A stretch of 64,000 nucleotides of DNA. Source: Loxodes magnus (lineage: Eukaryota > Ciliophora > Karyorelictea > Loxodida > Loxodidae). Location of the stretch: the NCBI GenBank assembly GCA_946699065.1, contig CAMPDV010000380.1, positions 124,001 to 188,000 on the forward strand, written 5' to 3'. This document shows, one piece after another, positions 1 through 64,000 of the stretch. How positions within the stretch are numbered: position 1 is the stretch's first letter; the number at the start of each line of letters is the position of its first letter. The notes below the pieces were generated by a model. It had not been told where the DNA came from. It worked only from the letters and a program-made list of their open reading frames with translations, and made no database searches. The translations under genes and the position numbers were made by a program.

Positions 1-2335
1 AATTTGGATCTCTAAAGAATTGGCTAGAACGAAAAATGTAAAATAGAAAACATTAATATGAATGCTTTTATCATAATATTAAAGAAGCATAAGATGTATC
101 AAAAAGATGAACTAGACTCAAAGAAAAACGAAAGATGAATTAAAGCTCAAAGAAATAAGCCAATAGAAATAAATTTGGAATTATTAGAAGAAACTTAATA
201 AGAGAAATTAATTTAAATATAGCAAGTTAATAGATATTACATAAGTTTTATTTAAATTACAATGAAATAACAGCATTAAGAACTTAACTTGAAAATTAAA
301 TATCTTTTGATAGAAAATTTTCCATATAGATTACAGTTAATAAACAAAGATAATTATCATATCGTTATTTAGTATTAATAATATAATAAAGCTAGAGAAC
401 TGGGCTATATTTACTGAAATAAATTTTTAAATGGTAGATTATAAATAAACTTTATCAAAATTTGAATAATTAGCAAGAAAATGGTTAAAAATTAGAAAAA
501 GCTTAATTAAGTTTTAAGAGAAAGTTGGAATTGCTTTTTTCTATCATTAATAGAAATGAAAGATAAAAGTAATAAGCTTAGATATAAATAAAAATTTTAA
601 TCATATTATTTTAGATAATGGTTAAATATAGCTGGAGTTTAAGGCATCCTATAGGAATAATAATAAATATTTAAGAAAGAAAACCATAGTAACATACTAG
701 GTAAGTCAAATAACCTTTTAATGATGACTAAGAAAGAAGATTTTTCCTTCATGCAAAAAATTAAAAGAATCCTTTCCACTGAAATCTAACTCAAAATTGG
801 ATTTTAATCATAAAGTATAATTGTAAAAGAAACATGGAAGTATCAGTAAATAAAAAATAAGTAAAAATCATTTATAATTAGATATCTACTTAAGTTATAC
901 AAAATACTAGTAATTAAATAAAATGAAAAAGGATTAGATTTCGAAAAATAATTCTTACTTGTTTTTATATATTAGAAAGGAATTTAAAAGATTCATAGAT
1001 AAATAATGCTTAGCTGAAAAAATAAATATTTTACTATAGAAAAATTAGATAGAAAGATGAAAAATGTATAAAAAAGTAAATCATAAATTAAATTAACTTA
1101 ACTTTAAATTCTAAAATAAAATCACAAAATATGTTTAAATTTTTACTGAAAACAATCTAGTAAAAAATACAAAATAATGTCAATTTAAGGATGGGGAATA
1201 ATTATAAGAAGACAATTTTACATAATTAAAGTAGAAGGAAATACAATCTATCTTAAAAATTATATTGATAAACAGTGTTTAACCATTTAAAAATAGAGCC
1301 AATTTATATATATTATTTATCATTAATTAAAGTAAAATGAAATGTAATAAATAAAGTATTATTTTTAATTAAAAAATTATAAGATAATATTGCAGAAATT
1401 TATAATCATAATTAACCAGAATTTAAAATCATAAAATATTTGAGATGCTAATTTGATAAAATATAACATCTTAAAAGAAAAGCCAGAAAATCGAAAAAGC
1501 TTACAACAAATTAAAACTGAAAAATTTGCATAATGTCTTTTGAGAAAAAATAATAAATTTGATTATAGTAAAATAATTTAGGAAAACTTAGTAAAAATTA
1601 AAAATTATCCATATACGCTTAAGATCGATATAGATTAAGAACATTATATATGAAAGAATGAAAATGAAAATGGAAGTTAACTTAAAAACAAGAATGGAAT
1701 GCTGATAAGTTAATAAAAAAGTTGATAAAATAAAAGAAAATAGAATCAATTAATTTAGCAAAAATATCATAAATTTTAATCTTAGTAATCATTCATTATT
1801 CAATTATTAAGTTTACTTAATAGATTTATTTAAACCATTTTATTCAGGTCAACCTTCTATCTCTAATTTTAAATTTTTTTATTTCTTTGTATATAGATAA
1901 ATATAAACCATTATCATTTCCATGATTTTAAACCTCCTAGCAAAATTTTCTATTTTACTATGACAAAAATAATTAAGACTTTATTTAAAACTCTTGAATC
2001 TAAAACCTTTAGCACTTGTAATTAGAAATTTAGTTATTTGACTAAAAATAGCTTTTTTGGTTTATTGTAAGTTACTTGAATTTTATGTTTAAATAAAATT
2101 AAAAAACTAATTTAAATTTTTCTTCCTTTAACTGCTTTTACCTTAGTTTTTATTATAAGTAGCTAACATAATTAAAACTTAATTTAAACTTCAATGAATT
2201 AGAAATTTCACTATAGTAGTTATAACTATTCCTTGATTTAACAAATATAAGAAGATTAATAAAGAAAGTTAAGTTTAGTTTGAGTTAAAATAGTAAAAGT
2301 AAAGTTAAAATCAAAGGGATTTGTTAAAAGTAAAG
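1..2335. other. AT-rich stretch, no gene assigned
   Basis: Very AT-rich. The + strand is purine-rich up to about 1780 and can be read in all three frames under the UAR=Gln, UGA=Trp code, so a gene entering from the left edge is possible. No frame stands out by motif, start or stop, and I assign none. No tRNA-like or repeat structure was seen. Confidence 0.4.
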
Positions 2336-2339
2336 GTAA

Positions 2340-3200
2340 AAGAGGAAATAAAAACTTCATACTAAGAATGCGAATGGAAAAAGATGAAGATCCGGAAATT
2401 AATAATAATTTATATAAATAGGATTCACAAAATAAAAGAAATAATTCATCAAATATTCCTTGCAATATTACTAAAATAGTGTTGCCAAGTTAGATATTAT
2501 AACCATACGATAATAATACAGAATGTGCTTAACTAAACTAAAATTGAAATTGAAAGCAATACAATTTTCCTACTAATTGATATTTTCAAAAACTGTATCC
2601 AGTAACTTGTGATATCACAGCCTTATTATCTTTGCAACTATACATTCTTTAACTCATTTTCTTTCTTGAAGAAAATGTAAAATCATGATAAAAAGGTTTA
2701 TTAAAAGATACAATAAATCGGGTAAATAGCATAATATTAAAACTGTTATCTTTGATATTGGAGATGCAATACAAATATCAAATTTAAATTAGGATGTAAG
2801 AATTTATATCCCTTTATTCTTCTAACTAAGCGATTTTATCCTTTAAGCTGATGTTGATGTAATAAATTTTGAATGCTCTTACTTTTATTAGCATAATATC
2901 ATCCAATAAAATTTTACCATTGATATTCTATCATGAACTTATACTTAGCTTTTCGCAATATTTCCATATAATAAATCTATTATTTTCTTTTATGACTTAC
3001 AAGGTTGAGAGTTTTGCACTATTCTTTTCTAAATGATACTGATAAATGAAATTGTATCCTTAAAAAAAAATATTATTCCTACAACAAAACCATTAAAGTG
3101 ATTTAGAGAAATGAATGAGAAGGTTATAATAAGATGATTCTTTCATGATTTGTAAAAGAATGAAAACTTAAATAAGATTTCTAAACTTGATAATCTAATT
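2340..3200 (+). CDS. probable protein-coding region, function unknown
   Basis: I do not recognise the family. Two adjoining frames give protein-like sequence under the UAR=Gln, UGA=Trp code. The first, around 2360-2720, begins with an acidic and Asn-rich stretch (KDEDPEINNN) and contains PYDNNTECAQ. The second, around 2735-3150, contains TVIFDIGDAIQISN, DVRIYIPLFF and ADVDVINFECSYFY, with many Asp, Val and Ile residues as expected of a folded beta-rich domain. The change of frame may mark one of the tiny introns seen elsewhere in this window, but no clean GT-AG pair of the right length was found. The reading can be carried on toward 4100 with weaker support. Neither start nor stop is fixed. 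Confidence 0.4.
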
Positions 3201-4232
3201 TTGATAAAAGAAACAAATTATAAAAATATTATAAGTTAAATCTAAAACTTTATAAAATATCTTTTATTTTTAAATATAGTGACATCGAAGTTTGCATAAA
3301 TTACAGCATAAAATAAAATATTTAAGAACATAATTAAACAAGTAATTATTTTAAAATTTTCATCAAGATAAGAAAATAGATTACCATAAAATTGTTATTT
3401 TGGATATATTGTAAAATCTAAAGAATTGTCCCAAATTAAAAATTAATAACTTAATAAATTACAATCCGTTCAATTTTTTCTGATTTTTTAAGAAATTAAT
3501 TTAAAATAATTATTTAGCTTTTTAAAAAGGTATAAAAAAAGAAAGAAATAGACTTAAGATACTATAGAGATCTAAATTAATTTTATAATTATTAACAAGA
3601 ATTAGAAGTAAATTAGCCCCTAAATCCAAAAATTAAATAAATAAATCTTAAATTTATTAGATATAAAAGTAGTCAAAAATTTATTTTCCAAAATTACGTC
3701 GCATAATCAAAAAAATTGAGTTAATGAAAAAGAGATAAAATATTAAATAAATCCATAATAAAAAATCAAAGAGTTATAAAAATACGGAATAAAATATACA
3801 AAAATACATTAATACTAAAAAATAAATCCGTTTCTATAAATATTTCGTAACTTCGCAAAGAAATTATCATAGTGACTAAATAAATAAATAACTTATTAAT
3901 TTTAAAAAGTTTAAGCATTTATAAACGAAATAAAAATTAATGCAAATATGAATTTTTCAATTAAAAAATTATAAATAAATTTGATGTAAAATTAATTAGA
4001 TTTTAAGCTCAGAAAAGCAAATATTATTTAATTAAAATCAAAGAATAATAATAATGAAATTACTTAAATCGAAATTAAATGAATAGTTGTAAATTAAAAA
4101 GAATCAATTATCTTTTTAATATTTCTATTTAGAAAAAACTCTTAATTTTTCTTTTACTATAATCACAAAGAGTTTATATCAAGCATATTAACTTTCAGTT
4201 AAGTTTTAATTAGTATAAATTATTATAAAAAA

Positions 4233-5003
4233 ATGGCAGAAGGTCTCAGGAAGGGTTTTTTTCCAGCTCCATAGAAAAAGGAAAAAAAACCAGAGACTTC
4301 TAATTCTTCTCCTACCATGTCTTCTTTAATAATATAATAATTTTCTTAGGCTCTTTAACCCCCAAATTTAGAAAAATAAAGATAATCTTAAATTGAATAA
4401 GAAATTAAATCAACAGAAACTGACTAAAGCAAGCGAGACTTTTTACTCCCATAGCCACGATCAAGCAACTACATGAAAAGTGGTAACTAAAAAATAATGT
4501 AGAAATAGAAAAATGATGAATAGCTAATAATAGAATAACTTATGAAATCTATCCGTAACCTATAAGAAGAAGTTTAAATATTAAAGAAAGAAAACTAAAA
4601 ATTACTATAGAAAAGTTAAAACAATGAAGAAAGATTAATGAAACAGGAAATCGAAGTGAAACTTTTGGGAGAAAAAAGAATTTAACCTTAAACTTTAGCT
4701 GAAAATAAAATGGAACTAGAATACACAAAACCCTTAGAGATAACTCCTCCCAGAAGGATCGTCAAGCTGTGCTACCTGTGCAAATCAAAATTCCACACAT
4801 ACAAGAGATGCAAGATATATTTGGATAAACAGAGAAGAAACAGTGAAGAGATTTGGAGAGAACTTTCAAGAATTTATGTAGACAAGGATGGAAGAATATT
4901 TAGAAGGAGGCTTTTTCAAGGGAGTGCCAGAACTCCAAAAAAACTGGGAGTCCCGAACTTTTATTTTAAACCTCAAGGAACGAACTCTGGAGGTATGTTT
5001 TGA
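4233..5003 (+). CDS. zinc-knuckle coiled-coil protein, LINE ORF1-like
   Basis: A 256-residue reading frame from ATG to TGA, with about 30 in-frame TAA/TAG codons read as Gln in its first two thirds. Residues about 1-70 are low-complexity (Ser/Pro/Gln). About 85-150 form a Lys/Glu/Gln/Leu coiled coil. Near residue 175 comes CYLCKSKFHTYKRC, an exact C-x2-C-x4-H-x4-C zinc knuckle, followed by a basic tail. Coiled coil, CCHC knuckle and basic region in this order are typical of the nucleic-acid-binding ORF1 (gag-like) protein of non-LTR retrotransposons. No reverse transcriptase follows within several kb, so this is either a LINE remnant or a domesticated ORF1. A related but diverged protein follows 550 bp downstream on the same strand. 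The 3' half is clearly richer in GC than the surroundings, which supports coding. Confidence 0.7.
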
Positions 5004-5554
5004 AGGGGTTTAAAATCCCCGGAGATACGAACATTTTAATTTAGTATATTATTATTAGTATAAATTAAAATTTTTAATTTTTTGTCTATTGACAATTATT
5101 AAATAATACTTATCTTTAATCTATCACTTTTAATATAAATTTAGACAATCATTAAATTAATTATTTAATATCTCCAAATACTAGTAAAAACAATATTTAG
5201 CATTATACTCTTTCTTTAGTAAAAATTATTTATAGTAATAACCTATTTTAATTACATTTTTTAATCTTTTTATTCATTAATTTTACTTTATTTATTTTCT
5301 TAAAATTATACAAATTTCCTATAAGGAATAGTAAATATGAATATTATATCTAAGAGACAATAATTAAATTAGAGACTCTACAGAATTTCTATCTAAGTAC
5401 TTAATTTAAGATTATATATTTACTATATAAACACTAAGTAAGTTATCGTTTTGTATTATCAAAAGTTATAGATAAAAATAAATTTACACAAGTAGAATAA
5501 TTTTACCTATTTTAGATAAATTTAATAATAGTTTAGATTAATTATTATAAAGAA

Positions 5555-6430
5555 ATGGTACCTAAGAAATAATAGACTTCTATTAATACTTTCTTAAAAA
5601 AATAAGAAGAATAGTATAATTTAACTGAATAGTCATCGAATTAAGATTAAGAAAAATAATCAAAATAAGCATTTGAATAATCAGTTCAATAGAGAATATC
5701 TAATTTACAGCTGGAAATAAAATAACATAGATAAAAAATAGAATAAATAGAGACCACTTTAAATGAATTGTAGCAAAGAATATATTATGATTTCTCAGTA
5801 GTAGAGCAAACTATAAACTCAATCTAATAATAAATGAGTGGCTAATTGAATCGAATTACCTAACAATTTCAGGACATCTCCTAATTTTTTTAATCAGATC
5901 TCTAGATTTTCCATTAACAGATAAAATAACTTTAAGAATAACAAACATAGCAACTAGAATTTAATTAAAAATTTATGGTATAAACATAATTCATAACGGT
6001 GGACATTGAACCTAACACTGATCTATAATTCGTAAATAGGATAAGACAACAACCAAGAAGACCAAGATGTTGAACTTGTAAAAAATCACATTAAACGGAA
6101 AGGTGCTGGTAAAGATATCATATATATAAGGAAAATAAAAAAATTTTATTAATAGAATTTTCTAGAACAAAAGAGTGATCTAATATTTGACCTGCAAGAT
6201 CCAGAAAGATATACAGGAAGAAATATTGAAACTCAAAACTAAATTAAACAAATAATAACGAAGGCTGGAGAAGTAGATAAGGATAAAAAACTAATTAAGT
6301 CTTAAGCCGTCCTTTAGTTTAAGAAGAGACTGATCAAATAGAGGATTTAAAGGCCAATTCTTAAAACTACAAATTTAATTTAACCTATTTTACCTTTTTT
6401 TATCTTTAATTATTTTTAATAAAAAACTGA
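5555..6430 (+). CDS. second zinc-knuckle coiled-coil protein, LINE ORF1-like
   Basis: A 291-residue frame, ATG 5555 to TGA 6428-6430. Residues about 15-150 are Gln/Glu/Lys-rich with heptad-like spacing, so a long coiled coil is expected. Near residue 170 comes RPRCWTCKKSHQTERC, a C-x2-C-x3-H-x4-C knuckle one residue shorter than in the upstream neighbour; its W is encoded by TGA. Further TGA codons read as Trp lie in KEWSN, NIWPA and KKYWN. The layout matches the preceding gene, so the two look like diverged copies of one LINE ORF1 family. No RT frame follows. The frame could end earlier if one of the internal TGA codons is a true stop. Confidence 0.6.
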
Positions 6431-7476
6431 CTAAATTAAAAATTTTAAATAATTGATAAACTTGAATTTTTAAAGAATAAGCAAAACAAAAAAGGAAGAA
6501 GCTATAGAGGAGTAGAAAGAAGAACTAATTAAAGAAAAATGATGAAATCAAGACTAGATTAAAAAAACAATTTAAAAACATTTACTAACGTATATAAAGA
6601 AGCAATTTTTGCAATTAAAGGCGTAAAAAACTCTTTTAGTTTAAATTTAAATCTAAAGAATAAGCATGTAAATAAAGTTCTTTTAGTCACTATTCTCTCT
6701 TTAATAACTAATCTTAGTATTATTGTATGATCATTATCATGCTTAATTTAGAATTTAATTTATATAAATCCTTTGTTACTTAGAGCTCTCTTTAAATAAA
6801 AAAATTAAAAGAGTATAATTCACATCTTATTACTATATTAAACGTCCGAGGGTATCGCATAATCATATAAAAATGAAACTTGGGTAATTAACATCCTTTA
6901 AAAAATTATTCTTCATATATTTAATAAATTATTATAAAGAACTACGCATCAATGTGGTACTACACGCTCTATAATCAAATTTATTTTTATTATTATAGAA
7001 AATTGTATTGTTTCATCCGATAGCTTTAGTTATATCAGATATATTACATATTAAACTTTGCTTGTTATGGCAATGCATATTTTATAAATAGCAATATTTT
7101 TTTTATTCAATCTCAGTATTGTATTCAAAATTTAGCAATTTTTCAGCCAATTATAAAAAAGATTACTTTTATATAAAATCCAGTTTTTAAAAATAAAACG
7201 TTTCTTTAAAAAAATAATAGTTAAGAAAATTGGTTAACATCATAGAACTTTATTTAATCTTAATCTTTATAATTATAATATATTTGATTTAGTTAAATAA
7301 AAGGTCAATTGTATTTATGTTTTTTTATTTTTTATGAGTTTTTGTTGCTTATTATAATGTATATTAAAATTCCTGACTATAATTTGCAAATTTCTAATTA
7401 GAATTTTTAGACTTTTAAAACTTAAAAGAAATTTTGAAGTTAAAGTTATAAACTACTAGTCTATTATGTAGTCTAG
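6431..7476. other. intergenic, no gene seen
   Basis: AT-rich sequence between the second zinc-knuckle gene and the small membrane ORF. A purine-rich run at about 6480-6560 does not develop into a convincing frame. Nothing else was recognised. Confidence 0.4.
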
Positions 7477-7659
7477 ATGAGTCTATTTAAAGCAGCTTAG
7501 GATATTACAATTAGTTATGTCTCTGTTATTTTGGGTAATTTTTTAGGGATATGTATCTTTATAAAAATAAAAGAATTTGAACTACTAGAGATTTACCTAA
7601 ATCAGTTTCTTATGAAGACATTCTTCTTTTTATTAATGAAAAGTGAACAAAAAAGTTGA
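7477..7659 (+). CDS. possible small membrane protein, 60 aa
   Basis: ATG 7477 to TGA 7657-7659 gives MSLFKAAQDITISYV followed by a strongly hydrophobic stretch (VILGNFLGICIFI) and a second one (MKTFFFLL), ending KSEQKS. Two short membrane segments with a Glu/Leu-rich linker are plausible for a small organellar or ER protein. The family is unknown. Support comes only from composition and from consistent ends, and no internal TGA has to be read through. It lies upstream of and convergent with the tRNA-Arg gene on the other strand. Confidence 0.35.
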
Positions 7660-7815
7660 TTTGATATAAATAGATTTACTAAGCTATATTAATAGGTTTC
7701 TTATAAGAAGTATAATATGAGATGTAGTGTGTATTGAATATTAATAGTTACTGCTTCTTTAAAAAAGTTAATAGTATTAATAATAGTTATTTCTAAATAT
7801 CTTATATATTAAAAA

Positions 7816-7888
7816 CAGCCTTGGTGGGATTCGAACCCACAACCCTCAGCTTAGAAGGCTGATACGCTAACCGTTGCGCCACAAGGCT
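7816..7888 (-). tRNA. tRNA-Arg (anticodon UCU)
   Basis: On the minus strand, 73 nt fold as a full cloverleaf. The acceptor AGCCTTG pairs with CAAGGCT and is followed by discriminator G. The D-arm/A-box reads TGGCGCAACGGT. The anticodon stem TCAGC/GCTGA encloses the loop CTTCTAA (anticodon TCT). The T-arm/B-box contains GGTTCGAATCC. No intron is present and CCA is not encoded. Five T residues follow directly (complement of 7811-7815), a typical RNA polymerase III terminator. Confidence 0.95.
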
Positions 7889-8617
7889 TTATAAACTTAT
7901 TCTTAAATGTGTATTAAATAGAATTTCAGTCTATTCATATAAAATAAATAACTAAACCTTGCTTAACTCTAATTAGCTTTAATTAGATTAAATATTTTAT
8001 TCTTTTATAAGCTTTTATTAAAAGATAATATCAAATTACTCTGAAAGAAATAATTAAAAAAATAAACTAAGAAAACAAAGCAATAATTCAATATAGACCT
8101 TGATACTTTTGATTAACATTCTTTTAGATTTAATTCTGTTTTTATTGATTAGACTTTGATATTAATACTGACTCATTATTAATATAAAGTGAGACAAATA
8201 AATTTTTGTATACTCTATGCTTTTATTGATTGTCTATTATTTAAGACTTTTTTAAGAGAGTATAAAAATAAGATACTGCTTAAACTTTTTTTTATTATGC
8301 TTTTTTTGGTTTAAAGGTTTAAAGAAAACCACTGCTTAATAATTATGGCTTATAAATAAATCAATTTTTCATCCAAGATACTTAAAAATTCTGAAGGCAC
8401 AAGAAATTGATTGATAGAGTTGGAAAGCAGCCCAAAAATGAAATTTATCTTTATAAGGACAAATATTTAAATGAAAATTGAAAAATAATAGATAAGTAAG
8501 TAGATGTGTTAAATAATATGAAGAATAAATAAAGTAGTTCTCTATATTTTCATAAATAGAAATATTTAGTTTAATATTAATATAAAAGTTTATAGTATCT
8601 CCACATAAATAAATTTG

Positions 8618-8983
8618 TCAATTTTGTTCTTTATATAATAATAGCTAAATCTACTTTTCCTTTAATCTCCTTTTTTCTTTCTTGAATCTATGCCTTGATC
8701 TTATACTTATTGATAACTTTATTCCATTTTTGCATTCAAATGTCTTAGCTAAATTGTAGCTCTATATTGCTTCAATGTTCTATTCTCGCCTGGATTTATA
8801 TCTTTCAATACCTACCGTACTTGCATTAATTCAAAAAATCTAAGAGATGATTTTGAAGCACATCTCTTGCAGTTCTTATATATCTCTTATCAGATGTTTA
8901 TTTGCTTACCCAATTTAATGGTTGAGCAAGTAGATTTTAGCTGAAGATATTTAATTAAAAAACTAGAATTTTTAGTTGTTCAT
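8618..8983 (-). CDS. small basic protein, 121 aa, unknown
   Basis: ATG 8983 to TGA 8620-8618 in one phase. Recognisable parts are MNNQKFQFFNQISS, then helical RDIQELQEMCFKIIS, INASTVGIERYKSRREQN, and a strongly basic C-terminus (SRHRFKKEKRRLKEK). One TGA is read as Trp (IFWINA). The protein has no signal peptide or membrane segment. I do not recognise the family. The frame is preferred for its helical patterning, its basic tail and the agreement of start and stop. It is the first of a run of minus-strand genes. Confidence 0.45.
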
Positions 8984-9681
8984 TACTGAAATGCCTTTAG
9001 AGCAGCAATAAGTAAATTAAATGGTTATCTTTTAGGCTTCCTGTTTTTGTTAAGCCTGATAAATATAAGGTGTACTGCTAGTAAATTAAGTTCACTGTGC
9101 TACAAAACGATTGCTAGCATTTCCCCCAGCTAGGTAAAATATTACATGCTTTGATTATTAATAAAGATATTTCTATATACATGCGTTGATAAACTTTTGT
9201 TTCTTAAACCAAAAAATAGAATTGTGTTAATTAAAGTAAGTTAAAATATGAAAGGGAGAGTATAGTTACTAGAAGATAGAAATAATAATTATAAGCTCTT
9301 TATTTGATTAAGAAGTAATTAAATTAATTATTAGAAAGACTTAGATAAATGTATATCAATTTATTAATATTAAATAAAGGAAACTAAGATATTATGGTAT
9401 ATCTTAGACTTAAGCAATAAAGGTAAACTTCAAATATTAATACTTAGCAAGAGAAAAAGAAAAGCTAAATTATATAATAATTAAGATTATCATATCCTAT
9501 AAAGTCTTATTTTGATATAGAATTAAATAATCATTTTATTGGTTCAATTTTTTAGAATCTAAGCCTAAGTGATTCTTCATATATTACTGTTATTTTAAAC
9601 AATAAGCAAAGAGCTTTATTGAAGTATTTGTAATAATCTTTAGAGTTTTTCTCTTAAACTTCATTATCATATATTGCTTAT

Positions 9682-12600
9682 TCATTTCCTTAGACTAATA
9701 TTTTATTATAATAAGTACTATAGTTCAAGATTAATCTCATCGCTTTCTAGAACGATATATAGTCTTTTATGAATTTTCCATAATTTTTAAAATAAATCCT
9801 TTTTTCTAAAAGCATTGAAAAAAAGGACTTGAGACTTTTTATCTATTAAAGCAATACATTATTTCTAAATTCCTTTGCAAGTATAAGAGTCAACTTAGTA
9901 AGCATTTAAAGTTAAGACTTAATCTAATTTCTTTATCGTCTCTTAATATAGTTCGAAAGAATTAACGCTAACTGCTTTGAAGTGAAAATCTTAGTTTTTC
10001 TAGATATAATTTCTGACTCTTTGGTAAAAAACTTAGCAGCATATCTAAGCTATTCTATCATCAAAATTAGCTCCTTTAAATGACAAAAGCTTTTTTACCT
10101 TAAACTTCTAACTTCGATCTTCAGTGAGGCTTCCTTTCTCTCTGTGTATTTTTATAATCAAAGAATAGAAAGAGCAAGGCTCTAAATATCATATAATACC
10201 TCCTAAGTTTAAAGAGGTCTCTAGTTAAATTCAAGATCTTGACGGAAAGTATCCGGATAATTATCCTGCTTTTGTAGGAACTTTAAATTTATGAGTGTCA
10301 ATTATTTGCTCGCTGCACATGATTATCAGTACTTTGCAGAAAACGATCTCCTAATTTCCAAGTAATGCCCACTAAGAGGTTATTTAAAGCAAGCAAGATG
10401 AGAGCTTAGTGTCCCTAAAGCATTCCAAGTAGATGATTATAATTATATCCCTTATTTTTAAATCTTATAATACTTTAATGAGTCTTTTTTCCCTTTCTAG
10501 TATTTATTTCAGTATTGCTAAACTTATTCCATGCTTTAGCGTGCCTTTGTTTTTTTAATCTATCTGAGTTCAATTAGAAATAGGTTTGATTATAACTAAA
10601 TTTTAGATTAATTTAGATAAGACTAAAAATACCTTGGCATATTAAATAAGCTATGAAATACATTTGGTTTTAAATATAAAGGCTTAACTAATAATTATTA
10701 GGATTCTTTATATCTAAAGCTAATAAGCTAATTAAGCTAATAAAGGTATTAACTAACTTAATTAAAGATATAGTGCTACTATTAGTATTTTAATATTAGT
10801 TATAAATAATACTCTTAGTAACTAACTCTTTTCTAAGTTATATTTGCCATTTATTAATATACTTCTAGATCCGTCTGAGGCTTATGGTTCATAAATATCA
10901 AAAAGATATCTAGATCTAGTATAAAATACTCTTGTTAGCTTAAATCAAATACATTGACCTTTCCTCTTTTTATTATTTCTACTTAGAATTGCCTGCTAAT
11001 CCCTTAAAAAAAATTTGTTGTTTGAGAATCTGAATTTTGTAATAAGTAAAGGTTATTAGATTAAGTGCTTCTTAATTATTTAATATCAGCCAGAAAGTAA
11101 ATAATAAGTAATAAGTCATAAGTAAAGGGCTTCTTAACTCGGAAGTAGTAGCTCAGGATTTTCACTTTAACAAAGTTTTAGTTTATAAATGAAATTATCC
11201 AAAGTATTTCATTAACTCTGACTATTATTTCAGAAGAGTATAATCTTCATTAATGAACTAAATTTTAAAGTTACGAAGTATATTCTAACTATGAACTAAG
11301 TTTAACTTAGAAGTATTTAAGCTATAGAGATATCAGAATTATTTTATATCTTATAGCTAAATAAAGGATATTAAAATCACTAGCATCTTGCTTCCCACAA
11401 AATTCTATTTTTAATTAAGATTTTATCGAGTTTTTCATTCATATGATTCTTCTCGTATTCTACAAAGCTGCATCAACTTATTTTTCCATAAGTTCCCCTA
11501 GTAAATATTGCTAATTATTCTGGAAATAAGACTCTAGTTATCTATAGCTAAAGTAAAATATTTTGAGCATTTTCAAAGATAAATTGCTAAGTCTAAGCCT
11601 TAGGCTAAATTTTAACTAAAAGCAGGTACAAAGCTAAGTAATGATATTCTAATGTTAAGTTCCTAAATAGAAAGTTAAAAAATTTAATTATAATGGAAAT
11701 CAAAAAAGGATTAGCTGAATTTTTTATTAGCTTAAGTAAATAAAATTCAAAATAAATCAAGAGTAGAAAATTAACAAATGAGTCTAATAAAAAGAACAAA
11801 GTCAGTGTTATAAAAAATAACGCTGAAAGCTACAAATATTTGAAATTAAACAAACCTCAAACCAAAATTTTAAATAAAGATATAAATAAATTGATTGAAA
11901 TAAGACTAACTAAGCCTTTTGTAAAATAAACTAGATCTATTATAATTAATTATAGTTACTATTAATTTAAGCATCTTCATAATAGAAATTACCATTCTAG
12001 CAACTACATATTATTTATACAGTTTGATAGATATAAGATATTATTACTTTAACATTTAATATTTAAACTTTAAATTTATTTATATAAAAAGGCGGGAAAT
12101 TTATACACTATGCTTAATAATAGAATCAGTATGAATTTCAAAAATTAAAGGGTTAGAAGCTAAAATATCTTAATTTAATAAAAATTTAAGCATCTTTCTA
12201 TAATTTAGTATTAAACTAGGATTATTTAAAATAACTGGAAGCTATGATAAATTAAAGCTTTATTATTTTAGTTTGCTAATAATATCTCTTTAGCTAAGTA
12301 ATTATTACTAAATTTATTTAAATAGTAACTATGCATATTAGAATATTATGCTTTGTAATCATTATGCATAGTTAATAAATACAATTTTTATCCAAATATT
12401 TATTTTGCTTTACTCTTTATTATTAGATCATACTATTCTGCTATTTCTTAAATTTAAGTGAAACTTGCTAATTACCATTAACTTTATTAACTTGCTCAAA
12501 TTTAAGATATGAGATCTTCTTAAATTAATTCAACCTAAAGTTTTTGTAGTTTGATTGCTAGATATAGCATTTTATAGGAATTAATAATCCTTGTGACTTA

Positions 12601-13746
12601 TTTTGAGTTTTTAATACAAATAGGATTTCTGATTCAAACTCGCTTTTTTAATGCAAGCCCTTAATTTCAACTTATCGTATCATTATTTTTGCTTTAAATT
12701 GTATCTTCAAATTTATTACAAATAAGATAGCTATACTCGAAGTTAAATGATAAATCAAGATATTTTTCTAAAGCATATGTTGGTTCTTGATTCTATTAGT
12801 AAAATTCTTTATTAATATCGCATTATATGTGAGTAGTTAGGTATGCAATTTTTACTAATTAACTAGTTAAAAAGAGACGGTAATGGTTAAGAGATCATAA
12901 TCAACATTTTAGTATTTTAGCTTCTAACTTAGATTCTCAGTTCACAAAGCAATTTGCAGTTTAATATCTAATCTTGATTCTTCAAACTTCATAACCTTTA
13001 TAAATTCTCTATTTTCAGTTTTATTTTATCTCCATCAAACTCTGTTAGCTCTGAATTAAATCTTCAGAGTTAAATTCTAAATAAAGATAGGAGTAAAGTT
13101 AATGAACTGTCTAATTGCCTAATTGCACAATACATATTAATTAGCTACTAATTAGATTTAACTAAAGAATGCTCATTTTATATATCTAAGAAACTGAGTT
13201 TAATGCATAATATAATGATGGCATTTTAACTTTCTTCTACTTTACTAATCATTAAGAACCATCCCTTCGAAACTTAATTTTAAATATAGAGATTTATAGA
13301 TTGCCTTGTATAGTAATCTAGCTATAATTTGCTCTCAAAGGGATTTAATAAGAAAATGCTGCTTATTTTTAAGAGTTTTGTCTCTAAAGAGCTGAGAAAC
13401 TTCCCACTATTAAATTGCTATATAGCTACCTTTAAAAGAAGCACTTCACTAATATATGAATAAGTTTTTTTCCTTAACAAGCTTCTTCACTTACTTAGAA
13501 CTTATAAATAAAAGGTTTCTAAAGCAACCAATTAATAACCATCAAAGTATTAAAAGAGAAGCATATGAAAATTCAATTTAGAGGCATAAACTAGTCTACT
13601 ATAGATGTTTATTTAAGTATTGTCTATATATTCGTAAATTTATCTTCTTGGGTATTCTTTATTAACCTCAGTTCTATAGGATACTTCTTAAAACGCTTAA
13701 ATAACGTATATGTGAAATTATTTATTATAGAGTTATATTTTAGCAT
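9682..13746 (-). CDS. large multi-pass membrane protein, 1,343 aa, with two tiny introns
   Basis: Starts MLKYNSIINNFTYTL at ATG 13746 and ends at TGA 9684-9682. Two frame changes are explained by GT-AG introns of 17 nt (13384-13400, GTTTCTCAGCTCTTTAG) and 16 nt (12980-12995, GTTATGAAGTTTGAAG); removing both leaves exactly 1,344 codons. An early hydrophobic segment (LNWIFICFSF) follows the N-terminus. A cluster of membrane segments lies around 12000-11600 (LSALFFITLTLFFLLDSF and FVNFLLLIYFEFYLL among them). A long C-terminal region is less hydrophobic, with peptides such as KGTLKHGISLAILKQ, HREKGSLTEDRSQ and FFNAFRKKDLFQ. The family is not recognised; large membrane proteins of unknown role are common in ciliates. 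The start lies 103 bp from the divergent secreted-protein gene. Some sections could be misframed, and the exact stop is one of several close TGA codons. Confidence 0.5.
12980..12995 (-). other. 16-nt intron, GT-AG
   Basis: GTTATGAAGTTTGAAG. Removing it joins KIKLKIENLQR to IKIRYQTANCFVN in the large membrane-protein gene, where the two exons are otherwise in different phases. The call rests on frame restoration and on the GT...AG ends. Confidence 0.5.
13384..13400 (-). other. 17-nt intron, GT-AG
   Basis: GTTTCTCAGCTCTTTAG. Removing it joins the first exon (ending SNLIVG) to KTKLLKISSIFLLNPF in the large membrane-protein gene and restores a protein-like frame on both sides. Confidence 0.5.
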
Positions 13747-13849
13747 TATAATTAAAAGCTTTGAAAGTTAATCTTTTACTATAAAAAGGATAAAAAAGAG
13801 GTATCTTTTAGTTTATAAGTCTGAGAGGTATTTTAGATTATATAAGCAA
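13747..13849. promoter_or_regulatory. 103-bp divergent intergenic region
   Basis: It separates the start codons of the minus-strand membrane-protein gene and the plus-strand secreted CPC-repeat gene. Both promoters and 5' leaders must fit here, so it is probably a shared bidirectional promoter. The only notable composition is A/T runs (ATAAAAAGGATAAAAAAGAG); no motif can be named. Confidence 0.4.
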
Positions 13850-14539
13850 ATGAAGCTTCAAATTTGCATTGTGCTGTTCTTAGTTTCTGCTGTTTTTGCT
13901 CTTAGAAGTTAGAATATTGGGTAGAGAATTAGAAATAAAGAAGAAAGGAAGTTGGGCTCTTAAATCAATAGTGAGAACTAGAAGTATTATTAGATGATCT
14001 AGACATCTGTCAAGCATCACACAAAAGTTAAGAATCAACATATGTAAGAGCTTCTCAATATAAAGAATAGGAACAATAAGGTGTAAGAAGGTTTGGATTC
14101 ATATAGGGCTAAAAATTAGAAAAAAGATGAAAATGAAGCAAGTTAATAGGAAAGAAACATTCTATTGTAAATATCTGAGTAGGAAAAGCCGCTATCGCTT
14201 ATTCAAATCCGATTGAATAAATTATCTAAAAAGTGCCTTTGTGATCCACATACTGATACCAAGTTGTAAAATAAAGTAGAATGCCCTTGCTAGCATGAGG
14301 CAAAAGTAAATTGCCCATGTTAAAACAAAGCCAAAATTGGCTGTCCTTGTAGAAATAAAGCTAAAGTTGATTGCCCTTGTGGAAATAAAGCTAAAGTTGA
14401 TTGCCCTTGTGGAAATAAAGCTAAAATTGATTGCCCTTGTAGTGAAAAGAATGAATTATTAAGATAGCTACTTGAAGTAGATAGGAAAGCGGGAAGTGAA
14501 AATGTAGATAGCAGCTTTATAGAGTTTCTCAATAATTGA
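13850..14539 (+). CDS. secreted Cys-Pro-Cys repeat protein, 229 aa
   Basis: ATG 13850 to TGA 14537-14539. The N-terminus MKLQICIVLFLVSAVFAL is a clear signal peptide, probably cleaved after the Ala. Residues about 20-140 are polar (Lys/Asn/Gln/Glu). From about residue 135 comes CLCDPH, then six CPC motifs 11 residues apart, with the repeat core NKAKVDCPCG; two of the units are identical at the DNA level (14362-14427). The tail is polar and helical (ELLRQLLEVDRK). CxC-rich tandem repeats suggest metal binding or a disulphide-rich secreted structure, but neither is demonstrated and the family is unknown to me. In-frame TAA/TAG codons are frequent and no internal TGA is needed, so the reading is robust. 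It is divergent from the large membrane-protein gene. Confidence 0.75.
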
Positions 14540-14680
14540 AAACCTGTTTCTATTTTCTTTTAACTTAATCCTTTTTAACCTAACTTCATCTATAAAATTT
14601 ATCATAAGCTATATAGATACATCAAATCTAATATTTTCTTAATACAAATATCACTTTAAATTACTAATATACAAGCTTAA

Positions 14681-15330
14681 TCAATAATCATACATATGAT
14701 AGATAACTGAGATAAATCTTTTATGTTAGTACTCTAAGTTAATAGTATAGCTTATATACTAAACCCTTAAAAAAGAAGAACTTACTTTTTGATCAATTTT
14801 GAGTTTTTCTAATTCAGTACAAGCTTATACCTAGCACAGTTACTATTTCCTTTACTAATAATCAGGATTTAATTATAACCTTTTGAAGAAAAATTAATTG
14901 TTTTTCGTAGAACTAAATAGATTGTAAGAATGTTCTAAGATTATGTTGGTTGTACTTTTTAAAAATAAAAGTTATGAGAATACTGTTTAAGTTCAATCAG
15001 TTTTACTAAAGCATTCTATTGTTTCTCTATATCTTAGAAAGTTTTAAGATTTCTCCTTTACAAGTTTAGCCAAAAGATTTTTTTCCTAAGGACTTGATTG
15101 ACTGATTATGTATTTTGTCTTATATTTATTCTTTTTAGATTGAAACTTGAATGCTAATAGAACTTAAGTAAATTACCTTATATTTGCTAATTAAAGCTCT
15201 TAATATGTTTCTTGATACTTCAGAGAAATTCCTTTATTACTAATCTTATAGATTTTAAGAGTTTTCTTAAAAGTTTCATTTAAACATGCTTTTGGTTCTT
15301 CAAGATTTATAAATTTGATAATAAAAATTG
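14681..15330 (-). CDS. probable Lys/Gln-rich protein, unknown
   Basis: One minus-strand frame gives a continuous polar, helical protein. Peptides include NLEEPKACLNETFKKTLKIY, KNKYKTKYIISQSSPQEK, AKLVKEKSQNFLRYRETIE and ILEHSYNLFSSTKNN. A TGA at 14683-14681 is a reasonable end. The 3' segment contains a GTAAGT...AAG stretch that could be another short intron. The start codon is not determined. The LRYR peptide only loosely recalls the LYR motif of mitochondrial complex I accessory proteins, which I do not consider enough for a call. It converges with the CPC-repeat gene. Confidence 0.4.
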
Positions 15331-16111
15331 AATTTACAATTAAAGAGTGAAATTTAAAGAACGAAGAGAAGTTGAATCGCCACTAAATAGCTAGAACAAA
15401 AAACTAAGATTAAAAACTGAAGAGGAATTTCGAGTTAATGAAAATGAAGTAAAAATGGAATAAAGATGACTTAATTAAGATATCTAAAGATTAATAACTT
15501 TATCCTGCGGAATATTTTCAAAAGGTTTTATAAATTTCGAACTGTGATGTTTTATTTATCTAGCTGCTGATAAAGAATTTATCCTAGTTTTCTAATAATA
15601 AGGCTATAAAAAGAGATAATAAATGCTTATTTTTCTGTAGCTAATTTCTCAGAAGTTTTTAAAATATTTAAATTAAGGTTAATGAATTAAATTGATTTTA
15701 TTAAAATAGCTATTTTGTTTATTGATGTATAATTTTAAGCTAGACTTTATATTATATGGTCTAGGATATTTTGAAGAAATATTTGTCTCTCAAAATTTTT
15801 TCTTTATGACTTTCTCACTTTTTAAAAGTGTAAACTGCTATAATATGGTTAAGCAACTATTAAGGTTTTAATTTTTTTCTAATGTTTATTATTCTAAAAT
15901 TTAATAAAGAAGATAAAGAGAAGAAGATTCCATAATAATAGGATTTAAAATATTTTTAAAAAGGAATTCACTTTTGTATTTGTTTAATGCTTCTTACATA
16001 TTCACAAGATTATTGACAAAGGTAAATACTTTTAATAAACTTTATGCTTTTCTGAGTGATTTCTCTATTTATAAACAGATCTAAATTATATGAAGTATTT
16101 TATTCAAAATA
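15331..16111. other. intergenic, with a possible C-terminal extension
   Basis: Mostly AT-rich. Directly downstream of the TGA that I take as the end of the mitochondrial-type gene, the same frame continues for about 47 codons (YFEQNTSYNLDLFINRE...) to another TGA at 15970-15968. If the first TGA codes for Trp, the protein would be longer. Nothing else was recognised. Confidence 0.35.
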
Positions 16112-17543
16112 TCATTCAGCAAGTAGACGTCCAGATATAAATATTACTCCATACACTATTGCCAATTTCTTAATCTCAAAGTTCAAGTCAATAAATTCAA
16201 GTTTTAATTCGCTTTTTAGTTCTGCTAATTAGTTGATAATATTTATTTCTTTTAATGAATTTACTGATCAATAGATTCTTCGACTCAACTATTTATTTTT
16301 CCTAGGATATTGACGTAAGTTCTGGAAATTTCCATTGAGTTTAGTGCATTCTTTTCTTGCTAGCTTTGAATAACTTAGCAATTTTAGATTTCGCTTCTAT
16401 TATTAAGGCTGAACTATTCAATTTTAAGTATGTCAGTTTACATTCTTATTGAGTTTAGTATTTATTCTTTCAACTTATTGGAAAGGTTACACTTGTCTAA
16501 GTATTTGCATAATCTGCTAGCTCGCTTTCTATTTTAACCATTCTTAAGAAGATTATTCAAAAATGTTTTTAAGACTTTTGGCAGATTTCTACTCAGATAG
16601 CTAAAAGAGCTTGTAAAAAAATCTAATCTCTATAAAATAAACTCCATAAGTAGTCTTCCTATGGTCAGGAAATTATATCCCTTCAAAGGATAGTTACTTG
16701 CTTGTTTGAAAAGGCAGATTATTAAGTCAAGAATAATTAGTAAAGGTATGATACCAAAGGCAAGATTTTCTCTTAATTAGATTTTTATTTCCTTGTATCT
16801 ATCAACAAATTAACGCCTTTTGAAAGAAATTTTATCTTCTTTTAAACTTCAAGCATCTAAATTTTTTCTTAACTTAACTTTTGAAAACACAAAAACTAAT
16901 TAGATTTCATAAATTTCTATAAATCTATGCTTCAAAATTCTTATTTACAATATTCTCAAATTTCCTTGGGCAATACTTACCTATTAGAGCTAATTAATAA
17001 GAAGTTTCTTTCTTTAGTCAACTTTGTGATGCTCAATCTTTTAGTTTAATTTAAAGATTTTTTAGCTTAGTTATCTTAAATGTTTCAAAGTAATATTTTA
17101 TCAACTTATTCAATCTTTAGTCTTGGATTCAGCCAATATTTTTTTTATTCTGTTTTTGATTATTTTCCCGTTTTTCTTCCAATAAGACTTAATCTAAGCA
17201 ATCTTTCTCAAAAAAACTTTAAAAATAATCGAAGAACAGAAAGTTCTAGAATAATGAGAGAGTTATTTAAGTCATACAATGTTAAGTCAATCTTTAAGCT
17301 ATAAATTGGTACTTAACACTCTTTCTGAAGTTATTTTACTCTGTCTTACTAAACATCTTCATCTCTTTATCTTATTTTGATTTTATGAGATTAAACTTTA
17401 AAAAGTCTAGTAAAGTATTATCATGCCCAAGCTTAGCTGATTAATAATTTAAGTGGCTTATTCTTTCATCTGCAATTTATTAGATAGCTCTATTATTTTC
17501 TTAATGTAACTACGTTTCGTTTAACAAGAAAGCTACTTGCCAT
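16112..17543 (-). CDS. coiled-coil/TM protein resembling DUF1640 (CCDC90/MCUR1) mitochondrial proteins
   Basis: ATG 17543 begins MASSFLVKRNVVTLRKQQ, a basic, acid-free leader of mitochondrial type. A 16-nt intron (16249-16264) joins exon 1 to exon 2; the spliced frame is 471 codons plus TGA at 16114-16112. The last 60 residues are a Leu/Glu/Lys coiled coil (NQLAELKSELKLEFIDLNF) followed by one membrane segment (LAIVYGVIFISGRLLAE) and the stop. A coiled coil leading into a single C-terminal TM is the plan of DUF1640 proteins (CCDC90 and MCUR1, inner mitochondrial membrane). That plan is established for the family; assigning this protein to it is my inference, and the middle region is not recognised. 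The TGA after LLAE could instead be read through. Confidence 0.45.
16249..16264 (-). other. 16-nt intron, GT-AG
   Basis: GTAAATTCATTAAAAG. Removing it fuses IVESKNLLI to KINIINQLAELKSEL in phase. This is the clearest intron in the window: a GTAA donor, an AAAAG acceptor and strong coding signal on both sides. Confidence 0.6.
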
Positions 17544-18129
17544 TTCAAAATCTTATGCTAAAAAAATTCTGGTTATTCAAAAGCATAGTTTGCTTAATTA
17601 ACTAGGGAGAACCTCTTCTAAAATTAAAAGTACTCAACATTAATAATACAACTTCTATCTCCGTTGGCTAAAAGTTTTTAAACCTTGCTACTTTTCTATA
17701 TTTTTTGTAATAGGTAACAATTGAAAATCTGTTTCTTCCTATAACACTCATATTATTAGGAAAGCTTTGATTTTAAGATAATTCTAAAATAAAGCAATCT
17801 CAAAACATTAAAATGAGAAGTTTCTAGACAGAATTTTTGGTAGTTCTTAATACTTTGGATAAAAGTTCTTATGATTACATCGTAAACTATAAGACATTTT
17901 AAAAATAAGAATTTTGCAAATTCTAAGAAAAATTATTTTTCTTTGACTCTATGCTTTTTCTATACAATTTTCCTCAAACTTAAGATATTTTTTATTTATA
18001 TGTTTAAAGTTATATTAAAGCATAGATATTGAATTATAATACCTTATATAGCTAGTATTAAGATAAAATTAAATTTTAGTTTAAAATAATTATAAAACAT
18101 TTGCTTATTTTAATTACCTTTTTCTTTAT

Positions 18130-18480
18130 CAATTTCTTCTTAAATATCAATCAAACAAAATGTACTTCCAATTTTTTTAAAACAACCAAAGTCAATTTAT
18201 TTTTATTCTTAAATTCTTGCTTTTCTGTCATTCAAATATCAATCTAGTTTATAATGTTTGTCAAAAAGGATTAAATTTTTCTTATGCAGACTTCCTCTTT
18301 AGCTTCTTTATGTTCGTAATCTTAACCTTTGAATTCGACTTTTAAAGTCAATCAGCCAATGATTAATGTGACAGCTAATAACGAAAATACAGCAAAATAA
18401 AACAAGGTTTCATCTTAAGTAGTTTCTTATCCAATTATTTCTAAATGATTTCCCTTAGTAGTTTAACATAATTAAATTAA
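18130..18480 (-). CDS. possible single-pass membrane protein, ends unresolved
   Basis: One minus-strand frame gives a polar N-terminal part (GQETTQDET), one membrane helix (FYFAVFSLLAVTLIIGW), then a charged region (VEFKGQDYEHKEAKEE) and a Lys/Asn-rich stretch. The sharp switch from hydrophobic to acidic sequence supports coding. No start or stop could be fixed, and introns may be present. The family is unknown. Confidence 0.35.
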
Positions 18481-19351
18481 TTCTTATATGATTCCTATAG
18501 CATAATGAAACCTTAAAGTAAACATCTGATATCAATTACTTATCCCTTTATATTTATTTTCTGTAACTTTATTTAAAAAGTAGTAAGAAAATTGATAATT
18601 AAACTGGTTTATTTTATAAGTTTAAAAGTTAAATACTTTGCTTTAAATAGTTTGATGCTTTTGATGTACAAGTTACTAAGAAACTTACTTTTGTTTTATT
18701 TTTTTAATTGTAAAAATTAAAAAAATTCATTTGTTTGATTAATTATAAGTGAAAAAGAGTAATTAGTAGCAGTAATTTTTAAAGCAATTGTATTAGCTTG
18801 TTTATCATTTATAAGTATCTTTGAAGAAATAAAGTTTTCTTATTAAGATTCTTTTGATTTAAAACTCAAATAAGCTATAATTAATAAATCGGTAAAGTTA
18901 TTATAATAAGGATATAAATTCTTAGTTATAAAAGTTTTGATATAATCATTTATCCTTTTTTTTAAGTAAAAAGATATAAAACAATTAAATTGTAAAAGCT
19001 TATACACTGGACTATTTCAAGTCAATTTTATGTTGCTTAGATTTAAATCATTTTATTAATAATAGAGTACTTATAAGTATCTTAATTAATTAACTATTTA
19101 ATTATTTAATTATATTGTGATTAAGTCAGTAAATTTATTAAGATAAGTTACTTTAATTTTGAAATTTTAAAAGTGAGTTATAAAAGTTAAAATAGAAAAA
19201 GGAAACACAATTTACTAAAAATATTTTTTAAGAAAACGAAATGAATCACTTGGAAAAATTCCAATACTCGTATTTAAATATGAAATTCTGCCAAACCTAT
19301 GCTTCTAAAAACTTGCTAATAAGATCAATACGACTAAAGTTAGGGTAATTA

Positions 19352-19502
19352 TTTAATTTTTAGGCACAATCATGAAGGGCCACGAGAATTGAGTTTTAGC
19401 GATAGCTTTAACCAAGGACCAGAAATGATTGTATCGGGAAGTAAAGATACAACGATACGTATTTGGAATTTCGAGAGTGGAAATTGTAGTAATAGAAATT
19501 AA
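19352..19502 (+). pseudogene. isolated WD40-repeat fragment
   Basis: The peptides KGHENWVLAIALTKDQK and MIVSGSKDTTIRIWNF together make one WD40 repeat closely like those of the kinase/WD gene at 25128, but the two halves lie in adjoining frames one base apart. The first half needs TGA as Trp. Sequence before the repeat (LEKFQYSYLNMKFCQTY) may be another relic. No further repeats follow. Best read as a decayed copy of the WD family; a tiny-intron explanation was not found. Confidence 0.55.
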
Positions 19503-19772
19503 AACTCAAGTCTGTTTCAGTTATATTCTTCACTACATAAATAGGTAAAGTGGCTTTTAAGCAGTTCTAAAGTATCCTTTTTATTTAAAAAATTTACCGG
19601 ATAAATTTCTTCTAGTAATCTATTTAAAAATTAGAAGTTAAAGTCATTGTAGGGATATTATTTTTGGTCCTTTTTGAAAAAATTTATTCTTGAAGAGAAG
19701 ATAATTATATCTTTTTATAAATTTCAGGAATATAATAAACTGATTATTATTTAAATAAACTTACGTCCAAGT

Positions 19773-21785
19773 TCATATTTATTTGGTGGTTCTTATTGCA
19801 TTTGTAGAAGTTGCTATTTTTTTCTTAAAATAATTTTTATTGTTATTGTTAAGTTTATTGATTTCTCTCAATTTTCGTGTTCTACTCATTATTTAAAATT
19901 TATAATTCATTTTTTGATATTTTTCTTCCGTTTATTTTGTTCTGGCTTCTTTTTTTTATTATTTTTGATTTAGATAAAGATTTTTTTTATTTATCCTGAA
20001 ATTCTAATTGCTTCTTATATATTATCTAGTGATTTTTAGGTCTTTTCCTGCTTTTTCTTGTTATTCTGTTTTTCTGGTAAAATTTTATCTATATTACCAT
20101 TCAATTATGCTTTAATTTTTTCTTATGTTTGTCGTTCTTTTTCTATTTTATTTTTCAATTTTATTTTCTTTTTCATCAACGATTTTATTTTGATTAAAGG
20201 AACTCTATTTTAATTCTTTGGTGATAAATCTTACCCTTCTTCTTTTTTCCCCAATAAGTATTTTTGTCTTTTACATTTTTTAAATCTAGTTTAAGAAGTT
20301 AAACTTTTGTGATTTTCTTCTTAAAAATGGTTTTATTGTTATTTACTTTTCAGGCTAGAAATTTCCATCTTTTTATTCCTTCTCCATCGGTTCAGGTAAA
20401 TTTGACTGTCTGGCATCATTTCTTTCAGGACTTAAAGAAATGCTTATTTTAGCTGCGAAAATATTTTCTGCTTTTTCATCTGAATTTATTAGGCTAGAGT
20501 TATTAATTCTTTCTTTAGCAACTAACTTTATATTTTTTACTAGTTTTGGTGGATTTTATTAATTTTTACTTTTCAGAAACTAAAACTTATGTTGAGACTT
20601 TGTGTTCTCCTAAGATGATTAATCTAATTTTGGATTATTAGTCTCTTCTGCTAAATTTCCTTATTCCTATAGAGTTTGTTCCAACTTCTACTCAAATTCT
20701 TTTGTTGATTCATACACGACTTTTTCTCTTTCTCTTTCTCTTTTTCCTTTTTTTGCTTTGCTATTTTATTTAAGTTCTAAAACCCATTATCCAGTTTGAA
20801 AAAGTGTTTAAAATAGATTGATAAACTTCTATCTGGTTTGTTATAATTACTCCTACAACTCATTAAAAAACTGTGTGGCCTCATCAGTTTATTCTCTTTT
20901 AACTCTTTGTGTAAAATTAGCATATCTTTTATTTATGTTTTTTTATTATAAATTTAATTTGTCTTCAAAATGTTTCTAACCTTCAACCTTTTAATAAAGC
21001 CTATCTAAAATCTCTATGTCTTTTCTTTTGCTTCATGTATGGCCAGTAAATTTTTTGAAAATTGTATTTCCTTCAATTTCTCTATATCATTTTTGCACGA
21101 TGATTTATAAACCAGTTTAAGAACTTGGCATTTTCTTTACTTCTTCTCTTAATAAAGCGTCAAAAAGCTGCTTGCATTTGATTAGATGCTAAGGAATCTT
21201 TTATTTTTTTGGTTATAGTTCTAGTTACTTACTATTCTATAACTGTTTGAGGTAATTATTACTTCTACATTTCGCTTTTAGTTGCCTTTAAATTGATTCT
21301 TGTCTTTGCTAAACTTTTTTATCTTCAATAGAAATTTAGTTTTCTTCTTTTTTCCCTGTATTTGACTCTGCTTCTATAAATTTATTTCTTTAGTTTCTTA
21401 TACTTCTGAAATATTTTGCAATTAATCTTAACTTAAAACTTTTTACATATACGAGCTTGTCTCTTCAATAAAAAGTTCCGTATTTCTGCCGTTAAAAGTT
21501 TCATTTGGTTATTCTAGTTCTTGATTTTCCTCAATTTTCTGATTTTATTCCTAATCGATAATTGTAATATATCCTTAAAAGTGCTTTCATAGTGCTTATT
21601 TTCCTCCTATGACTATTATAAGAGGTTTGATTCATCTAATACTGAATCTGCTTCAAATTGATCTTACTTTACAGTCTCATTTTAATAAATATTTGCTCCA
21701 AAAATTCTCTTTGCTTCTTTTCTTTCCAATATTCATGAGATTTTAATTGAGAGTTCTTTATCTAATTTTTCTTTTCTACTAAAAT
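19773..21785 (-). CDS. Lys/Glu/Gln-rich coiled-coil protein, frame changes unresolved
   Basis: Strong minus-strand coding signal. An upstream part contains SRKEKLDKELSIK and QFEADSVLDESNLLQQSQEE. A middle part contains EENQELEQPNETFNGRNTE. A long third part contains CKQLFDALLREEVKKMP, FTQRVKREQTDEATQFF, an ERERER run and ISISLSPERNDARQS, ending at TGA 19775-19773. These three parts are in different phases. A 20-nt GT-AG intron could explain the second change; no GT is available at the first, so an indel, an atypical intron or an assembly error remains possible. Charged heptads suggest a cytoskeletal or scaffold protein, but the family is not recognised. Confidence 0.5.
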
Positions 21786-21789
21786 AGTA

Positions 21790-24700
21790 AAAATTAAAAC
21801 AAAAAGTATAAAATAAGCAATTACTAATTATAACTCAATAGTCACTCATTTTACTCTTAATCTTGCTTAAATAATACCAGGGTATAACTAATTGCATTAA
21901 ATTAAAGAAAGCTATTCCATTTAAATAATATATTCTACAGTCAGAATTAAATATATATTCTTAGTAAGTAGCAATGCTAAAGCTTAAGAATTAGAAGGGA
22001 ATATTTTTGCTTATTGGTTTATAGACTAAGTAGAAGACTTTTTTCTAAATATTGTATTCTTATATTTAGCAAATAGTCAAACTTTAAAGCTTCATATTAA
22101 ATATTATAACTCCTTTATTTCAAAAAGAGTGAAGTTCAAAAGAATGCCCTCATAAAGTATCGTAATCATCTTATTTGAGATTTATCTCAGTATCTTTACT
22201 TTTATAAATTTTAATTTATGTTAAGCTTAAAATGAAATAGTAATAATAGGAATTTTATTTAATCTTAATTTAAGAAATAAAAATTATTATTTTTAGTTTT
22301 AGATAAATTATTAAAAGAAAAAAAAGCAGGCAAGAGAAGAGGAAGTATGAGAATAATAAAAATTATATAAATCAAAAAGGTATAATGCATGATAAAATTA
22401 AATTTCATAGACTGATGTAATGCCTTGATTTTTTATGTTATTTGATATTATGGAAATAAAAATTTCGATAATTAAAAAAATAACTTTTTATAAATTGAAT
22501 TTTTTTGCTGAAATTAATAGCAAAAAGATTTTAATAAAAATTTAGCTAACTTTTATCGTTAATGTTCAAGCTTAAGAAATAGCATAATTATAAATAAATT
22601 TTACTAAAACTTCGAGTAGAAGTAAATTATTAATTAGATAAATCCAGATTTTCTACAACTTTATAATATAGATATAAATAAAGAATTAAGAAGAATAGTA
22701 AAATTTATAATTAGCAACAAGTGAACAAATTAAATTAATATTAAAGGAATGAAAATTTAGTAAGTAGAAGTTCAAGTTAAATCAAATAAAATTAAAAATA
22801 TAAATATAAATAACTTTTAGCAATAGTCAAAATATTTAGATCTTTTACTTAAAGTTGAGTTTGAGAGTGAGTCAAATATAAAAAAAACGAAAAATGATTA
22901 TAATTTAATTATTTTAATCAATGTTTTAAAATGCATTCAAATTTCTAATTTTTCATTTATTTATATAATGATTATTATTCCCTTAAAAGAGATTTTAATG
23001 GATATCAACAATAATTTATTTTACTATTTCTTTATAAAAGATAGAAACAATCTATTAATTATTTGTTTATTGTAAATAATAATTAGCTTTATTTTAATAT
23101 TCAATGCATCTTATTTTCTTTGAGGACTTAATACTTTTTCACTAAACACATATTAAATTATCTATTGTTAATAAAAATTATGTAAAATTTTGTTAGTTAT
23201 CTATTGGAGTCTTTTAATTAACTATTTTCTCAAATTATATCATATTTAATACTAAATATTTAGTTTATTAATAGAGATTCATTAACCTTAAAACTCAATG
23301 CTCCTTTTTTATATATAACTTAAGCTTCCTAATATTTTGCTTTCAAATATATTTCTTAATTTTTAAGTATTACAGTATTAAATATAAAAATAAACTTTTG
23401 GTATTTGTTATAAGTATAAAATAAGTTTGATAATCATTGTTTTTCTTTTAAGATTTTTGTATAATATTTTTTTATAAAATGATTGTGTAATTAAAGTTAA
23501 GGAAATATTATTTCTTAAATTATTTTTTATAGGTTTAATCAATCAAGATTTTCACTTTCAAAGTTCAATTATTTAAGCAAAATAATTTATACTTAGTATC
23601 ATTCATCAAATTAGTTTTATTTCTTAAATAAGGATAATTTCTTTTACAATTTAATGTAGTTTCTATTATTAACTCAAAGTTAGAAAGTTAATTTTTATTC
23701 TTTTTGTTTTTTTTAGGAAAATGCTTTTATTTTTTTTTGAAGAGATTTATTTTTTATTTTAATTATTTATTCGCAAATTTTTTTTCGTAGTTGTATTTAT
23801 GAACTAATAAAGAAGATTTACTATTATTAAAAAATAAGCAGTCTAAATTTAAATTAAATAAGCTTTATTGCTTTTATAAAAACAAATTTTATTATATTTA
23901 GATAATTAAAAATTAGAATGTTTCAGGTAAAATACGAAATAGTTATATTTTAATTGTTTAATATAAATATTTATTCAACCTTACTGTAATGTCAAAAAAT
24001 CTAGTTTGCTAAAATTTTGTTTTTAGTATATTAATAGCTAAATTAAATAAATTTTAATTTTTTAGTAAATTTTATAAATAAAGCTTAAAACTTAAATGAT
24101 TATATAACTATCTTTCTATTCTTAAGTTATTGAAATTAATTTAGAAATGTTAAATTAAAAATAACTTATGATCTGAAATTTTATGTTTAAGCTCTTTAAC
24201 AAAAAAACTATAAACATAATTTAATGAGTTGCTTGAATTTCCAAATAATGTTCTTTTAAAAAATTATTTCTAAAGTATTATTATTTTAATTATTAGTTTG
24301 TTAAATAATAATTAATAAAAATTAAATAAAAAGACTATTAAGAATTTATGTGTATTCACTTAATTTTTATAATTAAATTTATCTCTCTTAAATTAGTGAG
24401 ATTTTAAGATAAAGGCATTTTAGAATTTAAAACTTAGATTTTTAATTTTCTTTGTTAAAAATAGCTAAATATTTTGTTTTATTTAGTTATTATTTATAGA
24501 ATATCTTTAACTTTGAATCTTAAATGGCTTCAATAGATTCTTATTAAGGTAATTGTATTTTTTTATTTAAATTCTTATATTTTTATATTAATTAAATAAA
24601 ATTATTACTCATATCATAGATTTATTATTAAGAATTTAACGCTTTACTTTTATTTTTTGAAGAATAAAAAAAAACTTAATTTTTTTTAGTTAATTTAAGG

Positions 24701-25127
24701 TATTTTCTTCAAAATTTTATAACAATTATGAATAAATTAGCCTTATAATTTAGTTATAGATTAAAAAAAAAGACGGACCTAATAAATTATTAGATTAAAT
24801 GAATAATTAAAGGTAGTTAGTAAACTTGTGCTAAATATTTATTTTCATTTAGTTATATAATTGATTTGTAATGAAATCAAAAATGTTCTAAAATTTATTT
24901 AATTTTTTATTGTTTTTAAGGTATTCAAACATTTGCAAATATTCTTATCATTTATTAATTGAGGTTTAGAGTAAAGTAACTTTCATAGTTCGAAAAGGGA
25001 TAATAATGTCTAATTATTAAGTTAAATAAGGAATTTATTTTGTTTGTTTTCATTTTCTTTAATGTCCGTTTTTAAATGTTTACATTATTCATTGTATGTA
25101 TAGCTAATTATTATTTTATTTTTATAA
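21790..25127. other. gene-poor AT-rich region
   Basis: Long A/T tracts with very low GC and no convincing frame on either strand. The last kilobase is the upstream region of the kinase/WD gene. GC rises abruptly at 25128. Confidence 0.5.
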
Positions 25128-27611
25128 ATGGAATCTGGCTTCGATTAAGATTTCATAATTTAACGAGAGGATTTAGAAATAGGAGAGCTAATTGCAAGAG
25201 GAGGTTTTGGAACTGTGTATAAAGGAATATGGTTAGATACCAATGAAGTTGCCATAAAATAGTTATTTATATAGAATCAGACTATAGATATCAATCAAGA
25301 ATTCTAAAAAGAGTTGACAGTATTAAAGAAGTTTCGTAATCCTAATGTGATATTGTTGTATGGTTATTGTCCTTAACCTCTGAGTTTAGTGATGGAATTG
25401 ATGATTCAATCTTTATTTTAGTTCCTGAAAAATAATAATGAGATACCATGGTTACTAAGATATTAAATCAGTTTGAATATAGTATCTGGATTATAGTACA
25501 TACACATGTAGGAAATAATTCACCGTGATTTAAAAAGCAGCAACATTTTGTTGGATAGGAATAACGTGGCTAAGATAACTGATTTAGGATTGGCAAAGAT
25601 AAAGACCTAATCAAAGTCATTTAATACAAGCTCAAATATGAAAGTTGGCACGATATGTTGGATGGCGCCTGAGTTGTTGTAGATATAGCCTTAATATAGT
25701 AAAAAATCTGACATTTATGCATTGGGAATGGTATTTTGGGAGATAGCTTCGTAGAAGATTCCATTTGAGGAAACTTTTGAGCCAGTCATAGTGTCTTTGG
25801 TAACGAGTGGAAAGAGAGAGGAAATGCCGGTTGATTGTCCTGAGTAATATGCTTAGATAATAAATGGATGTTGGGCTTAGGAGGTTTAGAATAGACTCGA
25901 AATCGACTAGATCAAAAAGATGTTAAAGGAGTGTATCAAGAATTAGAATTAGATTGATTAATAATCTTAGTATAATTTCCAGCAATCTTAAAGTTCGATA
26001 TAAAATACACAATAAAAGTAGTCAACTAGGTAATAAGTTCAGATAGTTGTGCCTTAATAATAGATAGAAGAAATATAAACGTAATAATTAGCAAATTTCT
26101 CAATATTAACCTTTGAAAATTTGTTATAGTTTTTGAATCAGATAAAAGGAGAGAATGTAAATTTAGTAATGTTAAAGTAAGGTCCTTTAAATCAAACTAG
26201 ATTTGTTGATTAAGTTTAAATTCTGCTGCAATTACCATAAGTGACAGATTTTAAAATTCATGTAAAGTTGATTTAGATATTGCAGTTATGTAAGTCATAA
26301 AAAGGAGTAGCACAAATTGCTTCCAATGCCTTAACAATGTTAAACTATATGAATTTTAATTTCACTTAATAAAACTTATCAAACATCGACTTAATTAACT
26401 CTGATCTCTCTGACACAACCTTCACCTCCTGCAACTTCTCCAAATCCAACTTAACTACTGTCAACCTCTGTAACACCAAATTTATTAACTGCGACCTCTC
26501 CAACACCAGACTCACTTTTATCTCTTCTGAATATCCACACATATTCACTGGCCACTCAAATGTTGTCACCTCCGTGGCCATCTCTTCAGATGGCAACTTA
26601 ATAGTATGATCTAATGACAAAACTCTAAGACTCTACAACATAGTCACAGGTACCTGTAAGACCATGAGTGGTCACACTAGTGATGTATATGCTGTGGCTA
26701 TATCCAGTGATTCAGAGTTCATCGTATCGGGAAGTGTAGATTAGACAGTGAGACTATGGGACGTCAAGACAGGTACCTGTAAGACCATGAGTGGTCACAC
26801 AGGTTATGTATATACTGTGGCTATATCCAGTGATTCGGAATTCATCGTATCGGGAAGTTGAGATTAGACGGTGAGACTATGGGACGTCAAGACAGGTACC
26901 TGTAAGACCATGAGTGGTCACACAGGTTATGTATATACTGTGGCTATATCCAGTGATTCGGAATTCATCGTATCGGGAAGTTGAGATTAGACGGTGAGAC
27001 TATGGGACGTCAAGACAGGTACCTGTAAGACCATGAGTGGTCACACAGGTTATGTATATACTGTGGCTATATCCAGTGATTCCAACTTAATCATATCTGG
27101 ATCGTATGACAAAACTATTCGTTTATGGAACTCAAGAACACAATAATGTACACAGGTCTTTTCGGGACACACCTCTTATGTCTTATCGGTAATATTCTCA
27201 AACAATAACAAGTATATCTTATCAGGATCTAAGGACAAGACTATAAGAATATGAAACGTCTCTAAATGATAGTGCATCTGTACACTCTTGGGTCATACAG
27301 ACACAGTGGGTAGTTTATCATTATCTAAGGACAATCAATGGTTAGTATCAAGCAATTAGAGCATATTTGCAGATCCTTAATCAGAAGACTACAATATTCG
27401 AAGATGGAACTTAGGAAGGTTATTGAATGGAGTAGATACTAATAACTAATAATAGGTAAGTTCAAATTCAATAATAATTATTTAGTAGACTGACTGGAAC
27501 AAAGTATATGCTGACTATGGATTAAGATTCTAGAAATGTACTCTGAAAGGTGTCATTATGAGTGGAGAGGATAAAAAAAAATATGACATATCTGGCTGTG
27601 TAATTTTCTGA
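25128..27611 (+). CDS. TKL-type protein kinase fused to pentapeptide and WD40 repeats, 827 aa
   Basis: Residues 19-265 are a complete protein kinase: glycine loop [11 protein letters not shown] (23-33), VAIK with Lys44, catalytic HRDLKSSN (132-139), DLG (from 152) in place of [14 protein letters not shown] with APE at 180-182, and [13 protein letters not shown]. The catalytic Lys, Asp and Asp are all present, so it is probably active, with similarity to tyrosine-kinase-like Ser/Thr kinases. A Gln-rich linker and a helical region follow. Around residues 415-465 there are pentapeptide repeats ([13 protein letters not shown]). Seven WD40 repeats (about 470-790) are enough for one propeller. TGA codes for Trp at five propeller positions, including IRIW, and ends the gene at 27609. 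Repeats 2-4 are near-identical 123-bp copies. A role in signalling, with substrate recruitment by the propeller, is inferred. No introns. Confidence 0.9.
26758..27070 (+). repeat. 123-bp tandem duplications inside the WD40 region
   Basis: The segment containing ACGTCAAGACAGGTACC recurs at spacings of exactly 123 bp (26761, 26884, 27007), each unit being one WD blade of 41 residues. The later copies are almost identical while other blades in the gene are diverged, so the duplication or gene conversion is recent. Confidence 0.85.
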
Positions 27612-28119
27612 GTTAAACTATTTAAATTTTACATTTAAGAATTTTAAATTTTCTAAGTCGTTATTCTAATTGAGTATGTTCTTTTTACTATTATTAAAAA
27701 AAAATCTGTAAAGTTCAGAATTTTTTCTAAGTTTTTTGTGAGTGTAGTTTTTTTTTTTCAATTAAAGTGTAAATTTAATTTAAAATAAAGTTTCAGAGTA
27801 TTTAGGAAATTTTTTTAAGTATTTTTTTTTAAAAATAAGTATTAAAGGGAAAAAATTTAAGTTTCAAAGTATTCGAAAAATTTCTGGAAGTATGTATTAT
27901 AGGGAAAAAATAAATTTTCTAGTGTTAAAATATTTTTTGAGTTATGTACTAGAGCAAAAAAAATTTTATTTTTTAGTATAGTTTTTTTTTGAACAACATG
28001 CTATTGCATTTTTTATTTATAAAGTCTAGTTACTCTTGTTTTAATCTTATTATTATTACTTTTAAGTTGCATTATGTATTTTTACGATAGGGAAATTTTA
28101 ATGTACTATCTTTGAATTA

Positions 28120-29290
28120 TTTTTACGTTAAATTTTCAAAGGTAGAAGCCCCGAAATTGCGAAAAATAAAAAAACCTTTTTTTGTTCAGCGTTTTACACT
28201 ATAGGGCTGAGTTGGGACGGAAAAAGCTGGGGGATTTCGGGATTAGTAGAAGGTCAGAAAGGAATAAAATTTTTGAGAAAAAGTTCGAAAGTATAAAGGG
28301 TTTTGAAAAAAAATGGGAATAAAAAAAATTTGTGACTATTTTTTTTGGGTTTGGTTTTGAATTTTTTTGATATTGGTTTTGAAAATTTTAGTTTTAGATT
28401 TGAAAATTTTTGAAATGGGATTTGTAAGTTTTGATATTGGATTTGAAAACTTTTTATTTTTTTTGGTTTTGAAGATTTAAGTTTTGATTTTGTAAACTTT
28501 TGTTTTTTTCGATAAGAAATTTTTTTGATTTTGGTTTGTGATAAAAATTTTAAGAATAGGGTTTTGGTAATTTTTTTTTGCTTTTAAAAGCTAAATGAAT
28601 GACAAAAAATAGTATTTAAAGCATTAAATCGTGAAAAATAAACTTGTGTTTTTTTGCTCAGCTTTTTGCATTACAAGGCTTTTTTCTGACGGAACAAACT
28701 TAAAAAATTTGGAAATGGAGCGTTTATTTTTTCTAAAAATGTATTCAAAATCACAAAAAGCGTGAAAGCTTTTTTGCTCAGTGTTTTACACAATAGAGAG
28801 GGTCTGGGACTGAACAAACTAGGGGAAATCGAAATTGATAAAGGTCAGAAAGGAAATCCTTCTCAAAATATAAAACGGTTTGAGAAAAAATGAGAACAAA
28901 AAAATTGGAAATAAAATTATCGATTTTGGATTCGAATCGTTATAATTTTTGGTTGTGATAATTTTTTTGAAATAGTTGTGATAATTTTTTGATTTTAGAT
29001 AATTAAAAATTTTTGTGAGTTTGTTGATTTTTAAAGTTAATAAAAGGAGAAAAAGATCATGTAAAGAATTACATTGTAAAAATATAATTTTTTTTCTGTG
29101 CGTCTTATACACGAAGATATTTGGATAAGAATAAACTTTAAAAAAATTTTTAAACAAAAGCTTTTAAAATGAATCTTCAAACGTATAATGTATAAAAAGA
29201 TATCTAAAGAAAAAATAATGTTTTAATAAGAAAAAAGTGAAAATACTTTTTGGCGTAAGAGTTATGCAATAAAAAAAATAAGGAACGGAA
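28120..29290. repeat. cluster of diverged repeats sharing a TTTTGCTCAG-like core
   Basis: A core of the type TTTTG(C/T)TCAG, then a T-rich ACAC/GCAT segment, then a GAC(G)GAA stretch recurs near 28175, 28655 and 28775, with weaker copies near 29090 and 29250. Copies are followed by related GGTCAGAAAGGAA and GAGAAAAA blocks. The units are unequal and degenerate. The region lies between the kinase/WD gene and the 90-bp array. No gene is seen from 27612 on. Confidence 0.55.
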
Positions 29291-29307
29291 AAAAGTAGTT
29301 AATAAAA

Positions 29308-32300
29308 TGGGCGAATAAAAAGTAGAAAAGCAAGTAAAAGAGTCTGAAGATCATAATTGAAAGTAATAATAGAAACTGAGAAAGAGAGATGAGATTTCAA
29401 GCAAAAGTGAAGTAGAAAAGCAAGTAAAAGAGTCTGAAGATCATAATTGAAAGTAATAATAGAAACTGAGAAAGAGAGATGAGATTTCAAGGAAAAGTGA
29501 AGTAGAAAAGCAAGTAAAAGAGTCTGAAGATCATAATTGAAAGTAATAATAGAAACTGAGAAAGAGAGATGAGATTTCAAGCAAAAGTGAAGTAGAAAAG
29601 CAAGTAAAAGAGTCTGAAGATCATAATTGAAAGTAATAATAGAAACTGAGAAAGAGAGATGAGATTTCAAAGAAAAGTGAAGTAGAAAAGCAAGTAAAAG
29701 AGTCTGAAGATCATAATTGAAAGTAATAATAGAAACTGAGAAAGAGAGATGAGATTTCAAGCAAAAGTGAAGTAGAAAAGCAAGTAAAAGAGTCTGAAGA
29801 TCATAATTGAAAGTAATAATAGAAACTGAGAAAGAGAGATGAGATTTCAAGAAAAGTGAAGTAGAAAAGCAAGTAAAAGAGTCTGAAGATCATAATTGAA
29901 AGTAATAATAGAAACTGAGAAAGAGAGATGAGATTTCAAGCAAAAGTGAAGTAGAAAAGCAAGTAAAAGAGTCTGAAGATCATAATTGAAAGTAATAATA
30001 GAAACTGAGAAAGAGAGATGAGATTTCAAAGAAAAGTGAAGTAGAAAAGCAAGTAAAAGAGTCTGAAGATCATAATTGAAAGTAATAATAGAAACTGAGA
30101 AAGAGAGATGAGATTTCAAGCAAAAGTGAAGTAGAAAAGCAAGTAAAAGAGTCTGAAGATCATAATTGAAAGTAATAATAGAAACTGAGAAAGAGAGATG
30201 AGATTTCAAGCAAAAGTGAAGTAGAAAAGCAAGTAAAAGAGTCTGAAGATCATAATTGAAAGTAATAATAGAAACTGAGAAAGAGAGATGAGATTTCAAG
30301 CAAAAGTGAAGTAGAAAAGCAAGTAAAAGAGTCTGAAGATCATAATTGAAAGTAATAATAGAAACTGAGAAAGAGAGATGAGATTTCAAGCAAAAGTGAA
30401 GTAGAAAAGCAAGTAAAAGAGTCTGAAGATCATAATTGAAAGTAATAATAGAAACTGAGAAAGAGAGATGAGATTTCAAGAAAAGTGAAGTAGAAAAGCA
30501 AGTAAAAGAGTCTGAAGATCATAATTGAAAGTAATAATAGAAACTGAGAAAGAGAGATGAGATTTCAAGCAAAAGTGAAGTAGAAAAGCAAGTAAAAGAG
30601 TCTGAAGATCATAATTGAAAGTAATAATAGAAACTGAGAAAGAGAGATGAGATTTCAAGAAAAGTGAAGTAGAAAAGCAAGTAAAAGAGTCTGAAGATCA
30701 TAATTGAAAGTAATAATAGAAACTGAGAAAGAGAGATGAGATTTCAAGCAAAAGTGAAGTAGAAAAGCAAGTAAAAGAGTCTGAAGATCATAATTGAAAG
30801 TAATAATAGAAACTGAGAAAGAGAGATGAGATTTCAAGCAAAAGTGAAGTAGAAAAGCAAGTAAAAGAGTCTGAAGATCATAATTGAAAGTAATAATAGA
30901 AACTGAGAAAGAGAGATGAGATTTCAAGCAAAAGTGAAGTAGAAAAGCAAGTAAAAGAGTCTGAAGATCATAATTGAAAGTAATAATAGAAACTGAGAAA
31001 GAGAGATGAGATTTCAAGCAAAAGTGAAGTAGAAAAGCAAGTAAAAGAGTCTGAAGATCATAATTGAAAGTAATAATAGAAACTGAGAAAGAGAGATGAG
31101 ATTTCAAGCAAAAGTGAAGTAGAAAAGCAAGTAAAAGAGTCTGAAGATCATAATTGAAAGTAATAATAGAAACTGAGAAAGAGAGATGAGATTTCAAGCA
31201 AAAGTGAAGTAGAAAAGCAAGTAAAAGAGTCTGAAGATCATAATTGAAAGTAATAATAGAAACTGAGAAAGAGAGATGAGATTTCAAGCAAAAGTGAAGT
31301 AGAAAAGCAAGTAAAAGAGTCTGAAGATCATAATTGAAAGTAATAATAGAAACTGAGAAAGAGAGATGAGATTTCAAGCAAAAGTGAAGTAGAAAAGCAA
31401 GTAAAAGAGTCTGAAGATCATAATTGAAAGTAATAATAGAAACTGAGAAAGAGAGATGAGATTTCAAGCAAAAGTGAAGTAGAAAAGCAAGTAAAAGAGT
31501 CTGAAGATCATAATTGAAAGTAATAATAGAAACTGAGAAAGAGAGATGAGATTTCAAGCAAAAGTGAAGTAGAAAAGCAAGTAAAAGAGTCTGAAGATCA
31601 TAATTGAAAGTAATAATAGAAACTGAGAAAGAGAGATGAGATTTCAAGCAAAAGTGAAGTAGAAAAGCAAGTAAAAGAGTCTGAAGATCATAATTGAAAG
31701 TAATAATAGAAACTGAGAAAGAGAGATGAGATTTCAAGCAAAAGTGAAGTAGAAAAGCAAGTAAAAGAGTCTGAAGATCATAATTGAAAGTAATAATAGA
31801 AACTGAGAAAGAGAGATGAGATTTCAAGAAAAGTGAAGTAGAAAAGCAAGTAAAAGAGTCTGAAGATCATAATTGAAAGTAATAATAGAAACTGAGAAAG
31901 AGAGATGAGATTTCAAGCAAAAGTGAAGTAGAAAAGCAAGTAAAAGAGTCTGAAGATCATAATTGAAAGTAATAATAGAAACTGAGAAAGAGAGATGAGA
32001 TTTCAAGCAAAAGTGAAGTAGAAAAGCAAGTAAAAGAGTCTGAAGATCATAATTGAAAGTAATAATAGAAACTGAGAAAGAGAGATGAGATTTCAAGCAA
32101 AAGTGAAGTAGAAAAGCAAGTAAAAGAGTCTGAAGATCATAATTGAAAGTAATAATAGAAACTGAGAAAGAGAGATGAGATTTCAAGCAAAAGTGAAGTA
32201 GAAAAGCAAGTAAAAGAGTCTGAAGATCATAATTGAAAGTAATAATAGAAACTGAGAAAGAGAGATGAGATTTCAAGCAAAAGTGAAGTAGAAAAGCAAG

Positions 32301-34712
32301 TAAAAGAGTCTGAAGATCATAATTGAAAGTAATAATAGAAACTGAGAAAGAGAGATGAGATTTCAAGCAAAAGTGAAGTAGAAAAGCAAGTAAAAGAGTC
32401 TGAAGATCATAATTGAAAGTAATAATAGAAACTGAGAAAGAGAGATGAGATTTCAAGCAAAAGTGAAGTAGAAAAGCAAGTAAAAGAGTCTGAAGATCAT
32501 AATTGAAAGTAATAATAGAAACTGAGAAAGAGAGATGAGATTTCAAGCAAAAGTGAAGTAGAAAAGCAAGTAAAAGAGTCTGAAGATCATAATTGAAAGT
32601 AATAATAGAAACTGAGAAAGAGAGATGAGATTTCAAGCAAAAGTGAAGTAGAAAAGCAAGTAAAAAGTCTGAAGTAGAAAAGCAAGTAAAAGAGTCTGAA
32701 GATCATAATTGAAAGTAATAATAGAAACTGAGAAAGAGAGATGAGATTTCAAGCAAAAGTGAAGTAGAAAAGCAAGTAAAAGAGTCTGAAGATCATAATT
32801 GAAAGTAATAATAGAAACTGAGAAAGAGAGATGAGATTTCAAGCAAAAGTGAAGTAGAAAAGCAAGTAAAAGAGTCTGAAGATCATAATTGAAAGTAATA
32901 ATAGAAACTGAGAAAGAGAGATGAGATTTCAAGCAAAAGTGAAGTAGAAAAGCAAGTAAAAGAGTCTGAAGATCATAATTGAAAGTAATAATAGAAACTG
33001 AGAAAGAGAGATGAGATTTCAAGCAAAAGTGAAGTAGAAAAGCAAGTAAAAGAGTCTGAAGATCATAATTGAAAGTAATAATAGAAACTGAGAAAGAGAG
33101 ATGAGATTTCAAGCAAAAGTGAAGTAGAAAAGCAAGTAAAAGAGTCTGAAGATCATAATTGAAAGTAATAATAGAAACTGAGAAAGAGAGATGAGATTTC
33201 AAGCAAAAGTGAAGTAGAAAAGCAAGTAAAAGAGTCTGAAGATCATAATTGAAAGTAATAATAGAAACTGAGAAAGAGAGATGAGATTTCAAGCAAAAGT
33301 GAAGTAGAAAAGCAAGTAAAAGAGTCTGAAGATCATAATTGAAAGTAATAATAGAAACTGAGAAAGAGAGATGAGATTTCAAGCAAAAGTGAAGTAGAAA
33401 AGCAAGTAAAAGAGTCTGAAGATCATAATTGAAAGTAATAATAGAAACTGAGAAAGAGAGATGAGATTTCAAAGAAAAGTGAAGTAGAAAAGCAAGTAAA
33501 AGAGTCTGAAGATCATAATTGAAAGTAATAATAGAAACTGAGAAAGAGAGATGAGATTTCAAGCAAAAGTGAAGTAGAAAAGCAAGTAAAAGAGTCTGAA
33601 GATCATAATTGAAAGTAATAATAGAAACTGAGAAAGAGAGATGAGATTTCAAGCAAAAGTGAAGTAGAAAAGCAAGTAAAAGAGTCTGAAGATCATAATT
33701 GAAAGTAATAATAGAAACTGAGAAAGAGAGATGAGATTTCAAGAAAAGTGAAGTAGAAAAGCAAGTAAAAGAGTCTGAAGATCATAATTGAAAGTAATAA
33801 TAGAAACTGAGAAAGAGAGATGAGATTTCAAGCAAAAGTGAAGTAGAAAAGCAAGTAAAAGAGTCTGAAGATCATAATTGAAAGTAATAATAGAAACTGA
33901 GAAAGAGAGATGAGATTTCAAGCAAAAGTGAAGTAGAAAAGCAAGTAAAAGAGTCTGAAGATCATAATTGAAAGTAATAATAGAAACTGAGAAAGAGAGA
34001 TGAGATTTCAAGCAAAAGTGAAGTAGAAAAGCAAGTAAAAGAGTCTGAAGATCATAATTGAAAGTAATAATAGAAACTGAGAAAGAGAGATGAGATTTCA
34101 AGCAAAAGTGAAGTAGAAAAGCAAGTAAAAGAGTCTGAAGATCATAATTGAAAGTAATAATAGAAACTGAGAAAGAGAGATGAGATTTCAAGCAAAAGTG
34201 AAGTAGAAAAGCAAGTAAAAGAGTCTGAAGATCATAATTGAAAGTAATAATAGAAACTGAGAAAGAGAGATGAGATTTCAAGAAAAGTGAAGTAGAAAAG
34301 CAAGTAAAAGAGTCTGAAGATCATAATTGAAAGTAATAATAGAAACTGAGAAAGAGAGATGAGATTTCAAGAAAAGTGAAGTAGAAAAGCAAGTAAAAGA
34401 GTCTGAAGATCATAATTGAAAGTAATAATAGAAACTGAGAAAGAGAGATGAGATTTCAAGCAAAAGTGAAGTAGAAAAGCAAGTAAAAGAGTCTGAAGAT
34501 CATAATTGAAAGTAATAATAGAAACTGAGAAAGAGAGATGAGATTTCAAAGAAAAGTGAAGTAGAAAAGCAAGTAAAAGAGTCTGAAGATCATAATTGAA
34601 AGTAATAATAGAAACTGAGAAAGAGAGATGAGATTTCAAGCAAAAGTGAAGTAGAAAAGCAAGTAAAAGAGTCTGAAGATCATAATTGAAAGTAATAATA
34701 GAAACTGAGAAA
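29308..34712 (+). repeat. 90-bp tandem array, about 60 copies, in frame after an ATG
   Basis: Nearly identical 90-bp units fill 5.4 kb. Read on the plus strand from ATG 29308 the array opens MGEQKVEKQVKESEDHN and each unit encodes 30 residues (core EVEKQVKESEDHNW, then KQQQKLRKRDEISS), a highly charged helix with one TGA as Trp. Units differ almost only at one site near TTTCAAGCAAAAGT: GC, GG, AG, or a single base less. The 89-bp form recurs at about 29850, 30480, 30658, 31827, 33742, 34281 and 34367 and would change the frame each time; a rearranged partial unit lies at 32640-32690. It is therefore either a satellite or a giant repeat-protein gene whose frame is damaged or misassembled. The minus-strand hydrophobic readings are shadows. 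Confidence 0.85.
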
Positions 34713-37700
34713 GATTAATTAAGATAAAATTTAATTAAAACTGATATTAATATAAATTAAATAAAATTTAAGTTAAACTGATTTTCACATAAATAAAATT
34801 AAATTAAAGTTAAACTTATTTTAATTTGCATTAAATTTAAAGTAAAACTGATTTTAATATAAATAAAATAAAATTTAAGTAAAACTGATTTTAATATAAA
34901 TAATATAAAATTTAAGTAAAACAAGTTTTAGCATAAGTAAAATTTAAATTAAAACTTATTTCTATTTAAATAAAATAAATTTAAGTAAAACTGATTTTAA
35001 TATAAATAAAATAAAATTTAAGTTAAACTGATTTTCACATAAATAAAATTAAATTAAAGTTAAACTTATTTTAATTTGCATTAAATTTAAAGTAAAACTT
35101 ATTTCTGTTTAAATAAAATAAAAATTAAGTAAAACTGATTTTAATATAAATAAAATAAAATTTAAAGTAAAACTGATTTTAAAATAAATAAAATAAAATT
35201 TAAAGTAAAACTTATTTCTATTTAAATAAAATAAAATTTAAGTAAAACTGATTTTAATATAAATAAAATAAAATTTAAGTATAACAAATTTTCGCATAAA
35301 TAAAATTTAAAGTAAAACTTATTTCTGTTTAAATAAAATAAAATTTAAGTAAAACGGATTTTAATATAAATAAAATAAAATTTAAGTAAAACAAATTTTA
35401 GCATAAATAAAATTTAAAGTAAAACTGATTTTAATATAAATAAAATAAATTTAAGTAAAACTGATTTTAAAATAAATAAAATAAAATTTAAGTAAAACTG
35501 ATTTTATTATAAATAAAATAAATTTAGGTAAAACTGATTTTAATGTAAATAAAATAAAATTTAAGTAAAACTGATTTTAAAATAAATAAAATAAAATTTA
35601 AGTAAAACTGATTTTAATATAAATAAAATAAAATTTAAGAAAAAAGATTTTAACATAAATAAAATTAAATTTAAGTAAAACTGATTTTAATATAAAAAAA
35701 TTAAATTTTAGTAAAACTGATTTTAATATAAATAAAATAAAATTTGAGTAAAACTTATTTTAATATAAATAAAATAAAATTTAAGTAAAACTGATTTTAA
35801 AATAAATAAAATAAAATTTAAGTAAAACTGATTTTAAATAAATAAAATAAAATTTATTTAAAACTGATTTTAACATAAATAAAATAAAATTTAAGTATAA
35901 CAAATTTTCGCATAAATAAAATTTAAGTAAAACTGATTTTTATAAATAAATAAAATAAAATTTAAGTAAAACTGATTTTAATATAAATAAAATTAAATAT
36001 AAGTAAAACTGATTTTAATATAAATAAAATAAATATAAGTAAAACTGATTTTAATATAAATAAAATAAATATAAGTAAAACTGATTTTAATATAAATAAA
36101 ATAAAATTTAAGTAAAACTGATTTTAATATAAATAAATAAAATTTAAAGTAAATCTTATTTCTGTTTAAATAAAATAAAATTTAAGTAAAACTGATTTTA
36201 ATATAAATAAAATTAAATTAAAGTAAAACTGATTTTAATATAAATAAAATAAATATAAGTAAAACTGATTTTAATATAAATAAAATAAAATTTAAGTAAA
36301 ACTGATTTTAATATAAATAAAATTTATAAGTAAAACTGATTTTAATATAAATAAAATAAATATAAGTAAAACTGATTTTAATATAAATAAAATAAAATTT
36401 AAGTAAAACTGATTTTAATATAAATAAAATTAAATTTAAGTAAAACTGATTTTAATATAAATAAAATAAAATTTAAGTAAAACTGATTTTAATATAAATA
36501 AATTAAATATAAGTAAAACTGATTTTAATTTAAATAAATTAAATTTAAGTAAAACTGATTTTAATATAAATAAAATTAAATTTAAGTAAAACTGATTTTA
36601 ATATAAATAAAATAAAATTAAGTAAAACTGATTTTAATATAAATAAAATTAAATTAAGTAAAACTGATTTTAACATAAATAAAATAAAATTAAGTAAAAC
36701 TGATTTTAATATGCATTAAATTTAATTTAGTAAAACTGATTTTAATATAAATAAAATTAAATTTAAGTAAAACTGATTTTAATATAAATAAAATAAAATT
36801 TAAGTAAAACGGATTTTAATATAAATAAAATAAAATTTAAGTAAAACAAATTTTAGCATAAATAAAATTTAAAGTAAAACTGATTTTAATATAAATAAAA
36901 TAAATTTAAGTAAAACTGATTTTAAAATAAATAAAATAAAATTTAAGTAAAACTGATTTTATTATAAATAAAATAAATTTAGGTAAAACTGATTTTAATG
37001 TAAATAAAATAAAATTTAAGTAAAACTGATTTTAAAATAAATAAAATAAAATTTAAGTAAAACTGATTTTAATATAAATAAAATAAAATTTAAGAAAAAA
37101 GATTTTAACATAAATAAAATTAAATTTAAGTAAAACTGATTTTAATATAAAAAATTAAATTTTAGTAAAACTGATTTTAATATAAATAAAATAAAATTTA
37201 AGTAAAACTGATTTTAATATAAATAAAATATAAATTTAAGTAAAACTGATTTTAATATAAATAAAATAAAATTTAAGTAAAACTGATTTTAAATAAATAA
37301 AATAAAATTTATTTAAAACTGATTTTAACATAAATAAAATTAAATTTAAGTAAAACTGATTTTAATATAAATAAAATAAATTTAAGAAAAACTGATTTTA
37401 ATATAAATAAAATAAATTTAAGTAAAACTGATTTTAATATAAATAAAATAAAATTTAAGTAAAACAAATTTTAGCATAAATAAAATTTAAAGTAAATCTT
37501 ATTTCTGTTTAAATAAAATAAAATTTAAGTAAAACTGATTTTAAAATAAATAAAATTAAATTAAAGTAAAACTGATTTTAGCATAAATAAAATTTAAAGT
37601 AAAACTTATTTCTGTTTAAATAAAATAAAATTTAAGTAAAACAAATTTGAGCATAAATAAAATTTAAAGTAAAACTGATTTTAATATAAATAAAATAAAT

Positions 37701-40700
37701 TTAAGTAAAACTGATTTTAAAATAAATAAAATAAAATTTAAGTAAAACTGTTTTTAATATAAATAAAATTTAATTTAAGTAAAACTGATTTTAATATAAA
37801 TAAAATAAAATTTAAGTAAAACTGATTGTTATATAAATAAATTTAATTTAAGTAAAACTGATTTTAATTTGCATTAAATTTAATTTATGTAAAACTAAAT
37901 TTAATAAAATAAAACAAAATTTAAGTAAAATTGATTTTAATATAAATAAAATAAAATTAAAGTTAAAATGATTTTAACATAAATAAAATTAAATTAAAGT
38001 TAAACTGATTTTCACATAAATAAAATAAAATTAAAGTTAAACTGATTTTAATTTGCATTAAATTTAATTTATTCGAAACTGATATTACCATAAATTAAAT
38101 TAAATTTAAGTTAAACTGATTTTAATATAAATAAAATAAAATTTAAGTAAAACTGATTGTTATATAAATAAATTTAATTTAAGTAAAACTGATTTTAATT
38201 TAAATAAAATTAAATTTAAGTAAATCTGTTTTTAATAAAAATAAAAATAAATTTAAGTAAAACTGATTTTAATATAAATAAAATAAAATTTAAGTAAAAC
38301 TGATTGTTATATAAATAAATTTAATTTAAGTAAAACTGATTTTAATTTGCATTAAATTTAATTTATGTAAAACTAAATTTAATATAAATAAAACAAAATT
38401 TAAGTAAAATTGATTTTAATATAAAAAAAAAAAAATTTAAGAAAAAAGATTATAATTTAAATAAAATTAATTTATGTAAAACTGATTTAAATTCAAATAA
38501 AATAAAATTTAAGTAAAACTGATTTTAATATAAATAAAATTTAATTTAAGTAAAACTGATTTTAATATAAATAAAATTAAATTAAAGTAAAACTTATTTC
38601 TATTTAAATAAAATTAAATTTAAGTTAAACTGATTTTAAAATAAATAAAATTAAATTTAAGTTAAAATGATTTTAATATAAATAAAATAAATTTTAAGTA
38701 AACAGATTTTAATATAAACAAAATAAAATTTATGAAATTTAAAAAGATTTTAATGTAAATAAAATAAAATAAAATAAAATTTAAGTAAAACTGATTTTAA
38801 TATAAATAAAATATTAAGTAAAACTGATTTTAATATAAATAAAATAAAATTTAAATAAAACTTATTTTAATGTAAATAAAATAAAATTTAAGTAAAACTG
38901 ATTTTAAAATAAATAAAATAAAATTTAAAGTAAAACTTATTTCTATTAAAATTAAATCAAATTTAAGTAAAACTGATTTTAATATAAATAAAATAAAATT
39001 TAATTAAAACAGATTTTAATAGAAATAAAATAAAATTTAAGTAAAACTGATTTTAATATAAATAAAAAAAATTTAAGAAAAAAGATTTTAATTTAAATAA
39101 AATTAATTTAAGTAAAACCGATATTAATATAAATTAAATAAAATTTAAGTTAAAATGATTTTAACATAAATAAAATTTAATTAAAGTAAAACTGATTTTA
39201 ATATAAATAAAATTTAATTTAAGTAAAACTGATTGTAATATAAATAAAATAAAATTTAAGTAAAACTGATATTAATATAAATTAAATAAAATTAAGTTAA
39301 AATGATTTTAACATAAATAAAATTAAATTAAAGTAAAACTGATTTTAATATAAATAAAATTAAATTTAAGTTAAAATGATTTTAAAATAAATAAAATAAA
39401 ATTTAAGAAAAAAGATTTTAATTTAAATAAAATTGATTTCAGTAAAACTGATATTAATATATATTAAATAAAATTTAAGTTAAAATGATTTTAACATAAA
39501 TAAAATTAAATTAAAGTAAAACTGATTTTAATATAAATAAAATAAAATTTAAGTAAAACTGATTTTAATTTGCATTAAATTTAATTTATGTAAAACTGAT
39601 AATAATATAAATTAAATAAAATTTAAGTTAAAATGATTTTAACATAAATAAAATTAAATTAAAGTAAAACTGATTTTAATATAAATAAAATTTAATTTAA
39701 GTAAAACTGATTTTAATATAAATAAAATTTAATTAAAGTAAAACTTATTTCTATTTAAATAAAATTAAATTTAGGTTAAACTGATTTTAAAATAAATAAA
39801 ATAAAATTTAAGTTAAAATGATTTGAATTTAAATAAAATAAAATTTAAGTAAAACTGATTTGAATATAAATAAAATAAAATTTAATTAAAACTGATTTTA
39901 ATATAAATAAAATAAAATTTAACTAAAACTGATTTTGATAATAATAAAAATAAATTTAAGTTATATTTATTTTAATATAAATAAAATAAAATTTAAGTAA
40001 AACTGATTGTTATAAAATAAATTTAATTTAAGTAAAACTGATATTAATTTAAATAAAATAAAATTTAAGTAAAACTGATTTTAATTTAAATAAAAGTTAA
40101 ATTTAAGTAAAACTGATATTAATATAAATAAAATTAAATTTAAGTAAAACTGATTTTAATATAAATAAAATTAAATTTAAGTAAAACTGATTTTAATATA
40201 AATAAAATAAAATTTAAGTAAAACTGATTTTAATATAAATAAAATAAAATTTAAGTAAAACTGATTTTAATATAAATAAAATATAAATTTAAGTAAAACT
40301 GATTTTAATATAAATAAAAATAAATTTAAGTAAAACTTATTTTAATATAAATAAAATAAAATTTAAGTAAAACTGATTTTAATATAAATAAAATAAAATT
40401 TAATGAAAACTGATTTTTAAATAAAATAAATAAAATATTTAAGTAAAACTGATTTTAATATAAATAATAAAATTTAAGTAAAACTGATTTTAATATAAAT
40501 AAAATAAAATTTAAGTAAAACTGATTTTAATATAAATAAAATAAAATTTAAGTAAAACTGATTTTAATATAAAAAAATAAAATTTAAGTAAAACTGATTT
40601 TAATATAAATAAAATAAAATTTAAGTAAAACTGATTTTAATATAAATAAAATAAAATTTAAGTAAAACTGATTTTAATATAAATAAAATAAAATTTAAGT

Positions 40701-41696
40701 AAAACTGATTTTAATATAAATAGAATTAATTCAATAAAAACTGATTTTAATATAAATAAAATAAAATTTAAGTAAAACTGATTTTAAAATAAATAAAATA
40801 AAATTTAAGTAAAACTGATTAAATTAAATAAAATAAAATAAAATTTAAGTAAAACTGATTTAAATTTAAATAAAATAAATTTAAGTAAAACTGATTTTAA
40901 TATAATCAAAATTTAATTTAAGTAAAACTGATTTTATTTAAATAAAATTAAATTTAATTAAAACTGATTTTAATATAAATAAAATTTAATTTAAGTAAAA
41001 CTGATTTTGATATGAATAAAATAAAATTTAAGTAAAACTGATTTTAATATAAATAAAAATAAATTTAAGTTATATTTATTTTAATATAAATAGAATTAAT
41101 TTAAGTAAAACTGATTTTAATATAAATAAAAATAAATTTAAGTTATATTTATTTTAATATAAATAGAATTAATTTAAGTAAAACTGATTTTAATATAAAT
41201 AAAATAAAATTTAAGTAAAACTGATTTTAATATAAATAAAATAAAATTTAAGTAAAACTGATTTTAATATAAATAAAATAAAATTTAAGTAAAACTGATT
41301 TTAATATAAATAAAATAAAATTTAAGTAAAACTGATTTTAATTTAAATAAAATAAAATTAAGTAAAACTGATTTTAATATAAATAAAATAAAATTTAAAT
41401 AAAACTGATTTTAATTTAAATTAAATTTAATTTAAGTAAAACTGATTTGAATCTAAATAAAATAAAATTTAAGTAAAACTGATTTTAATATAAATAAAAT
41501 AAAATTTAAGTAAAACTGATTTGAATCTAAATAAAATAAAATTTAAGTAAAACTGATTTTAATATAAATAAAATTAAATTTAAGTAAAACTGATTTTAAT
41601 ATAAATAAAATAAAATTTAAGTAAAACTGATTTTAATAAAAATTAAATTAAATTTAAGTAAAACTGATTTTAATATAAATAAAATATAATTTAAGT
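34713..41696. repeat. AT-rich satellite, about 37-bp unit
   Basis: Seven kilobases of a degenerate tandem repeat with core GTAAAACTGATTTTAATAT followed by AAATAAAATAAAATTTAA, about 190 units. Variants include CTTATTTCTATTT, CAAATTTTAGCAT and TTTGCATTAAATTTAA blocks, arranged in higher-order patterns: blocks near 35300-35680 and 36800-37100 repeat the same order of variants. Apart from the CTGA and AAAC steps there is almost no G or C. No coding potential. Confidence 0.9.
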
Positions 41697-42349
41697 ACTT
41701 TCACTTTTAATAAAAAGTATTAAAAATTCAAATGCTTTTTTTTTATTTTAATTTTTATTCTCTTTAAATTTTTCGTCCTCTCTCTACTCGCGAAACACTA
41801 TTCTCGTAATAAACAATTTTAAACAATTATAAACAATAATAAATATTCCACTATTCTTAAAACAAATTATCCTTTTAAAATACTTTATTAATAACGCAAT
41901 TACTCTTTTAGATTAAAAAATTAGGTACATATTCAATCATTAATAATTTTCTAAATACTTACGCTCTTTTTTGCTTAATTATATATTATTTACGTACTCT
42001 TTCACTCCAACAATTTAAACAAGAATTTATATCATTATAATTTATTATTATTATATATGTTTATTCAACTACGTTGCTACATAATTTCTTAGAGTTGTAA
42101 CTCAACTTTAGTATACATTAAATTTGATATCATTGCTGTTTAGCCGTATAATATCATAGTAATTTTTATATATGAGTATAGTAGTATAACTGAATAACAG
42201 TATAACTGTATAATAAAATTATAGATTGCTATTATAACTTTATAAAAGTACAGCAATATAGCAGTATAACTGTATATATACTATAATAGTATTGTAACAT
42301 AGTAATATAGTAGTATATAGTAGTATATTGATTATTCAAACACTTAAAT
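41697..42349. repeat. unique AT sequence with a TAGTATA-type simple repeat
   Basis: 41697-42100 is unique AT-rich sequence. From about 42110 to 42330 the motif (A)TAGTATA(AC) recurs irregularly (CAGTATAACTG, TAGTAGTATA and similar). It abuts the stop codon of the WD gene on the minus strand, so it is probably its 3' flank. Confidence 0.6.
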
Positions 42350-44647
42350 TCATTAATTTAAATAAATATATTAATTTAATAAGTTCATTAATTTAATAAT
42401 AATTCTATTCCTTGCCTGCTTTCTCATCTATATGTTGCTTGCTTCACAATCACTCAATCTCATTCCATAGGGAGCATATACACTATTCCAATCCAACTAC
42501 TTTATTATTAAATTAATTAAATTGACACCTACCTATCCTACAGATTCATCAACACTTAACAACCTCTATACATTCCATCTTCTCAAGTAGCCACATACAT
42601 CTTCAGCATAGATTCATCTTGAATCCTTTGATAATGCCTATGAATATATTGCATATTCGTGACCATTCAAAGTTAATACACACTAACCAGCTGAAAAAGA
42701 CCATATCTTTATGGTTGAGTCACGAGATGCTGATATGATATATCTAGAGTCCAAGGAGATTACTACCGAGTTAATAGAATCAGTATGTCTCTCTAAAGTT
42801 CTCAGGAGAGTACCATCAGGGAAATTCCAAATCTTTATGGTTGAGTCATCAGAGGCTGATATGATATATCTAGAGTCAAAGGAGATTACTACCGATAAAA
42901 TAGAATCAGTATGTCCCTTTAATGTTCTCAGGAGAGTACCATCAGAGAAGTTTCAGATCTTTATGGTTCTGTCAGGTCAGGCTGAACCTGATACTATATA
43001 TCTAGAGTTAGAGGAGATTACTACGGAGAAAATAGAATCAGTATCTTCCTCTAAAGTTCTCAGGAGAGTACCATCAGAGAAATTCCATATCTTGATTGTT
43101 TTGTCACGAGATACTGATATGATATATCTAGAGTCATAGGAGATTACTACTGAGTTAATAGCAGAAGTATGTCCCTTTAATGTATTGATTAAGGCAGATG
43201 TTTAAGAATCTCAGATCTTAATTGTTTTATCCCATGAACCAGTGATGATGTATTGATTGTCAGGAGAGATAGCTATTGATCTGATGCAGTCGAAATGACC
43301 TTTAAGTTCATGAGGATACTCAGTTGCTATATCGGATAGATCAGCATTACTCAATACACAACCGATAAATTTAGTGTTTCTTAAATTACATTGATGGAAA
43401 CTTGAATTTGAGAAATCACATTCAGTAAATGTCATGTCCGATAGATCTGCTTGCACTAATCTCATATCGGAGAAATTTTATTATGATGCAAACTTAACAT
43501 TCAGGTAGTTAAGTATCGTTATCACATTCGATGATACCTACGATACTTCCTATGATGTTCTAGATAACTCTAACACCTAATTTAATTTATCAGCCAGTTA
43601 TTAGTTAGATACCCTAGATAACTATAATAAGACCGATGTTTAAAAGGCTAAGCTTGAGTGATTTAAAGGATGTTACTTCAAATATTAAATATCGATATTT
43701 TGTTGTTTTATTAGTTGGTCTAAAATTTGAATTAACTATTCGAATGTTAGAGTATTGAAATTCACTAAGGCTTATTTTATCAAGTTTGGCTGCTCTTAAA
43801 GTTATTGAACTTAAAAGTTCTATTACTCAAACTTAAGTTCAATAATATGTTAAAGTAACTGTTAATCATTACTTTATAGAGTTCTTGAAACTTCTTGGTA
43901 TATATTAAATTTAGATTAGTCTTTTTACATTAGTTACTCTTAAACTTATTATTTGTCTTAATTTTAGTGTCTTAGGGAGGCTTAGTCTTAATATAAGTAT
44001 TATAATTATTTATTTTGTTATATACCTTATTGAAGATCCTATACTTGTTCTTGTTGGGACAACTTTTATTATTATTGACCTTGACATAGACCACTTATTA
44101 CATTTTATTAACTGAAATAAGATTCTATGAACTAACAAGCTTTTTACTGAGTTAATATCTAACACTATGAATGATCTCTCAGAAAATTGAAGGCATTTAA
44201 GAGATAATACTGAATATTGTATCGCAAACCTTAATCATTCAAATTTAAGTTAGATTCTTACTTTATCACATTGATTTCTCTTAAGATATCCGTAAATTAC
44301 TACTATTATTCTTATAGCTAATATTGATTTACCTACTGGTGGATATGCTAGCGCTATTACTATTATTATTAAATGCTGAGTTCCGATAATCGATTCAGTA
44401 AATTCTTAATCTTATTCACTCTTTAAGTATATTATTCTATCAAGATCTTGAATATTCATTTAATTACTTACTACCAGATATTATTCCACTATTTACTAAC
44501 ACCATTGATAACATTCCTTATAAACTATAGCTGCTCTTATTTCTAATTCTATTATTCCTATAACCAATCGAGTTATTGATTTAACCATACTTAATTCAAT
44601 ATTTTATGGTGCTGATGCAACTAAGGCTATATTGGTTATTATACCAT
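42350..44647 (-). CDS. Gln-rich helical/pentapeptide/WD40 protein, 765 aa, paralogue of the kinase/WD gene
   Basis: ATG 44647 to TGA 42352-42350 in one unbroken phase. The first 300 residues are Gln-rich and helical (LDWLQEQQNQKQEQ) with no kinase motifs. The middle matches the kinase/WD protein closely: FENQLIQILDQLIKQ, LKQHPLNH, SSNVITILNYLN, then pentapeptides (SDMRLVQADLSDMTF). Six WD40 repeats follow (ITGSWDKTIKIW and others) and a shared tail, DWNSVYAPYGMR. TGA encodes Trp at five sites (two IKIW positions, SAW, DSRW and VIKW). The gene is thus a relative of the 25128 gene with a different N-terminus, and converges on it across 14 kb of repeats. No introns. Function unknown; the propeller suggests a scaffold. 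Confidence 0.85.
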
Positions 44648-45094
44648 ATAGTTTTGTAGATCCTAAGGCCTGATGTTAAACATTTTAGCATGATTTGTAC
44701 ATGCGACCATTCTCGTAAATTAACATACTGTATTTAAACAGTTGAAACATTAAACACAGTTGCAAGAAAGTTGCTTGGCTTAAAACTAAGCTTAATCGAA
44801 AGCATTTCTACAGTTAGGACACTGTTACATATCCATTTATAAAAAATAAAATTAGTTTTAGTATTTAGAAACTAATTACAATGAAATAAAAATTAAAATA
44901 TTTAAAATTTAATTATTAAATTTAATTTATTAATAAAATACAAACTAATAAAGATTAATTTCTCTTAAAAAATGAGGAAAAAGAGATGGTTTATACCCAA
45001 AATAAAGGGGACCAAATCACAAAAGATGGGCTCTCCTATCAAAAATCTGAAAAGATAAAATAACTTTAGGTAAGAGATACTGAATCTCCAATCA
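44648..45094. other. intergenic between WD gene and rDNA fragment
   Basis: AT-rich sequence upstream of the minus-strand WD gene, followed by a short purine-rich stretch up to the 18S break. No gene was recognised. Confidence 0.4.
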
Positions 45095-45495
45095 TCGAGA
45101 CGAAGCCCGGTGTCGTTATTTATTGTATCTACCTCAGGATTGGGTAATTTACGCGCCTGCTGCCTTCCTTAGATGTGGTCTCTCAGGCTCCGGAATTGAA
45201 CCCTAATTCTTCGTTACCTGTCACTGCCATACTAATCCAATACCATCGAAAACTGATAGGGCAGAAACTTGAATGACCTGCCATGCTTCATGGTCCTTAT
45301 GTATTATAATTCTCACACAAACTAAATATCTAATAAACATTTTGCATGTATTCTAGAATTACTACGATTATCTAACACACCATCAAATAAACTATCACTG
45401 TTTAATGAGCCTTCGCAGTTCCACGAGTAAATGCTTAAACATGCATTGCTTAGTCTTTGAGACAAACAAATGACTACTGGCAGGATCAACCAGAT
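45095..45495 (-). rRNA. 18S rRNA, 5' part only
   Basis: The minus strand starts with CTGGTTGATCCTGCCAGTAG, the universal 5' end of small-subunit rRNA, and continues through helices known from 18S (GTCTCAAAGACTAAGC; TAGTAATTCTAGAATACATG; GGTTCAATTCCGGAG; GGCAGCAGGCGCG). Similarity stops near 45095, about 400 nt into the gene. The rest of 18S is 3.4 kb away at the other end of the rDNA segment. Confidence 0.9.
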
Positions 45496-46366
45496 TTATA
45501 CTTTTCTATTTCCATTCACTTTTTCTATATACTCCTTTCCACCCCTTCATTTATGTTTCATAACACTACCCTTCAAATATCCATACTACAGCCCACCTTT
45601 TACCCCTACTTGTCTTAAAAAATATACGCTAAGTCACCACTATAGGCATCAAGATCTTTTTACCTTCTTAGCCATCCTTCATTTCTTATATATGCATTTC
45701 TCAATTTTAGATTCACGCCTTTGTCACACATAACTCATTCATTAAGCACATCATTTTAAGCTTACAAGTTTCTTTTCTAATTTTTATCTACTTATATTGA
45801 ATCATCTTTTCTCAAACGGAAGCACTTAAAGTACTTAATACTTAAGTATCATCTTCTTCGTTCCATTCTTCATCTATCAAAACTTTTTCTTTTGCTTTCT
45901 CTTTTTTCAAATTTTCATAAATTTGAAATTTTCACTTCCTTTAGAGTCCAAGAAATCTTCTTATTTATGCTTTTTACTTTTCTTTTCATTCTTTTATCTC
46001 TATCCTTCTACTATTGATTAGCACTTAAAAATTCATCTCTTCTTCATCATCATTAGATATCAAGCATCAATACCTTTTCAAGTTGGGTCTTTAGCAGCTT
46101 TATTCAAATTTTCAAAAATTTGAAATTTTGTACTTAATAATCAAAGTAAGTTAAAGTAAGTAAAACCCCAGCAGAAATAGTAATGAGAATCTCGATGTAA
46201 AACCCTAGATAGATGATACAAATATAAGTAACTAAAGGAAAGACTAGGTACTACTCGATACAACAAGGTACTAGGTAAGATTAGGTACTATTAGATACAA
46301 CTTCTTTTTAACTAGATATTAATAGGTACATGTACTCGGTACAACTAGGTACGACTATGAGCGGTT
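45496..46366 (-). other. rDNA intergenic spacer / external transcribed spacer
   Basis: It lies between the broken 28S and the 18S 5' end in the order expected of a tandem rDNA unit. Next to the 28S break, 46180-46360 is made of irregular (T)AGGTACTA steps. A 27-nt palindromic element (TTCAAATTTTCA...AAATTTGAAATTTT) occurs twice, at 45906-45932 and 46103-46129, differing by one base. The rest is pyrimidine-rich on the plus strand. Promoter and terminator positions cannot be named. Confidence 0.65.
45906..46129. repeat. two copies of a 27-nt palindromic spacer element
   Basis: Copies at 45906-45932 and 46103-46129, about 197 bp apart, each able to form a hairpin (AAATTT arms). They differ by a single base in the loop. 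Their repetition within the rDNA spacer suggests a regulatory or processing element. Confidence 0.6.
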
Positions 46367-46719
46367 TCTGTCCGTTCTGAACTGGCCGTAGGACACTTGT
46401 GTTATCTTTTAACAGATGTGCCGCCCCAGCCAAACTCCCCACCTAACGGTTTCTCCCACCCAACTACATTGCTAGAAAGTTACTGTATGACAGGATAAGT
46501 AAAGTGATATTAGTAGTAGTATTTCAAGATCGCGGCTTCCTACTTATTCTACGCTTCCTATGCCACTCTACACTCCAGACTAGAGTAAAACTCAACAGAG
46601 TCTTCTTTCCCTGCTGATTATGCCAAGTCCGTTCCCTTGGCAGTGGCTTCGGTAGGTAGTAGATAGGGACAGTAGGAATCTCGTTAATCCATTCATGCAC
46701 GTCAATAATTAGATGACGA

Positions 46720-46756
<37 letters not shown>

Positions 46757-48600
46757 TGCCATTTACTCGTGCTTCGTTGAATCTTATCACCTTGACTTTC
46801 AGAACACTGGGCAGAAATCACATTGTGCTAACATATCACCTTCACAATGCTTTGTTTTAATTAAACAGTTGGATTCCTCCTACCGCTCCAGTTCTGAGGT
46901 GGCCATTCGCCGCAGGGCCGATCACCTTCGTTCATGGCGACAAAACTCCCACTTCCGTGAAAATTAAGTCAAACAATCCCTCCAGTGGAGATTTCTACCT
47001 GGCCCTCAGAGGCAATCTTTCTCCCGAAGTTACAGATCTAATTTGCCGACTTCCCTTACCTACATTATTCTATTGACTAGAGGCTGTTAACCTTGGAGAT
47101 CTGCTGCGGTATAGGTACGAATACTCCTACATATTACAAACTCCAAGCTTCATGGATCGTAGTTGGTGCTCTAGAAAAAGCATAAAGTGTGCTGCTCTTC
47201 CATACATCACACCTCTCTCACTATAATGGATCCAGGCGCACATGTATGTTAGACAGAAAAGACAACTCTCCCCCGACATATTGCGGCATACTGTGTCACC
47301 ATTATGTAGTAAGTACCTATGGAATATTAACCATATTCCCTTTCCCTTGTGAAGTTAGAATCGGGTGGCTCATGATCCAGTGCGGTTCTTATGAAAACCT
47401 TCTCCACTTCAGTCTTCCAAGTTGACATTGGAATACTTGCTAATACCATCAAGATCTGCACTAATACATGCTCCATAGCTCTTCACAGAATTACCTCCAT
47501 GTAAATACTACGCCCTCCTACACCAGAGGGCAGAGTATGGGCACCCGCCTTTCGCGACTTTCATTTTCAGGGCTAGTCCATTCTAAGGTGAGTTATTACA
47601 CACTCCTTAGCGGATTCTGACTTCCATGGCCATTCTACTGTCTAAATGGACTAACGACTTTTCTTGCAGACGGGTTCTGTCGCCTTAACTCCGTTTCAGG
47701 TTGGGCCCTCATCGCCAGTTCTGCTTACCAGGATTGTCCCACTAGGGACATTTATGTCATGTCACGTTCATTTATGAAACGTTATTGCACCCATTTAAAG
47801 TTTGATAATAGGTGGAAGAAGTTACTTCTCTCGAACCTCTATTCATTGGCTTTACCGGATACCACTAAAAGTCCCAGCTACCCTGAGAGAAACTTCGGAG
47901 GGAACCAGTACTAGATGGTTCGATGAGTCTTTCGCCCCTATACTTAGGTCCACAGAGCGATTTGCACGTCAGCACCTACACGAACCTCCACCAGAATTTC
48001 CACTGGCTTCGTCCTGCCCAAGCACTTTCATTTCACCTACACATTTACTTGCACAGACTCGCGATATAGCTAGATTCCTTGGACTGTGTTTCAAGACGGG
48101 ACGGTTCGTCCACTATATCCTTGCAATACTTCTTTTCAAAGCTTTGCTCAGATTTATTGTAGACGCACAGCTTCCTCTCCAACTATTTCAGGTCTTTTAA
48201 CTCTCTTTCCAAAGTACTTTTCACTTTTCCCTCACGGTACTTGTGCACTATTGGGTTCTGGATGTATTTAGCCTTACGAGGAGTTTATCTCGCACTTTGG
48301 ACAGCAATCCCAAGCTGTCCGACTCTTAGATAGTTTGGTTTTCAATCTAATTGAATCTCACGATGTTATCACCCTCTATGACGTGTCATTCCTAACCAAT
48401 TTGGTCAATCAAACCAACATCATTCCTCCCTAACTTAGATAATTCCGAAGATTTACAAGTGGGCTTTGACCGCTTCACTCGCTGTTACTAAAGCCATCCA
48501 TTTTAGTTTCTTTTCCTCCGCTTACTGATATGCTTAAGTTCAGCGGGTTATCTTACTCCCCTCAGATCACAAATACTTATACTCAGTTTTTTCATTTGGT
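46367..48600 (-). rRNA. 28S rRNA, 5' two thirds; 3' end missing
   Basis: Starts with AACTTAAGCATATCAGTAAG near 48540 and runs colinear with large-subunit rRNA through CTCTTAAGGTAGCCAAATGC (46720-46745) and GTGGGGAGTTTGGCTGGGGC, stopping just after the GTCCTACGG...GAACGGACAGAAA segment. About 1 kb of 3' sequence, including the sarcin-ricin loop, is absent and spacer follows directly. The R2/group I target around CTCTTAAGG is uninterrupted, so no intron or site-specific LINE is present there. Weak reading frames on either strand in this interval are by-products of the rRNA. Confidence 0.9.
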
Positions 48601-48644
48601 AAAAGAATTCTTATTCACTTACATTTGTATTTTATATTATACTG

Positions 48645-48790
48645 AAAGGAACATACCTTGAGTTTCCCCAGGGTGCCTGTTGCGTTGGGAAACCTGATGA
48701 CTCACGAAATCCTGCAATTCGCATTGAATTTCGTGCTTCGCTGCATCCTTCATCGACGCCAGAGCCTAGGCATCCATTGTTGAGGCTTTT
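48645..48790 (-). rRNA. 5.8S rRNA
   Basis: Minus-strand CAACAATGGATGCCTAGGCT...GGCGTCGATGAAGGATGCAG...AATGCGAATTGCAGGATT is 5.8S. It lies between ITS1 (about 48791-48882) and ITS2 (about 48601-48644), both short and AT-rich. It appears complete. Confidence 0.85.
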
Positions 48791-48882
48791 GTTTTATTTA
48801 GGTTTATATATTTGATAAAATGAAAAGCAGCATAAAGCTGTAAATAAATTTGATTTTTGTAATGTTTTATATTAATATTAAT

Positions 48883-49409
48883 GATCCATCCTCAGGTTCA
48901 CCTACGGATATCTTGTTACGACTTCTCCTTCCTCTAAGTGATAAGGTTCACTTAACTTCCCATTAGTCCGAGAGGTTCACCTGATCACTGGAAATCGGTA
49001 GAAGCGACAGGCGGTGTGTACAAAGGGTAGGGACTTAATCAGTGCAAGCTGATGACTTGCGCTTACTAGGAATTCCTAGTTGATGACCAAGAATTGCAAG
49101 GATCAATCCAAACTACGACGCAGTTGCGAGGTTGCCGGAATAGCTATACTTAGAAACTCATTGGCTGCGTCAGTGTAGCGCGCGTGGGGCCCAGGAAATC
49201 TAAGGGCATCACAGACCTGTTATTGCCTCACACTTCCTCTAACTAAAAGCTGGAAGTTTCTCTAAAAAGGCAACTTCCTTGGATAGAAAGAGTCTATTTA
49301 ACAGGTTGAGGTCTCGTTCGTTATCGGAATTAACCAGACAAATCACTCCACCAACTAAGAACGGCTATGTACCACCACCCATAGAATCAAGAAAGAGCTC
49401 TTAATCTGC

Positions 49410-49443
<34 letters not shown>

Positions 49444-49893
49444 CCGTGTTGAGTCAAATTAAGCCGCAGGTTCCACTCCTTGTGGTGTCCTTCCGTCAAT
49501 TCCTTTAAGTTTCGGACTTACGACCATACTCTCTCCAGAATCCAAAGACTTTGATTTCTCGGAAGGTGCCGAGGAGATTTATACGGTTTCCCCGATCCCT
49601 AGTTGGCATAGTTTATGGTTAAGACTAGGACGGTATCTGATCGTCTTGGATCCCTTAACTTTAGTTCTTGATTAATGAAAGCATCCTTGTCAAATGCTTT
49701 CTTAGTAGTTGGTTTTCAGTAAATCCAAGAATTTCACCTCTGACTACTGAGTACCAATGCCCCCAACTGTCCCTATTAAAGATAGTAGATAGTCTCGCCA
49801 AGACTAACCACGAGCATTATTCCCAGCTGCAGTATTCAGACAGGAATCCTGTATTAAACACTCTAGTTTCCTCAAGGTAAAGAGCCGCTAAAG
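48883..49893 (-). rRNA. 18S rRNA, 3' part only
   Basis: About 1,010 nt ending in GGTGAACCTGAGGATGGATCATTA, the 3' end of small-subunit rRNA. Contains GTGAAATTCTTGGATTTACT, AACTTAAAGGAATTGACGGA, CACACCGCCTGTCGC and the 3' helix 45 region. Similarity stops abruptly at about 49893 near CTTTACCTTGAGGAAACTAG. Roughly 350 nt of the middle of 18S is found in neither fragment. Confidence 0.92.
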
Positions 49894-49990
49894 AAATTAA
49901 ATAAATTTTAACCGATTTAATAATAAGGAATAAAGCACTTTAATGTTAAAACAAATTGGAACAGCTTGAACGAGAAAACTATAAAAAATA

Positions 49991-50638
49991 ATGGATCCAA
50001 TTTATATGCAAGACTTATTATGAACACTGATAATAAAAGTCCAAACATTGTAAGAAGATCTAAATAAAAAGAAGAATTTGAAGATTTCATTGGAGATAAA
50101 GAACCTTACTACGGCAGACATTATAAACATCACAGGAAAAAAAATACTAAGAGATAGTCTTCAAATAATGGAAATCGAGATCTAAATTTTTCAAGAATAA
50201 GATGAAAAAAACTGGGTGAAGCAAGATTAAATAAGCACAGATATTAAAAGAAAACTGCAATAATTCCTACAAGAATCAAAATAGAGTGGTTGTATTTCAA
50301 TGTAAATAGGGAAAAGAAATAAACAGACATAAATAAAACCAAAGGGAATAAGAAAATTATGCAGCATTTGCAAAAGTTGATGGTACCTATGACGAAAATG
50401 TCCGAAGCAAGCGAAAAAATAAGAGCAATCTGAAGATCGATCTGACATAAGGCAATAATTTTCTTTCCATCGAGGGATCAAAAGATCTGAAGGAAAAAAT
50501 CAGATGGAAGCTTGAATTCTATTAGAAAAAAGAGACTCCCATAAACTTTAAGATCTTTTTAAACTTCTAACCGGAAGATATACCTCATTTATACTTTATT
50601 ATTAAAAAAAATTAAATCTATAAATATAAATAACGTGA
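49991..50638 (+). CDS. possible LINE ORF1-like remnant with degenerate zinc knuckle
   Basis: ATG 49991 to TGA 50636-50638 is one phase, 215 codons. It has a Lys/Glu/Gln-rich first half and, near residue 125, RKLCSICKSWWYLWRKCPK: the C-x2-C-x9-C spacing of the knuckle at 4233, but with Tyr in the His place and three TGA-derived Trp. Other frames also look protein-like (for example MNTDNKSPNIVRRSK early and AAFAKVDGTYDENV late), so the frame is not certain. It begins about 100 bp from the broken 18S and ends 17 bp from the stop of the opposite-strand LINE ORF2. Confidence 0.35.
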
Positions 50639-50655
50639 TTCCACCATTACTATGT

Positions 50656-53600
50656 TCACCAAAATTCAGAAGAAGAAACCAAATTTTACTGTTAATAATA
50701 GTCTAAAAATTTTTTTAGTTTTACCTGGCCTTCTTGATGATCATATGCTTCTTCTATCTCCTCTTCCAATTATCTAGTACTTACTAATTCGAGAATTAAG
50801 GATCTATTTCTATTAATAAATCTTTCTGAAGTAGTTGCTTATTTATTATTACCTATTGTAGTCTTTTTTATCTTCCTTGTTTTTATTTCATCCGTGAACT
50901 TTTTTTTACCTTTCTTAGATCATATTCCAACTTAGTTTCAAATTAGTCTCATTTACTTTTTTCTACTTTTAGTTTTTTTCTTGTTAACAAGTATTTTGTA
51001 TATTCAGAAATGCTCCCTTGAACCTACTCTTTAATTCTAACTTATTTTTCTATGGAAAGTGAGAGTTTTATTTAGATATTCCATTTTACTTTTTCTAACA
51101 AGCTTTTAATAAAATCTTTGAACCTATTAAGATTTTTGTTCTTTCTATAATGATTTACTTCAGCTTTCAAACTCGTAATTTCCCCAGACTATTTCAATTA
51201 AGATTAATTTAATTAGCATTATATTTGTTTGTTTTTTCTAAGTTCTATTGTCTTTAGTTTTTATGCTAATATATCTCTTTCTTGTTAGTATTGTCCACAT
51301 ATCTCAATTATGTGAAATTAATTTTCTACGCCATTTGAGCATAGTCTAAATATATCATTTTCTAAAAATTTCTTAACTTTAAAGTCTATGCGGCCTACTG
51401 CATTTGGCTCTAAGTTTAAACAAATAACAAATTTCCTATTTTCTGTGTTTGTTGTATCTTAAATTGGGTGGGCCTATAATAAATGATTCCATTAATTAAC
51501 TTCTATACATGAAACTTGTCGTAATATCCTGTATGCGGTTTATTACTTCTACATTGATGTGAAATTTTATAGCTTCATTTAATATTAATTTGATCTTTTT
51601 TCATTTCATTCTTCCTAAACTATAATTTACCCATTGATTGCAGTTTATCAGAACTTTTAAAGATTAAATTTCAAATAGGATGTTGTTTTTTAGCAGATAC
51701 ATTCAACCGTCTACTGTTGATTCGAAATTTAATAGTAGTTTTTATCTGAACATTACATCTGTTATCATAAATAGAATTAAATTTTAGTAAACTGTAATTC
51801 GCATCTTAATATTTTCGTTTTATTTGCAGAAAGATCCATCTATTATCACTCTAAGGAATCTACTTCAAATTTTTTCTATTTTCTATTATTTTTACCTATA
51901 GTTTCTTCAATGAATGGAATACATTAACTTCCATATCCGAAAATTTAGATAAAGCTTTTAGTATCATTTGCGCATTATATGGTGTAAAGCCTTCTTATAA
52001 TGTGATTTAATAAAGGATTCATCCTTATGTCTTTTAACATTCAGTAATCCTAAACTCTAGATGTTTTTAGTGTAATATTTCCTCTTATATTCCGTGACCT
52101 AGATACTTAAAAATATTTAAACTTTATATTTCCATATCAATTAATTTATTGTCGTTTAGAATTTCATATTATTTCCATTTCATAATAGTCATTTTTTTGT
52201 CAGCTATTGACAAGATGTAACTTTCAGCTCATGTGTCTAATCTTCAATCTTTTTTTGTACTTAGTCTGGCTAAACTATGTATGCTATGTCATCAGCATAG
52301 GCTAGTGCACCACAGTATCTTCGCATTGTATAATATTCTGCTTTTAGTTCCATTACTACTCCAATATGATTTTCTTTAAGTTTATTTAGAAGTATATTTA
52401 TTATAATATTGAAGATACTGGTAAAACATGTGCAACCTTATTTGACTCCTTTTTCTGTAATAAACTTATCCGAAAAGAGGTCATTTATTCTCAATTTAAT
52501 GTCTTCTTCTCTTTATATATCAGCAAGAAGTTTTATTAATTATTCTGATACTCCTATTTTATTCAAGCTTTGTCATATATCTTCCTTATAACTGATTTAA
52601 AAACTTTCATTATACCAATAAAAATAAAAAATGCTTCTTTATTGTTTTTATAAAGATGCTCCTAGATAATTCTGAGGGTGAAAAATATGTTGAGCTTAAG
52701 ATTTATTAGGCTTAAAACTGTATTATAATTCATCGTCAAGTCTAATAAGATATGGTTTTAGTTATTCGAATATCAAAAGATCTATGATCTTTAGGATATG
52801 ATTAATAAGGGAAATAAGGTCTTCAATTCATCGGGTCATATGTGTTTATCTTTTTTATGAATAATTATAATATATGGTCTTTTGTTCTTCTAGGAATATT
52901 TCCTGATTTTAATATTTTTTATTATCTAAGTCATCACCTTTATTAATTTTTAGCCTCCGGAATTTATTGTGCTTGATTTTATTTGATCTGTCCTATTACT
53001 TTTCATTGTGATAAATTTATTATACATTAATCAATTTCTACCATTTTGATTTCTATTGGTTGCTTATTTCTAAATTGATTTAGTAGATTTTTATTTCCAT
53101 TCCTATAGAAATTTTCTCAAGTTGTCTTGAAGAGTTGGATGTCTTCTTAATTTATTAGTATTCGCGTTACTATTTTTCCTCTTTTATATAATCTCTGCAT
53201 ATTCTTTCATGTGTCACTTAGGTTTCCTTTATTGACTGCATCTAGGAGAATATTAAATTGATTTCTATAATCTTTTTCATACCCCGCCCATATTCCTGTC
53301 TTATTTTGATCTCTCGTATTATATCTGGCTTATCTTATTAATCGTTTTACTTTTATGGCATGACTTTTGAATTATTTTCTTAGTTGTTTCGGCATAGAAG
53401 TAGTATGTCCACATATTAGAGCTGCGCCTTATTGAATTTATTCTTATAATTTGTCATAGAATTTTTCATAACTATGAGAGAATTGCTTATTTCCATATCT
53501 TCTACTCATTTATCGAATTTTTCTTATACCAATATTTATTGAAGTTTTTAAAACCGATCTTTTTTTACTTTACTTAATCACTACTATTTTTACTATTTAT

Positions 53601-54340
53601 AATATTAGTCTGCCAGTTTAATGATTTCCTAATGTCCTGCTTTGATAGAATTTAGATTATATTATGTTGTGTGTAATGAATTGGTCTGTTAGATAGTAGT
53701 CAATCTTGAATCTACCTCTCCCTTATTACCGTGATATATGTTGGATCTTAAGCTGGGTCTTTTCATGTCAGATTAAACTCTTAGCATAAAATTCGGTAGG
53801 TATTGTTCTACTACATTTTGTTTATTTGGTAAAAATTATGGCATATGAGCATTAAAATCCCCCATAATTAGTATTTAAAGCTCTAAATCGTTTGCTATAT
53901 GAATAAATTATCTTACGCCATCATAGAAAATACCCAGTTCTGTTTGATCTTAGGTAGTGGGTGCGTAGATGCTAATTATCGCTAGTCTACTATCAAGACT
54001 TAAACTAATTATCTGCAACTCTAATATATTTCTGTTTAGTTAAGTCCATACAATTCTTTTTTTACTCTATTTATTCGTTTATCTCTAACGTAAAACGCCA
54101 CACTTTACTAGATAAATGCCTGCTTTTATGGTAGCTCTGAATCCGTAAAGATATAGGATGTCTTAAATTTGAGGTACATGAATCTCTTATTTGGACATAA
54201 TGTGTATCTTATTTTCTTGGATGAATTGAAGTAATAATATTTTGTAAGGTCTTAATCCTCTTATATTGATGTTTGTAGATTTAGTTTTTCTTATTCTAAT
54301 TACAACTGGTTAACCCCTATATTTATGTATGTCTAGTTAT
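50656..54340 (-). mobile_element. non-LTR retrotransposon (LINE) ORF2: APE endonuclease and reverse transcriptase
   Basis: One minus-strand phase runs the whole length to TGA 50658-50656, about 1,200 codons. The N-terminal part is an APE-type endonuclease: NINIRGLRPYK, then KQEIHVPQ, IISIYAPTTQDQ, MGDFNAHMP (from 53865) and DSRLTTI. The reverse transcriptase core carries ALAYADDIAYI (YADD at 52302-52291). The C-terminal end is polar (ATTSERFINRN; LEEEIEEAYDHQEGQ). UAR is used as Gln, so the element is adapted to the host code. APE plus YADD places it in the non-LTR class. No frame break was needed at the points checked, so the ORF may be intact. The 5' start is not fixed (54300-54450). The ORF1 partner on its own strand was not found. 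Confidence 0.85.
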
Positions 54341-55007
54341 TTTTTATTGAATATAAGTGTTAATTTTGTGGTTATGGTTTTGTTGTATGTTATAGTGTTG
54401 ATGATTAAATGTATTATTAGGAATGTTTTTGTTTTGTTGAGTGTAGGTTATAAGGCATAATGTTGTAAGTTAAATAGTAATAATAATTGAATTATATGGG
54501 ATAATGTTTTTGAAGATAAGATTTGGAATAGTTAAAAGTAGTTAATGATATTGATAGTATTGATAGTATTTTGGTATGTTTTGTATTAGTAATAGAGTGT
54601 AAATATTTGAGGAAGATGAATATAAAGTAATTTGAGAATGATAGTTAATGTTAATGATTTAAATGTATTCTATAATAATTTGAAATGTTTTTTGTATCTT
54701 ATATTTTATTATTTTTTTGTTTATAATATGTATCTAAAATTTTTTGGGTATATATAAGATTTTAAAGCATAATCTATTTTTACTTATGATTTTGAGTATG
54801 CATAAAATAGAATGATTTTAAATAATACTTACTTTAAGAGAGCTATTAATAAAATGAATATTTATATTGGAATTATGTTTAACTTATTAAATGTGATTTA
54901 CTATTTAATTTGGAATTATAAACATTTTGGAGATATTTTTAGTAAATAGATAAAAAATTAAATCTAAATAAGAAAATTTTATTAATCAAATTAAATAGAA
55001 AAAAGAT
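54341..55007. other. possible 5' region of the LINE, then AT-rich spacer
   Basis: The minus strand remains Thr/Asn/Gln-rich in the ORF2 phase for some distance past 54340 and may be the ORF2 N-terminus or leader. Beyond about 54700 it is AT-rich. No poly(A), terminal repeat or ORF1 was recognised. Confidence 0.3.
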
Positions 55008-56200
55008 TCAAATCAACAACCTAGTTTAGTGCTTTTAACTTTTATATATATTACTTCAACCATTTCTCTTATTCTCTTTTCCCAATCAAACAGATTAAAA
55101 TTCACAAAAAACATTCAATTTTATATTTATACTCAAATTACCTAAATTTAGAGGCTTTAAGTCTATCATATAGGATAATTTAGCTAAATTCTTATAAAAA
55201 TACTAATTATTAACTAATATACAGTTAATCTTAGTAATTCTATTATAACTCTATTATTATTTAATATACATCAATATTTCCTATTTCTATTATCTTTTCT
55301 ATCACTAATCATTTTATCTCTATAAATACTAATTTCATTGTTTAACTAAGTCATTTCAATCACTAAGCTATTATACAAAAATAATTAAGCTTAGTTCAAT
55401 TAAATGATATTAATGCTCTATATTCGAAATAATTATCCTTTTATTATTATTTAGCTAAAATATATCTTCTCTATGTTAATAGATACTCACTAGATATTAA
55501 ATTTAGGCTACACTTAAGGAGATATTTCCTCTGAGTCAATTGCATTTTTATATTTCCTTACAAATTGTAAATAAACTTTAACTATCTTTACTATTTTTTC
55601 TTGGTATCTTAATTTTATTATACCTCCTTTATCGTATCAATTGTATACATCAAACTAATATTAAAAGAGAGTAAATTTTTTTCTTTTTTGCTGACTATAA
55701 TAACTACTATTCTGAAGCAAAATTCTGCTAGTAATTAAACAACATAATATTAATATCCTATTCTTTTCCTAACTCATAGTAAGAAGAAATTTGCATTCAT
55801 CTGACCCAAACTTTTATTAACTCTAGATCGTTTTCTTAATTACCTTTCAATATTTCTTTTAGATCTTAACACTCATTCATTCTATATACTTCATGAGATG
55901 AAACTTTATCTAATATTAACTATTGAACTTTCTTTTTTGCTTTTATCTTCATCTACAGTATATCTATTCTTATTATATCGTATTCTTAGATTCATGGAAG
56001 TTTTCAAGGAATTCTGTATTTATTTGAATTCAAAAAAAAGTTGTAGATATAAGAAGTCGCTCATATTCCTGTAATCACAAGAACAATAATTTCATTAAAA
56101 ACGCTGCTAATATAATATTAGTTATTTTAATCTATACTTTGAGAAACTCCTATTGATAAGAACTCTTTTTATGATTCTTTCAATATTTACATTCTTCTGC
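55008..56200 (-). CDS. probable protein-coding gene, unknown
   Basis: The minus-strand frame ending at TGA 55010-55008 (or 55058-55056) gives ILDKVSSHEVYRMNECQDLK, KGNQENDLELIKVW, SSYYELGKEQDINIMLFNY, SNIEHQYHLIELSLIIF and, near the end, SYMIDLKPLNLGNLSINIK. Upstream the coding signal moves to another phase (NMSDFLYLQLFFEF; RYTVDEDKSKKE); a GT-AG intron of about 19 nt would join the two. The mix of charged and leucine-rich segments resembles an ordinary soluble ciliate protein, but the family is not recognised and the start is unknown. Confidence 0.45.
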
Positions 56201-58393
56201 TTCAGGAACTCTTCTGACAATAAAAGTTCAGAAACTATCAAATGCTCTTTAAATATTATGCTGTCTGAAACTGAGGATCATAAAAAAATTATTAAAGCAA
56301 GAAATAAAGATTCTATTACTTGCAGCTCAAAAATATCTTTGTATTTTTATTATCGCTAACACTATAATTTTCTAAGGATAAATCATATAACTCGTTATAG
56401 CTACAGTATAAGTTCATATCGTATTAATTAGTAGCATTTTTCATGGCTTCTACTAATAACTTATAATCATAGCTGCTCACAACACACTAACCAAATTTAG
56501 TAATAGCTGACACACAGTAGCAATATTCATTTTCAACTCCCTGCTAATTTACCATTCATAAAATCCATATTTTAGCTCATTATAAGAAATCTTAGTAGAG
56601 ACTTATTAGCCATAGAAGAGTCCCAAAGGAATTTATTTTCCTCATAAATACATTTAAAGTAAGGCTAATCCTTATTAATCTTTAAATTTATTAGATAGCC
56701 TTGTGGAAGCCTTAAGACACATCTTATAAATAACGCGTTCCTCCATTATAACATACAATCTAGGGATTATGAACTTAATATTGAATTGCTAATTATATAT
56801 CTTTTGAAACCTCACACAGTAGTTATTTTTTTAATTTGGTTACTTATTATAATAGAGGGGAAGTGACAGTTTAAATATAAGGATTACTATAATTAAATTT
56901 TATAATTTGGATTATCTTACTATGGTTATTAAATAGTGAGTAAATATTGGCTATTTACCTCTAGTAACTGGCACTGTGGGTATTATATTATGGTATTATA
57001 AGTATATGTGGAAATATTTAAGGTTTGTATATGATAGTTATATAGTATCTTAGTTTAGCATTTTGATATAATACTAATTGATATATTTTAAATAAAATAC
57101 TAGGATTAGTTATAAGACTAGATTTATTCTAGATATACTGTAATTACAATATTAAAGTACTATTTATTTCAAATCTATAACTTATAAAAGATACTTTCTA
57201 CTATCTCTATAATTCTTTCCTCTTCTTCATCACTCAGAAAATTTAAAACTTAAAATACGTGAAATTCTCCTTGAAATTTAGTGAGAATGGTGATGGTTGT
57301 CTGAATTATAACTGTTGTTAAATATGAACTTCTTATTAGAACTCTTGATTAGTGTAAATAAAGTAATTGATTTATACAATTTTCTGCAGGATATTAGAAA
57401 GATAGTAGAGGAAAGTAGTTATTTTAATAAGTTCTAAGTATAGGGAAATTACTAAAAAGCACAATCATTTCCTCACGATACCTTAAATTAAAGATCTATA
57501 AACATTTACTTTTTCATCTAATTTGAGAAGTATAATCTTTCTCAGTCTATCTCATTAACTATTTAGGACTTAAAGATTTGAAGTCTACTATTTTATTTGC
57601 AATAAGTAAGCATCAAAATGCCAGTAATACCTAGTAGTATCACCTAATTAATAAGATACTATAATTTTTCTAAATACTTCTAATATAGCATTGTAGCATG
57701 ATAATTAGTACTAAAACATAAAAAATTTAGCAGCCTTTACATATGCAAACTAACAGAGTAATTTAGAAAGGAATACTTATTGTAGGAGTAGTTAAAGTTC
57801 TCTATTTTGTATATTTTGTATATTTTGTGTATTTTAGAGAAATAAAGAATAGTAGTTAGTTAGGGTTATGTAATAATTAGGTTTGATAGTATGGTAAATT
57901 TAGGGATTTGATGTATAGTAATATGATAATGTAGTGGTGTAATAATGTAGTGATGTGTAATAATTTGATGATAATAATTTAGTAAAGTTGGAATAAAGGT
58001 AATCTAAATGTTGATTATATTTGTAAAGATAAGTTTGTAGTTGGTATTGTTAGAGGATATACTAAATGTTTGAAGATAAAAGTAATGGGTAGAAGAATAT
58101 AATATCTACTTATTTAGTAAAGCTATAGAAGTAAATAAGCAATAATATGATAGAGACTTTTTAGTATTTTCTTAAGCAATAAACTAGGAATAAATTAAAT
58201 AGCAGGTTTATTAGTAAGAAGGTTGATAGTAGAGATTGCTTAATTAAATATCAAATATTAACTGCAATTCTATTATTAGCACAGCTGTATTAAGTCAAAC
58301 TTTAAAATTGAGACTAAAAATAGAATGTTTTCAAAACTAGTAAATAACTCTTAGTTATTTAGCTAAGAAAATCTTGATGCTTAGTTTTGATGA
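56201..58393. other. AT-rich region with simple repeats, no gene fixed
   Basis: It may hold the start of the minus-strand gene on its left. At 57805-57840 there is a TATTTTG-type repeat, and 57890-57990 is rich in TAATGTAGTG-like steps. No convincing frame was established. Confidence 0.35.
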
Positions 58394-59300
58394 ATGGCTG
58401 CAAGTAGCGCTGATAATGAATTTGAGTAAAAAATAGAAGTTAATAAAGAAACATTCTTTGAAGAATTTAATACAATACGTTAGAAAATAACTTAATTTTG
58501 TGTAACTGTTCACAAGTTAGAAATAGTTGCTATGCTAATGTAGTATTTTCTAATAACTGGTTTTCTATACATAGAAATGAAGAAGGAAAAGGAATTATTG
58601 TATATCATATAAAAATCCTTATAGATAATTAGAAAGTAGGTAAAATTCTAAAACGAACTAATATTCAGAGTTGCATTATGAAACTATTATTGATCTAAGA
58701 CAATATGAAAGTAAAGATAAAGTTCTTGAAGATACTGCTTATTTTTTTGATTTATAAAGAAGAATAATATTTATGGCATAAAGCTAGCGAACATTTAAGT
58801 AGCATAAGATTTCTTGACGCAATTAAATTCTCATTTCACAAAAACCTTCAAGTTAGTAGTTTTGAAGTTTTAAAACCCAGATACTCAAAATGGGATTTAT
58901 ATAGTAATGTGATAATATGAATGATGGAATTTAAAATACTTATATACAGTGAGTGTATTAAGATTAATACTAACTTTAATTGAATTTCTAAAGTCATAGT
59001 ATGAAGAACTTAGATAAATATCATTTAACACTATAAAGAGATATGCAGGAAATGCAATTTAACTTTATTTTCCCTTAAATTTAACATTTTATAAGTAGCA
59101 AAATAAGGAAAATTTTAGTAAGTGTATGTTTAACCCTTAATGATAAAGCTGATTTGCCCTAAATTAATTTATAAGTTGATAACCTGAATTCTGAAATTAA
59201 TAAAAAGCTCTACTATGGATCAATATTTGGAAAATTATAAAATTAGAGTGTTTCAGATATTTTTGAAGAGGTATAAGTTATATAATTATTTAGATAATTT
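58394..59300 (+). CDS. probable helical protein of about 290 aa, unknown
   Basis: ATG 58394 starts MAASSADNEFEQKIEVNKE, followed by TFFEEFNTIRQKITQF and LEIVAMLMQYFLITGF. The signal then changes phase; a 25-nt GT-AG intron would join MKKEKELL to QLESRQNSKTNQYSE, followed by HYETIIDLRQYESKDKVLED and TAYFFDL. Farther on are LRLILTLIEFLKSQYEELR, NTIKRYAGNAIQLYFP and ADLPQINLQVDNLNSEINK. All are good coding-type peptides, but at least one more phase change is needed and the end is not fixed. The family is not recognised. Confidence 0.45.
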
Positions 59301-61771
59301 ATATAAGGAAGTTTATATAATCTAATTTATTCTAATCATCATTACTTTAACAAGAGAATTTATCTCTTTAAATGTAAGAAGTATCTATTTTAATTCAACT
59401 AACCCAACAAATACTAATTCATCATTTCACCTACTTTTTCTTCCAGATTTATCTTAAAAAATGTTTCTTAGTGGAGAACATAAACCTAATTATTTCATTT
59501 CGTAAGAACTTTACCAGTTCCTTTTTCTACTTTCAATCCAAAATTCCTATTTATTGCTATTTAAGTATTGGATTCTAAACTAAATTAAACTAATTATCAT
59601 TCATCTCTTGTCTAAGCAATGCCAGAAATAAAAAGAATTTAATTATAGACATAAATACTAAAGTTTATATTCATTAGCCATCAAATCTTTAAAGTGTAAA
59701 TTGTTAATTACCTAATTAGCACATATCTTGTAAATTACTATTTAATATAGTTTAACTCTAATTAAAGTATTTTAAACTACTCATTTTATCAAATAAAAGT
59801 TAAATATTTCAAAATTATTATTTTGCTCTTATAAACTCATTTTATGCTTCTAATTTAGCCAATATATTTTTTTAAACCTTAGTAGCAATCTTACAAATTA
59901 ATTGCATAAACATGTAATTATTCTTAGAAACCTTTTTATATACTCAATTTATCAGTTTTTCCAACTAATTTACATAATCTATTACTAAACCATACTATTA
60001 TTCTTATTTTACACTCTGTTTTCTTCACCAACTAATTCGGTTTAATTCACTTCTAAATTTAAACTGAAATGCTTAAAAAATTAAAAATATCATTTAACCT
60101 ATCGATTTTAAAAACACTTAGATATACATTTTTACCCTTTACTCATTTAAACTGTTGAAATCTAAATGCATTTTAGAACATTAACATAAAAATATAGTAG
60201 AAAACACCTAAATAATAAAAACTAAATTGCTAAAATTAAATAATTTAAATACTTAATACAAAATATTAAAATATTATAGAAATTAACAACTAAAATAATT
60301 TTACTATAGATAGATTCTATTAGAAATAATTCTTCTATAAATAAATCAAATTTTAGAAGAATTTTTTTTATTTAATTTAGTTTTTTTACTTTTTATTATA
60401 CTATCAAACTTTTTTCAGATGGATTAAATAATAAAGTAAAAATTAATTAAAAACTATTATATTTATAAATTTATATTTATATGGCTTAAATAAAGAAACA
60501 TTTTAATAATAAAATTTTTTCGATTATAATTTTCTAAATTAAATAATAGAAAAAGTTTATATTTTCAAATGATGAATTTTAGATTTTTCGATATTTTAAA
60601 ATAGATACAAAAAACTTTTTTTGTTAAACTAAAATATATCTCATACAAAAAGATTTTATAGGTAATTATATTCATTTACATTTATTAATATAGAACTTCA
60701 AAAAATCATAAAATTAGCAAAAATATGTATTTTGCTTATAATATTTATTAAAAAATAAAAAGTTATCAGATAGAAATAATTTAATTTAATTTACTATGTT
60801 AGAAATGATAAATGCTTGATCATTTAGAGCTAATATTTAACAATCTTAATTCTTTATAAGAGAAATCAAATCTAATCTTTTATTAGAAGATAAAGAAATT
60901 ATTTTTTATTTATTCAAATCTTTTACAAAATAAATAAAATGTTTTTGAAAATAGCAATTATTAATTTTTTATTAGAGGATTGCTCACTTATCGCTTTTTT
61001 TTAGAACTTACTTTTAATGAGTAATCGAGGATTTTATACTAATTAATTTCTGCAAAAATAATTTATCATAAGTAATGAATTTTAATTTTAAATAATTAAG
61101 TAAGCTTCTTAAATATCTGAATGCTCTCCTCAACCATGAATTTACCGGATATTTCTCTAGTCCAATATATAAATGTTAGCCATTACATTGAGTCTTGTAT
61201 TTTCTAAAGATTTTAATGTCTGTAAACCATTATTTGGATATTATCGGCTAGAACCTTATCAGCTCTTTCTAATTTGCATTGTCTTAGAATTTCCTATATT
61301 CTATAAATTTGTTGTAATATCTCGCCAGACGCCTTTCAGAATTACAAAAGAGAAATTTCTTCTTATTTTTATTTTTAGTCTCAACTAACAGCTCTTTTTC
61401 ACTTTGTTAAACCAATTATTTCATAACCATAATATAAATGTTTCAACTGTAATTCTAAATCAACTTCAGTTTTTATTGATCCAAAGATATTTTGGACGTT
61501 AATTAATAGTAAATTCTAAAGATTTGCTCTATATAGGCAAACCATGAAATAATTTGTAGTAAATTTTCTAATGAATATCTCTTCTACCATTAATTTAATT
61601 TTATAAAGCTTTTCCAGTCACAACTGTTGTGCCATATCGGTGCTTTATTGCTTACTTTAGAGGAGTTTATGTAAGGGATTATTGCTAATCGTTTTCTAAT
61701 TTTCTATTTTTCTTCATAGCTAGTAAGTTTACGATATAATGAAGATTGAGATAGATTAGGATAAGAAGACG

Positions 61772-61802
<31 letters not shown>

Positions 61803-64000
61803 AAAGATGCCACTGTCTATTCACATTTTTTGAGGATGTAGTTTAAAATTTGTTTTGAAGCATTCTAGCATTTTTTATGAATGATAAAATTAATAATAAA
61901 AAGTTAAAAATATAAAAAATAAATAGTAATTAAAACATATCTTTTTTAATAATTTTTATGCTTTATTGACTCTTAACTTTAGAAATTTAAATAAATAGTG
62001 TTTAAAATATTTTTTAATTAAGCAAAATTTATAAAATTTGATATTGCATTAAATTTTAAAATAAAAGCAAACGTTTAAATTAATATTATTAATTTTAAAC
62101 TTTTTTTATTTTCATTCAAAGTTCTACAAATAATTAATTATTTTAGTTTTAAATTTAAATAAAAATATAAACTTTATTTATTTACTTTTGATATAATAAA
62201 ATAATTCATAAATTTAGCTATATTTACTATTTTTTTTATTCCATAGAATTATTTTATTTTTTTCTATTATTAGTCTATAAAATTAAGCTATTAATATCTT
62301 TCTTTTATTTTTGCCAAGATTTTCTAGACCATATTTATTAGAAAGTTTAGATATCAGTAATAAATAGTATCAAACAGATATTTCAGCACCAAAAACTTAA
62401 AGTATTTGAATTATTTCTTTCACAATTTGTTTATTTTAATTTTATTTAATCCATTAAAATAAATAATGCTATTTTATGAAAAACAAATAAACTTAAAAGT
62501 ATTTTGAATTAAATTTCTTTAGCAATTTTAAAATTTAAAATTAATCAGATTTATATCAAATTTATTAAGAAATTATTTAAGATTAATAAAAGTTTTATTC
62601 AAGATATAAAGTAAAACTTTTTTGAGCTTTTATTTAACAGAAATATTTCATATAATCTTTTAGAAAATATTAAAAAAATAAACAAAAGACAAGAAGAAAT
62701 ATGTAGATAAAGCATAATTAAATCTATCTCAGAAAATCATTTTCTAAAATAACGTGCTAAGATGGTGATTTGAAATATAATTAAAAAAATTATATTTTCA
62801 AATGATTAAAATAAAGAATTTTAAAAATTATGATAATTTAAATAATAGCAAATTTATAAAATAAATATGATTAAAATATTTTTAGAGACTCTGTAATAGA
62901 TAATTGAAATTTCTTCAATGTTATTAGAAAGATAGTAAATTAATGAAGTTACAAGAAAATACTAAAAAATAAGAAAAATAAATTAAAAAATTATTGATTG
63001 AAAGAAACTTTTAAGATTTTAATCCTTTTAAATCATGCTTTATAATAATTTATTTACAAAAATTTATGGGAAACTTATGATTAGGTTTGCATAAAAAGAT
63101 AACTGAAAAAGAATAAGAGATAATTCAGAAAAAATATAAAATCTATATCTAAGTTATATTATTAAACAAACAAATTCAAGATATTTTAATAGAAAATTGG
63201 CAATCTCAGTAAAGAAGCTTACCCAATTTATTTTTCAGATAAAATGACAAGTGATTTCTGTGTTATAGTTAAATATTTTAAATAAATTAAAATTTTTTTT
63301 TAGGAAATACTGCAAAAAATATTTTTTTATTTTATCATTTAAATATTTTAGAATATTGTTATTATTATACAAACTAAGATTTAACGCTTTGCTAAATTTT
63401 AGCACTTTTTGTTAATTAATTATTTAGAAAGTTAGTTATCATTTATATAATTTTTTATGTTATAAATGCTTACTTTTTTTCCATACTCTTATAGTATAAT
63501 ATTTTAATAATTACTAATAATTATTAGAAGACTCTGAGGTAAATTTTACTTTAAGATGAATAAATTAAACACTTTTTAGTAAAATTTATGAAAAAACAAA
63601 AATATTTAAAGCTATGATGGAGATATGGAGATTTCACTTTGTTGCTGTATATAACTTTTTTCTTTAGAATGTTTTATAGGAAAATTATAAATTATGTATT
63701 ATTTTTTAATTAAGCAGTGCTTCTAATGACGCTTTTCTCAAAAAAATTAATTGCTACGATGATAAAATAATAATCCTCAATAATTTATATAAACGACTAA
63801 TTATTAGTTTTGAAGCATTTAAGCAAAAAGATTTAATCTATATAAAAATTAATTAAGACAATCAAAATAAATTTAATTTGTTAATCATAAGCATATCATT
63901 ACAAACTAATAAATCATTTATTTATAACCCTATATCACATATTGCATTTCAACTCCAAATATGACATATATAGATAAGTTGTATGTCTTTCAATATAATA
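59301..64000. other. AT-rich region, no gene assigned
   Basis: Low-GC sequence with long A/T tracts. Some pyrimidine-rich stretches (59340-60080 and 61100-61700) might hide coding exons, but no frame was convincing on either strand. No RNA gene was recognised. Confidence 0.35.
61771..61806 (+). repeat. (GAAA)n microsatellite
   Basis: About eight consecutive GAAA steps in an otherwise non-repetitive context. Confidence 0.9.

Follow-up and report, generated by a model that had tools for sequence, protein, structure and literature searches.

Context-dependent UGA and glutamine UAA/UAG around two WD40 genes in Loxodes magnus DNA

The dual use of UGA is already known, having been published for Loxodes magnus and its relatives. 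The karyorelict nuclear code was described by Seah et al. 2022 (as cited in PMC11441545), and it has also been described in Parduczia sp. by Swart et al. 2016 (PMC4967479). The Loxodes genome paper gives NCBI table 27 with UGA as the sole stop, and a gene finder made for this code exists (PMC11441545). The window analyzed here (the whole stretch of 64,000 nucleotides) is almost certainly L. magnus macronuclear DNA that uses this ambiguous table, in which UAR is Gln and UGA is Trp inside genes and a stop near their 3′ ends. That a single codon can encode an amino acid and also terminate translation is a striking form of context-dependent decoding, and in practical terms the genes of the window need a table 27 reading.

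Two WD40 genes and the satellites between them

Two convergent genes with WD40 repeats flank the array in the middle of the region (Table 1). Gene 1 is 827 codons followed by TGA, and it is an intronless open frame if UAA and UAG are Gln and internal UGA is Trp. Gene 2 is 765 codons followed by TGA, the first TGA beyond the tail that it has in common with gene 1 (42352–42350). Each gene has five in-frame TGA codons, compared with 14–29 in each of the five other frames, a scarcity that exceeds chance expectation in these two genes. Nine of ten other large open frames in the window have no Pfam family, and the remaining one has an endonuclease match below the Pfam cutoff.

Table 1. Features of the two WD40 genes and the intervening repeats (window coordinates)
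Feature	Position	Strand	Description
Gene 1	25128..27611	+	protein kinase (aa 17-266) and WD40 repeats (aa about 470-745)
Gene 1 aa 494 TGA	26607..26609	+	place not Trp-conserved, by eye
Gene 1 aa 578 TGA (SGS-*-D)	26859..26861	+	hypervariable column, not diagnostic
Gene 1 aa 619 TGA (SGS-*-D)	26982..26984	+	hypervariable column, not diagnostic
Gene 1 aa 709 TGA (IRI-*)	27252..27254	+	WD40 Trp column
Gene 1 aa 714 TGA	27267..27269	+	place not Trp-conserved, by eye
Gene 1 terminal TGA	27609..27611	+	last internal TGA 114 codons before
90-bp tandem array	29320..34714	+	purine-rich on + strand, downstream of gene 1
37-bp AT-rich tandem array	34716..41697	.	between convergent genes 1 and 2
Gene 2	42350..44647	-	Gln-rich N-terminal part, then WD40 repeats
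Gene 2 terminal TGA	42350..42352	-	last internal TGA 88 codons before
Gene 2 aa 678 TGA	42614..42616	-	opposite gene 1 TGG (aa 761), by eye
Gene 2 aa 565 TGA (IKI-*)	42953..42955	-	WD40 Trp column
Gene 2 aa 557 TGA	42977..42979	-	close to SGS-x-D
Gene 2 aa 479 TGA (IKI-*)	43211..43213	-	WD40 Trp column
Gene 2 aa 64 TGA	44456..44458	-	N-terminal part, no known relatives; place not Trp-conserved, by eye

The initial sequence-only reading named five of the internal TGA codons as standing where the family nearly always has Trp. All five are exactly placed, but the two in SGS-x-D are weak, because that column is hypervariable (TAT 43, GAT 14, GGA 13, TGA 12, TGG 1, and others) and so not diagnostic of Trp. 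Five more internal TGAs, missing from that reading, lie at aa 494 and 714 of gene 1 and aa 64, 557, and 678 of gene 2; three of the total of ten (gene 1 aa 494 and 714, gene 2 aa 64) are off Trp positions. Among family matches, the motif around gene 1 aa 709 holds 20 TGA and two TGG in distinct contexts and no other codon, although one of the two TGGs is in a gene 2 repeat that is perhaps not the equivalent one. TGG does occur beside TGA in the same genes, as had been claimed (12 in gene 1 and 10 in gene 2).

Contig ends carry further copies of the gene 1 family and of the satellite of this region, most of them pointing outward in one orientation, and a 270-base stretch of the 90-bp array matches the left end of contig C8 at 86% identity. 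Telomeres were not found in the Loxodes genome study (PMC11441545). It is possible, though rather doubtful, that the DNA running from gene 1 into the 90-bp array represents a Loxodes chromosome-end module in an interstitial position (an outward-transcribed kinase/WD40 gene, then a 79–107-bp satellite with its purine-rich strand directed outward in the 5′ to 3′ sense), that the satellites are or lie directly beside chromosome ends, and that these ends might be satellite-capped and telomerase-independent. The recurrence at contig ends is newer than the UGA code and is a lead toward telomeres outside the present topic; should the pattern hold, the question of Loxodes chromosome ends becomes directly testable.

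Codon meanings inside genes

The meaning of internal UGA was read from 172 distinct WD40 repeats (5,820 codons) of 30 family loci, gene 1 among them, together with gene 2. The Trp column of these repeats has 153 codons, TGG 99, TAC 28, TGA 25, and AGG 1. Thus, 25 of 49 TGAs lie in this single column (Fisher P 1.6e-27, uncorrected for kinship of the copies; since the copies are related, such P values are too small), and 29 of the 37 repeat columns contain no TGA at all. At four motif-anchored sites, counted as distinct contexts, the codons are TGA 20 and TGG 2 (site A), TGG 20, TAG 2, and TGA 1 (site B), TGG 23 and TGA 2 (site C), and TGG 16 and TGA 1 (site D). Tyr codons are absent from all four; the two TAGs of site B, which is no Trp codon, stand in place of TGG and count against the UGA/UAR reading. 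A second, unrelated family, the AAA_6 domain (PF12774; presumably a dynein domain), gives the same picture in the best 28 of 42 matches, where the sole column with a Trp majority has TGG 24, TGA 4, and nothing else. TGA opposite many different residues, the observation that would speak against dual use, is seen at variable columns (in the WD40 repeats and in AAA_6 columns 194 and 309) but not at the Trp-only columns. The proof is carried by conserved single columns and not by variable repeat columns, and the paralogue alignments in two unrelated families support UGA being read as Trp inside genes.

Profile scores, obtained by reading TGA in turn as each of the 20 residues, bear out the proposed WD40 check only in part. 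For gene 2 the Pfam bits favor Trp (W 207.2, Y 203.7, F 201.2, the other 17 at most 196.0), but gene 1 alone does not single it out, with Tyr, Ala, Met, and Gly scoring above it (PF00400; Y 247.1, A 246.5, M 244.8, G 244.6, W 243.6), and the sums over both genes tie W and Y at 450.8.

The claim of dozens of TAA and TAG codons in these genes is borne out: TAA and TAG together number 59 in gene 1 and 87 in gene 2, and two unrelated families have columns with only TAR and Gln codons, in which TAA/TAG stand alongside CAA/CAG. Examples (TAR:Gln) are 25:2, 23:4, 19:8, and 18:9 in the kinase/WD40 family domain and 15:13 and 17:11 in the best 28 of 42 AAA_6 matches. Against this reading, TAR occurs at variable columns together with other residues, standing beside Gln 112, Ser 60, Asn 25, and Lys 20 in the family domain, and beside (weighted) Gln 40.1, Lys 26.7, and Glu 20.2 in AAA_6. 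On the whole, the alignments support UAA and UAG as Gln codons.

Gene ends, tRNA-Trp and eRF1

Because TAA and TAG are read as Gln, both frames must close at TGA, and this alone is no evidence for termination there. Codon periodicity, on which UGA as a stop is supported, does end at the gene 1 TGA. Comparison with 28 paralogues gives 743, 661, and 1140 mismatches at codon positions 1, 2, and 3 upstream of it and 402, 339, and 256 downstream, and the third position is highest in 28 of 28 aligned copies upstream but in only three of 28 downstream. TGA stands opposite this terminal TGA in 13 of the 28 (10 when near-identical copies are left out); 15 lack TGA at the exact place, which counts against it. 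The same support comes from eRF1. Locus L009, the best eRF1_1 match, was dropped as eRF1, as by eye it resembles pelota/Dom34 and is presumably a protein of that type; L010 and L011 were therefore taken as eRF1. Both read ...DPDEDFL-TGA, with no earlier TGA, and we take DPDEDFL to be the C-terminal end of eRF1, so that TGA follows it in two of two copies.

For gene 2 the 3′ end is less secure than for gene 1. About 30 AT-rich residues separate the gene 2 TGA from the tail common to both genes, and a TAA, reported as depleted just before the stop in Loxodes (PMC11441545), immediately precedes it. The proposal that both genes end at TGA just past a conserved tail thus stands for gene 1 and is weakened for gene 2. 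The TGA-free stretches before the two stops are 114 and 88 codons long, a measure that covers these two genes only.

A strict tRNA-Trp pattern gave 0 matches, and a looser one yielded one gene, which used as a query found at least 40 places (40 of 131 candidates scored). Three tRNA-Trp(CCA) genes on contig C110 have 5-bp anticodon stems and T-stem mismatches. Contig C148 has 36 tRNA-Trp(CCA) matches spaced about 241 bp apart and a single further match, and the units read there (two whole and one cut) all have a 27U/43C mismatch and hence a 4-bp anticodon stem. Genes for 4-bp-stem tRNA-Trp(CCA), the same as the published candidate decoder, are thus present. The tRNA-Trp(UCA) raised as a check by the sequence-only reading did not emerge: the pattern matched 34 times, compared with 74 in a reversed control, and neither ARAGORN nor Rfam recognizes a tRNA in any of the four matches inspected (three from one repeated sequence). 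The Rfam tRNA search gave 63 places among the matches listed, and ARAGORN typed three of 30 Rfam tRNA loci, all as tRNA-Lys. The eRF1 Ser70 position presumably reads Ala here, judging from alignment to human eRF1.

We infer that the 4-bp-stem tRNAs read UGA and that closeness to the poly(A) tail decides between Trp and stop. The published mean length of L. magnus 3′ UTRs is 53 bp. Inside a coding sequence the default meaning of UGA would then be Trp, the decoder probably being tRNA-Trp(CCA) with its 4-bp anticodon stem, a stem so short that the near-cognate UGA would be tolerated; toward the 3′ end of the message eRF1 would win, and the same UGA would terminate.

Competing readings and comparison with known codes

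Both WD40 genes might be pseudogenes whose internal TGAs are ordinary nonsense mutations. The kinase/WD40 family is very large (at least 150 matches, from 150 of 2,081 candidates scored), some copies show by eye frame shifts inside repeats, and the three internal TGAs away from Trp places would fit decay. Most repeat columns, however, are free of TGA and about half of the TGAs are in the Trp column, the third-position substitution excess persists up to the terminal TGA, and the invariant AAA_6 column mixes TGG and TGA in a different family, so that this is very unlikely. Very short spliced introns around the internal TGAs are extremely improbable, even though L. magnus introns have a mode of 17 bp with 93% at most 25 bp (PMC11441545) and several paralogues seem by eye to need a short intron near the tail: TGA swaps with the coding codon TGG at the same sites, removal of introns there would probably cost conserved WD40 residues, and lengths that are a multiple of three are depleted among the introns described in the same text (PMC11441545).

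A code in which UAA, UAG, and UGA are all both sense and stop, like that of Condylostoma magnum (NCBI table 28), would share sense use of all three codons inside genes (PMC4967479), and since gene ends were sought with TAA/TAG as Gln throughout, UAA and UAG stops would be invisible in most genes; the outside reference for a stop other than TGA is the two eRF1 copies, both with TGA. These two ends (with DPDEDFL taken as the C-terminus), the loss of periodicity at the gene 1 TGA, and the statement that UGA is the only stop in Loxodes (PMC11441545) all argue against it and make it highly improbable. The table 27 reading is preferred, and the context-dependent karyorelict code first suspected for this DNA is upheld by Trp-only and Gln-only columns in two families and by the gene 1 end.

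Among described systems, Blastocrithidia resembles the present case in having a 4-bp-stem tRNA-Trp(CCA) for UGA and an eRF1 Ser70 change, but it reads UAR as Glu and stops at UAA, whereas here UAR is Gln and UGA the stop, and its Ser70 change is to Gly (PMC12153298), compared with a presumed Ala here by the alignment to human eRF1. Condylostoma magnum also uses stop codons as sense according to position, with UGA as Trp, and a tRNA-Trp(UCA) was found neither there (PMC4967479) nor by pattern search here; it differs in that UAA and UAG also terminate, while here two of two eRF1 copies end at TGA and the other ends are TGA-defined. No difference was found from the karyorelict code, and the species is apparently the one already described. 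UGA is reported as rare just before the stop in that code, and gene 1 and gene 2 lack it over their final 114 and 88 codons, respectively; in the published code and here alike, UAA and UAG are Gln, and UGA is Trp inside genes and a stop at their ends.

Tryptophan codons in WD40 and AAA_6 genes

The two convergent WD40 genes of the window (gene 1 and gene 2 in the table) differ in their other domains. Gene 1 encodes a kinase domain (Pfam PF07714, 187.4 bits, amino acids 17–266) and seven stretches of WD40 repeats (PF00400, 231.7 bits); gene 2 has five WD40 stretches (196.0 bits) and no kinase among the 25 listed of 39 Pfam families. Five internal TGA codons are present in each, along with 12 and 10 TGG, 59 and 87 TAA plus TAG, and 15 and 26 CAA plus CAG codons in genes 1 and 2, respectively; the remaining five frames of each gene hold 14–29 TGAs apiece.

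Features in the window and on other contigs of the same assembly
Feature	Position	Strand	Remarks
Gene 1	25128-27611	+	827 codons; kinase and WD40
Gene 2	44647-42350	-	765 codons; WD40
90-bp purine-rich tandem array	29320-34714		gene 1 runs into array
37-bp AT-rich tandem array	34716-41697		between the two genes
Incomplete rDNA	45042-50022	-	SSU and LSU model matches
Open frame	53581-55101	-	weak match to PF14529 (endonuclease-reverse transcriptase), 23.3 bits against a cut-off of 27.4
tRNA-Trp array	G000:C148:157290-165791 and 155434-155498 (L075, L076)		match to C110 tRNA-Trp
tRNA-Trp genes, 3 copies	G000:C110 (L072-L074)		5-bp anticodon stem

The five TGA sites that a sequence-only reading had named as tryptophan positions all exist in these genes. 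When TGA was scored against Pfam as each residue in turn, Trp was singled out in gene 2 and not in gene 1, and Trp and Tyr tie when the scores of the two genes are summed. Because of this tie, and since gene 1 is not decisive, the window taken alone is weak evidence for TGA as Trp; the paralogues settle it. The genome searched (GCA_946699065.1, here G000; 705,730,643 bases in 7,843 contigs, with the window at G000:C380:124001-188000) gave at least 150 matches to a non-WD40 part of gene 1, of which the best 30, gene 1 included, were fetched. Their repeats and those of gene 2 were placed, with TGAs masked as X, on a profile built from 68 distinct TGA-free WD40 repeats. Across 172 distinct repeats, the codons of the Trp column are 99 TGG, 28 TAC, 25 TGA, and one AGG, and TGA occurs there in 23 of the 28 copies that have W or TGA at it. 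The motif-anchored Trp sites read TGA 20/TGG 2, TGG 20/TAG 2/TGA 1, TGG 23/TGA 2, and TGG 16/TGA 1, and the Tyr codons of the Trp column are absent from them. The unrelated AAA_6 family (PF12774, which we take to be a dynein domain; best 28 of 42 matches) contains a single Trp-majority column, with TGG in 24 copies and TGA in four; two more TGAs both lie in variable columns, for totals of six TGA and 42 TGG over 9,236 codons. This TGG/TGA interchange in two families bears out the proposal that TGA specifies Trp inside genes.

The accompanying proposal that UAA and UAG encode Gln is upheld by columns in which TAA or TAG (TAR) is accompanied by Gln codons only: four such columns, each with 18–25 TARs, occur among 27 distinct sequences (of 31 copies) of the family domain, and columns 106 and 217 of AAA_6 are of the same kind, while column 333 has one Asn in addition. 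Variable TAR columns also exist, since the remaining TAR columns of the family domain include other residues and AAA_6 has many more that vary.

Trp codons at certain variable repeat columns are nearly always TGA and those at structural columns mostly TGG. In the WD40 family (L012–L041), columns 6 and 22 hold 19 TGA and one TGG (19/20) vs 25 TGA and 99 TGG at the structural column (99/124 TGG; Fisher P = 9e-11, with copies that are not independent and columns chosen after viewing the table). All non-structural columns pooled have 24 TGA and 11 TGG, nine of the latter in column 16. A second array, on contig C1503 (L001–L008, eight overlapping or neighboring loci with 41 distinct repeats), has TGG 78 and TGA 1 (78/79) at columns 16 and 29 and TGA 21 and TGG 0 (21/21) at columns 4 and 6, again chosen after viewing the table. 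Fresh Trp codons at fast-changing sites likely come from A-ending neighbors in this AT-rich genome, and TGG would by the same account mark the older ones. The SGS-x-D column, whose TGAs had also been put forward as Trp sites, belongs to the fast-changing kind and is not diagnostic.

Terminal TGA codons, tRNA-Trp, and eRF1

Reading TAA and TAG as Gln forces every frame to close at TGA, so the case for TGA as a stop has to come from outside evidence. Of 29 paralogue alignments around the terminal TGA of gene 1 (27609), 28 span it. Their mismatches at codon positions 1/2/3 are 743/661/1140 upstream and 402/339/256 downstream, and the third position is the most mismatched in 28/28 copies upstream and 3/28 downstream. 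Thirteen of the 28 have TGA opposite; in the remaining 15 a gap or a different codon stands there, which puts their stops elsewhere. Ten distinct copies with TGA opposite give 253/211/394 before and 148/126/104 after (chi-square P = 9e-9, the copies not being independent). Two eRF1 copies (L010 and L011 on contig C196, ∼35 kb apart) run without an earlier TGA to DPDEDFL, presumably about where eRF1 ends, and then TGA. The idea that both WD40 genes end at TGA is supported for gene 1, where the third-position excess stops; for gene 2 the position of the 3′ end is less secure.

Contig C110 carries a tRNA-Trp(CCA) gene that, used as query, matched at least 40 places (40 scored of 131 candidates), three on C110 and 37 on C148, where 36 are spaced ∼241 bp and one is separate. 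The C110 genes have positions 27 and 43 paired and a mismatched T stem. On C148, the three units that were read (two complete, one truncated) have U27/C43 and hence a 4-bp anticodon stem, the remaining matches having the same score; passages of PMC13092985 and PMC12005148 attribute a tRNA-Trp of such kind to Loxodes. The suggested tRNA-Trp(UCA) was not found among four inspected of 34 matches to a pattern that can miss a tRNA and that gave 74 matches when reversed as a control. The eRF1 proteins carry FLCENTF, and GRAQNIKS in the place of what we take to be the usual TASNIKS. They appear to have Ala at the position of human Ser70, a residue described as UGA-relevant in a passage of PMC12153298.

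Satellite arrays and contig ends

The 90-bp array is likely a satellite and not coding. By eye, each unit spans 30 codons, contains one TGA, and is open on the plus strand when read with NCBI table 27; the frame is shifted, however, by several units of 89 bp, and the minus strand has open frames as well. The array shares 86% identity with the left end of contig C8. The rDNA of the window looks like a degenerate copy: one SSU match covers the whole model within only 1,144 bp, a second fragment covers model positions 4–605, and the LSU pieces stop at position 2620 of 3401.

The kinase/WD40 family and related 79–107-bp purine-rich satellites could possibly form a chromosome-end module. Among 76 of the at least 150 family matches listed (contigs up to C700), 34/34 in the first 50 kb of a contig are on the minus strand; on contigs of known size, 17/22 fall no more than 50 kb from an end, against 4.4 expected, and of the eight near a right end seven are on the plus strand and one on the minus. 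Smaller contigs have 29 minus and 15 plus among 44 matches in their first 50 kb, many of these contigs being so short that "left end" means little. A 79–92-bp tandem array is present in 7/8 contig ends read near family copies. In a sample blind to the family (40 ends of C1–C22 and 20 interior stretches, one per contig), satellite was found at 10/20 left ends (one masked), 6/20 right ends, and 0/20 interior stretches, some matches being weak (68–76% identity); the remaining ends are cut within WD40 repeats or have no repeat. These ends may instead be assembly breaks, because arrays also break assemblies. Satellite is missing from 23/39 readable ends and the window's own 90-bp array is internal, both of which favor breaks, as does the orientation at C15; on the other hand, the preferred outward orientation of satellite and family speaks against breakage, the purine strand pointing outward at the other 15 of 16 satellite ends. 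A keyword search of literature on telomeres, subtelomeres, and satellites found no mention of Loxodes among the matches listed, and a passage of PMC11441545 states that Loxodes telomeres eluded detection.

Relation to the published code

The dual use of UGA as Trp and stop in L. magnus, which is classed in Karyorelictea, is well supported and was already known. PMC11441545, which reports a 706 Mbp MAC assembly of this species, assigns Loxodes to table 27, with UGA as the sole stop, depletion of UGA and UAA over ∼20 codons upstream of it, and UGA read as Trp where the poly(A) tail is far enough away.
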